A DNA stretch of 64,000 nt from Vitis vinifera (lineage: Eukaryota; Streptophyta; Magnoliopsida; Vitales; Vitaceae). The translations under genes and the position numbers were made by a program. This document shows, in pieces, positions 1-64,000 of the stretch (the stretch's first letter is position 1; the number at the start of each line of letters is the position of its first letter). The stretch spans positions 3,525,001 through 3,589,000 of the forward strand of contig NC_081822.1 of assembly GCF_030704535.1 (NCBI RefSeq). Direction: 5' to 3'. Under the pieces are notes generated by a model that did not search any database, was not told the DNA's origin, and worked only from the letters and a program-made list of their open reading frames with translations.

Positions 1-592
1 TTTTTTATTTTTTTTTATTTTTATAAAATGTTATTTTGTTTTACATAAAAACTCTATATAATACCAATATTATTGTTTGAAAAATATATTTTTTATTTTG
101 TACTTCATTTAAGTTAAAATATAATAGGCATTTAATAAACCAAATTAAAACTTAAAGTGATTTAATAACTTAATTCAAATCATTAAATAAATTAAGTATG
201 TTCGGTAAAATAACTCAACAGTATAATTTAAAGTCAAAAATAACTTTAAGTAATAAGTAAAAATAATTAACTTATTTTTAACTTCACATCTTCATTTTAC
301 ATTTTTATCTATCCTAAAACTTAAATAATACTTTTTAAGTTAACAACTTAAGTATAATTTAACTTCAAATCAAGTTAAATGGTTAAGTTATTAATATATT
401 GATGATAAGATATGATAAATTATATTTCTTATTATATATAATAATCTAAGTCGAAATTCGTATTGCATGAGTCATAAAATTACACTTTTTTTTTTTATTT
501 TGTCAAATTTCTATATTACTCATTGTTTACTATAATCATTCAAAAATATAAAAGATATAATAAAATAATACTAATATATGTATTATTTAATA

Positions 593-646
<54 letters not shown>

Positions 647-2790
647 AATTATTTTTTATATTCAACAATATAATATAATATTTTTATTCACGATCTTTAA
701 ACATGTTAACCATAAATGTGTTTTCATTTTTATTTTCTTTTTTGCTTTTCACAAACTAAATATAAATATGATATGATATAACACATCGAATATAATACAT
801 TAATATATCATTACATTAGATATGATATTTAAGGATATCATACCTTATTGAAAATAATATTTTACAAACTAGTTTGTTCTTTGATTTTTTATTTAAAAAT
901 TGTGTGATCCTCATCTCCATGCATACACTGCACTTATTCTCATTTATCGACTTTTGGTTTCAAAACTACTTAATGAATTAAGTTGTCTTTCAAGTTTTTT
1001 TTTTTTTTTTTTAAGTTATTGACTTAAAACTAATATTTATTTTGTATTTTAAATATTCAAGTTATTTAGTAAAATTGACATTTTTTCTTGTTAATTTTAA
1101 CTAATATTCATATTTTCATTAATCTTAGGTAATTTATTTATTTATTAAATATTCAAATTTTGACTAATACTTAAAGTTGTTTTTAACTTCAAGTTGTAAT
1201 ATTTAATAAAACTTAATATTCATTATATAATGATTTAAATCAACTTTACGATTAAATTGTTTTTAAATGAGTGTTTGGTAAACTGATTTAATAATTTAAA
1301 TTGACTTAATAATTTAATTTAAGTTATTGAGTAAATTAAATGTGTTTGATAAAATAACTTAATGATAATGACTAAAAGTCAAAATTGACTTTAAGTAATA
1401 AATAAAAACAATTAACTTATTCTTAAATCTGTATCTTCATTTCACATTTTTACCCCCATTTGTCATACTTATTTCCGCAATCTCATTTGTTACTTCATGA
1501 CATCCACTATTACTCAATATTTTTTGTCTTAATTATAATTTATGAGGATAAATATGTTAATTTGATAATCTGGAATGAGTTTTAAATTGATTTTATCAAA
1601 CAATTTTAATATTTAAAGTAAAAAGTTTTAAGTCAACAATTTAAGTATAATTTTAACTTCAAGTTGTTATTATAAGGTTTTACCAAACATAAACAAACTT
1701 AATAATTTAAAGTGACTTAATAACTTAATTTAAGTCATCAAGTAAATTAAGTATGGTAAAATAACTTAATGGTATGACTTAAAGTAAAAAATAACTTTAA
1801 TTAATAAATAAAAATAATCAACTTATTTTTAAATTAACGTCTTCATTTTACTTTTTTATCCTCGCTTGTTTTAATTACCTCTATGATTTCTTTTGCTATT
1901 ATATGACTTCCTTTACTACTCAACCTCCTTTGTCTTAATTATAATTCGTGAGGATAATTATATTAATTTGATAGTTTAAAATAAATTTAAGTTAATTTTA
2001 TCAAACAATCTTAATACTTAAAGTAAAAATGAAGTAATAAGTTTTAAGTCATTAACTTAAGTATAATTTAACTTAAAGTCCACTTAAATTATTAAGTAAT
2101 AAATATTAAATTTTTCCAAACAATTTTAATGCTTAAAGTAAGAACTAAATAATAAATATTAAATCAACAACGTAAGCATAATTTAACTTAAAGTACGATT
2201 AAGTCATTAAGTAATAAGTATTAAGTTTTATCAAACAATTTTAAGTTATTAACTTAAAACTTAATTTAAATTATCAATGACACATTTATGCAAAAGTTAA
2301 TTTGAAAGTGAGAAAGGAAGTAAATTGGCATTGGCAAGTTAATAAGACAAAAAACAAAAAAAATAAACTACAAATTATATAAGAATTTTGATTTTAAATT
2401 TTCAAATTATAATTTCACTTTTAATCAATGAACCATTTAAAATTTGCAATGAAATGTTAAACCTATTAAATATACAAATGGATATTTATTTTACTTTTTA
2501 TATTGTGATTTGTCTTAATTACCTCAACAATTTTTTTTATTACTGTAAAAATGATTAATTTCAATAGTAAAAAACATATTTATAATTTTTATCAATTTTA
2601 ATAATTTAGAAAATACAATAAGCAAAAAGTTCAAAGTATTTTCAAATAATCCCTCAAAAAAAAAAAAATTCATTTAAATTTTTTTAAGGGTTTGAAGGAA
2701 ATATACGATAGATTATTATTATTTATTTTTGATATTTTGAATTTATTTTTTTTCGCAACTAAAGTTAAATGACACAAGGGGCCTTTACAA
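1..2790. repeat. AT-rich intergenic block with three degenerate copies of a MITE-like repeat
   Basis: No gene is visible. Related blocks start near 120, 1268 and 1677. Each has a run of TTAAGT/ACTTAA-type words, then a CTTCATTTTAC-like core, then a return of the words in inverted order. Copy 2 opens with GTGTTTGGTAAA and closes with TTTTACCAAACA, which are terminal inverted repeats. That structure fits a non-autonomous hAT-like element; the superfamily is inferred from the terminal motif only. A related copy lies near 39.8 kb. Confidence 0.55.
598..644. repeat. (TA)n microsatellite
   Basis: About 47 bp of almost pure TA dinucleotide repeat inside the AT-rich block. Likely length-polymorphic. 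Confidence 0.95.
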
Positions 2791-3330
2791 TGCAAATGTG
2801 TCTGTACGAATCCCTCACTTTTCTCCACATGCCCTGAAAAAAATAAAAGGCAAATCTGCTGAGTTGTCGAATCTAATTTGCCAGTCCTACGTCACCTGAA
2901 AATAACAAAACTCTAGAATACAGCTCAAGGACAGAGACGGTGTGGAGGACGACCATCCTTAAACGACCGTGTGGTAGCTTAGTGGGAGACACAAGATTCA
3001 TTTGCCCTAACAAATAGCAGACACGTGGTCCTCCCTGATCCTGCCAGCTCGCCGGTTCATCATTTCCTAAACACCGTTTAACTACCAACCGTTCCGTTTT
3101 GGTCCCCAAGAGGCAACCCACCCGGTAATGCAAATGGAGTCCCAGACACTACCGAGAAAGTACACGCCATCCAGTGCGCGCGTACTTTCTAGTTTCTACT
3201 CAGTACGCCTACGGCAACAACCAACCATACAAATAATCCGTTGCAGTTCTCTCCCGCGCGTACTGCGGCATCTCGTGGTCGTACTTCTATGCCAAATGTC
3301 ATCACTAACTATATGATTTTTCTCAGAAAA
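2790..3330. other. GC-richer intergenic island, no gene recognised
   Basis: Base composition changes sharply from the AT-rich flanks, and the segment contains ACACGTGG (ABRE-like) near 3020 and two GCGCGCGTACT/CCGCGCGTACT copies near 3176 and 3255. Short ORFs on both strands show no recognisable domain. It could be an old promoter or a gene remnant; nothing decides between them. Confidence 0.3.
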
Positions 3331-3439
3331 AAACTTGAAATGTTTTTATATTGTTATTTTCTTGAATGATTATTTTTCATTCCCCGCTACTTCCCAAAAA
3401 AATCAAACATGACATTAGCATAAAATTAGGTATACCTAG

Positions 3440-3960
3440 AACCCGTTTAGTAATGCTTATAGTAGAAGTGCTTTTATTAGAATGATTTAAAAAAATAATT
3501 TTAATAGTATTTTCGATAATATATTCTATAAGTATGAAAACATTTTTAATATTAATAAATTATTAAAAAATTATAATAAACCAAATATTTTTATTACAAA
3601 AATATATAAATATTATTAAAAAAACTTAAAAATTTATTTTTATAATTATGAAAATAAAAACAGTGTAGAATACACGAAAAAAAAATGAAATTCATGTTAT
3701 TGTGATAAACTTATAATAATTTATAAAATCTCAAAATTATTTTATGATAATTAGTTATCGGTTTTTTTTTTTTGTGAGAAATTTTCATAAAAATTTGAAG
3801 ATAGTGAAAAGGAAATAAGGGTAGTGGGGAACACTATGAGTATTTTATGAAAATTTAAAATTTGTTGAAGTGTTAAAAAAATTCCTCCCAATTGCTTTTC
3901 TTAAAAATATTTTAAGCATTTTTCTAAATTTTTTAAAATATTGTCAAACATTTATTTATA
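3440..3960. repeat. MITE-like AT-rich element
   Basis: The segment starts with a CCCGTTTAGTAATGCTT-like end. It finishes with an inverted partner around AAGCATTTTTCTAAA...TTGTCAAACATTTA, a loose terminal inverted repeat enclosing about 500 bp of non-coding AT-rich DNA. A short (TA)n run follows at 3957-3978. The element type is inferred. Confidence 0.35.
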
Positions 3961-4847
3961 TATATATATATATATATACCTTTAAGCATTTTGAGGAGTA
4001 GCAACGTTTTTAAAAAGCAGTGCCTAATAAGCTTTTAAGGAAAAAAAAAACCTTCAAAATTTGGTATATTGTGATTGGATTTGACTTCAAAATCAGGGTT
4101 GGTTTGATGCATCCATCACCATGCCATAGAAGGTTAAAGTCCCATTTTCCTTTCCATCTATCTTTTCTGTTACCTGTTAATTTAATAAGCATTAACAAAT
4201 ACAATTAGACCAATAAAATCAATCCGTTTAAAAAATAAAATACTAATTTAATGTATGCCACATTTAATAGCCTCACGTTCCATATTTCAGCATATTATTT
4301 ATCCAAAGCTATAGTTTTTATTTTTTGATTTTTCTATTTTACTTCAATCCAAATCCGTACTTGGCTGCCCAAATGTGTCAAAAAATGATCCATATAAAAT
4401 TGACAACATTATTTTATTAACATGTCTAATAATAATGATGAATTTGTTGATTTGATCTTAAATACGGTTAATCTGCCAATGATTGTATAGAGGATGATGG
4501 CATGATGGTAGAAGGAAATATCGAGAATATTCTATATTTGTACCATCGGATAGTCTTTGGGTGGACGCATCGCATTATCGTATTATGGGGTAATGGGGCA
4601 TGGAATTTAACATATGGATCACATTAAGTTGTCATATAAATACAATTAAAGTGAATCTGCCGACCAACGCATATATCAAAGGTAAGGGATGTTAAACTTT
4701 AATAAAGTAATATTTTGTTTCCGGTCTCTGAGAGATGAAAGGGGAGGCCGCCTCCACTGACAGAAGCCTTTTGTTGAAACTGGGAACGTGAAGGCCATGA
4801 GCATGACCAGATCGGGGAGAAATAACACTAAATCAGCACTACGGTTC

Positions 4848-4997
4848 ACCACGTGTCAAGATCAGGGACATCCAGGTGTCGGATTCCGAGTGAGCGGGCA
4901 GGGTCCATTGTGTCAAATCTCCTGCGTCTCTCCCACACACAACCAAACCGAGGAAGTAGAGAAAAGCGAGGAACCCCCAACCGCCTCATATTTAAAC
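4848..4997 (+). promoter_or_regulatory. Probable promoter elements of the ORP1 gene: G-box and TATA-like motif
   Basis: A perfect G-box CACGTG sits at 4850-4855 in an ABRE-like context (CCACGTGTC). A TATA-like ATATTTAAAC follows at 4988-4997, 370 bp before the ORP1 start codon. The order and spacing fit a promoter with a 5' leader of about 340 bases. Transcription start is not observable from sequence. Confidence 0.4.
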
Positions 4998-5365
4998 ATG
5001 CAATAGAGGAGTTGTTGCGTCGCTTGACCATACTACACTGCCACTTCATCACTGGATTCCTCTTCATTTCTTTTGGTTTTCTTGGCCGGTTTGCCAAGCC
5101 AAACCCGTGTTTCGCCGGCCTTCTCGGAAACCTCCTCGCCCTTTCCAAAATTTCCTTCTCTTTCTATTTGTCCAATCGGATAAATATGAATAAAATATAA
5201 TCTATTTGAATCCTATTCGTTTTTATTTTTATTTTTTATTTTTGTTATTTTTGAAAATTCAAAATAGAAATCTCTGCCAGTTATCACGGCGAACAGCCAC
5301 TGGCTACGGTCACCACCGACTGTTGTATTCAAATGATGTGATCGCAGCTTAGTAGTTGATATCAT

Positions 5366-8300
5366 ATGCATCCCTTTTGCTGCATCACCACCGTGTCCGA
5401 CCCAAATTCGGGGAAACCCTCGCATTCATTGCCGGAATTTCATATGTCACCTCTACCTCCGGCCGTCGGTGGTGGAGGCGTTAGATCTGATTCTGGAAAT
5501 CGCAGCAACAATCTAAACCACAATCACGGCAATAACATCACCGATCATGGTCGTCTGACGGAGTCAATGTCGCGACCGCCGTCGATTTGTGGCGATCAGC
5601 GGGAGGTGAAGATCAACGATATCGTTGGAAATGGAATATCGGGGATTCTTTACAAGTGGGTGAATTATGGCAAGGGATGGCGTCCTCGGTGGTTTGTTCT
5701 TCAAGATGGAGTTCTATCTTATTATAAAATCCACGGTCCCGATAAAATCATTGTCAATCAAGAAACAGAGAAAGGATCGAAAGTCATAGGCGAAGAATCG
5801 CTCCGGCGAATCAACCGGCACAGGAACGGCAATTCTCAACTCCGGCGCAATCCTGTCGGTGAAGTCCATCTCAAGGTCTATTTCAAGTTTTTGTTCTAAT
5901 TTCTTTTGCATTTCCCTTTTTTGATTCATTACATGGTCTTCATCATCGATATAGTCCTTTTATGTTTGCATGTCGCTTCACATGATTATTTTTCGTGCTT
6001 GAATCATGATCTCATTCAATTTTTTCTTGGCGCATTTTCTACTTTGATCCCGCGCAAGAATGGATTAAATCAATGAAACAGAAAATTTGATTTCTGATTT
6101 ACTTTCTGTTTGCATTTTCATTTGGATTGGTTTTTATGCAGGTTTCTTCTGTCCGTGAAAGTAAATCCGATGACAAGAGGTTTTCAATTTTTACGGGCAC
6201 AAAGCGGATGCATCTGAGAGCTGAAACACGCGAAGATAGAGCAGCGTGGATGGATGCATTGCAAGCTGTGAAGGACATGTTCCCAAGGATGTCCAACAGT
6301 GAGCTAATGGCTCCTCTAGATAATGTTACTGTATCAACAGAAAAGTTGAGGCAGAGGCTCTTGGAAGAGGGAGTAAGTGAGGCAGCGATCCAGGACAGTG
6401 AGCAGATCATGAGGAGCGAGTTTGCGGCTTTGCAGAACCAGATCGTGCTGCTCAAGCAAAAGCAGTTGCTCCTCATTGACACACTTCGACATTTAGAGGT
6501 ACATCTTACGATTGTTAGAAAAAATATTGCCAATGGATTACAGAATTCTTCAATTTCTTCTGCACTGCAAAATCCGTTTCTCCCCAAACCACCCTAGTAC
6601 ATTAAGCTGGGGTATGTGCTTGCTCTGCTGCTCCTTTATTTATTTATATTTATATTTATTTTTAGTTTTTAACAATCTAAATTTATTTATTTAAATGAAT
6701 AAAGTTGTAATGTCATTACTTCTCTGCCATTCTTCTTGTACAACCATTGATGGGAGTGGCTTGTCAAGCATTTGTATATCCTCTTTTAAAGTACAATATA
6801 GTTATTATGAGTATTTTTAGTGTAATAATGATTATTATGAAAAATTGAATGAATAGTAGTAAGTATTATTTGATACATGGATTTCTGAGTCTGTATGAAG
6901 TCCTTTTGGATTGATGTAAGTTCTTTTGCTTCTTTATTCTTTTGTTTTTATTTAGGGAATCATGACCATGTGAAGCAGTAGATCATATGTCAAAATAAGA
7001 TGTTCAATTAGTTGCAGTAAGGTCTGCATGTTTGAAGCATCCTAACCAGGCTTTACGTGCTGGGAATCCACTTGAAACCTGCTAAACTTCTTTTTTGCTT
7101 GCATTTCATAGTTCTGGAGAATAAATTCGATTATTTCAATTCCAGTTTTTACTGGGGATGATAATCTAGGAACTTTCTATAAGCCTCATCAGTGTAGTTT
7201 TTCAGGAAGGTCAATGCAAATCCCATATCTTTCTGGTGTACTGATGAAATTTAGGAAAAAGAATTCCATTTCTGAAGAGTCCTTTCATACTTTCTCTCAT
7301 GAAATTCATAAAGGGTGTCATATATGCCCTGAAGGCCCCGATTGGGGTGGGTGAAGATTTGGCATATTCCAGGTTTGATTCAATGTACCAAAAAGAAAAA
7401 ACATTTACCTAAAAGGCAAGGTCTGCATGTGTGTATGTTCACATCTTTGTACTGAGTTAAGCTTTTTGTGTTTTCTTGTAGTCTTCAATGGTACCCAACA
7501 TTTTAATTTAATCATGCTGTTTGATGCGTATACTCTAGCATCACCCCTTTGGTGATTTAGGGTTTTTCATTAGTCAGTTGTGAATTGTTGTCAATGAAAC
7601 AGTTGTAAATTCCCATTCCCCCCTCCCCCTTAACAGTTATAAACCAAATGTATATTATGTAATGTTTACATATTTGTTAATATTCAAATGTAATACCATT
7701 GTTAAATGCGAAAAACAACCTGAACATGTTCTACTTTACATGACTTCAAAAACAGAGATTTTATTAATGGCTTGAAGTTGTCATCCTGAGCATTACATGG
7801 GCCAGAATTTGACTTGGTCACAGAGGATATCACAGACTCTGAGTTTATACCATCTCTATTTCAAAAATGGATCTGGATCCCAACATTAAAATTGATGAAG
7901 GCACACTACTAACTGATGTGTTCCAGATACTCTTTTTTACTTTGTATCCACATTGCTGTTCATTTATCATTCTAAATTCCTGTTGGTACCCTTAAGATGT
8001 TTAGGACCATGACTGCCTAGAGTTAGTCTTCACTTATACCCTTCATCAGTGTTTATCAACCAAGAACTAATGAGTAGCATAATATTGGTCGCTAAGGAAA
8101 CTTTTAAACATTTCTATTCCTACTAGCATAGGATTTACTATGGGATGGGCTTCATCTGGCTGGAGTGAGATTAATCACGATTAAATGATTCTGTATCATG
8201 TAGGTTGACCATGTACCACTTTTACCACACAAATTTCCTTTGTCCTACATCATCGAGAATTTAGATGGTCCAAGCATCTTTTATTTGTATCTGTGGGACA

Positions 8301-11300
8301 AAATAAAGGATTGAAAATTTTGTCAATCTTAGTGACCGTTTTCATCATTCATCATAACCTTATAAAAATGGAAATAGTTCTCAAATGTTCATTCACTTTG
8401 TGCAATTTGTTAGAAATTGAAACCCCACATGTATCTTTTCAGTAAATGAAACTTGATGTTATAGGTTTGTTAGAGTGTATGATATATATAGTGAGCTGCC
8501 CAAATCTTACAAGCTTAAGCTTTTAGGAAAATGTTCAACATGGTATCATAGACTTGTTATGTTGATTTCCTCAATTTATTAAGCTTAAAAAAAGGCTACT
8601 TTATTTGTCCACGTGTAAGCCCAAAGGGAAGACTACATGTGAGAGAGGGTGTTAGAGTGCATGATATACACTGTGGAACCAAATTCTACAAGCTCAAGTT
8701 TTTAGGAAAATTGGTTATTCACCATAGGCCTTATTGTGTTGCATGTCTTTTGTGTATTCTGCTCTAAATTGGGGCAAAAATAATGGATAATGGATGGTTA
8801 TCAGCCAAGCATTATTTTATTTTATTTTTATAATCCATTTTTATGTTGTTTTTCTTATTGCACTCTGTACTTTATTTTTTTGTTTTTGTTTCTCTCTTTC
8901 TTTCTCTCTCTGTGTGTGTATGCATGTTTCCATTTTTGGGGAGGGATGGAAAGGGCTTGTTGTTAATGTAATACACACATTTTTTCCCCTGCAGCGTGTT
9001 TCCTTTTTTTTGGCCCTTTTTTTGTTTACATACATTTCTATGCGGGTTTATGACGGTGCCTTATGCCCATCTCTCTCTCTCTCCATTTTGTTATGTTGGG
9101 ATAAGTCTAGATGGAAAAGCTGATAGTGTTAGGTTATGAGCTACTTCGATCAAACGTTCCTTCCGAAGTTCAAACCATAGATTAACATCCTAACCATGAA
9201 GGCATCTAGTGGATGAAATGAGCTTTTCTTAGTATAGTTATGGGATCATAGAATTTAGTCAATTTCTTACTACTGAAATCACAAATAGCAGTTGGTGTTT
9301 GGTTAAGATTCTGACACCTTAACTGACTTTTGGGAATTTTCACGTCTATGAATTAATTTGTTAGAGAATGGATAGTAAATGTCATTTGTTATACCTTTGA
9401 CACAGACTATTCTCTAATTGAATCATAGACTATCTAGTGAACATAGTTTCAGATATTTAAGTCAAATGCAATAATTTAGTGGTGTCTCAATTTCTTAAAA
9501 TCCTTGTTGGATGTGGTGGTGATGGTGGTGGTGATGGTGATCATGATGGGTTGGTGATGATAGGAGCAGCATGTAGCAATTGATCGTGGAGGCTTCCAGT
9601 TATAGCATTCATGGTGGGTGGTTGGTGCAGTGGTGGCAACCACAGCACTTATGTTAGTCTAGGGGATGGGGAAGTAACTAGTGGTATTGATGGTGATAGT
9701 AGTGGTCTGTGGACAGTGTCTCTAATGCTGGTAGCAGTGTGAGCATTAGTCATTCTGACGGCAATGATGTTGTGATTGGGTTGGTTGCAATGCTAGAGGT
9801 GGGTGCCGTGACCATGGCAATGGTGGTAGTGTCAGTGGCAACAATGATAGAGACTATGGCGTTGGTGATGTGGCAGCATCCTGGCGATGATGTTATCAGC
9901 AATGGCAATGATGGAATTATTGGTGGCAATTTTGCTGCCTTCATCAAGAGTCAGACGCTTGATCCTAGTGTGAGTTTTGTTTTATTTTTGTTATAATTTT
10001 TTCTACTATTAAGTTTCAGAGGTCATTTCTCACAAGGCATGATACACCCAACGGTGAGAAAATTCCTAGGTTGGCTAGTTATGGATACCTGAGAGGCTGT
10101 AGGAACTCATTTTTAACAAAAACATTGTCTTTTTTCAACAAAAAATGTGTTGTGCATGCCATAATGCATTTTATTACGAGCAACAAACATCTCAACTAAA
10201 CTGTGCATGTATCACTAGCACTTGTCTTCAAAAGCATGACTAAAATACCAAGAAATATTTTCCCAACAAACCTGGTTGGAGGGACAACAACTAACTTAAT
10301 TTGGGCCATGCTCATTTCTCTGCTAATGAAACAGCCCAATGTTGGATTAAAAATACTGATATGAGGCATTATAGGACCTAACTTTACCTGCTTTCAAATC
10401 ATGGGAACTAAGAGTAGCTAGTTAAAGCTTTTACATTGTTAAACACCATGCCTGATCTACTATGCTAGTTTCCATGCATTGTCTGTATGCTACGTTTCCA
10501 CTTATCAGTTCTATTAGTTGGATTGTTGGGTTGGTATGGTGTAGGTTGTCAGGGTTTGGTTTACTTCTGCATTCATGTGTGCTTTCCCATGACATACCTA
10601 AGCAAGATTGTGGATAACTTTCTCCATTGTGGATGAAGGAACTTTCCATAACTATCCATTTATTCTTGCATTTGAGGTCAAAGAAAAGTTACTTGGATAT
10701 TCTTTTATGCGAAGATTCAAGTTTTGGGTTAAATCTATTTTTGGCATGATGTACCTGGGCAGGATTGATAATATAATCATTTCCTCCACTGTGGACAAAT
10801 GAAGTTTCCATAATTTGCTGTTAATACTTACTATTGAGATTGAAAAAAGTTATTTGAGTTATTTTATGGCTTCATTCTGTTTGAGGTTTTGAGTATAAGG
10901 AATTTTTATTTACATCCTTGAGTTCCTGACGTGTAACCTTTATTAGTATACATCCTGTCCATCTGAAGGTATTTTCCAAATATAAACGGTCATGTCATTA
11001 CATTGAAAAGTTGAATCTCTGTTTAATATATTCTTATATCTGATTATCTGTCCTTTGTTTTGCTAATAAACTGCTGCTTTATGTTGTATGTGTAGACAGA
11101 AAAAGTTGATCTGGAGAATACACTAGTTGATGAGAGTCAAAGACAGCTGAAAGAGCAAGGTGCTTCATCTAGATTGAGGCAAGACAAATATAGTGGTATG
11201 TTGTGAGAAATTATCGTTTTAAATTAACTAGCAGCTGTTAGTTTCAGGGCCAATATGATTTATAACGCTACAAACTGTAACAAGATCTGACAGAGTTAAA

Positions 11301-14300
11301 CTTTGGTTTAGTCTTTAGTTTATATGTTGAGTACAAACTCTTTTCATATTATTTAAATTGAAATTTGAAGTTTGTTCATTTGTTGGCATTACTTTTTCTA
11401 TCTTGATAGAAAGTGATCTAGAGATTTTTGGGCTCTTTGAGAGGATAATCATGCTTATAATGCTTTATTTATTTATTCTATTTCTAGCTTTTAATTTTAT
11501 CTATTGCATACATGTATTTGCATGATGTTTTTAATAAAATTTATTTGGCTACAATAACTTTCCATCCCCACTTTATTATGCAATCCCATTTCTGTCTTTT
11601 AGTGCTCGGAGTCATAAATTGCATACTTTCTTGTCTCATTTTTTGGAAGGGCCATTCTTTTTTAGTATCCCAGTCAAATTACCTTAATCAATTTTGGTTT
11701 TATTTTTATAGTTTGACTTACCACTTTGGATTTGCTCAATTGAATACATCATAAGAGGTATACATCCTAAGAAGTTGGACTCCTAGTTTCAATAGGCCTT
11801 TTAATGATTGGGAGATGGAAGAAGTGGGAAGATTACTTTGTTGCTTGGATGGGAAGATGGTCAGGATGGCTGAGGAGGATAGGGTGCGATGGGTGGAATC
11901 AAAGGATGGGGTGTTTTCGGTAAAATCCTTGTATAGGGCCTTGTAGCCGGTGTCTCTTGCTTCATTCCCTGCGAAGATTATTTGGATTTCTCGTGCATAG
12001 CCCAAGATAAGTTTCTTTGCGTGGGAGGCTTCGTGGGGAAGAGTTTTAACCTTGGACCACTTGCAAAAGAGGGGTTGGGCTTTGGCAAATAGGTGCTTTC
12101 TGTGCCAAAAGAGTGGGGAGTCGATTGACCACCTCTTCCTTCATTGTGAAAGAACAAGGGAGGTGTGAACGTTGCTCCTCGCTTTTTTTGGAGTTTCTTG
12201 GGTCTTTCCGCTTTCGGTAAAGGAAACCCTGTTAGGTTGGAGAGGCTCTTTTGTGGGCAAGAAGAGGAAGGTGGTGTGGCAATTGGGACCTTTATGCTTG
12301 TTTTGGGTTATTTGGAAGGCTAGGAATTCAATTGCTTTTAAGGACGGTGTGTTGTCCATTCAAAAGCTGAAAATTTCTTTTGTGTATTTACTTTGGTCGA
12401 AAACCAAATTGTGGATAAAAGATGGTCCTTCGACCTTAATAGAATTTATAGAATGAGTGTGTATGCGTTAAGGGAGAGGGTTTTTTGTGCTTTCCTTGAG
12501 TTTTGGGTCCTTTTGTAAGCAGGTGAGTTGATCTATACTGTAACTCTGTGAGTCGCTTCTTTAGCGCCTATTTGCTATACATGTTGTGCTTATTGATAAG
12601 AAGAAAAAAGAATCTAAGATGTAATCAGAACTGTATATGATTCTTTATGGCATGGGACCTAAGGGTACTCTTTGACAATGTGTGTGCTACATAAATAGAA
12701 CAAGACTACGAAGAATATAGTGTAGATAATATCTAAACACAGAGGGAATTTAGAAATATATAAACTGGTGTTTACTTTATTGTTTGAAACACTTGGCAGG
12801 CCATAAAGAGTTGATGCTGTTCTTTTGTGAGTTCTTTTTCGTCATCAATTAGTTCTCTATTCAGAAATGTTTTTGTTCTTTTTCCAGAAGGAAGTGGTAG
12901 TGAATCTGAAGATGACAATGAAAGAGTTGATGCTGCAGAGGAAGAAACAGATGATGATGATAATACTTTCTTTGATACTCGGGATTTTCTTTCATCAAGT
13001 TCTTTTAAAAGTACTGGGTCTGATTTTCGGATATCATCCTTCTCTTCTGATGATGATGATTTTTATGCTGTTGAATCTGAGGACGGTACTGATCCTTCCA
13101 TCATATCTGTTGGCAAAAACTATCCTCATGTTAAGCGGCGCAATAAATTGCCTGATCCAGTTGAAAAAGAGAAGGGGGTTAGTCTCTGGTCAATGATTAA
13201 GGATAATATTGGGAAGGACCTAACAAAAGTTTGTCTTCCTGTTTACTTTAATGAGCCTCTCTCTTCTCTGCAAAAATGTTTTGAAGATCTGGAATATTCA
13301 TATCTTCTTGATCGGGCTCATGAATGGGGAAAAATGGTGAGTTTGGATAAGAACTTGGTAGTCTTTTTCTGTGGTGTCATTGATTGGTAAGCATGCCTTT
13401 GTAGAACTTGTGCGTTTTATTTATATCATACTGTATGTGGATGATGACATACTACAAAGCATTTTAATTTATATTGCAGTTTTAGAGCCAGTCTAATCAT
13501 AAGTTTATTTGGTTGAGTTAGTCCTTTTTCAGTTTGACTTGCTTAACCCCTAATTCTTCTGAATTGAACCTCTCAGGGAAATAGTCTAATGAGGATTTTG
13601 AATGTAGCTGCATTTGCTGTTTCTGGATACGCTTCTACCGAAGGAAGAACATGCAAACCATTTAATCCATTACTAGGGGAGACCTATGAGGCTGATTATC
13701 CAGATAAAGGCCTCCGTTTTTTCTCAGAGAAGGTATGTTAAACATTTCTTTCTTTGTCATCTGTTGCATACTTCTCTTGACATTGTGCCTTTCTGTTTGT
13801 CCCTAGTAGGTTAACATGGTAATTTAATTTTACCAGTTAGTTTAACTTAATTGATAGCTGGTTCTTTCTGTCAACATCCTCACAAATAATTTAAATTTTT
13901 CGGCCACATGACCCCAAACAAACTAAATAGAAGGCAACATTCATGTGCCTGACTTTAAATAGTTGGGATTTAAATGCTTTTTTCGTAAATATGATTTATG
14001 TATTTTTCTAAAAAAATAATAATAATCATGCAGACTACATTGCAAAGTTTGAGCAACATAACTGCATGGTAACAACTTCTAAAACAAAGCCCTCGGATTT
14101 TCACCAAATTAATTATACTTATATTGTATTTCTTAGTCTGATATTACTCTATAAGAAATTGAGAAAGGGAAAAACTAAATATGCATGTAAATTTTTTTAG
14201 ATTAAATGAGATTTGAAAAGGCTAATAAGAGGAAAACTTTGGTGTCCTTTGGATACATTCCCTATTTTTTTATTTTTGAAAATAGAAAATATTAGTACTT

Positions 14301-17300
14301 CCTATATAAAATTTAGAAACTCTAAAAAAAGTATGGTAAAATTTTTTAGATTAAATGAGATTTGAAAAGGCTAATAAGAGGAAAACTTCGTTGTCCTTTG
14401 GAGTTTGGATACATTTCCTATTTTTATTTTTGAAAATGGAAAATATTAGTACTTCCTATATAAAATTTAGAAACTCTAAAAAAGTATGGTAAAAAATTTT
14501 AGATTAAATGAGATTTGAAAAGGCTAATAAGAGGAAAACTTCGTTGTCCTTTGGAGTTTGGATACATTTCCTATTTTTTTATTTTTGAAAATGGAAAATA
14601 TTAGTACTTCCCATATAAAATTTAGAAGCTCTAAAAAAGTATGGATTTACCTTATGTTTTAAAAAATTACTTCTAAAATTTGAGGTAGTAAAATTTTTGT
14701 AAACAGTTTTTTAAAAGCATTATCTTTTAAAGATAAGTCTCTAAGAGTTTCGACATTTTAAATAGGATTTACTTCTATTTCTTGCATTTAAAAATAGAAA
14801 ACAAAAATTTCGTCAAACAAGACCTTCATGTTTTTAGGTGTTACTTTCTTCAAAATAGACCATTGATGGGATGTCTAAACCTCAAACAACCTTATTTTTT
14901 ATGACCACAAAATAATTGGAATGAGAAGTAAAAAAGATGAGCTCTTAGAAGTTCATCTTTCTTTGATGATGTAGCCATAACTCATTACCCACTTATGGAT
15001 TATGAAATAACAGTGGTAGAATCACATTCAATTTGACAAAGATGCCAGAACTGAGATAATGTTGTTGTCCTGACGACATCCCATTAAGTTTTCATCCCAC
15101 ATAAGGGTACTAGATTTAAATCACAAGTTGTGAGCAAGATTGCATCTTTTCCAATTTTCAAATTCTATATTTATGCAGTTCATTTTTTTGTATCAAATTT
15201 CATAAATTTCTCCCTTTTAAAAAAATTATTGTTATTTAAATTTTGGTTGAATGCATAATATTAAAAACATATGTTTTTTCTCTCATTTTTTTAAGAAGAA
15301 AATTGAGTATCTTTATTCGAATTTATATTGCTCAATTCAAAAAATAGAGTGGAAATTAGGTGGATATGAATTTATTGAAAACAAATTTATAGTTAAAAAT
15401 TGGAACTAATTGTTGCAAAAGTTTTTCGAGTCCATGGGTGGCAATAATATTTGGAAATCATTGTGGTAAGACAAGGGAGCTATGGACTCTATTGCTATCA
15501 TTTTTTGGACTGGTGTGGGTGTTCCCGACTTCAGTGAGAAATCTTTTTCTGAAATGGAAAGTTTAAGGGACTAGGGAAGAAGAGGAAAGCAGTTTGAAGA
15601 TTGACGCCTATTTGTCTTTTTTGGTGTATTTGGGGAGAGCGAAACCAAAGAACGTTTCAAGAGGAAGAGTTGTTAGGCCAAAGCTTGGGGAACCTCCTTT
15701 TCCATTCACTTCTAGAGTGGTCTCATCAGTTTTTGGATTTAGATTTTCCCTCTTTTTTGAATTTTTTGGGTGATTGGCATGGTGGCTAGCTTTATTTCTC
15801 TCTAGTTTCTTTCTTTCTTTTTGTAGCCTAGGTTTGACTCTTTTTGTATACTGCCTGTATATGTAGCCCCCCCTGTTTTGGGGTCTTCTTAATTCAATTT
15901 GCCTTTGTGTATAAAAAAAAAAAATATTTGAAAAAGAAGTATATATAAATAAGTTGTGAAGCATGGTTATGTGCTGAAAGCATGAAAATCTTCATGTTAC
16001 ATTCTTCGTGATTAAATTTTGAGTGGCTTCTCTAGTTTCATTTCCATTAAGATATTGCCTTGTTGGTCATTTCAAACAAGTGCATCTATAACATCAGCAT
16101 TTTATTAAATTCTTTGGCATTCCAGATTAACTTCTTCAGTAGTAATTATCAAATAACCAAGGTTGTCAATTGTTTTTGTTGAGTCAGGTTAGTCATCACC
16201 CTATGATTGTTGCATGTCACTGTGAGGGTACGGGATGGAAATTTTGGGCAGATAGCAATTTAAAGAGCAAATTTTGGGGTCGGTCTATTCAGCTTGATCC
16301 CATTGGCGCTTTGACTTTGGAATTTGATGATGGAGAAACTTTTCAATGGAGTAAGGTATGGAGCAAATGATTGGAAAGTGTTTATTCTCTTTTAGATTCC
16401 AATTTAAAATTGGACTTTCTTCTATCAGGTAACAACATCAATATACAATCTTATATTGGGAAAGTTGTACTGTGATCACTATGGTACAATGCGCATACAG
16501 GGAAATCGTGAGTATTCATGTAAGCTGAAATTCAAGGAGCAGTCAATCATAGACCGGAATCCTCACCAGGTGCGCTCTCTCTCTCTGTCTCATGTGCATG
16601 CATACACCCGCTCTCCCTTGCCTTCTCTCATGCACACATTCACAGATTTACTGCTAAAACACAAAAATTACTTGCTACACGCTGTTACCTGAGTCTCTTT
16701 ACTATTCTGTTACTATACAAATAAAATTAGGCACAAGCACACAAATGCACACAGATATTCATGCTAATACACCAAATAAATACATAAATAAATATAAATA
16801 TATATATACTTGCTACATGTTATTTCCTGAGCCTCTTTATGATACTGTTAGGATGATCCTTCAATTCCTTCTTTTCTTACTGAAGTATGTGAGTCTAAAT
16901 TATGGCTTGCCAGATCATGGTTTAAATTTTTTTTGATAGCATGTTGATATCTTTATCAATCATGATTTAGGAGAGTTATTAGATATTTCAGCATCATGTG
17001 AATGATATTCTACTTTGGATATTTTCTGCATGTCTAAAAGTTGCATATTTGCCTTTGTGAATCTCATTTTGAGTGTCGATATTGTACATATGTTGTAGAC
17101 TGCATATGTTATATCTATACAAACATTCACTACATCTGCATTGCTATCTGATTTAAAATTCTGCAATTAACAAAAGAAAACGCATGGATATTTGGAACGT
17201 GACATGGCACTATTCTTATCTTCTGAGGAAAACATATGCAAATATTAAGTAAAAAATAATAATAGAGATTTGAATTTTGCTGCATAGATGAGTACATTTA

Positions 17301-20020
17301 AATCTTCTATGTTGAGGTTTGAAATTTAGTTTGTGTCATGCACCAAATGAAAATTGCACTTAGCATTGTTGTTAAATGGTTGTGTAACTGAATATTACAC
17401 TGTTGTTTTTATTGGTTTGCAATTTAAGAATGGCAATAATTAAAAAATGGATGGTTGGGTTGAGTTATCACCCTTGCACATTTATCACTTCAAGATGAGG
17501 CATTTCTGTGAGTGAAAGAAAAAGGAAGATAGTTCCTTGTAATTTTGGGTTAAAAAAAAAACTATGTGAAGATTCTGGACAAAGATAATGTCTACATGCT
17601 CTCTGGAGTTTTTGGACAACAGGATTTAGTTTCTGTAGGTATTAGTTTACTATGTGAAGTGTCTAGTTTTTCTCAACACTGGTTATTTAGCCATTTGGCT
17701 CCTCAAGAGTCATGGTAACAGTCACAATTTGAAACAACTCCATTTGAATATCAATGTATAATTTTCTATTAACTCTTTTTTACTACTTCTATATCTTAAG
17801 AATTGTGTGTTTCTCTTAGTGGTGGGTATACTGCCACAGTAATAGGGCAAGTTCATATTTTTATTGTGCAACCTGCTTGGGTTCTCACACAATCATGGCT
17901 AGTCAGAATTTTATTATTGTATCATGCATTGTTTACAATTTCTTGTATAGCATTGGTAATTCATCACGATGGGAACAGTCAATATCCAACTATTAAAATA
18001 AAATAATGGCATATCATGAAATGTTAAAACTGATCCTAGATGGTGGGTTTACTTTTAAGTGCCACGTGATAGATGATGGGACCATTCATTTTTATGAGAC
18101 TTTTGACCATAGTATTTACATGCTTGTATAATAGTTTGTGTGTGATTCTAATGGAGACTTATTGTTTGCAATCATTGCAAATAGGGAAGCCTCAATTTCT
18201 CCTCTTTGAACTTTTAAATGGTGAAGGTTTTAGTATTGCTGGAAGTATCAGGGGTAGAGATTGAGTTTATTGAACCTGTTTGGAAATTTGTTCCTCAACT
18301 AAATACTCTTTAGTAAAAGCTAATCAATTTATTTCATTTTATTTATTTATTTATTTTTATGAGATGGGTAAGGAGTTTGCTTTTTAGAGTGTGTGTGATG
18401 AACTGTCATGCTTATGGGTGAACCTGCTGACACTCTAGTTCATTTTCTTGCTTTCATTTTCAATACACCAGGAATATGCCCATAAGCGATAGGGATTTTT
18501 TCCCCTTTCGTAGGTCAGAAGTGTAAAGATCTCCCCTTCTACTTAAATGCTAGATGCACAAAGACTACGTGATTCAAATACACACCAGCATTTTCTATTA
18601 ATAATAGCTTTATTATTTTGCAGGTGCAAGGTATAGTTCAGGATAGGCATGGGAAAACAGTGGCAACACTATTTGGAAAGTGGGATGAGAGCATGCATTA
18701 TGTGATTGGAGACTGTTCTGGCAAGGGGAAAGGAAATGATACTTTATCAGAATCTCATTTGCTATGGAAGCAGTGCAGGCCTCCCAAGTTCCCCACTAGA
18801 TATAACTTAACACGCTTTGCTATCACACTGAATGAGCTCACTCCTGGATTGAAGGTGATTGTGAATATGTGTTTGCAAATTGAGAACATGGTCTTTTACA
18901 GTACACTTCATTAAAATTTGGAATACGAATCTATTCTTTAAAATGGAGTACTTACACAATCACATTTGTGCTTGCTTAACAAGTCATTCTAAATCTTTTA
19001 ACAATTTTAAGGTACCTTCAAGATGTTGAAAGTCTTTAGTGTCGTGATTTTAGGTTTGTCATTTTGCAGGAAAAGTTGCCTCCTACAGATTCAAGGCTCA
19101 GACCCGATCAAAGGTGCCTTGAAAACGGGGAATATGAAAAGGCAAATTCAGAGAAGTTGCGGCTTGAGCAGCGACAGCGCCAGGTAAATCATAGGTTATC
19201 TTGCCTCCATGTTGTTAAATGCAAATGTTGTCATGTACCCCCAAGTGAGTGAAGCTATTTTTTGGAGTTTAGCCATATAGAGCTGAGCTGTATTTGAGCT
19301 TGGGGCTTCCTTAATGTTTCAAGATCATATGTATTCTCATTTTTAGTCCCACTTAACCTAGAGATAGGATTGAATAACATAAATCTTACACATATAAGGA
19401 TTCTATTGGGACAATAAGTCAGTGGATGGTTTGTACTAGTAAATGCTTCAAGTTAGAGTGGCATCAGAAATAAGAATGAAAACAAAGCTTACTCCCTTTC
19501 CCCTAGCCTTGCCCGCCCACATAGTTCTTTCCCCAGCATCTCCAATGCACAGCAAAATTAGGCTACTATTGCCAAAAGATGTTTTTGTTTTAAAATAGAG
19601 TTTGGTTTCTTCTTTTGCTTTTTAACCCGTTTTAGTCTTATTCTTTCATGGGGTGGGGTCAACTTCCCCCCTCCCTGGGCACATGTTGGCTCCACAGGTG
19701 ACAAAAACAATTCAATGCACAACATACCTTTGATAAATCATTGCTTACGAAATTAATAGTGGCATAACATTTTGTTGATTTTCTGTTTGTAATCTGCCTT
19801 AAAAGTTGATTTTGTTAGTGGTGTAAAAGAAACTCTTTTAATGGAAATGCAGTCCCGGAAGATGCAAGAAAGGGGTTGGAAGCCAAGGTGGTTTGTAAAG
19901 GATAAAGGCAGCGATACCTATCGCTATGTTGGTGGGTATTGGGAGGCAAGAGAAAAGGGGAACTGGGATTCATGTCCTGATATCTTTGGCCAAATCTCCA
20001 CTGACCAAATATCGGATTAA
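5366..20020 (+). CDS. ORP1: Oxysterol-binding protein-related protein, plant ORP1 class (PH + ORD lipid-transfer protein), 10 exons
   Basis: Exons 5366-5875, 6142-6498, 11096-11195, 12888-13336, 13577-13732, 16188-16355, 16429-16569, 18624-18854, 19070-19183 and 19853-20020 join in phase to give 797 residues, the usual length for this class. A PH domain spans about 91-216 (GWRPRWFVL near 104-112), followed by a Q/L-rich probable coiled coil at 230-300. An acidic, Ser-rich linker carries an FFAT-like TFFDTRD at about 349-355. The ORD runs from about 404 (RRNKLP) to the end, with the OSBP fingerprint VSHHPM at 525-530; Met in place of the final Pro is normal in plant ORP1 proteins. The family moves sterol or PI4P between membranes, with the PH domain targeting phosphoinositide membranes. 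The start MHPFCC is typical of plant ORP1. A two-codon uORF (5333-5341) may lie in the leader. Intron 2 is 4.6 kb and carries insertions. Confidence 0.93.
8468..8723 (+). mobile_element. TRIM-type miniature LTR retrotransposon in ORP1 intron 2
   Basis: Two similar direct repeats, 8468-8540 and about 8650-8723, start TGTTAGAGTG and end in CA. Directly after the first is TGGTATCATAGAC, close to the initiator-Met tRNA primer-binding site TGGTATCAGAGC. Directly before the second is a purine tract, GTGAGAGAGGG. The 109-bp interior has no coding capacity. LTR-PBS-PPT-LTR within about 256 bp is the definition of a TRIM, which is mobilised only in trans. Flanks (ATAGGT/ATAGGC) are a possible but imperfect target duplication. 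Confidence 0.8.
9505..9960. repeat. GGT/GAT-rich low-complexity tract in ORP1 intron 2
   Basis: Degenerate GGTGGT/GGTGAT triplets dominate. ORFs of 95 codons (+) and 65 codons (-) arise from the repetitive composition and show no domain. Probably a decayed minisatellite. Confidence 0.6.
10589..10890 (+). repeat. Divergent tandem duplication (unit about 150 bp) in ORP1 intron 2
   Basis: The words TACCTAAGCAAGATTG, TCTCCATTGTGGA and ACTTTCCATAA in the first half recur in the same order in the second half. There they read TACCTGGGCAGGATTG, TCCTCCACTGTGGA and AGTTTCCATAA, about 157 bases later. This is an old local duplication of non-coding DNA. Confidence 0.6.
11773..12612 (+). mobile_element. 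LINE (L1-like) 3' end, truncated and decayed, in ORP1 intron 3
   Basis: Translation on the + strand gives the C-terminal part of a plant LINE reverse transcriptase. A stretch reading ...[12 protein letters not shown]... is followed by the zf-RVT motif with [22 protein letters not shown] near 12081-12150 (Cys-x2-Cys...His...His-Cys), then [14 protein letters not shown]. At least three in-frame stops interrupt it (for example the TAG after SLYRAL near 11944). The 5' part is missing, as expected from incomplete target-primed reverse transcription. It ends in an A-rich stretch near 12612, in sense with the host gene. Confidence 0.88.
14187..14644 (+). repeat. Three tandem copies of a 153-bp unit in ORP1 intron 5
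   Basis: Copies begin near 14187, 14335 and 14489. Each contains GATTAAATGAGATTTGAAAA, then AATAAGAGGAAAACTT, then ATATTAGTACTTCC and GAAACTCTAAAA. Copies 2 and 3 share extra bases (GGAGTTTGGATACATTTCC) that copy 1 lacks, so one of them is probably the younger duplicate. Confidence 0.92.
15440..15924 (+). mobile_element. Second LINE 3' end with poly(A), in ORP1 intron 5
   Basis: The translation carries [14 protein letters not shown], the same conserved region that follows the zf-RVT domain in the intron 3 LINE, preceded in another frame by [11 protein letters not shown]. At least one frameshift and one stop break it. The copy terminates in a 12-A run at about 15913-15924, the hallmark of a retrotransposed 3' end. 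It is only about 0.5 kb, so more strongly 5'-truncated than the first. Confidence 0.82.
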
Positions 20021-20174
20021 GGTTCGGGTCATCTGTTCCGGTTTTCAATTCTTTCTGTTGCAAATTTTTTTCTATTATCCTAAATGTTGGATAGGCGGCT
20101 GGTGATTGCTGGTGCTAGCAGTTGAGGATCCCCAATACATGCATGTAAGTAAATTAGACGCAGTGTTAGTAGGC

Positions 20175-20180
20175 AATAAA
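20175..20180 (+). terminator. Candidate polyadenylation signal of the ORP1 gene
   Basis: AATAAA lies 155 bases after the ORP1 stop codon, followed by a T-rich stretch. Plant poly(A) signals are loose, so this is only the most likely site. Confidence 0.4.
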
Positions 20181-20749
20181 AGAAATTCCTTTTTCCCCTT
20201 CAATTTCTATCTTATCTAATGCTGAGATGAGATGATTCATCCTAGTCTTTAAGAAGGGTCCCAGTTTGAGCCTGCCCACCTTTGTCATGGCCTAGAGGCA
20301 AATCTACGGAAAACTTTGGTATGCTTTGATGACCAATAAATTGCTAGATTTATGGGGGATGTGGTTGATTAGCACCAAACTCTGGATGATTGATCATATC
20401 TCCAATTACTCTTCAAATGAGACTAATAGTGTTCAATTCAATTTTTAAAAAACCTTTAGATGCCGTTGTGATTCGTTCTGGATGTTATGAGGTTAACAAG
20501 AGTACTTTATCCTTTTAAAATTTACAGATGAACAATATTTAATAGTGTTTAAATGTTTTCACTTATAATGTTTGTCAGTTGTCACGGGACTTGCTAAATA
20601 TCGGAGTAGCGACCAAAGATATTAATTAGTCACGAGACACATTCAATTTCAATTGGTCCGTTGGTTGTTTCAGATGCCATTCTTCTTGCCCATGGTAACT
20701 GCTCGGCTGTTGGATGGATTTTTGACAAGAGTAAGACCTTCTAAAAAAT

Positions 20750-21890
20750 AATAATCCCTAAATTATCCTAAAAAATAATTTCCAATCTATTGTAGTCTTG
20801 GCTAGGTATGAGAGAAAAAAATGTTTTTTTATTATACAAAAGAAATTATCTTTTAAAAAAAGTGAGAAATGATGATTTTGTGAAAAAAAAAAACAAGAAA
20901 TTATAAAAAGTGGAAATTCGTCCCTTGAAGGTACAATTTTTTTTTTTTTAAATGTAAAAACTGAAATCATAATAGTCTCTTCACGAGAGATGATTTTCAC
21001 CAGAAAAACAAAAAAACAAAACCAAAAAATGAGAAATAGTTTATTGAAGAGCCGAGTTTCTGAGAAATTTTCTCCAAAAAAAAAAGGAAAATAAATAGTC
21101 TTTTAAAGTGGTGATTTTCTTAAAAAAAAAAAAAAATTTCAAATATCCTTTTTTTTATTCTGTTTAAATAATATACTTATATAATAATATAATTATATAT
21201 ATATATTATAAATTTAATTAATTTAATTTACTAAATTTAATATATAAAAATAATTATAATTATTAAGATATTTATCAATAATAATATTTATAAAGTATAA
21301 ATTATGTTTAACATTCCATATTTAAAATTTTTATGTTAAATTAGATATTGAATTAAAAAATATTTTTTTCTTAACTTCCAATTTTTTTATTTAAATTAAT
21401 TCAATTAATTATATTTAATAAAATCAATTTAATTTGATATTGTTTTTTATTTATAAGATAAATAATATTTATCTATTATTATTTTTCTTTTATTTTAGAA
21501 TTAAAAAAAATATTATCAATTTTATGTGAAAAATGGGTTTATACAAAGCAAATTTATTATTAATTTATTAAATAATTACATAATTTTTGAAAGTTTCCTT
21601 TTTTTTTTTGAAAATTTCTCACTTTTTTGACATTCTCACTTTTTGTTTTGGTTTTTTATTTTTGTGAAAATCGTCCGTTGAAGAGAGGATTTCTCGCATT
21701 TTTGCTTCTTCAAGAGATGATTTTAAGCAAATGATTTTTTTGTATCATTTTTTTTAAAAGAAAATAAATCGCCTTTTCAAAAACTTATTTTTTAAAAAAA
21801 TATTTTTCTCCTTTGCTATCTGTCCAAAATTATTATTTGAAACTACCATAATCTTGTAAAAAATCCCTATTAGAGAGAGAGAGACGTATA
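20750..21890. repeat. Large imperfect inverted repeat around an AT-rich core (foldback or MITE-like element)
   Basis: The left arm (about 20970-21100) contains CTCTTCACGAGAGATGATTTTCAC, then an AC-rich A tract, then GAGAAAT. The right arm (about 21600-21700) carries its reverse complement, with GTGAAAATCGTCCGTTGAAGAG. Both arms contain several ...GATGATTTT.../TTGAAG words. The 450-bp core is nearly pure A/T. No coding sequence is visible. The exact ends are not clear. Confidence 0.45.
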
Positions 21891-24800
21891 TCCGAAATAG
21901 ATGGTATATTTACTATATAAATTTCAATTTTAGTGTAAGGACTGCAAGGACCAAAAAGTAACACACATAATTCATCATCTGATCCAAAATGAACTAGGGA
22001 AGGAAAAAAATGGAATTCGAAGAATGGGGCTCGTTCAGTTAGGAGTATGGGAGTGGAGATAACAAAAAAAACTACAAAATGCGAGGCAGTCGGGATGGAG
22101 GTTGAGTTCGGTAGTTATGATGTGACGGATTAGGGTGCTGACCAAACGAATTGGATGCACTATCATCACTCCATCCCTCACCTCACCTCACCTGGAGGCT
22201 GGAATTGATGGTTGATATGCAACGTTATCTTTCCCTTGCCTTTTCCTATTATCCTATAAATATATTAATACTAATAATGATACAGGCCCAAAAGAGTCAA
22301 AGACCCACCTGTTTTAGAGCCATTTCGCTACTAGATAGTCCTGCGCAAATCATGGATAGGTTCCCTTTTGTGGTTGCCAAAGCTTACCCAATATCTCTTG
22401 GTTATAAGCTGACGCATTGGTGATTCTATTCTGACAGCCGAAGATATATATAAAAGTTATCATCCCTGTTGCTTAGCATTGTGATGGACGGATGTGTGAC
22501 ATGCCCTCGAATCCCCTCAATCTCTCACGCCGATTAAAACTGTGTAAGATCTTTAACCGTCCAATCAATCTTGACCGTTCAATCACGCCTTCTTGGAAAA
22601 GGACCCACCTCCCCTAACCAACAAACCAACAAGGCAACAACTAGGCACCGCACGACAAATTAGTAAATTACCATAGAGATACGCCAGATTATTTATTTAT
22701 TAAAAATAACAAGAGAAATTGGGGTGATGCTGGCATCAGTATATTCGATCAAGTTTGAGCTGTAAACGAGGCAATTCTTGATCCGTCATCTCAGCGGGAT
22801 CATCTCCCCCTTTTGTTCCTGTTTGAGCTGTTTATTTTATTTTCTCTTCTTTTTCTTGCAAAGCAAGACGTGAGCCTTCCCTCTCTTGGCCTGACCACTA
22901 GGTCACTCTTTTGACCCTGCATACCAATAGTAAAATCCTGTGGCGCTTTGAGAATGTTTTGAGAAAACAAAAACCCAAAAGAAAAAAACGAAAGTTGTGC
23001 ATGATTCGCACGGTGAAAAGTCATCTCCTCTGTTCTCTTGGATATACCCTTGAATTCAAAAGTGCTTCCACTTCGACTAAAGGTTTGAATGCCCACGGTT
23101 GTCTTTTGAAGCAGGAGAAGTCTGGTGTAATTCGAATGTGATTGATAAAGAGGCCCGTAATAGCGTATGAACTTTGAACCCTTAACCTTGGGCCCAAGTA
23201 TAGTTTGGGCAATAAACTACTTACTTACCAAGACCCAGCCCATGTCTGATGACTCCGTTTTTTCTCTCTCTCTTTATTTAGCTTTTTATAATCCCCATGT
23301 ATGACCCTGTGACTTGATGTACAACTCAAAGGTTTCTGAAACTAAAGCTGAACTCCCACCTGTTTCTGCAATCGCCGTAGCCTTACCTTCTTAACCTTGC
23401 CTAACTGTAACTCTCTTTACAGCCCCTGATTTAAATGTCTTCTCCCTCTTTAGTACTTCGAATACAAAGTCGTCTTCCCATTATTTATTTCCTCGCTTCC
23501 AAAACATCCAAGGCGTTAATAACATTCATTCATGTAAAGTAGTAACAATAAAGTTCATCTGGTTTTCAAAGAGTTACATGTACTATTAACTGTTCCACAA
23601 ATTTTGAAGGGTATGAAATTTACAAGGCGTTAGAGCAAATTCTTTTGGAAAAATATTCTAATTTTGAATCATAATTTGCTTAGAAGATGCATAGGCGGAA
23701 GAGGCACCAGACCTACAAAACCTCGGTGGTCTCACAGAAAGTAGAAGAATCGAATGGGTGATGGTATGATTTGTCATTTTCACAAGTATTCCGTGTTCTT
23801 ACTTAAAAAGAAAATAAAAAATAAAAACAAAGAAGCGGAGAGAGAGCACATGCGTGGTGGGGCTTGATGAGAGCGCATGAAACGCACCGAGGACTTCCGC
23901 CTCACTCGCTTTCAGTCTTCACATCCCTCTCCAGCCCCCTTCTCTTTTCTTTTTGTTTTTTTCTACTTTTTGGCTTCTCTAATTTGCACCCCATCCCACC
24001 CCCTTTTCAGGTGGTAATTTACCCCATTGATATCCATCGACACCCTTCATGCTTTGGAGTCTCCTCATTGTTTCTAATTCCTTGTCTCTCTCTCCCCCCC
24101 TTTCCTTAGAATTAATTTAACCAGAGCAGCAGTTGCATCTCCCTCTATATGACTAATTTCGCTGCGGCAGAAATGATTTTTTTCCTTCCTTTTTTTTAAT
24201 TCTAAAAATAAAACATAGAAAAGAGAAAGAAGCCTGGTGAAGGGATGAAACGGAGGAGGACGCTGTGGGGAATGGCAGTAAGGAGTAAGCGGTGACCACC
24301 CTCCCCCACACCACCACTGCAGATCCGTGTAGGAGATTGCAACAGCCCCACCACTCTCCACTCAACCATTTCACCACCAACCTCCATCCCCACACTTGCT
24401 CTCCTCTCACCACCACTATTCTCCTCTACGTGTGTTCGATGCTCCATTCCCCATCACCATTAACCACCATCCCCACCATCACTATCCACCATTTTCAAAC
24501 TCAAATCATTCTCGCCCCCCAATTCCCACTCCTCTATCTGTTCTTCCATTTCTCTCAATATCATCCTTTCCATTTCCAACCAAAACACAAGTGGATGCAT
24601 ACATATACCATAGTATTAGTATTCCATAATCCTCATTCTCCCTGTTCCCCTACCATTTCCTTCCACTCATCCATCTCGTTCCCACCCAAACTGATGATGG
24701 CCCGCCCATCTCTGAATTGATCGCTGCGAGCTGATGACGAAACGCCCACCTCTGACTTCTGTCCCCGGCGGAAGGCAGTGCCGAAATGGGGTTGTACGGC

Positions 24801-26551
24801 TGCCACGTGGACGCCGATAGTTACAATGTCCGTTAAACCGGCGAGGAGGAGAGAGGTGGCGTCGCGTCGCGTCGCACCGCACCGCACGTCTGACCGTTGA
24901 AAAGCGACGTCTCCAATGGGTCCCACAGACAGCTAAAACTTGATTCTAGGTGGTCCCCACTCGCGTGCCAGGTCAGGCTGCCCCGGTCCAACTGTTTAAA
25001 GCGACTGTTTGGCTCGCCCCTTTTTCCCCATTGCCCATATTCCAAACCAATCACACACTAAACAAATCAAAGGAATAACAAGAGGTTTTTCAAACCCTTT
25101 TTTAAAAATTCCACCAAATATCCTCCTCCCATTATTAACAAACCCGTGGAACGATATAATTGGTCCTGATTTAATTTAATTATCTTAATCAACTACTAAG
25201 CAAATAACTAATTCCCCTAGTTTTGAACCAAATATTCTAATGCCCCGTCATATCTGCTTCTTGTATTCTAAGTATTCTAAATATGGTTTCCTAGCTATCG
25301 TGATTATATCAATGCCATCACCTTAAGTCCAAGGTCAATAAAATCGGAATGAAGATTATGATAAACACAGCCCATATTCTATGCTCGTATTGAAACCCAC
25401 GAACTCCCAACCTTACCCATCATTACATCCAACCAATCAATTACTCTTCATGATATCATTTCGTTAAGCCAAAAGAAAGAAAATCTAACTCATCAATTTT
25501 ATTTTTTTATTTTTGACATAAGATTTGAAGTTTGTTGAGAAAGCAAAATGATGGGGGTGGTGGGCGTTGATTAAGAGGTAGTTGAGAGTATTCATCCGGT
25601 CTCGCACTGTGTCGGGTGAGCATTAACGAGCTGACCGTATTAATACGATGGGTCATGGTTGGTTCGTTCAGAATTTATGATCCAAAAATTCAAAGACGAG
25701 TCCATGAAACCGAAATCCCATGTGAACAGCTTGGCCCTCGAGAAACGTTTTGGAGATATTCAATGGGATTCGTTGCAGGTAATCAAAAAAATAACACGAA
25801 GCAAAACCATTTCAATGGGTTTCATAACGTGGTCTCCAGATTCCTGACTTGATCCCGACCTCCATTTCTTTATGACCCAAAGAGAATTGGAAGTATATGA
25901 AACGGTAAACACTTGTCATTATAAATTAGAAATGAAAATGATGTTTACTAAGATTTGAACTGGCCTCATTCTTATACCTAGAAATTTTAGCACAAATTTT
26001 GGAAGGCCAATAGGGCGGGGGAGGGGGGGGGGGCCCACTTGGAAGTGGGCCACACCACAGCTTTCCGATTCATCATGCACCACCATTTCCAAAGCAGGAA
26101 TAAAGATAAATTTGACATTGGGTAGGTGACTGGTGCAAAATTTTTGCCAAATCCTTGGCTTTGTTGTTATCATCAACTTATAGTAATATTTTTTTGGTGG
26201 ATTTGAGAGGCAATGACAATATTCGGATTCCCGTTTTACCAATTTGGGACATCTTTCAGCAATAAGCATGGATTGGGGTCTTATTAAATGAGAAATTTAC
26301 CTACCAAAAATAATTTAGTTGCAGCACAATGCTAAAGATGCCTTTGAGGTCTCAATCAAACAGATGTTTGAAGCAATCATACTAGGCTTCACCACAAGGA
26401 AGACGTACCAAAAATATAATCCATTAACTTTGCATTATTCTAATTCTAATCCAATTCAATAAACACACTTTCCATACCTACTGTACTCTGCAAATAATAA
26501 GCAACGTGTTTAAAAACTATACGTGCTTTGACTTGTATTTTTTGATTTACC

Positions 26552-26582
<31 letters not shown>

Positions 26583-27100
26583 TTGCTTGTAACAAGAAAA
26601 TAATTTTATTATGGATCATATAGAAAATCAGGAAAGAAATTAATAAAAGAAAAAGAAAGGAAGTTAGTTGAAGATTTTTTTCCTTATTTTTTTTATTAAA
26701 AACTATGACATATTAGATCTACTGCTCTTTTTTGCTGAGAGATTGATAGAGGAAGCCCAGCATGGGCCTTGGAGTTACAACGTTATATAATGTTCAAAAC
26801 ATTGGACAGGTCACCGGACGGGGACCACCTGCGGCTACGCATAGACGTAATGGCAGTTTTGTAGATAAAGAATATGATAATGGCAAAATGCGGTGTCAAA
26901 ATGACGTAGCCATACCCCGGAGTGCCTAGGTGATTCCGTCACGTCACGATGAAACCTGAGAGGGAGGGTACAGTTGGACAGGGGAGGAATTTTTAGTGAA
27001 AGAGGAGGGTATATTCGTCAAAAGGGAATAAAAAAGCTCAAGCGTTGGTATATTACTTGTATTGTAGCAACGTTCCCTAGGCAAAGCCGGCTCATAAAAC
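21890..27100. other. Intergenic region without a supportable gene
   Basis: ORFs of 60-140 codons occur on both strands but none shows a domain, intron-consistent continuation or codon bias. Features of note are CT/CCA-rich DNA at 23.9-24.7 kb, a GC-rich island at 24.72-25.06 kb with a G-box at 24804-24809, a (T)27 run near 26551-26577 and a G-run at 26017-26032. The last 300 bp before 27.1 kb hold TGACGTAGCC and ACGTCACG motifs and probably belong to the PIP5K promoter. Confidence 0.5.
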
Positions 27101-27152
27101 ACACTCTTCTCTCTTATTTAACTTTTTCAGTTTTATTTTTTTCTTTTTAATT

Positions 27153-27210
27153 TTTCTCTCTCTCTCTACATTTACTTTCTCTCTCTCTCTACATTTACTT
27201 TCTCTCTCTA
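27153..27210 (+). repeat. CT-rich 23-bp direct repeat in the PIP5K leader
   Basis: A 23-bp unit, (CT)n followed by ACATTTAC, is perfectly duplicated at 27153-27175 and 27176-27198, with a partial third copy after it. Pyrimidine-rich tracts of this kind are common in plant core promoters and 5' leaders. Confidence 0.85.
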
Positions 27211-27368
27211 TCCTCTTCTGTGTTACTGTTTGTTTTGTAGGATTCCCACCTATTTTCCCAAGACAAGCACTAAAGAGAGGAGGAGTGAGAAAGATTGGGA
27301 AAATAGGCGCAGATAGAGATAGCGAACGAGAGTCTCAGAGAGGAATCTGGAGAGAGAAAACGCCGGAA

Positions 27369-27413
27369 ATGCTGCAGGGGCTGCAGAATCCGGCGAGTTC
27401 ATATCTAGAGTGA
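27369..27413 (+). promoter_or_regulatory. Upstream ORF in the PIP5K 5' leader
   Basis: An ATG at 27369 opens a 14-codon reading frame ending in TGA at 27411-27413. It is out of frame with the kinase and stops 35 bases before its start codon. If the leader begins upstream of 27369, as the CT-rich tract suggests, ribosomes would meet this ORF first, and it could lower kinase translation. Confidence 0.5.
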
Positions 27414-27448
27414 AGGGAAGGAGAGGGAGTTTGAGAGGCCACAGGAAA

Positions 27449-30400
27449 ATGCGAGAAACACTATTGTGCGACGAAAACGACTCTGTTTGCAGCACCAAGA
27501 AGAAGAAATCGGAGGAGGAGAAGGTAGATAGAGAGACGGAAGTGGTGTTGGTTCCGCCGCCGGCCATCGTTGTCGGCAGGAGCCGATCCCAAGCCGGAAC
27601 GAGGAGAGTGACGCCGACCACCACTACAGGAGAGGCGACCACAAGCGCCACTGAAGTGGTGGAGAAAGTTCTCCAGAACGGCGATCTCTACACTGGGAGC
27701 TTCGCTGGAAACGTCCCTCACGGATCGGGGAAGTACTTGTGGACCGACGGGTGCATGTACGAGGGCGAGTGGAAGAGGGGAAAGGCCTCTGGAAAAGGCA
27801 AGTTCTCGTGGCCATCGGGAGCCACCTTCGAAGGCGAATTCAAGTCTGGTCGTATGGAAGGGATCGGCACCTTTATCGGATCCGACGGCGATACGTACCG
27901 TGGATCCTGGAGTGCGGATCGCAAGCACGGGTACGGGCAGAAAAGCTACGCCAACGGGGATTTCTACGAAGGGTCGTGGAGAAGGAACTTCCAAGAAGGG
28001 CATGGCCGCTACGTGTGGAGGAACGGGAATGAGTACATCGGGGAATGGAAGAACGGAGTGATCTCAGGAAGAGGGGTCCTGATTTGGGCCAACGGAAACC
28101 GCTACGACGGGCAATGGGAAAACGGGGTTCCAAAAGGAAACGGGGTATTTACGTGGCCTGATGGGAGCTGCTATGTAGGTAGTTGGAGCAAGGACATGAA
28201 ACAGCAGCGCCTCAATGGCACCTTCTATCCTGGAATAGGGAAAGAGCAAAATGTGAGTCAGAAAATAAGCTCAATGGACCAAAATTTGATGGTGGCCACT
28301 CGAAAAAGGTCGTCGGTGGACGGGGCTAGGGGGAGCTTGGCGGAGAAGAGTTTTCCAAGGATTTGTATATGGGAATCTGATGGGGAGGCTGGGGATATTA
28401 CTTGTGATATAATCGATAATGTGGAGGCATCCATGTTTTACCGGGACGGAACGGGCCTGGATTGTGATGGGATTAGGCAGTTTAGGCGGAGTCCTTGTTG
28501 TTTTAGCGGAGAGATTAAGAAACCGGGGCAGACAATATCCAAAGGCCATAAGAATTACGATTTGATGCTTAATCTGCAACTGGGTATCAGGTAAATTGTC
28601 AAATGGGTAGTGGTTTGGTTTATTTGAATAATATTTAGATCATTGCTTCTGTGTGATTGGTTTTGAATGCCCTCTGTTTGCTTGCCCTAAAAGAATGATA
28701 AGATGGAGGAATTTTCATCTTTAATCTAATCTTTCTTTAGGATCAACTCGGTGTGCTGGTTTTGTGATTTGGTGTTTGGATATATGTAGGTATTCTGTTG
28801 GAAAGCATATTTCGATCTTGCGTGATCTTAAGCCAACTGATTTTGATCCCAGAGAGAAGTTTTGGACTAGGTTTCCAACTGAAGGTTCTAAGCTTACTCC
28901 ACCCCATCAGTCGGTGGAGTTCAGGTGGAAAGATTATTGTCCGATGGTGTTCAGGTATTGAAATTTTATCTTAGAACTTTATGAATGCTAGATTGTGCAT
29001 TTCTATGGGCAATTTATTTTTTCTCCTGAAACGATCGGATGGGCATGTTTTTCTTGATGTTGCTTGCATTGTTTACTTTTTGGTAGATCCTCTTTTATGA
29101 TTTTCTTATTCTGTGGTGATAATTGGGTTGTTTGGCATTAGGCATTTGAGGGAGCTGTTCCAAGTGGATACTGCTGATTATATGCTAGCTATATGTGGAA
29201 ATGATGCTCTTAGGGAGCTTTCTTCCCCGGGGAAGAGTGGAAGCTTCTTTTACCTCACCCAGGACGATAGATTTATGATAAAGACTGTAAAGAAATCAGA
29301 AGTCAAGGTTAGTTGCTCACCTTGCTGACTTTTGTAATGTCATATTTGAAAATATAAATAACCAAACATTGCATGGTGTTGCAATGGATGATTGTTTGTT
29401 TCATACCTTCATGCTCGAATTTCTTAATTGCACAAAGCGTTCAAACTGTTGGTCACTTAGATTGCCATTTTGAAGTTCAGTTGTTTTGTGTTCAGGTGCT
29501 TATTAGGATGCTTCCAAGTTACTACCAGCATGTCTGTCGCTATGAAAATTCCCTTGTGACAAAATTCTTTGGAGTGCATTGTGTTAAACCGGTGGGCGGG
29601 CAAAAGGTATCTGTTTGGATGATTGGAATTTAAATTGTTTCCATTCAAGTGATGTATTTTTAAATAGAGGAATGTTATTAGCATCTAATTATATGCTATA
29701 TGATTGACAACCAGACTCGTTTCATTGTGATGGGCAATTTGTTTTGTTCGGAGTACCGAATCCATAGACGATTTGATCTCAAAGGTTCGTCCCATGGCCG
29801 CACAACAGATAAATCTGAAGGCGAGATTGATGAAACTACCACCCTTAAGGATCTTGACCTCAATTTCGTGTTTCGTCTCCAACGGAATTGGTTCCAGGAA
29901 CTTATGAGGTGAGTTTAAAATGCAGTCTTTTTTTTTTTTTGTATATTTTTAACTCGTTGTTCCCTACACTAGCGCCTGCCATTACTTATGGTATGCTTGA
30001 ATTTGTGCTCAGACAAATTGATCGAGATTGTGAATTCTTGGAAGCTGAAAGAATAATGGATTACAGTCTTTTAGTTGGTCTTCATTTCCGTGATGACAAC
30101 ACATGTGACAAAATGGGGCTATCGCCATTTTTCTTGCGCTCTGGTAATTTGATCATATTCTCCTTCCATTGCAACTGTCTCATGTTATATGAACCGTGTG
30201 GCACAGAAAATGATGGATTGAATTTGTCCTTTTCAGGTAAAAGAGACTCGTATCAAAATGAAAAGTTCATGCGGGGCTGTCGCTTCCTGCAGGCAGAGCT
30301 ACAGGACATGGATCGGATTCTTGCTGGCCGGTATGTTCTCTGAATGTTTTCTTGTTCTTTCTAGTTTGAGCTAAACCCCAAATGTTGGGCTGGTTTTGGA

Positions 30401-31514
30401 TAACTAGGCCAATCACGTCAGTGTGGAGAAATTCTTCTCCCAGCTTTCCTTAAATGTTAATAGTCTCTAGTTTCATTCATTGCTACCACCTATGAATGTC
30501 TCTTGCACATACAACCGTAAGAACATCTAGTAGTGGAGCTTTAATTTTTGAACTAAGAAATCAAGAAGGATGTGATTGGTTTTTTCCATTGAATGTGATC
30601 TTTATCGGTGGAATGATTGATAGTGGCTTGTGTAGTCTTCACAATATCGTGGGGGCATTCTTTGGACAACTGTTGTTTGTGGGGCATATGCTTGGTATGG
30701 TCTTACTAAAGTCCTAGATAAGAACATGGCTTCCCTGGGTAATTATTGCCCCTGTATTCATCACTTACTGGGTTTGAGGATGAATTCCATGGATGGCCTG
30801 GACTGTCAAGTGCCACTTTTTACTAATCATGGTGAAATTTTTTTACTTGAAAGCTGACTGCAAGTTCATTTTTTATCTTGCACAGTAGAGAAGAGATCGC
30901 TACAAGCAACTGTGTTTGCTCTGATGTATTTTTTTTCAAGTGATTTTTCACCTTAGGTTAAAAATGATGGTTTAGGAAACAAATTATATAGGGATATGAA
31001 CTGAAAGGGGGTATGATAATGATAATGCAGGGGCAGCAGTTTGATGATTAGGTTATTAGCCTGTCCACCTGCTGTGAAGGGCTGGTGTTTAAAACTATCT
31101 TTGCTCATTTGTTGTTCTTATTATTATAATTTATTGTTTTGATAGGCTGGAACCTTTGGTTATTGTCTATTTGGATGAGGTTTTAACATTTTCTTCTCTA
31201 TCAGGAAACCATTGATCAGGCTAGGAGCTAACATGCCTGCACGAGCAGAACGAATGGCCAGAAGGAGTGATTTTGATCAATACACCCCAGGCGGAGGTAG
31301 CAGCTTGACCCCTTCTCGCAGTGGAGAAGTCTATGAAGTAGTGCTTTATTTTGGGATCATTGATATTTTACAAGACTATGATATAAGCAAGAAGCTAGAG
31401 CATGCCTACAAATCCTTGCAAGCTGACCCTTCCTCAATCTCAGCTGTTGATCCAAAACTCTACTCAAAGAGGTTCCGAGATTTCACAAGGAGGATCTTTA
31501 TAGAAGATAGGTAA
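27449..31514 (+). CDS. PIP5K: Phosphatidylinositol-4-phosphate 5-kinase with N-terminal MORN repeats (type I/II B plant PIP5K), 8 exons
   Basis: Exons 27449-28590, 28790-28954, 29142-29307, 29496-29606, 29715-29908, 30013-30143, 30237-30330 and 31205-31514 give 770 residues. The enzyme phosphorylates PI4P to PI(4,5)P2 at the plasma membrane. Seven to eight MORN repeats (YxGxW) occupy about 81-247, all in exon 1. The lipid-kinase domain fills about 381-770. It shows the glycine-rich loop [17 protein letters not shown] with Lys near 483, [12 protein letters not shown], the catalytic MDYSLLVG at 608-615, the metal-binding IID with Asp near 721, and the substrate-selecting KKLE near 730-733. No key residue is missing. 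The frame stays open upstream to a GTG at 27410, but the first in-frame ATG is 27449. The next gene upstream, ORP1, handles the same lipid. Confidence 0.95.
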
Positions 31515-32100
31515 ATGTGAAACAAGGAGGCGTCAAAAATTGAAATTCAGAGCTTGGAATTGAGAGATATTTGCCAATTGAATCTGGGGTCCCACTCCTC
31601 GGGGGCAAACTGTTGGGGGACTTGTGCAGCTCCCAGCAAGCAGAAACAAACGGTTTGTGGGCTCAGCATGACCTATCGATCGAGGCATCTGAAAACAAGG
31701 TTGACTACAGCACGGATTAATTTAATGATTGGATTAGAGCAATTGCAGAAGAGATGGCTGAATTTTGAGGATCAGCCATGGTGTTGTGGAGTGGGAGAAG
31801 TACTTGTACATTCAAGGGGGAAGGGAAAATTGGATTCTGTTTTCCTTTTTTCTTTTTTGTTGTTTTTTTTTCTCTGAAATTTTTGTGGTAACCAAGAATG
31901 TGAAGATTGAAAGATAGGTATAGGGAACGGAGAAAATGTTCCCCCGAGAGAAGATTCAAAAAAAAAAAAAAAGGGAATGGGGAGGGAGGCACTGGAATAA
32001 TAAGTGTACAGCTTATAGAAAGGGATATGGACAAATTTTATGGAATTTCATGATATTTTGTTAATGTTGTGGGGATTTGAAGGAATGGAAAATGTTTTAT
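31515..32100 (+). other. PIP5K 3' untranslated region and downstream flank
   Basis: No further ORF belongs to the kinase. T-rich stretches and an A-run at 31959-31972 fit a 3' UTR; a poly(A) site cannot be fixed from sequence. A (CT)n tract follows at about 32139-32157. Confidence 0.45.
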
Positions 32101-35100
32101 TGTTAAGGGAGAGAGGACCCCATTGGGATCTCTCCCCCCCTCTCTCTCTCTCTCTCGCTTTCACGTTGTAAGTGTTATATGAATGGGGGTCTCTCTCTAC
32201 TGACTGGCCATGGGAGCATAGGGGGGAAAATGGGGTCAGTGCTTTTCTTTTGCAGTGAAAGAGGAGGCATTGGGCAGGTAGAGTTAACACATCAAAAGCA
32301 GAGAAAGCAACGAGAAAGATGCGCTGGCTGGTGTTGCTTGTTTCTGCTCGCCCGCCCTTTCTTTTACTTCTTTTTAAACTCTCCCCCTCCCTCTCCCTCC
32401 TGTATCTTTGTTTCTTTTATACATATATATATATATATATTTCAAAAATTCTTTCCTTTACCTTTTTCAATTTTCAATTTTCCTTTTGGGGACATCCCTC
32501 ATGGTGACAAAGACCATTGACCGAAATCGTGTCCCTCCATCATGCCAACGCTGTGGGGGATATACTGTCCACGTGGCAGACGTGGCTACAACTGGCATTC
32601 CAAATTAATAAGGGGATGGTTTTGTCATTGTGGATACTCGGCATTTCCTCTCATTGGGACTCGTGCGAGGGTAGCACTGCAGAGGTCAAAGTCTGTGACA
32701 GTAGTTCCCCAGCGGGGTCCAAACCCCTCTCCTCTCCAGTTTCTCTTTTTGACCTTGCACCCTTTTGGGGCCTTCTTGCGTCTATCTGGTCTCACTCAAA
32801 AGCAAGGGTCCGAGTGATTTTGATTGCTCCGTGCTTGCACGTGGCACACGCACTTGCCTTCTTTCCATTCATTGCAGGATTCCTCTCAAGTCTTGTTCTC
32901 AACGGTTGTATTTTTTCATGCTTTCAGAGACGAGTTCTCTTCAATTTTATTTCCCAGTAGTTAATGAAAATTTAAGAATTTCACTTTGGTTTTTTTTTTT
33001 TTTTTCTAATGTTTTAATCACCAAATTTCTTGAGTTTTCTAGACTGCACTTGGCAGAAAGTTCTGTTCAAATAAGTTTTCTTAAAACAACTAAGTAATTA
33101 AATGATGAAACAGTTTGACCTTGTAATATGAAAATAGGAGAAGACGGCCTACTGGTCAAAAAAACCCCTCCACGATAGTGGGATCCATGTCTGAGCAATA
33201 CGTTTGTGATGGAGTCAAAACGATGCAATATTGTAGGCTGAATGTGATTAGGTTTTTTATTATTTTACCTGTAGCATATTTATATTATCTAGGGATAAGA
33301 TTTTGGGGTTCCAAGAATCAGTCAGTCCCTCCGGGATTTGAGAGAAGTATGGTGACCCTCTCAACCCAATACACTTATTTATCCCTATGCCCTTTGTTTA
33401 ACTCTCTTCCTTTTTTTTATTTAACCCAACAAGGGTTTTCCAACCATCACAAAATAAAAAATGCTTCCCAATTGATTGACCAAATATGAATCCACTTTGC
33501 TCTGGGCACAGTGGTACTGATATAGAAAGGAGGTTGGTTCTTACTTCTTGCAAAGCAAGCTCCTAAGGAAGGTGGTGCTCCCTAAAATTAGCAACCATAA
33601 TGATTTTGGACAGAGCCACAGCGGAATTGGTATTTTTGGTGAATAATTTGAGGGTACATTATAACTTTATGGGGGGATTTTTTGTTTTAAGAAACAAGTA
33701 AAGAGCTTCCAAACAGTACATGAGATCTCCCTTTCTCTGCCTTGAGGACATAGCCCTTGTAAGTGCTGGGCAATCGATGAAATCCTTTCTAAATATGCTT
33801 TGCTCTGTCCATGCGGGCGTAATCATTATAACTTCCCCAACCCCAATTCCCCATCAGCCACAAAACAATCATCTAAACTTGCTCCTTCCATAATGTAACT
33901 GCATTCATGCTCTCTCTTTCTCTTTTTCTTTTTCCTTTTTGGTTCCATGTGTTTAGTAATTTGTGATTTGGATACGTATCTTTCAGAAGATAAATCTTTG
34001 ATTTTCCTGCGATATGGGTCACCCGTCACCCAAAAAAAAAAGATATTTTTGTAATAATCTCAAGTGTCGTACAAGTGATCCTCTTTAAGAAGAGGATTGA
34101 GGTGGAATCACTCTGATCCACAGTAAAACAAATGCTTGTGATTAAACATGACTACTCGTTGGTAAAACAAACTTACTTTTGCTGGAGGGACATCGCACTC
34201 ATCATTCCAACCCATTTAATCATGTGATGTTTGGTGCAACTTTTATTCATATTTATGTTTAAAATAAAATAAAAGAATTTAAATGTACATATTTTCCTTT
34301 GATTAAAAAAAAACATATGCTTCAAGTAAAATTTGTAATAATTTAATCCTTGAACGCAAACCCATTATTAACCCAGAGGCCACAAACCCAAACCCAATAA
34401 GATAGTGAATATCCCTTGGAAGTTGAAACCCATGTTTTCTACTGTTTCAGTACTTTTGGAAATCAAAGCAACCAGCACAGTTCAGCTGAACTGAGTTGGG
34501 TTTTCCTTCCCTTTAAAAGAACCAAGCATCCAAGCTTGAAACTATTTCCTCCTCTTTTCGTTTGAACTTCCTATCTTCTGGGTAACCAAACAAATTAAAG
34601 AAAGGGAAGGGATTGCACGAATCTCAAAAAGGAGAAGCAAGGCTAGGAGGATGAGGGTGGGAGTAGTGGAGTTGCGGCCTGTGGGGAGGACTGAGCAATA
34701 GCAATAGAGGGTGGCAAATGGGGATATTGATAGGTGGCAGTTGCATGCATAAAAAGCATAAAAAACCTTATTTACCGAATGGTACGGAGAGATATCATCT
34801 GATTTTGAGTCTACGGGGTCCAGTCCGTGTTCATGGGCTTATGCTAGGACTCAGGACCATTAAAAGTAAAGTTACCAAAGCCTTCACAAATTTGTACTCT
34901 CTGTCTACGTTAAACGAGACACACTCGCCGTCTATTGTCTGACACCTATTTATTTCTGGCACTTCCGTAAATTCTCCAACTTCCAAGCCCACTTTCACTT
35001 CTACTCCAAACCATTTTCAAATCGTTACTCTGTCCTTCGTTCCACTCTCCAGTCTCAGTCCCACCGGCAGCACAACAAGGTTTCAATGAAGCTAATTCCA

Positions 35101-38100
35101 TATCTAGCGGATATTGTGATAATTATTTTACTCAAATCCAATGGATTATATTCTTAATTTAAAGTGAAAGGACGGATTGGATTTAGGAGAATACGATAAA
35201 TTGGACGCACCCAAAACGAGGTTTCTCTCCACATACGTCTGATCCACTCAAAACCCCCGACATCAAGCACCATCGCCTTCACTTTGCTTGTCCTCTGTCG
35301 ATCCAAACAAAATGGGAAATGATCATGTTCCTGGTGAAAATCCATATCTCTTTGAAATTCAATTTCAAAATCGCCAATGCGTACGTATCCTATTTCACCC
35401 TAGAGTCTAGCTTGTAGATAAACGCCAACAAATATTCAATCCCTCGTGTTATCAGCATTGGTGGTAGTACATATGAATACCATAATTAAAAAATCCCACA
35501 CCACCAAAGTCCTGGTACATAAAAGACTAAAACTAGTGTGAGCAGAGATCCATCAGCGTAGCTGAATTTACGGCCAGAGGGTAGGTGCACTTTTGGAAAG
35601 TGGTTCTAGAAGTCATTAAGCAACACAAAGTGCAAAATTATTGGTCACCCTTAACGTAATAAATATAGGCGAAGATATACATGTGGTTTGACAAAGACAG
35701 TCAAACGCAGACAGGCTCCATCTAGGGTCACCTTGGTGGTTAAATTAGGGGACACAAGCTTTGGAAATTTCTGCAATTCTTGCGATTCTTAGCTGTGCCC
35801 TGTCCACTTGCTCCTATCGCTGCTGCTGCAAGCCAAGTGTGCGAGAGAGGCAACGGTGATTTGCGTGCGACCCAGGGTTGTTACATGACTACGTGCCCCT
35901 CGTGCATGTACAACTATTCAGACACGCACGCTTATTCCTCAACGTGCATGCATCTCTCTCCTCCTTCGAAAATACCTTCCTTCATGCTTGGTCAACCACC
36001 TACACTTCATCTTCTCCTTCATTTCACTTTTATCATGCCAAACACTGAACCTGATCACCGCTCCACGTTTGGACCTTCCAACTGTCCATTGGGCTCAACA
36101 AGGCCCGTTTAGGTTATTAATGATTACAATTACAAATGGGTTCTGTTGACTGTTTTCTTAATTTCCAAGTCATTTCGGAAAACGGAATGAATAGAACCGA
36201 ATGGGGATGGTGACGGTCGGATAAGGGGACAATGAGTTACCAAACATGTGAATTACACAAGGAATGTTCACACTGTGCGCAGCTTCAAACACGTTACCAA
36301 ACACCCCGCCACCGATCAGAGCTGAGCATTGGGGGCCCAATCAATAGTTAAATGGGTGCGGCCATGTGTCGGGCAGAGCCCGCATGATACCCAGCATGAG
36401 TCTGTTGGGAAGGGGACAGCTCCTCCCCAATAATTATATTCTTTTACGGTTGCAATTATTGTTCACCTACTTAAATTCTAATCTAGATTATACCTGATAA
36501 GGCCATTCCTAACCCTAATTATGGTGTCTTAAGAATCCTCAAACACTGGTGCATTATATTATTCCGTTTGTATAATGAAGTGGGATAGGTTTGTTTGGAC
36601 GCATTTGTGGGTGCCAAAATGTGGGGTTTGCTTGCCTCAGTTGCCTGGTTCAACATGGGATATTTTTAACCGTTACAATTTAGATATTTTTATAAAGAGG
36701 CCTAATGTTCTGCACAATCCGCATGTCACTAATTGTTATGTAGTGCTGATGTAAATAATCTGTCAAAAATAAACGTAGAAAGAAAGTAAAATTGCCTTTC
36801 AAAAATAATGATTCCATCCGTGGACTGACGACACTATTTCATTGAACCAAGCAGTAAGCACGACCCGTTGGTCAATATGAAATAAACGTGAACAACAAAG
36901 CGAGACCAACCCCACAAGCAATGTTTGTCAACAGCATTATTCTCTACAAGCACATCGTGCCTATCACTCTGTTCTTGGTTTTCATTTTCCTAGGCATAGT
37001 GCCAATCAAATAATTCGGTTTTAATCTCTATTTTCACGTTTATGGTGGCCGCCCGAGAATTGAGACCACCCTTCATTTTATACCCTTTTTAGTACAGTTA
37101 AAAAAGAATAAGAAAAAGAAAAATGGTGTAGGGGACAGAGCATGTTCAATATGTTCATCACCATCTCTACGGAAAGAAAAAATATGAAATTGTTTTTCAT
37201 TCTCATCTCCAACTCACAAGTATATGAATTTTTGAGGTGGGCCACCCAATATTGAAGATACAAATTTGTACAATAAGTGAGACATCAAATAAAACTCCAT
37301 GGGTGGAGCGATAGGAAAAGCTCTCGAGTCAATTGGGACAGTCTCAGAACATCTCACTCTCACGGGTCTCATCCTGATCCACCAAAACTCAGCCACTCAC
37401 AGCTAAAGGTGTTGTGTACCCTTCTTCACTCAGCTGTCGCAATAAAAACAAAATAAGAGTTGCGGCCAATGTCTTAAGAAAAGTCCATTTCAAACCCAAC
37501 ATGAGGTTCCAAAGCAGGGGGACATCTGCCCAACAATTTCCCTCTTTTTTATTATTGTATGCTTCAGATTTCCCCATTCTTCATTTATTATCATAAACCT
37601 TTCCACACCTATGATTTTACAACCCACCTGAGGAAGATCATTGGACTCCTAGTCAATTATGATGTCTAAAAAGTAAAGCTTAAACATGATCTAGATTGAG
37701 CACCATTCCATAGGGGACTCGTGTGGTTTGTTCCTTCTCATCTATTTTCCCACAAGGATTGCTTCAGACCTCAGGGTTTGAAAGACTCACAGCCTCTTTT
37801 ACTATTTACCTCAATTATAGTGTTCGTGAAATGGTTGAAAACCCTCTTTACTATTTCCCTTTGTTTTCAAGGCAGCTTGAGTGTTGAGTCGTTGACATTG
37901 AAGTGACTTTGTCTGTGGTTTAAATCATTCTTCTCAATATTTGTTCGTTCGTTCGTTTGATTGTTGGGTATATAATTTACAAAGGGAGTTAAGCAGCTCT
38001 CTGGTTTCCATAATTGACCGATGAAATTTGGTTTTCACACCCTCAAAAATCATATCCCAACATCTCGAGCCAATAAACTTGAAATTATTTTCCAAACACC

Positions 38101-39780
38101 ACCCTTTTTGTGATGAAAACTTGCCCTCTTTCTCAAGGTGAGTGGACAATTAGACACACAAAATGTGGGATACATGAGGTGATGATTCAGAGGTAGAAGA
38201 CAAGAGGGTCCCGCCCCAAACCTGCCCAACCTTTTGAATAGATGCAATAAGTAAGATGACTTGTGTTGTTGATGATGCGTTAGAATTTCTGATAAATCTC
38301 TTTCAGATGAGACCATTCCTTCTTGGTGGTCGTCTCAAATTTTGTGGGGTTATTCTAACTTCTAACATCAACCACCAAACATGTGATGGAGAGCTCTCTT
38401 TGCACGCATGGCTACATGAAACTCCCAGTGTTTCCCTTCTACTCAATTATAGGGTGGGAATCCATGAGAGAAGTTATTTTTATTCATTTTTTTTAAAAAA
38501 AATTCAATAAATTAGTTTTATTAGATAAAAATGAAAGGGAAGTCCATGTTGTGGGTGGGGATACCTTATTTATGGTGGATGGAATTTAAAAAGGAGCAGC
38601 CCACTTGCATCAAATTGCAACTACCCAATCATCCGACCATCCAACTAATTGAAGGGGTGACCCTTGTGGGCGTCAATAGATACACTCGTCTACCCGATCG
38701 CCTCAAGGGTCCCTTTTGTATACTATTCTATAAGGACTTGTCTTATATATATGGCTCTATTTCTATATTATGTTAGGTTACCTTCACATATTATCGTGAG
38801 GGAAAAGGGTCGAGGAATCTCATTTAATGCTTTTGGGCTCCGCCCAGAACTGAACTATGTGAGAAGAAGGCCCGATAACAATTTTATTGGCCCATCACAG
38901 TTTTCCGGGCCATGTAAGGCCGGCCCAGATAAAGCTAGATGTCCAATTAATCATATAAAACCTGGGCCACCCACTATTGGAGTCGGACTCCCTGCTCAGT
39001 CCTGTCTCATTCGGTGAGGTCCAAATCCAACTCAACTTTCTGTAAAGACAATTAGAATGCAGAATATACTAATTAATTCAATACTTAGAATATTTATGGT
39101 CTAAATTATCTATAGAAGAGGATAATTTTAAAAGAAAAAGTGATATGATATTAATATAATCGTGTCGTATTAAGCCCTTGGGTTGTGCCAATGGGCCGTC
39201 TGATGAACCATACTGATGGGTTGTTTAGGGAGACGCCCTACCTTATTAATATTTAATTTATTTTTTCAAGTCATTCTATAGATTTAGATTATTTTTGTTA
39301 CATCTTATATAATTATAGTCTGTATTTTTTATATTTATCAAGTTTGTTATTTAAAAATAGTAAAAATTTCAAATTTTTTTTTTTAAAATAGAAAAAAAAA
39401 TCATATTTGAATTTGTTATTGATCATAATAACAATAAATTTAAAATGTTGGGATATAAAAGAAATTAAAATATAAAAAATATCATTCTTTTATTGAATAT
39501 TTTAACAAATTATATAAAAAAATGAGAATTGTATCACTATAGTTATTAATTTACTTGTCCAACCCTCAAAATGATATTCGACATGCAATAAAAAAAAAGA
39601 AGCAAAAATTAATAATTGAACCAAGTAGATTGGCACAATGGGCCGAGATGATGGCGCCCTTAGACCCAGACCCAAAGTAGCAGGTTGTGCTGACTCAATC
39701 TGCCACAGTAAATGGGTCAGCTAGGGTTGGCCCGGTTTTTTGATGTGTGTTGGGGTATGGGCCAGATTGGGGGGGGCGTG
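32100..39780. other. Long intergenic region without a supportable gene
   Basis: I read all the open frames here (up to 147 codons) and found no domain, no exon chain and no RNA gene I recognise. Small items are a (TA)n run at about 32413-32440, a G-box with a second ACGTGG at 32570-32585, and homopolymer T runs near 32990. The region is likely regulatory or spacer DNA. Confidence 0.5.
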
Positions 39781-39789
39781 TCCATCTAA

Positions 39790-40195
39790 CACCTCTACTT
39801 TAAATATAAAATCATTTGATAAAATTAACTTAAATTTTATTTTAAAATATCAAATTGACATTTATTTTCATTAATTTTAACTAATATTTATATTTTCACT
39901 AATATTAAGTAATTATATTTATTAAGTATTTATATATAAAATAACTATAAAAATATTTAGAACATAGAACCATATTTATTAAATATATTTTCATTAAATA
40001 TGCATAAATAACGTAAAAGAAATTGGGACTAAGAATTTATTAACTATTTTAATTTAATATTTAAAATTATTTTTTTACTTTAAATTATAATATTAAGTTA
40101 TTTTATCAAAGTTTAATCTATCTAATAACTTAAATTAAATTCATCAAATTGTAAAAAATTATTAAGTTAAATCACCGAACACCCACTAACAATAA
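39790..40195. repeat. Degenerate MITE-like copy related to the repeats at 1.0-2.3 kb
   Basis: The stretch AATTGACATTTATTTTCATT...TTTTAACTAATATTTATATT closely matches 1070-1130, in the same orientation. The right end, TAAGTTAAATCACCGAACACCCACT, is the inverted form of the GTGTTTGGTAAA terminus at 1268. Non-coding. Confidence 0.55.
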
Positions 40196-41201
40196 CAACA
40201 ATCGATAAGATAGAAAGGCCTTTTTCACGCCTCCACAATTTTAATGATGCTTTGATGATAGAAAGACTTCTTTTCAATTGATATTAGATAAAATACGGTG
40301 AAGTGAAAATACTCTGCAAAAAAATATTTATGGATTGAAAGGATAAAATTTCAAGGGGGTTCTCTTGAAGGTGGTTCATGGCAGTATTGATATTGCACCA
40401 ATTCTAAAACACCATCGATGACAAAAAGGGACAAGGGCAGCAATGAAAAATAGAAAGTTAGTGCAGGCCTCACTACCTTAATGCTTCGAGGAATCCAATG
40501 TACAAAACTAATAAGAGGCCAGTGGAGTTGGCAATCATCAAACCCTTGAATAGCTTTTGATAAAGTTAATTCGGATTTGTACAAGGAACATTTGTGGGCG
40601 ACACCATCACACCCTCAGTGGCAGTGGGTTCAATTTCACCGTCCAACAAAACCAAATATTTCACTTCACCTTGTTAATTAATTAAATTTTGAACTTTAAT
40701 GGCCCATACACGCTACTGAACTTTCTCAACATAATGGGCCATGCATGCTCTGCACATTGGTCTTTGATAGTTGCCTCAACCCTCACCTACTCCACCTTTT
40801 TTGTCTTCTTCCTCAGCTACGCATTGCCATTGTTGGATTCTTTAATATTCTCTGCTGATATCCTGACCTCTTCCTTTACGCTTAACAACCACTCCCGTTT
40901 CTTATATACATATCCTGATCACCATCTCTTCATGTACCGAGCGACTATAAATTTGGATTCATCATACTAACTACATAGTATATATAGATAACGGGCAACG
41001 GATTTACCCACCAAAAACCATGGAAAAAGAAGGCATATTTTGACGCAATAAAATAGAAGCATACGCCTAAGGGAAATGGAAAGAAGTAATTAACCTTTAA
41101 ATTGCGGAGAAAAGTAGATGGTTGTCTTCTTCAGCCCCGTTCTCTTGCTTACTTGGTGCTGCATGATGAGACTGCCGTCGCTTGCATGGACTGTTGTGAG
41201 G

Positions 41202-41341
41202 GCTTCTCAGAGAGAAATTTACAGAGCCAATTTGGCATCCTGGCCGCCTCCAAACGCTTGTGGGCGCCAATTCAGAAGAATTGGTATATATGGAGGTGGA
41301 CAGAATGCCAAAATGGCTCTGTAATATTGCCTCTGAGAATC
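41202..41341 (-). ncRNA. MIR394: MIR394 microRNA precursor hairpin
   Basis: On the minus strand the sequence at 41311-41292 is TTGGCATTCTGTCCACCTCC, identical to mature miR394 of land plants. It lies in the 5' arm. The 3' arm (complement of about 41222-41252) pairs with it almost throughout: 17 Watson-Crick pairs, one G-U and two mismatches over the 20 nt. Pairing extends outward through ACAGAGCC and CTCAGAG, and inward through a small AATTC/GAATT stem. A 5'-arm position and an ACAGAGCC-like flank are typical of plant MIR394. The known role is cleavage of the F-box mRNA LCR, acting in leaf shape, shoot stem-cell maintenance and stress response. Minus-strand TATA-like CACTATAAAC at about 41491-41500 may be the promoter. 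The gene stands alone in a 13-kb gap between coding genes. Confidence 0.95.
41292..41311 (-). ncRNA. miR394: Mature miR394
   Basis: Exact 20-nt match to the conserved miR394 sequence, in the 5' arm of the hairpin. The opposite-arm strand has the reduced pairing (two mismatches, one wobble) expected of a miR/miR* duplex. Confidence 0.95.
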
Positions 41342-41599
41342 CATGGAGAGTGGGAGAGAGAGATAGCAAAAGGTGTGGGAATGCTAGTCTTTTGGATTTG
41401 TTCTCTTGGTGCTTTTGGAAATACGAGTGAGCATGGGGCAAAGAGGACAAATTGGCGTGCATTCTGATACGGTGGGTTTTTGTTTTTTGGTTTATAGTGA
41501 AGAATATCATTTGTATCTCATAGCCTTTCTGCAAATCTTTTTGACTTGTCACGAAAGGAGGAAGCAGACTGGCTTGCACTTTGTCCCCCACCCATTCTC

Positions 41600-44500
41600 T
41601 AAATCGCTTTCTCGATTGTCAACTACTTCTCTATTCAAATTTCAACGCTCTTACCTCTTTATCTCCTTGACACTTTCATTCATCCCAACAACATCGCATC
41701 ATCGGAGGCATCAAATTGATGAGCTCAACATTAAATTTAAGTTGTGATTTTCAAAACCCTTGTGAAATTTCATGTTTGGGTGTGAATTTAATGATTTGAA
41801 TAATCCAACAATTAATCAATAGTTTGGATTACATATTCCATAAATAATTCTAATTTTCTTATAAAGTAGATGGGTAAAGTTCTGTCACAAGAATTCCGCT
41901 CCTATCTACTCCACCATAAAGAAGGCTCTAGGACGGTGCCAATCAGACAGTTGTAACCAACAACGAGGTGATGAAACCCTTTCTAAGGATAAGACATAAA
42001 TGAAGATTAGTTGGCCAACTGTAACAATTGCAAAAGAGAAAAAAAAAAAAAAAAAAAGACATTTTAATCTTCAAAATTTTAAATTCACATTTATTGCACA
42101 ATTTTCTATTACTACCAAAAATAGAATAATTGATTTAAAACAACTAAAATAAATTAAAATAAAAGGGAAAAGAACCTGGCACCATGGCGTTTGAAGCATA
42201 GCTAGGATGGTCCGGAGAAAAGGCTGAGAACAGAATGAAGAGAACAGAGGATATGATTTCCATTCAGATGGGAAACAGAGTGGGAGTAAACAGATGGGCA
42301 GAGGTGACAGTAGGCTGATTGGGAGAAACATCTTCAATCAGGGTTTACAGCTGCGCCATTTCCATATGGGGCTTGTGGCAGTGACCAGTGATCGGTGATC
42401 AGTGATCAGTGATCACTGATCACTGAGCAGCAGCCCTAGGATAAGAGGGCCCCACTTGCTCACCATTTTTGTCCATTTTCCAGGGCAAGAGCGGGCCCGG
42501 CCCTCTCCCTTCTGCACGCACCAATGAAGCGGATCTAAGGCCCATGATCTCCATGATCCGATCATCTATCAATGCCCCGTCAATACTAACTCATCACATC
42601 ATTCATTTCATTTCATTTCCTTTCCTTTCCTACCATCTCCATCACATCTTCCATCTGTCACATCCTCTGAACTCATAATCATCACGCTCTATCCTATACC
42701 CTATTTTTTTAATTCTTTAATATTAATTTCCTTTATTTTATGTATTTTTTTACCATTCAGCTCCGTATGGGCCTACAGGAGGGCTGGGCCGTATAATCAG
42801 GGTTCCTGTGGGTTAAAGTGGGCCTCCCATCATCCATAGACCCATTTAGCACAAGCAGTAAGCTCTCAAGCTTTTGCTGTTCTATCATCACGTGATTGTA
42901 AAAGTAAGTGGATTTGTTTCAAATTTTCAAATTAGTAAAATGACCAACCCCTTCTCGGCGTTGACCGATCCGTTGATGTCATGCCCAGGCCCCCAGCCAG
43001 CATTACTATAAAAGTGAAATTCTCAAACGACATTCCAAATCGACAAAAGCTCACGAGTCGCCAAAAGCGGTGAATGACAATTTGTAGCTTACGAAATTAC
43101 CGTTCTGTGACTACCATTGATATTCATTTGAACTAGGCCAAAAAAATGAAACTAGACATGGTGGAAATCTGGAATTTTTCCCCAGACACGGAATGCCCTA
43201 TTGCATGTATGAAAGGACTCTTGTTTCAATGTGAGAGAAACCTCACTGACCAATGTTCTTTTTCTTATATGAAATACCAACAATGGCAGCAATAGTACTG
43301 GGTGTTAGGGTTTTTCTTTTGTTTTTTTTATGGTTTAAAGCTTTCAGGAGGTGGAGGTGCAGGTGCAGTAGGCAAGGAACAAGTGAGAAACCAAAGTGCT
43401 TAAGCCAGAAAGGGAATGGTCAACCCCACGACCACAGGCCCTCGGATCAAAATCTAACCCAGCATTTTGTGGTTTCAGCATCAGAATATAGGTATAGCCA
43501 TCTTGTATGAATGTAGTAAAAGAGACACAAGGGGTTGCAGATCTCAGATAAAGAGGAGACAAAGAAGGGCGACTGGTTGGGACTTGGTGCTAGTGATCAG
43601 AGACTGTGTTTCTGTGACTTGAGTTTTGCATGGCTCAAGAAGAAAATTACCGTAACATAAGGTCCATAACCGTTGAGAAGCAGATAACATACACATTTGT
43701 GCAATCCCCAAGACTATTATTAAAGAAAGGATGAGAGCAAAAAAATTAAAAAGATAAAAGAAAAGCACTCGGGTTGTACCATCAGAAAGAGGAAAAGCAC
43801 CAACTTTGGAGATTTTGCTTACTCGACTCGGTGATCCTGAACGGCGTCAAACCCTTCTTCATTTATGAAACGTCCATTCCTTTGTACATTCCCCATTTAA
43901 TGCTAATAGCTCGTCCAAATTCTCTCTATTCTCCTTTCCAACATAAACTAACACGCAAAAATATTTATTGCTTTGATGTTGGGTTGAGGCCATAATTTTT
44001 GGCATTGGATTCCACTGGAACTGAAGCATTCCATCATCAGCTGCAGCTACCCCACTTCAGTTCAACCAGTATCTACATAAATTTAAAACCATGGGTCTTA
44101 TTTGAATTCGACTATTTTTCATGTATAATAAATCTTTTCAGTTTACGTCTATGGTACAATTTTTGTGGCAGCCTAACTTGATTTAAGTTTCACTCCCGAA
44201 TATTCAAATCAAGTTGTAAAATGTTTAGATATTTTATTCAATTTCATTTGAAAAAATAATCTAACTGAGGAATTTCATTTCAGTTGTATTTGGTCTACCT
44301 GTTCAAATATCTACATTCAATGTGTTTGCCCGATGTTTCTTATGGTCTGCAATCTGCATGCACAAATATTGCAATCAAAGGCAATCACCGGTGCCAAGAG
44401 AAGCTCTAATGTAAACATATTAGTGAAAAAATATAAAAATAAAATCAATTATGTAAATAAAAATATACAAGATTCAATCTATCAATTTTTTTTTCTCACG

Positions 44501-45180
44501 AATAAAAGAGATCATTTTATATACATAAAAATATAACTATTAGATTTCAAAATATTCAACTTTTTCCTAATTGGTCATCAAGCCTAATCTTAAATAATAT
44601 TTTTTATTAAAATTAATTTAATTTTTAAAATTATTATGCTACTATTTTCATATTTATTTTTATTAAGTAAGAGAGGTATGAGAACAAACAAAATAAAAAA
44701 AATACGAAAATATGATGATAAAGATTTTAAAAAGTCATTACTTTAATTATTATTTATTAATTTAAATGATAATATTAAATTATTTTTAATATTTTATTAA
44801 ATAATAATATATTTAATTACTTTTAAAATCATATGAATATATTAAATTAACTTATCAACCACAATGAAAATAGTTTTGTGAATTTATTTTTCTATTTAGA
44901 ATATAAATTGAACTAGCAGTTATTTTATGTATAAGTTGAGAATGATAAGCAAGATTATATTTATGTAAAAAAAGAAAAGAAAGTACCCAAAAATAAATTG
45001 GGGGAGTAGAATATTAAATTCATGGGATCTATTCACATATCAAATTCAAAGGGAAAGATAAGATGAGAGAATGCAGGCAAGTCTGCGCAGCGGATGCATG
45101 AAACTCTTCTCTCTCATAAAACGCCGCCAATGCTAACTCCAGTTTGTCTTGTGATGGGGGCAGCATTTAATGAGGATGCT
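41600..45180. other. Intergenic region without a supportable protein gene
   Basis: AT-rich with no ORF of recognisable product. It contains an (A)n run near 42038-42057, TTTCATTTCC-type repeats at 42605-42630 and a well-formed CTATAAAAG at 43006-43014 with no identified gene behind it. The stretch 44.5-45.0 kb is almost pure A/T. Confidence 0.5.
42399..42426. repeat. 28-bp perfect palindrome built from 8-bp TGATCAG repeats
   Basis: Reading outward from the centre at 42412/42413, fourteen bases pair perfectly on each side. The arms are themselves repeats of CAGTGATC, and more imperfect copies extend left to about 42381. It could extrude as a cruciform or bind a dimeric factor; function unknown. 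Confidence 0.85.
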
Positions 45181-45481
45181 ATCAGAAATCTCCATTTCCA
45201 ATTTTCATCATTACTCAGATTTTTTTCTCTATTTTTTATCCATAAAACCCAGCCATGATACGAAAAGCCATCTTTCCTTGCACGCCTTTGGCATTCTATA
45301 CTCCAATTTCCGCCGTCTGATTGAGGGACCTTACTCCTCTACTTGCTCTGATTCTGAATCATTCCTTGAGCCAAACCTCCACCACTACCACCACCGTATA
45401 ACTCCGGTGTTCTGATCAGTTTGTCTTCTAAATCGGCTTTCTTCTTTTTCTTCTTCCACCGTTTTGTTATTTTGCAATCCC

Positions 45482-47387
45482 ATGGCTTCTCAGCTTCTCA
45501 ACACAAACCCTAGAGGGTCGAAACCCTTAAACCCAAACGCACATGCTTTCCAGCCATGGAAATCATTGAAAGCTTATTATCTTCCACATCACTTGTACGA
45601 AACACAGGAAAGGATGCAACTGCCGGCAGCGGCGACGGTGCTGGATTTCGCTTATCAGCCTGTTTCCTTGCCACTGTTGAGATATTCCGGTTTGGGTTGC
45701 TACAGTGCACAGTTTCATCATCAACCGCTGCACCTGCGAGCTTCTTCCATTCTTTACCCTAGTGGCGACTTTCCCATTACCTATGTGGGTTCTACGAAAG
45801 ATTCGGTCACTGAAGTGATGGAGGATTTGGGGGATTCGGTGTCTTCGAGAGGTGAGACAAGGAAAGTAAGTGGGGTTCCGATGAAGAAGATGATTGCACC
45901 GAGATTGAAAAGGTCGCAGAGGAGGAGTTCTATGGCAGGCGGGGACAAAAATGGGACCTCTGTTTGGAGGGCCAGAAAGTTTTTGAACGGTGATGGTTGT
46001 GGAGATGATCCTTTGCCTCCCTCTGATGTCAATGCCTTTGAACTTTCTCTATCTGGGAAAACTACTGTGATGATTAGAAATATTCCAAACAAAATGAGGT
46101 TCCATCTCCTTCCCCCCTTCCTAACATCAGATATCACTTCTATTCCTCGTCAATTTCTCCTAAATTTGATCTCTACCAATTCTTTTTTGCAGTCATAGTT
46201 TTCCCTGTTGCGCATGACATAGCTTGATTTGCAACATTTGTTTCTTGTTTTGGTCAATCTCTTAACACAGATTCTTCAATCCAAAAGTGTTGATTGTTTT
46301 CTTTCAATTGCCTCTCCTTACCTTCTCACCGGCTATCTCTGTCTGTCATGTTCTGCCCCTTTTTATTCTAAAGACTGAAAAAGCATATAAACGGAAGCCA
46401 TCAGTAGTTTCACTTGCATCATTCTTTACTGTCTGTCCGAACCCATTTGTACTATTCAGGAAATGTTGTCTGCCCAAATCTTGATGATGCTGATCTCTCG
46501 GCATGCATGCATGCATCCATGCGTTATTACATCAGATCACCACTTGATTGATTTATTTATACAAATTCATACAGCTGCATTGTTCATTTGCATATATGCA
46601 TCGATATTGATATAATGTGTTTTTACCTTTGTTGAAATCATTGTTAATGGTTATGCAGTAGGAAAGATATGCTACAATTACTCGATGAGTGTTGCCAAGT
46701 AGAGAACAGAAACGCGGAGTTGCGATGTGACTCGCTTCGTACTGAGTATGACTTTGTCTACTTGCCCATGGATTTTAGGTGAGGGAAAACAATCTTTTCC
46801 TCAACTGCACCATTGTTTTTCTTTGCTCTACAATGTAGTGACACCATATCATGTTGGTCGATGAGCTTGCGCCTATATATGTTCTCAGGTTTAAGTGCAG
46901 CAATAAGGGCTACGCATTTGTGAACTTCACCACAGATGTTGCCGCATTTAGGATCTGCAAATACTTGCACAACACCACATGGGCGGCTTACGGGACCAAG
47001 AAAATATGTGAAATCACAGGCGCCAGAATCCAGGTGACGGTGGTGTTGTCATATTTATTATACTTTCCTCTTATTTTGATTTTGTTTATTTTCCTTGAAG
47101 TTTGACACTTTCCTCATCCTGTGTCATTATCTTTTTCGATTTCTCGAAATATCTTATCTTTTTGATGGGTGAAATCTTTCTCCGTCAATCATTGATCCAA
47201 TTTTGCTTCTCCAAAGCAGGGAAAAGAAGCGCTAGTTGGACATTTTCGGAATTCGAATTTCGAGTGTAGCACAGATGATTACCTCCCGGTTGTTTTATCT
47301 CCTCCTCGAGATGGTATGACCGCCATAACCACACCACGGATTGTCGGTAGACGCGTTGTTTCCAACAAATCCATGAGGAAACATTGA
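45482..47387 (+). CDS. MCT1: Mei2-like C-terminal RRM-only protein (MCT-like RNA-binding protein), 4 exons
   Basis: Exons 45482-46098, 46659-46778, 46889-47033 and 47220-47387 join in phase to 349 residues. The C-terminal half is the divergent RRM of Mei2 proteins (RRM_2): TTVMIRNIPNKM at about 194-205 (RNP2-like), a helix with DMLQLLDECC, then GYAFVNFTT (RNP1-like), and WAAYGTKKICEITGARIQG after it. The two N-terminal RRMs of full-length Mei2/TEL proteins are absent. In their place is a Pro- and aromatic-rich segment with no known domain, which is the architecture of plant MCT proteins. Mei2-like RRMs bind RNA and act in meiosis or meristem control; the role of MCT proteins is largely unknown. 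The ATG in CCCATGGCT has good context. The RRM is split by introns within NKM/S and MDF/R. Confidence 0.88.
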
Positions 47388-49868
47388 AGAACGAAACGAT
47401 GGCTTATCATCGTTTTGTACACTCTCGCTCTCTCTCTCCATTAAGTGGACGTTGGACACTGTACAGGATGTCTAGGGGTTGGGTTGTAGTTGTAGTTGTA
47501 GTTCTTGGGTTGGGTATAGTTTGCATAAGTGTAGTAGTTGAAAACTTGGAACGAATGTAACCAGTGTTTTCATTCTCTCCCTAGGGTTTAGTGTGGTCAA
47601 TCACAGTCTGGGGTGAATTGGAAACACGGGCGGGGATATTTGCCTGGGCTGGAGTATTAGTTTTTGTTGGTAGCAAGAGATAAAGCTGAGGAGTGGGTGC
47701 CACAATCCCAGAGACTGGACTTAGGCGTGGGTTCGTGTGCCTTGTGTTGTACGTATTTTCCTGCTTCCAGGCTATGTGATTTTACGTGTATCATGTTTGT
47801 TATGAAATGCCTTTGAGTAGCTTCTTATCTCCACCGTTGATTTCTATATTCAAATGAATGTTCTTTTCTCTCTACGTAATCCCCGACTACCAGGAAAAAC
47901 TCCCCATACAAGTGCCCTTGAAGTGTCACTAATGGTATCATCAAGACAAAACCAAATAACATGAGAAATGATTGTATCCAAACATATATGTGCACTCTCT
48001 TGTCTTGTCATCAAACTTGCCTTTGGCCTTTGTCAAGTGCTAATAGAACTGGAATGTGTGCAAGGCCGAATAAGTGTCTCCATGATGTGGATGGTTGATC
48101 GTTGATCCTATATAGGAGTTTAGTCCTAAACAATAGGTGTTACATAATTATGAGAATGTTTATCTCGGTCTCTAATATGTTCTCTAAGCGGTAAATCGAA
48201 TTAAGGACATGGACCTTCCTTTCTCACTCCCTCATAACAATTTAATATACGATGAGTATTATTATTTTTCTTATTGCTCCTTACAACAAATTTTTTTCGG
48301 CTCTATGCCCCTTTTCCTCCATTTTTTCGTTACCTTACTGAACATTGATGTGAAACAACATTAGTAGAAGATCTAATATATAATTGATTCATCTCATTGT
48401 TATGGTCGGATGTCGAAGACATCCACTTATTATTCAAAATAAAGTGTTACTATTCATTATCAATCTCAGTAATAGTAGAAGATCTAATGTATAATTGATT
48501 CATCTTTTATTCATTGCTTGCATAAAGTATTATATGCAATTGAATGAAATTCTTTCTTGGTCATTGGTGGAGTATTTAGTCGCAATATCTCATTTGTTCA
48601 CTCTAAATTGTTGGCTTATGTGTCAAAAATAGAAGTTAGTTACAATTAAAGGGAGACTAAAGATGAATGAATGAAAGAGTAATATCCTTGAAATTGCCAT
48701 CAACTTATAAAAGGATTTATTGATAAATTGAGGTGTGATAAGCAATACCACTACATGTGTGATCAAACGATGCCATTGCATGTCAGAGTTCATACGTCAC
48801 CAAAACTTTATACATTATTATATTATTTCAAAAGTTCATTTATTAAGGGTGTTGGAGGATTGTCCTTAATCTATGTTAGGACACATGTGTCACTTACGAC
48901 CCTCTTGTTTGCATGCTTTTAGTTAATCTTTACACTAGGTTCTATTCAATCCACCTCATTTTGTATGCATGATGATTTGCACACCCCCCACTTCCTTTTC
49001 TTATGACACTTTTGAATTATGATGAAGAATTAGGAAATCAAGTTGAGGTCAACAATTTTCATGTGACAATTGATTGAATTGTGGAACAAAATAAGCTACA
49101 TATTTTTCGATTCTATAATTGGAATCTTTGAATGGGCAACTTTCTTATTTTTCATGAGCACAAACTATAAGTACATGGGAATAAGGTAACCCAAATGATT
49201 GCTTTGTTACAAGTATTTTGTGTGCACATTTCTAGCACTTATATTTTTAATAACTTATCTTTGTAGTTAAAACTCACCAAACACCAACCATTGATGTAAC
49301 TAATTGTAGATTCATCTTTCCACTGCTTTGTGTTTGTAAGTTCTATCATATGTTCAGAATTTTGTGAGTGTTGTAGAAATTGTTCAAGAGCTCACTATCT
49401 TTGATCCTAACTATTGATGTACTTTGACTCTAAATCTTTGTATCAATTAAAGGTCTTTCTTGGAAAGGATCACACAAATTGCTTGACAAAAAGGTTGCCT
49501 TATATGGTGACATTGTTGCATGTTTGTGCTTATAGTAATGGCTTGAGTCATCTCAACCAATTACACTTCTATTAAGGCAATATCAATTGCCACGATTGGC
49601 ATAACCGTTGAGTAAGGAGTTCTTGTTTAAACACTTTAAGAAAGCTTCACATTTTCCTGTTTGTACTTATGAGTGAGACTTTGAGCTTACACTTGAGTTG
49701 ACATTAAAATGTAATGAGGGGATTTACCATTTGAATCATTCGATGATAATGAATATTTGATTATGTTAAGAGAAATTTGTTTCTTTGCCTTCAAGAAATG
49801 TTAAAATGATGATTGATTGTTGTTTATTGTACCATTTTATAGGTATTGATAGATGAGCACATACTAAC
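47388..49868. other. 3' flank of the MCT gene, then intergenic DNA
   Basis: The first few hundred bases are probably 3' UTR (GTTGTAGTT repeats at 47480-47500). Beyond about 47.9 kb no gene is visible. A 31-bp sequence around AGTAGAAGATCTAAT occurs twice, near 48362 and 48474, with one base changed. Some stretches may be decayed transposon DNA, but no domain could be read. Confidence 0.45.
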
Positions 49869-50110
49869 ATTTCCTTGACCAAATCCATTCACATTAGGAT
49901 TATTCGTTAATAGTTGATCTAGTTTAATAGATTCACCATCTAAAATAAGAAGTTTTAACCTTGAAGGAATAATATCAACCACTTGATATCCATCCAATAC
50001 ATTTGCCACGGTTATTTCGTACACCTCTTCTTTTTTTTTTTTTGTATGATTTTGTTTACAATACTTGCCACTATAGCATTATAGAAATTATTATCACTCT
50101 TAATCCCGTC
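49869..50110 (-). pseudogene. petA: Nuclear insertion of plastid petA (cytochrome f) fragment
   Basis: On the minus strand two collinear blocks match the C-terminal part of cytochrome f. The first, 50110-50045, reads [12 protein letters not shown]...SIVNKII. The second, 50021-49869, reads [26 protein letters not shown] and [10 protein letters not shown]. The frames are offset by one base across a 13-A run (50031-50043) where plastid petA encodes RKEKGG. Many conserved positions are substituted (for example PPGPELL is now PSRLKLL), so the transfer is old. It is only about a quarter of the gene and has no promoter or transit peptide, so it is non-functional. No neighbouring plastid gene (cemA, psbJ) could be recognised beside it. 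Confidence 0.85.
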
Positions 50111-52676
50111 ATGATAATGTTGGTTGAAGGCAAAGTAATTGTTATTGCCTTTGCCTTGCTAAGGGTCATTTGACCAGTAGAAATATTCTATGATGATAAG
50201 GTAATGAGAATCTTACCATTGCCTTTGTACACATATATTCCATGATGAAGAAAGGAATTTTGGTCAAAAAGAGATAAGAGACAAAAAAGAGATCGATAAG
50301 GCATGTTATATATATAAATTTTGCGTTGTATGAAATTAAAAATAAGAAAATAGTGAATAAATTTATATTAATAGATATGTTATTAGAATTGTCAAGGACA
50401 TTCTTTAAACCAAATATTCAATCTCTGAAGTTCCGTACGTTTTTTTGTCAAAGCTCCACCCTTTTCTATTCTGAGTGACAGAGGGACGTGGTTGTGAGTG
50501 TGACTTCTACGCTGGGCTTTTGACACCCTATTTTTCTTAGTTAATATGGACGATTCATTTTGATCCTGTAGTCTTCCTGGCCTTACAGGTTTAGGAGTTT
50601 CCAACTTTCTGAGGTGTGCTTGTTCTTTATGTATTGATTTTAGTTTTAAGGCTGTTTGGATTCATGGGTTCGGTTTGATTATTGCTAAATTTGCATCTTT
50701 GATTGCTTGGTTTAGTGAAGTTCTGGTTCTTAGGTTTTGTTATTGTGGATTGCTGATTCGAGGGGCAACAACGACAGGGTTTTTAAATTAGGGCAGGCAC
50801 GAGAGAGAAATGGGGGAGTGAATCAAGAAAGAAAATTTTGAAAATCCAAATCACCAGAAGTGGCACTATTTGTTTCTTCAAATGGTGGAAATAAAATTAC
50901 CTTCCAAGATCAGTATTGACACATTGAGTTGGTATTTTACACCAAATTCATTTTTTTTACAAGAGGGCTTCCACATTGTATTTTTTTTATTTTATTTATA
51001 AATTATAATATCTTAATAATATTTTTTAAAATAATATTTGAAGAAAAATATCCGACGAGGGGGTCGGCCTAGTGTTCTACGTGTTATTTACCATAAGTAC
51101 GTGATGCATCGTGCCCATTGGTTAGTGGTCACCAGTTGACAGATTGCTAAAGGATGTTTCATGATTTGGTTCAATGGATTTCGACTGCAATATTCAGGCC
51201 CAAAATCCCTTTGTTGAGACCACTACGGTCCGGCTTGTTGGGCTGGGCTGAGGTTTTGCTAAAACGGGCTTGCATGTAACTATCCTTACCATTGAATCGA
51301 GTTTGCATATGGCCAATAATGATGAAAGTTTCAGTTGTAATGGAATGAAAAAAGTACTATGGGGTATGGTAGGGTGGTAAAGTTTGATACGATTCCTCGA
51401 CAGGGCTCAATCTCAATCCACTTTTCACGGTTTGGGTTGATTATAATTAGGAAAAGATCAAATTTGTGCCAACTTACATAACTTGTTTATTAAATAAATA
51501 GTTTTTGGATTAACCTACCTTACACATATTTGAATTGAATTGACCAATTTAATAATCATGATGATTAATTTATTATAGATTTAAAATATTTAACTCATTC
51601 TAAATTTACTTTCAAATAAATAGATCAATTGAGTCATGAACACATATGGTTAAAACATTAATCACAGACTTATATAAGACTTGATTCAACCTCATAATAA
51701 AATAAGAGGGCCTAATCATTAAATGGGTTAAATAAAATATATTATATTTGCGTTTATGTAAGTAACATAGTGATTATTTGTATCAAGTTTGAGTTAACCT
51801 ATGTAATAGAAGGCCTGAGTTTTGACACATCACAAACACAATCCATTAATACGAATTGCCAACCCTAGTATGAGGTTGCACCCTACTCGTGCTTTAATTG
51901 AACTGCCTCGAAATTTCCAAGGAAGATGTGGTTTTAGAGAAGGGATGAGTTTCAAAAAGACAATTGACATGGTTGAATGCAAGTAATATTATTGATATAG
52001 AACCAGCAAAAGAACAATTGGTGACTCTTGATATGTAAATCACAATCATAGGAGGTTTAATTCAACTTTCACCTAGACCATTTAACTTGTGTTGAATCAC
52101 ATGTAAATTGATCAGTCTGTAAGGCAGATCTAAATATGAAGTAACAAGCAGAAATGTCAAGGGTGCCCCTCTTGCTGACAAGAAGGCTTTATTTGATCAA
52201 TATGGCAGACCTAAATATGAAGTAACAACAATGAAATGACACTGTCAAACCAAATGGCTTAAGATGACAATGAGAATGAGATGATAGCTAATGTCTATGA
52301 TTGGCAAGATACGAATACATACAAATGGATTCAGTGCAGAAGGTTCTTCTAGTGTGTTTGTACGTATATAGGATTTTTAGAATTTCACACACTACAGTAA
52401 GTTCAAAAGATCAGAAATAATCAACACAAAAGCTACTTCAAAAGATGAAGCTCACCCAATTACAAGTATAAAATCAACACAAGTAACTTCAGATGATGGA
52501 CTCCTCTAATTCAAAGCATCAAATTTGCACTACAAGATCATATTTCATCAATCACATACTTCCCAAGATCAGAAATCGAATTGGATTAGAAAGAACAAAA
52601 GTATCTGAATTTTTGCTACAAAGTACTTGATATGCAAAATACAGAAAACATTTCACCAATCACAGAGATCAATTAA
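50111..52676. other. Intergenic region without a supportable gene
   Basis: An unidentified basic 70-codon ORF lies at 50392-50604 (-). The + strand from 50.55 to 50.80 kb is T-rich and looks like a plant 5'-leader intron, but no coding exon follows. The rest is AT-rich spacer and probable 3' flank of the uS13c gene. Confidence 0.4.
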
Positions 52677-53471
52677 TTAACGGGCCTTCTTCTTTCCTGC
52701 AATGCTCACTCGCTTACCCTTCAAAGTCCGGCAATTGTTCTTGGTGCGCTGTCCTCGGCAGGGCAGGCCCTGTATATGCCTTATCCCTCTGTAGCACTGT
52801 ATCTCCTTCAGTCTCCTTATAGCCAGCGCATTGAATCGCCTCTGTAACACTCAAATTCAAACCAATTAGAGAGAGAAAGCAAATGCAAAGACTAAATATT
52901 TGGTGAGATAGAACCATACGAGGTCGCCTTCAATCATATACTTGGAAACTTCGTCACGAAGAGTGATGAGTTCTTCTTCGGACAGGTCTTTGGTGATTTT
53001 GTTTTCCATGCCTAGGTCACAGAGGATTTGCTTAGATCGGCTCCGGCCGATCCCATGGATGTACTGAAGAGAGTACTCCACTCGCTTGCTATTGGGAATC
53101 TCCACACCTCCAACACGGGCGCATTTGATACTCAGACCACCAAACTGTAGAAAACAGATGAGCCCTAAAAAAGAAGGGGACCAGCACATAACACGAAACC
53201 CAAGCCCTCCGTTTGGTTCAGGCGAGAAAGAAATGCAGCACAGGAGTGCCCAACAAATTTATCGACGAATGAATTGGGAGTTCCACAAATTCTCGGGAAC
53301 CAAACGGAGGAAAAAGAAACAGATTGAAAACCCTAAAATAAAAACAAAGAAAATTACCTTAGGAGGTGCAGGGGTGGAGAAGGAGAGATTGTTAGAAGGA
53401 GAGAGAGGATTCCTTGTGTTGCAAATGAGGGAGAGCGAGGGTGCGAGAGGCGTCGCAAGCGCTTGAGCCAT
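52677..53471 (-). CDS. RPS13: Plastid 30S ribosomal protein S13 (uS13c), nuclear-encoded, 3 exons
   Basis: Exons on the minus strand are 53471-53358, 53144-52920 and 52841-52677, all phase 0, giving 167 residues, close to the usual plant length. Exon 1 (38 residues) is Ser/Pro/Asn-rich with no acidic residue, a chloroplast transit peptide. Exons 2 and 3 are the S13 body: [24 protein letters not shown], the helix-two-turn-helix region, then [20 protein letters not shown] with the conserved GLPxRGQxTxxN signature, and a basic tail. The protein sits in the head of the small subunit and contacts the P-site tRNA. The transit peptide occupying its own exon fits transfer of a bacterial-type gene to the nucleus. 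Confidence 0.96.
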
Positions 53472-53639
53472 CTTCCTTCTCTCAATACAGAAGACGAAGA
53501 GTGAAGAGCAAGGCCAGTTACAACTTGAGAGGTAGCCAATCCCTTATCCTTTAAATCGGGCGTTAAAAATATAAATATTTTCTCATCTCGCTTCCTGACT
53601 TCATTGTTTCCAAAATTCATTTAGTACAAACTTCCGCCT

Positions 53640-54257
53640 GAGATTCCCATGACCAATTACTCAACAGATTCAAATTCGTGCTTCGGGAATTCATGTTTGT
53701 TTTATTTTTACCTCTATTTATTTACTTATTTTTCGTATTTATAAGATGAACTATTTCATCTAATCAATAAAGTGGCATTTCTATTAGATTTGCAGAATCA
53801 TAGGCCTTGATGTTGTGCCATATAATAGACACCCATGGTAACATTATTTGGCCACTTAAAATAACTTCACATCATAAGTATTTGTAGACTTGATGGGGCC
53901 AATGGCCTAATATTGTAATTAATATACACATTTCACACCATAATGGATGAATTCAATGAGGAATTCGATTGAAATGAATTATTATTCCTTTTATTTTCTT
54001 AAATTCCCAGGGTTTTAAAATTGTCTCTCTACAGCCCCTATAAATTGCAATCAAGAAATCAAAATCCTGACCAAAATTACTATAAAATCTCATATCGAGC
54101 CCACTTGAAATCCACTTTTTCTGCTTACCAAAATTATTTTACGTGGTATGGAATATTTGTTAGAGACGGATTGAAGCAGTTGGCATCGCATAGAGAGCAG
54201 AACAAGATACACATACACATTACATACATAGCCAACTATAATCCATACAGCACTTGT
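53640..54257. other. Spacer between the uS13c gene and the glycine-rich protein gene
   Basis: Holds the uS13c upstream region (from 53472) and the 3' flank of the glycine-rich gene. AT-rich; no ORF with a recognisable product. Confidence 0.45.
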
Positions 54258-54650
54258 TCAAGAACGGTTTCCGCCAGCTCTATTTCCTGGATTATTGTTT
54301 CCATTATTCATTCCCCCAACTCCATGCCCACCTGTTTGTCCGGTCGGATTCCTCCCACCCCCGAATCCGCCATTGAAATTGGCACCACCGCCCCCTAACG
54401 GGCCAAACCCAAAGTTGCCACCATAAAATCCGAAGTTACCAGTACCACCCTCACCTGAAGAAGAACTGCCCCATCCGAACCCAAATCCACTAGGCCCACC
54501 ACCACCACTCCTGCCAGAACCCGCGCCGAAGCCCCAACTGGCACCTCCAGGACCTGAACCAGAACCCCAACGGTACTCCCAACTCCCGTCCCTCGACGAG
54601 CCGCCACCGTATCGGAAATTCCAGCCTCCCTCCTGCCCCTGATCAGCCAT
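54258..54650 (-). CDS. Glycine-rich protein, single exon, no signal peptide
   Basis: An intact 130-codon frame from ATG at 54650 to TGA at 54258. Composition is dominated by Gly, with Ser, Asn, Phe and Trp. The order is MADQGQEGGWNFRYGGG at the start, then WGSGSGPGG/WGFGAGSG repeats (about 28-62), then FGFYGGNFGFGPLGGGG (about 73-90) and an Asn/Gly tail ending GNRAGGNRS. The hydrophilic N-terminus rules out a secretory signal, so this is not a classical cell-wall GRP. There is no RRM or zinc finger, so it is not an RNA-binding GRP of the usual classes. Aromatic residues spaced in a Gly/Ser/Asn background resemble low-complexity condensate-forming sequences; that function is inferred only. An alternative frame (54607-54395) is a composition shadow. 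Confidence 0.7.
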   Translation of the reverse strand: MADQGQEGGWNFRYGGGSSRDGSWEYRWGSGSGPGGASWGFGAGSGRSGGGGPSGFGFGWGSSSSGEGGTGNFGFYGGNFGFGPLGGGGANFNGGFGGGRNPTGQTGGHGVGGMNNGNNNPGNRAGGNRS

Positions 54651-54699
54651 GTTAGCCCTTGGTTGAGCCTAGGCTGCGATCTTTGAAGTACAACTAGAG

Positions 54700-55590
54700 A
54701 TCAGAATGCAGAGTGCTGCCGCTAAGTCTATAATAACCCTAACACTAGCGTTCATTTTTGGGTCCTTACCATTATTTTTTTTTCATAAAGTCAAGAACAA
54801 CACTGGGTGGTTGCGAAATAAAAGTTACCATTATAAAATCAAGCATCCACGTATTTGCCGTGCGCTGGGTGGTTGGAACTTGGAACTTGGAATTGAACCC
54901 CCACTCTTGTTGTTGCTTTGTATCTTCTGGAAATCAGCTTTATAATAGACTATACACTATACAGTTACGTTAGTTGGGCTTCTGGCCCGTTAGCGACTGG
55001 GTAAGAATGGATATGGCGGCCCAATTTCTTGTGAATTATTCACTAGTATGCCTTAAGACCATAAATAATAATAATAATAAATTACATGTCAAATGTAAAA
55101 CCATTCTCAAGTAACACCAGTTGATATTTTTATTACACAAATCCTATATTATGTATAAAAATCCTATGGCAAATAAAGTTGTTCGCCATATTCCATGACG
55201 AAGAGGAAGCTTGGAACACAGGAAGATGCCTTCTTTCACTTTCACTCTCACCTACCATATTTAAAGCCTCTCTGTAAACGTGGGTCTTCCTTACTAGAGG
55301 AATCCTTTTATTGATTTAACCTTAATCACAACTACCTATGCACATTTGTGCATCCTATCCGTATCAGTGGTATTCATAGATGGGTTGCCTTTGAAGGAAT
55401 TCAGACTGTTTGCATTTGAATGTACAAGGTTTCCCCTTCAAAAGCAATTGCCCAATGAATTCCTTTCACCAAATTACTTGAAATATGGTTGACACACTTC
55501 TGTACATATTCAAGAATATAAATATGAATTTTCAACTATTGTACAAGACAATTACACTAATTAGTAATTGTATAATAAGACAACTCATAA
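54700..55590. other. Intergenic spacer upstream of the glycine-rich gene
   Basis: Contains a short (AAT)n run at 55064-55079 and a triple GGAACTT word at 54880-54895. No gene or RNA recognised. Confidence 0.4.
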
Positions 55591-55596
55591 ACCAAT

Positions 55597-56560
55597 CACT
55601 ATTGCAGACGAAGAAAATTTTATAACCGAATTAACTTTAGAAATACTAGAACTCTCTTTTTATCTCAACGATGATATCGTGTTTTGGGATAATTTTGATA
55701 AATAAAGCTATCAAAAGTTCGGAACCTAAAAAATACAATGAAACCGTGATTAGAAAATAACAATAAAATAATGGCAATAATGATGTACTTAGAGCAACAA
55801 CATCAACACTTACAACCTTTACAAATAAGATGGAGAAAAAAGGGAAACTAATTAGTGTTCACACTAGACTTGTTAACATTTACATTATAAAAGTCGTAAA
55901 TCATTACAACAAATTACATGATCATGAATGAAATGCTTTGTCTCTAAGAATATTTCTTTTGTGACCAAAAGACTTTCTTGTCAAAACATTTCGTCTCCAC
56001 AATTGTATCACCCTATAGTTTTGGAGATGAATAATTACATTTTATTAGGAAAACGTATCTATGATGAAATGAAATCTCATGGCCAAAACTATTTGGCAAC
56101 GAGTGTTTTTTGTGGCGTAAAGTAAGATGTTTTGTTGAGAATTAGATTTTCAAATAACTAGTAAACTATTTGGTGACACAAGATTTCATTAGGCAACGAA
56201 ATTATTTCATCTCTAAATGTTACTTTATACATTAGGAGATGAAATATTTTCATCCCCATCATGTTAACACGGAGTTTCTGCAATAAAATAATTTTATCTC
56301 AAAATATTTCCACTTACATTTAGGGAGAAAATGTTTTCATTTTGAAATATTAACATATAGTTTCAGTAACAATTAAATCTTATCTCTAAATGTTTTCATT
56401 ATAATTGGAGACAACATTATTTCATCTTGAAAACTATTCATGTTTAGGCAATGAAATTGTTTTATCTCTAAATGTTTTTATTCATATTAGGAGATGAAAT
56501 AATGAAACAAATTTCGTATTTATACTAATTTGAGGATGAAATAATTTCCTCCCTAAATAT
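55597..56560. repeat. Array of dispersed ATTTCATCTC/GAGATGAAAT motifs, probable DNA-transposon remnant
   Basis: At least eight copies of (G)GAGATGAAAT or its complement ATTTCATCTC, often followed by TAAATGTT, alternate in both orientations between about 55990 and 56560. The stretch around 56090-56120 reads TTGGCAACGAGTGTTTTTTGTGGCG. Dense short repeats in both orientations are typical of subterminal regions of CACTA-type elements. A clear CACTA terminus was not found, so the class is a guess. Confidence 0.45.
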
Positions 56561-57015
56561 AATATTATTATTAATTTTTAAAATTCTAGATAATCCTATT
56601 GAAACATTTATAAACCTGTATGTGATTTGCCTTGTTCAATATATTGAAATTATTAAGACAACACTCAAAGGAAGCACTTCATAATGTGATTTGCCTTGTT
56701 AGGATCGAAAATTGGGAAAGAGATTAGAGAGTATATATCACTTATATTCTAAACTACTAAGTTTAGTATCACAACCTCCTCAAATGTGAGCTTAAGAAAC
56801 ACCCAAGTATGTGATAAAGATGCTTCCTTATTTTGATGGTTGAATTACTAAAATTATCCGACCCTCATATTTCTTGTTTGAGATTAAATTCTAGTTAAAG
56901 GTGGTTATTGAATTCTCAGATGTTCACAATATAAGCACACGGGTGAAGGAACTTGAGCTGAGTATTATTTGGTAATTACTAGTTGTTTATTAAGCATATA
57001 GAACACGGGAATGAT

Positions 57016-57498
57016 CTAGAGGAGGGATTGAACTATGAGTTTGAAGTCCTCAAAACTAACGCATCCATCGCCATCCCCATCCATGGCAGCAATGATACCC
57101 TGGCAGTCGTCCAAAGATAACTCTATTTCCATATCCCCTATAACTCCATGCAGCTCCTCTCCGGTCACCTTGTCGTCTTCCTCCACACCTGCCTCCAAAA
57201 GTGTAAAAGCATTTTTGAGGAAAGGTCCCAGGACCCCTAGATCCATGTCCTGGGTGTTCATCTTCAGAAACTCCACAATGCTCAGCAACCCATGTCTGTT
57301 AGTGTCTCCTTGCTGCATCATTGTCTTCACATCGTGTTCGCTCGGATTGTAGCCAAGCGACCCCATGATTCCACCCAGTTCTGCAGCAGAGATCAACCCA
57401 TCATTGTCTCCATCAAAAGCCCGAAAGGCCTCCACCAGGCTCATCAAATGGCTCAGCGCCTCTGTTTCAGTAGAGAGAGACCCTGGTACTTGTGCCAT
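57016..57498 (-). CDS. Calmodulin-like calcium-binding protein (CML), single exon, 4 EF-hand positions
   Basis: 160 codons from ATG at 57498 to TAG at 57016, intronless as are most CML genes. EF1 (loop 29-40, DGDNDGLISAAE) is complete. EF2 (65-76, DTNRHGLLSIVE) has His at loop position 5 where Asp is usual. EF3 (about 104-115) starts with Gly and lacks the position-6 Gly, so it is probably non-binding. EF4 (140-151, DGDGDGCVSFED) has Asp instead of Glu at position 12, which tends to lower calcium affinity or favour magnesium. The protein is thus likely a sensor with one strong site and one or two weak ones. There is no N-terminal transit or myristoylation signal (second residue Ala). The exact CML number cannot be given from sequence alone. 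Confidence 0.93.
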   Translation of the reverse strand: MAQVPGSLSTETEALSHLMSLVEAFRAFDGDNDGLISAAELGGIMGSLGYNPSEHDVKTMMQQGDTNRHGLLSIVEFLKMNTQDMDLGVLGPFLKNAFTLLEAGVEEDDKVTGEELHGVIGDMEIELSLDDCQGIIAAMDGDGDGCVSFEDFKLIVQSLL

Positions 57499-57549
57499 GG
57501 AAGTTTAGGATTACTGCTTGGCTTTTATTTACATTTGGGCACCTCCCTT

Positions 57550-57564
57550 GCTTTAAATACAAGG
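57550..57564 (-). promoter_or_regulatory. Candidate TATA box of the CML gene
   Basis: On the minus strand the sequence reads TTGTATTTAAAGC, about 55 bases before the start codon. Position and sequence fit a core promoter with a short leader. Confidence 0.5.
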
Positions 57565-58158
57565 AAAAAGCCATGCCAATGTTATTCTGCTGGTCTCTTT
57601 ATGTCCACATAAAGCTAAAGAAGGAAAAGTTAGGTTCTTATGCTCGCATATTGGTTGGTGTGACAGTTGATTTTATCTCTACTTTTTTCACCACGGGTCA
57701 GGGACTCCCCTAAAAACTAAACCCAAGTGTTACAATTGCCCCCAGGTTTGGTTCTAGTTGCCTTGTTTGGGTCAATTACAAGACCAGTTGGGGAGTTTTT
57801 AAGCAACTTCATGGAAACAATACTTCAGTTAATGAATTCTGATATAGACCATATCAAGAATCAATGGAGTGACTGTAGAAGTCATTTTCCCAAGCAGCTT
57901 TTATCGATACCCCTAGTTAATGTTACAGATTCTTTCACAAAGTGACACCCCTTTTATCACTTTCTTTAAGTGATTCCAATTCATGCCTATCCTGATGGAA
58001 ATATGACAGTATTGCAAACGTTCACTGAGATAGGGAAGGAGGCCACGCTAAGCTGATCAATCTGCTAACTGTCTTCAAGTTCACCCATAAAACATTTTCT
58101 TTCTTTGGGTTGCTGTTGGAAATTCCGGAAAGATGATCAAAGATATCTATCAAACATC

Positions 58159-58163
58159 CCATT
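58159..58163. repeat. Target-site duplication, left copy (CCATT)
   Basis: CCATT at 58159-58163 directly abuts the left LTR. The identical CCATT at 62642-62646 abuts the right LTR, marking the insertion of the whole Copia element. Confidence 0.9.
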
Positions 58164-58362
58164 TGAGAGTGTTTGAAAAACTACCACACTTTTTAGTGGT
58201 GGGTCAATTTCATATATATACACAGTTACATATGTGAATATGGTAATTACAAATATAGAAAGAATCAATCAAATAAAACTAAAAGCTACAATTGTGGGTC
58301 AAAGAGAATGCAAATGGAAAGCCTTGAATTAAGGCTGAGGATCCTTAGCATGATCCTCGACA
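58164..58362 (-). repeat. 3' LTR of the Copia element
   Basis: 199 bp, TGTCGAGGATC...ACTCTCA on the minus strand (TG...CA ends). Against the 5' LTR it has about three substitutions outside an AT-rich length-variable tract, and a 16-base extra segment near 58270. Confidence 0.93.
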
Positions 58363-58371
58363 CCCCCCCGC
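58363..58371 (-). promoter_or_regulatory. Polypurine tract of the Copia element
   Basis: On the minus strand GCGGGGGGG lies immediately before the 3' LTR, the position at which plus-strand DNA synthesis is primed. Confidence 0.8.
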
Positions 58372-58409
58372 AAGTTGAGCGTTGGATTTGAGCGGACGTG
58401 AAGCTTGGA

Positions 58410-59979
58410 TCAGAAGAGTTCAAAGAGAGGTTTTGACACACTTTTAGTGAAGATGTCGGCAACTTGCAAATGCGAAGGCACATACTGAGTGCGAAGCTTG
58501 CCAGCGAGAACAAGTTCACGAAGAAAATGATAGTCGAGCTCAACATGCTTAGCCCGTTCATGAGAAACAGAATTGGAGCTCAAGAAGATGGCACTCTTGT
58601 TGTCACATAGGAGGAGAGGCCGCTGTGGAATTGAAACTTTGAGGTCATCGAGGAGATGCATGAGCCAAAGAAGTTCGGCAGCAGTGAGCGCCAAAGCACA
58701 ATACTCAGATTCACAACTGGAGTGAGAAACAGTAGGTTGCTTCTTAGCACTCTAAGAAACCAAGTTACCATCAAGATAAATAGAATAATCAACGGTAACT
58801 GCCCAATCTACGTCTGAGTAAGCAACTAAAGCACCAAGAGCAGTAGAGGGATGAAAGGTGAGGCCAAAGTGTAGCATGCCTTTAACATAGCGAAAAATGT
58901 GTTTGACATCAAGAAAGTGGTCTTCAGTTGGGGAGTGGAGAAATTGACTAACAGAGTTGACAACATGAGAAATATCCGGACGGGTGATGGTCATATACTG
59001 GAGAGTACCAACAAGAGATCTATAAAGTGTAGGATCCGAGAATAAAGGACCATCAGCAGACAGGTGTTGTGAAACAACCATGGGGGTGTGAACAGGTTTG
59101 TTGTTAAGTAGCTGAGCTCATGTGAGAATATCTCGTGCATATTTCAACTTGCTGATGAAAAGGTCGTCAAAGGTGGTCATTGCTTCAAGACCAAGGAAGT
59201 AACTGAGAGGACCCAAATCCTTAGTGGCAAAACTCATAATTGAGTTTGCAAGTAAAATTGTCAAGAAGAGATGAGTTGTTGCCTATAATAATGATGTCAT
59301 CAACATAAAGAAGCAGATAAATTATGTCCGAGTGCTTATGAAAAACAAATAGTGACATGTCTGCACGACTGCAATAAAAACCAAGTTGAATGAGAAAAGA
59401 GTTGAGGCGCTGGAACCAGGCACGAGGAGCTTGCTTTAGACCATAGAGGGCTTTCTGCAACTGATAGGCATGATTGGGAAAGCAAGGGTCAATGTATCCA
59501 AGGGTTTGCTCCATATAAACATGTTCACTGAGATGGCCATTAAGAAACGCATTTTTGACATCAAGTTGGCAAATGGGCCATTTGTTGGTCACAACAAGAT
59601 AAAGGACAACACGGACTGTAGTGGCCTTGATGACAAGGCTAAAAGTGTCAGTGTAGTCAACATCAAGTACTTGTGTGTAGCCCTTGTCAACAAGAAGGGC
59701 TTTGAAACGTTCAATAGATCCGTCAAACAAATATTTGGTTCGAAACACCCATTTGGAACCCACAATGTTGGTGTTGGTGGGTCGAGAAACCAAAATCCAG
59801 GTACGATTGTTTTGCAAGGCTTGAACTTCTTTATCCATAGCAGCGAACCAAGCAAGATTCTTAGCAACAGATTTGAATCCTTTAGGCTCGATGGATACAA
59901 GAAGAACGGAAAGAAGTCCAAAGGAACCCACGAGTTCGAGATGTGCTGGGTGGCGCTTTTTGAAGATGCTGGTTTTGGC
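58410..59979 (-). pseudogene. Copia reverse transcriptase and RNase H region, broken
   Basis: The RT part (about 59931-59221) shows WVFRTK, QLDVKNAFLNGHL, ALYGLKQAPRAWF and the catalytic YVDDIIIIG. A one-base insertion in the A4 run at 59229-59232 shifts the frame before DLGPLSYFLGLE. Stops at 59118 and 58752 follow. The RNase H part shows SLVGTLQYMTITRPDI, SCESEYCALALTAAELLW, LLCDNKSAI and HVELDYHFLRE. The TGA at 58410 cuts the last few codons, because the same frame continues (SKLHVRSN) toward the PPT. Confidence 0.92.
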
Positions 59980-61605
59980 TCATGTGAGTGTAGGATGAGA
60001 ACCCAAGGAAGCAACTGCAATGGAAGGGCGATCAACCATGGGTAACTTAGTAAGAGGCTTCGGAGAAGCCAGTCTGAAGTCTGAGTGTGATGGAGAAGGA
60101 CCTGTATGAGAATCAGTTGTCTGCAAAGACTCATCCACTGGATCAGTACAAATAATACACGAGGTGGATTCGAATTGAGGAATATGTCGGAAGTTTGATG
60201 CAGGGGAAGGCAGGGGCATGTCTGTGGGAGGGAGACTTAGTTCCAAAAAAATTAAGATTTGGAGAGAGGATATTGGTTGGGCTTGGGAAGTATGGTGAAA
60301 AGGAAAGTGGTTTTCATCAAATTGAGCATGACAAGTAATATAAAGTCTGGAGGTGGTGGGGTCAAGACAACGAAAACCTTTATAAGATGAATGATAACCC
60401 ATAAAAATGCAAGGGATGCTCCGAGGGGAAAACTTGTTAGTCATGTAATCACATAAACAAGGATAAACATGACAACCAAATGGATGAAAAATTTCGTAAT
60501 TGGGAGAGGAACCATATAGGAGTTGAAAAGGTGACTTACCTTCGAGAAGCGGTGTGGGCAAACGGTTGATGATGTAAGTCGCAATGCTAAAAGCATCAAC
60601 CCAGAAGTGAGTAGGAATGTGAGAATGAAAAATGAGAGTCAGACCTGTTTCAGTCACATGGCGGTATTTCCTTTCGGCGCAACCATTTTGTGCGGGTGTA
60701 TAAGGACAAGAGATTTGATGATGAATGTCAGAGGTACTAAGATGGGCTTTAAAGCAATTGCTAGTGAATTTTGCGTCACCGTCACTTTGAAAAAATTTTA
60801 TACGAGCAGAATGTTGATTTTCAACAAATTTTTGAAATTGAAGAAAAATATTAAAGAAGTCAGATTTCAATTTCAATGGGTAAATCCAAGTGAAACGAGA
60901 ATAATCATCAATAAATAAAGCATAGTATGTGAAACCTAAATTGGATTGCACAGGAGATGGGTCTCATAGATCATAATGAATAAGATCTAAAACCTTTGAA
61001 GATCGATATTTAGTACGAGAATAAGGCAAATGATGATTCTTTGCAATTTGACATGTACTGCATAACGCAGGAGATGACAATAAAAAAGTAAGAGAAATCT
61101 GTCATTTTTTATTCAGAAAAGAAATAACATAATAATTCACATGTCCAATGCGAGCAAACCATAAAGCATATGAAGTATGAAGAGATTTATTTTTCAGGAT
61201 AGAAACAAAACTTGAATTTCCGCGTTCTAGCACATATAGGTCGCCATCCTGTTCACAAAACTTGAATTTACTAACGGACAAAAGATTTTTAGTGATGTGA
61301 GGGACAACCAAAACGTCTAATAGTTGAAAATCATGGGAATGGAAAAGTTTACCAGTGTGGGTAATGGGTAGAGACGCACAATTCCCGACAATAACACAAT
61401 CCTTACCCGTATAAAAAGTGGACTGGTCCAAGGAAGATTGGCGTGGAGTGATATGGGTCGAGGCCCCTGTGTCTAAAAACCAAGTCGAAGCCTCATTTCC
61501 AGAAATGGAATACAATGTATTGAGGGCTTCGGCGAGTTGGGCTTCAGGGGTATGACCATGGTGGTTATACCGTTGCTGGCACCGATCCGCATAGTGACCC
61601 TCCAC
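59980..61605 (-). pseudogene. Copia protease and integrase region, broken
   Basis: The protease motif is WFLDTGASTHIT (DTGA active site), followed by the GAG-pre-integrase region. Integrase catalytic positions are visible in ALFIDDYSRFTW (first Asp), FFQSDGDAKF (second Asp) and AQNGCAERKYRH (Glu). Stops interrupt at 61102, 60964 and 59980, the frame resuming unchanged after each. Confidence 0.93.
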
Positions 61606-62400
61606 GCGGCAAATTTGACAGCGTGGGAGTCGTCTGCCAGAGGAGCGTCCCTGTCTGCGTCCGTTGTTGCCAGTGCGAATCGGTTGATTGCAGTAAAAAG
61701 AGTTGTGCTAGTTCGATTTTGCTAAATTGCTATTGGTGGCGACGAACACCGCAGGGGATGGTGCAGCAAGTTCTAAAGATTTTTGGAAGAGCTCAAAGCT
61801 TTTTGCTTTTGGCACAAGATCTGCAAAACAAGGCAAATGGGTGAGAGCCATTTGGGTCGTGGAGAAGCTCGAGAATTCCGAGCCAAGACCTCGAAGAAAC
61901 CAGTGCACTTTGTCAGTGCCATCGACGGGTCGTCCGATTGCATGGAGTTGATCGCGGAGTGCCTTGAAGGCGCGGACATACTCTAAAACAGATCTGGTGC
62001 CTTGTTTCATCAGTTGCAAGTCATCCTTGAAACGGATTTCATGGGCTTTGGAGCGGTGGCTGAATGTGTTTTCCAAGGCAACCCGCACCTCAAGTGAAGT
62101 GGAGAGTTCCACAACTTCACCCATGGCCTCCTCAGTAAGGGAGGATAACATAAGGCTAAGAAGGCGTTAATCAGTATGTTTCCATGCCACATGTTTGATG
62201 TTTGGTGTCTGAGAATTTTCAGAGGTGAAACGGGGTGGTATTTTTATAGTTCCATCCACGTAGCCAATTAGTTCTTAACTCTCTAAAAGAGGAAGCAATT
62301 GACTTTTCCATAGGAGGTAGTTGGAAGAGGATAGTTTGATGGTAACCATGTGGATGAGGGTATTGAAAGGGAGAAACGTGGAAGAGGGTTTGACAGCCAT
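61606..62400 (-). pseudogene. Copia gag with zinc knuckle, broken
   Basis: ATG at 62400 begins MAVKPSSTFLPF, then NYLLWKSQLLPLLES before the first stop (62275) at codon 42. The second stop (62167) is at codon 78 and the third (61708) at codon 231. Between them lie typical Copia gag stretches such as SHRSKAHEIRFKDDLQ and YVRAFKALRDQLHAIG. The CCHC knuckle CQICRVEGHYADRC lies after the third stop and leads into protease in the same frame. Confidence 0.9.
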
Positions 62401-62442
62401 GGAAAGGGAAAGAAGATCGTGAGAGGGATGTTAATCCGTAGT

Positions 62443-62454
62443 GCTCTAATACCA
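62443..62454 (-). promoter_or_regulatory. Primer-binding site of the Copia element
   Basis: TGGTATTAGAGC on the minus strand directly follows the 5' LTR. It differs at one base from TGGTATCAGAGC, complementary to the 3' end of initiator-Met tRNA. Confidence 0.9.
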
Positions 62455-62641
62455 TGAGAGTGTTTGAAAAACTACCACACTTTTTAGTGGTGGGTCAATT
62501 TTATATATACATATATATAGTTACATATGTGAATATGGTAATTACAAGTATAGAAAGAATCAAGCTACAATTGTGGGTCAAAGAGAATGCAAATGGAAAG
62601 CCTTGAATTAAGGCTAAGGATCCTTAGCATGATCCTCGACA
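62455..62641 (-). repeat. 5' LTR of the Copia element
   Basis: 187 bp, TG...CA ends, nearly the same as the 3' LTR apart from the 16-base length difference and the AT-rich tract. Confidence 0.93.
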
Positions 62642-62646
62642 CCATT
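62642..62646. repeat. Target-site duplication, right copy (CCATT)
   Basis: Matches the left copy at 58159-58163 exactly. Confidence 0.9.
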
Positions 62647-64000
62647 GAGATTAAATTATTCCCTAGAGTTTCATACATATGTAAAATGAGTCCATGTTGT
62701 CCTTCCATTTTTCTTAGAACACAATTTAAGGTAAGTCCATCTTGTTAGGAATTAGTTAAATACAAACACCTTTGTTGGTAGTGGTTCCTTTTTCTGCAAA
62801 AAGAATTCCACTCTGGAGAGAGAGACTAGAATGCTCTGCAGAAATGGTAATCAATTATCCAAGTTCATTGGGTCTTCCAATGCACCCTCCATGTCAAATC
62901 CTGCAAGTATTCATCTTTCAAACGAAAGATGAGGTTGAGGCTCTTGCTTTGAACTGCAATCGTAATTTGCCTGTTATCAATTTCAAGCTGCTTGAAATAT
63001 AGATTAACACAAACGAACATATTTATAGTAATTATTTTCTGCCAAGGAGGCATGGGATGCCTGCTAACTAGGACAGTGATCTGTAAAATCGCCTGGCCTG
63101 GCCCAAGCCCAAAAACTTGAGCTTCGAGTGAGCTCCAGAGGACTTCTCAGGCTGGGGAAATAATTTCGGACTGACCTCCCAAATTTAAGGTCCGAAGCTC
63201 AGCTCAGCTCATGGGCCTCAGATTTGGGCCTTCGGGCTCATTATTAAGTGGGCCTTTGGGCCTAAATAGAAATCTGACCTCTATTTTTAAAATTTTAAGT
63301 TTTATTTAAATATCATTTCTCTCACACACAACTTATCCCCACCACCAATCCAATAATTCCATGAACTTGCCGTGGTTCTAAGGGTGGAATGGCAAAACGT
63401 TAGTTTCGGAATTGGAAAGCAGGAAAGTGAGAACTCTCCTCTTAATCTGACATTACAGATGTGATGGGCTTTGTGAATGATTGCAAAAATTTGGGGCTGA
63501 TCCTCATAAAATTCAACCGATTACATAAATACAAGTCACAAGTTGCGTCTAGACATTGGTGGGCGCAGCAGCGCATAATGTCAATACCTAATGCATGAAA
63601 GATGCAGCCCACTGGGATTTTTCTTATCATGTCATTGTTAAGTTTAATATTATCAAGTGGCCATAGTCAAAAGGATAGGAGAGCCCAATCTCATGCATTG
63701 TTGACAAAAATAAGGACTCTTTACATACATTTGATATCTCAAAATATCAATAAGAGTAGTGTTTGGTTTTTGTAACAATAAATCTTTTATTCCTATTCTC
63801 ATTGTCATCTTGAATCCCAAATTTAATAGACCGCCGGCTTTCTCTCTGGGTTTCTCATGCACTTGGCAATTCTTCTTCTCAAAGCCATAAGACAGCAAGC
63901 TTTACAGGTGTGTACATGAAAATTTTCAATCCTTTTTACATACAGCCAATCACTATTTACAAACCATGTCAGCAACACCTGATCATTCAGGTCCCAGCCA
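62647..64000. other. Region after the Copia element, no gene recognised
   Basis: Contains GGGCCT/AGCTC-rich DNA at 63.09-63.26 kb and short ORFs on both strands without domains. A gene could begin beyond the window edge, but nothing here shows it. Confidence 0.4.

Follow-up and report, generated by a model that had tools for sequence, protein, structure and literature searches.

A third grapevine MIR394 locus, lying on chromosome 18, that appears to be the catalogued vvi-MIR394c

In Arabidopsis, miR394 moves inward from the outer layer of the meristem, repressing the F-box gene LCR (PMC5371771, PMC3870963). It is among the 14 families described as having conserved processing modes; in the base-to-loop short mode, an internal bulge lies 15–17 bp below the miRNA duplex (PMC8688358). 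The family is also documented in grapevine. Table 1 of PMC6376759 gives three vvi-miR394 entries in miRBase, and of the 20 miR394s newly predicted in its Table 2, 19 have the same mature sequence as the locus described below. Published positions place vvi-miR394a on the minus strand of chromosome 12 (17.12 Mb) and vvi-miR394b on the minus strand of chromosome 18 (1.41 Mb) (PMC5050227). A 2010 grape paper provides RACE primers for Vitis vinifera miR394b and, in its Table 1, gives the 22-nt form UUGGCAUUCUGUCCACCUCCAU for both MIR394A and MIR394C (PMC2831844). Finally, the lncRNA VIT_218s0001n00230 is named as the precursor of vvi-MIR394c in Table 2 of PMC6488645.

This work addresses a stretch of 64,000 nucleotides of the grapevine genome (C18:3525001-3589000, hereafter the window), in which a MIR394 gene had been predicted from the letters alone. 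It examines the hairpin and its surroundings, its relationship with the other grapevine copies, its predicted target and probable activity, and the strand from which it would be expressed.

The hairpin and its intergenic surroundings

The minus strand of the window carries TTGGCATTCTGTCCACCTCC, read from position 41311 to 41292, which is identical to miR394 at 20 of 20 positions. When up to three mismatches are allowed, the window holds one more miR394-like site, which is the other arm of the same hairpin, read on the plus strand with three mismatches; no such site turned up in 100 shuffled versions of the window. The segment 41180-41360 (minus) forms a single long hairpin with a folding energy of -83.1 kcal/mol and a z-score of -10.45, a stability that none of 200 shuffled sequences equalled, and the mature sequence lies in its 5' arm. 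Among 1064 stretches of 181 nt taken from the plus strand in 60-nt steps, the lowest energy of the window (-89.4) belongs to the stretch starting at 41161. The hairpin is also seen as an inverted repeat (I1), whose 52-nt arms (41201-41252 and 41291-41342) are 83% complementary. The features of the locus are given in Table 1.

Table 1. Features of the MIR394 locus, in positions of the window
Feature	Position	Strand	Basis and remarks
MIR394 precursor hairpin, putative vvi-MIR394c	41202..41341	-	fold and inverted repeat
Rfam RF00688 match	41218..41325	-	72.8 bits minus, 79.3 bits plus, cut-off 60
Mature miR394 (5p), exact 20 nt	41292..41311	-	sequence and fold
Predicted miR394* (3p), 2-nt 3' overhangs	41230..41249	-	computed from fold
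TATAAA, possible TATA box, weak	41491..41496	-	pattern alone; 185 nt upstream of miRNA 5' end

Within the duplex, 18 of the 20 miR394 positions are paired, by 17 Watson-Crick pairs and one U-G wobble (position 8), the mismatches falling at positions 12 and 15. The original prediction, which had placed the exact 20-nt sequence on the 5' side of a long minus-strand hairpin with precisely this count of pairs, is thus correct on all three points. The fold gives AGGCGGCCAGGATGCCAAAT (41249-41230) as the predicted star. Criteria for plant miRNAs comprise few duplex mismatches, no large bulge and a precursor under 300 nt, together with small-RNA reads of both the miRNA and its star whose ends are precisely defined. 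Both duplex mismatches are one-against-one and the hairpin is about 140 nt long, which fits the duplex and precursor part of these criteria. In the predicted fold, the unpaired stretches below the duplex stop 13 and 17 nt short of the 5' end of the miRNA, a spacing near the 15–17 bp of base-to-loop short processing and suggestive only. Globally, the locus almost certainly belongs to the MIR394 family: the proposal of a MIR394 gene is borne out by the minus-strand RF00688 score, above the curated covariance-model cut-off of 60, by two further loci in the genome and by a one-mismatch site in an F-box gene. A low-threshold Rfam search of 31500-45500 gave seven matches, two of them to MIR394 and five to other miRNA families, all five at the same hairpin and far below their own cut-offs.

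The hairpin lies between a gene that combines MORN repeats with PIP5K domains, which ends at 31514, and the next long coding ORF, which starts at 45416. The resulting gene-free interval is 13.9 kb long, and no Pfam family reaches an E value of 0.01 or better in 31515-45400 (six frames, stops read as X). Therefore, the 13-kb gene desert described earlier stands for proteins with known domains. The gene beginning near 45416 (window 45416-46198), which is taken here to be Mei2-like, has a weak RRM_2 match (E = 2.3e-4, under Pfam's own cut-off). Two overlapping ORFs, of 121 (plus) and 164 (minus) codons, had been described as by-products of the hairpin region. They are indeed present and a protein-coding reading is rejected, six frames of 31515-45400 giving no Pfam family; their lengths require TTG or GTG starts, and the longest ATG-initiated ORFs overlapping the hairpin have 93 (plus) and 137 (minus) codons.

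AT-rich low-complexity repeats are abundant in the intergenic region around the hairpin. About 1 kb upstream of the hairpin, at 42380-42427, lies a GATCA-type inverted repeat. In the window scan, the stretch starting at 42361 ranks second in fold stability (-83.0) and was rejected as a miRNA hairpin: it consists of the GATCA-type repeat inside a branched fold that is not miRNA-like. A search of the window for tRNAs was negative, and a scan for promoters and terminators of bacterial type, the wrong kind for a plant, gave results at chance level. Retroelements, or probable pieces of them, are present elsewhere in the window. A Copia-like retrotransposon extends over several adjoining minus-strand ORFs at 59221-62166 (RVT_2, E = 2.7e-49 in a scan of 59221-59979), and a reverse-transcriptase zinc-binding domain (zf-RVT, about 11914-12162, plus, E = 1.1e-23), probably a retroelement piece, lies within one apparent gene, with the PH exons on one side of it and the oxysterol-binding exon on the other.

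Three grapevine loci and the name vvi-MIR394c

The genome search covered 495.6 Mb on 21 contigs and scored 48 of 92265 first-look candidates, so that its count of at least three MIR394 loci is a lower bound. Each locus is matched on both strands, and five of the six matches exceed the cut-off. An independent pattern scan of the genome lists exactly three exact complements of miR394. Besides the window locus, the copies lie at C12:19107571-19107665 and C18:1447354-1447451, and at each of the three it is the minus strand whose 5' arm contains miR394 without a mismatch.

The copies at 19.11 Mb of C12 and 1.45 Mb of C18 agree in chromosome and strand with the published vvi-miR394a and vvi-miR394b, respectively, their positions being off by 2.0 Mb (a) and 0.03 Mb (b), as between assemblies. 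Furthermore, all four RACE primers published for miR394b match exactly at one of the three loci (L001), with no match within three mismatches at the other two (L002 and L003), and the 22-nt form published for MIR394A and MIR394C fits the window locus and L003, not L001. The lncRNA name VIT_218s0001n00230 is presumed here to refer to chromosome 18. As a and b are assigned to the other two loci, the window locus appears, by elimination, to be vvi-MIR394c, already catalogued. The gene itself is already known, since MIR394C is listed in the 2010 grape paper (PMC2831844). The word 'hidden' used in the original prediction is therefore not appropriate: miRBase contains three grape entries (PMC6376759) and a named lncRNA is tied to vvi-MIR394c (PMC6488645).

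The three copies share an identical mature miRNA and differ elsewhere. Thus, vvi-MIR394a and the window locus are 74.8% identical over 163 nt, with a similar lower stem and a similar 3' arm, whereas in the predicted folds the open duplex positions are 8 and 12 in vvi-MIR394a and 12 and 15 in the window locus. Like the window locus, vvi-MIR394b carries the miRNA in the 5' arm; however, it is predicted to be unpaired at positions 7–9, which are paired in the window locus, and its 3' arm is Rfam-like. Argonaute sorting in plants is known to be influenced by duplex shape. The difference between c and b could conceivably lead to differing Argonaute loading or cell-to-cell movement of an identical miR394, the duplicates being kept for the shape of their duplex rather than for their product, a model that is considered highly unlikely.

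The neighbourhoods of the copies were also compared. The matches listed for the Mei2-like neighbour fall on C15, C5 and C11, and C12 is absent from them. Between the window and 29.7 kb around the C12 copy, two short matches were found besides the hairpin at E values of 1e-6 or better. One, at window 12217-12474, is inverted and lies beside the zf-RVT domain, probably within a retroelement; the other covers 51 bp at window 14266-14315.

Predicted target and activity of the locus

With up to three mismatches to a perfect miR394 target allowed, the pattern scan of the genome lists 87 places, versus 13 for the reversed pattern used as control. These include three exact places (the MIR394 loci), one with a single mismatch, one with two mismatches, which is the other arm of the C12 hairpin, and 82 with three mismatches, two of these 82 being the other arms of the C18 hairpins. 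A single repeated 20-mer, GGAGGTGGCCGGAATGGCAA, accounts for 61 of the 87 places, all of these with three mismatches. It lies inside a high-copy dispersed repeat (position 1501 of each of L009-L023), L009 aligning at 90% or more to the other 14 of the 15 repeat loci examined. With mismatches in the seed region, this repeat is probably no miR394 target.

The sole one-mismatch place among the matches listed is C1:25826693. This site, at 3694-3713 of L028, falls within a 396-codon ORF (2756-3946) whose product matches the F-box model (E = 2.6e-8) and also beta-propeller or kelch models. The ORF is thus a predicted target of LCR type, in the known miR394-LCR arrangement.

Taken together, the data very probably reflect an ordinary conserved member of the family, vvi-MIR394c, expressed as a minus-strand transcript and repressing an LCR-type F-box mRNA. 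As expected from the behaviour of the family, transcription of the minus strand would yield a pri-miRNA folding into the hairpin, from which DCL1 would excise a miR394/miR394* duplex of 20–22 nt; the 5p strand would then be loaded into an Argonaute and the F-box mRNA would be repressed through the one-mismatch site in its coding sequence.

The main competitor of this scheme keeps the family identity of the locus and concerns its activity: the window locus may be a silent or nearly silent paralogue, whose hairpin is kept in sequence but which has ceased to matter much as a source of miR394. Table 1 of PMC2831844 offers this idea some ground, as it records for MIR394C two leaf reads, whose sequence is common to MIR394A; star reads, 454 reads and array signal are all absent, and none of the four tissues (leaf, root, stem and callus) gives a precursor signal. 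The same table gives one leaf read and a precursor signal in stem for MIR394A, and no leaf read and precursor signals in leaf, stem and callus for MIR394B, both having no array signal. In addition, the berry miRNAs named in PMC5050227 include a and b and not c. Other published values concern the mature sequence, and such values cannot safely separate the loci because this sequence is the same: a and c have identical counts of 399 and 92 reads, while those of b are 365 and 78 (PMC6366190); a and c, listed with the same sequence, both have a control value of 2.71, which becomes 0.00 (a) and 0.79 (c) after gibberellin (PMC3937062); and salt lowers all three vvi-miR394s (PMC10200882). The original prediction proposed uniquely mapping small-RNA reads as its test; reads of the mature miRNA cannot decide whether the locus is active, since the three loci share a single 20-mer; the predicted star of MIR394c, AGGCGGCCAGGAUGCCAAAU, is a locus-specific sequence. 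Against silencing, the 20-mer is intact and the arms have remained complementary despite 74.8% identity to the C12 copy, which suggests continued selection, and a lncRNA has been assigned to vvi-MIR394c (PMC6488645). A silent paralogue is therefore considered unlikely.

Orientation of the locus and comparison with known systems

The functional transcript could also come from the plus strand, with a variant miRNA, UUGGCAUCCUGGCCGCCUCC, released from the 5' arm of that strand. Two scores point in this direction: the RF00688 model gives more bits to the plus strand, both strands exceeding the cut-off, and the same 181 nt fold slightly better on this strand (-85.5 vs -83.1). However, UUGGCAUCCUGGCCGCCUCC differs from miR394 at three of 20 positions and forms a weaker duplex with the F-box site (-23.3 kcal/mol vs -32.6 for miR394). 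Furthermore, the model also favours the plus strand at the C12 copy (77.1 vs 73.4 bits), although the published strand of vvi-miR394a is minus (PMC5050227), which makes the score a poor guide to the strand. The strand has therefore to be taken from the mature sequence, not from the Rfam score. The canonical orientation of the MIR394 locus on the minus strand is thus supported, and a functional plus-strand transcript is barely credible. As for a chance or transposon-derived inverted repeat, which an intergenic region rich in AT-rich low-complexity repeats might suggest, it can practically be dismissed in view of the exact 20-mer, the MIR394 family match, the presence of three loci only and the existence of a target.

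Higher plus-strand Rfam scores at near-palindromic miRNA hairpins are a possible source of wrong-strand annotation. Indeed, the MIR394 model favours the opposite strand at two of the three grapevine loci (the C12 copy a and the window locus c), which shows that this score can favour the wrong side of such a hairpin.

As a discovery, the locus carries little weight, the gene family, the grapevine loci and the target module being known. It is nevertheless a clean case of a real non-coding locus being picked up from raw sequence, where an annotation limited to proteins would have passed over it. No difference from the published vvi-MIR394c was found for the window locus, which is the third grapevine MIR394 locus and which the published 22-nt form fits. 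More largely, the predicted grapevine module associates the same miRNA family with an F-box target, as does the MIR394-LCR module of Arabidopsis.
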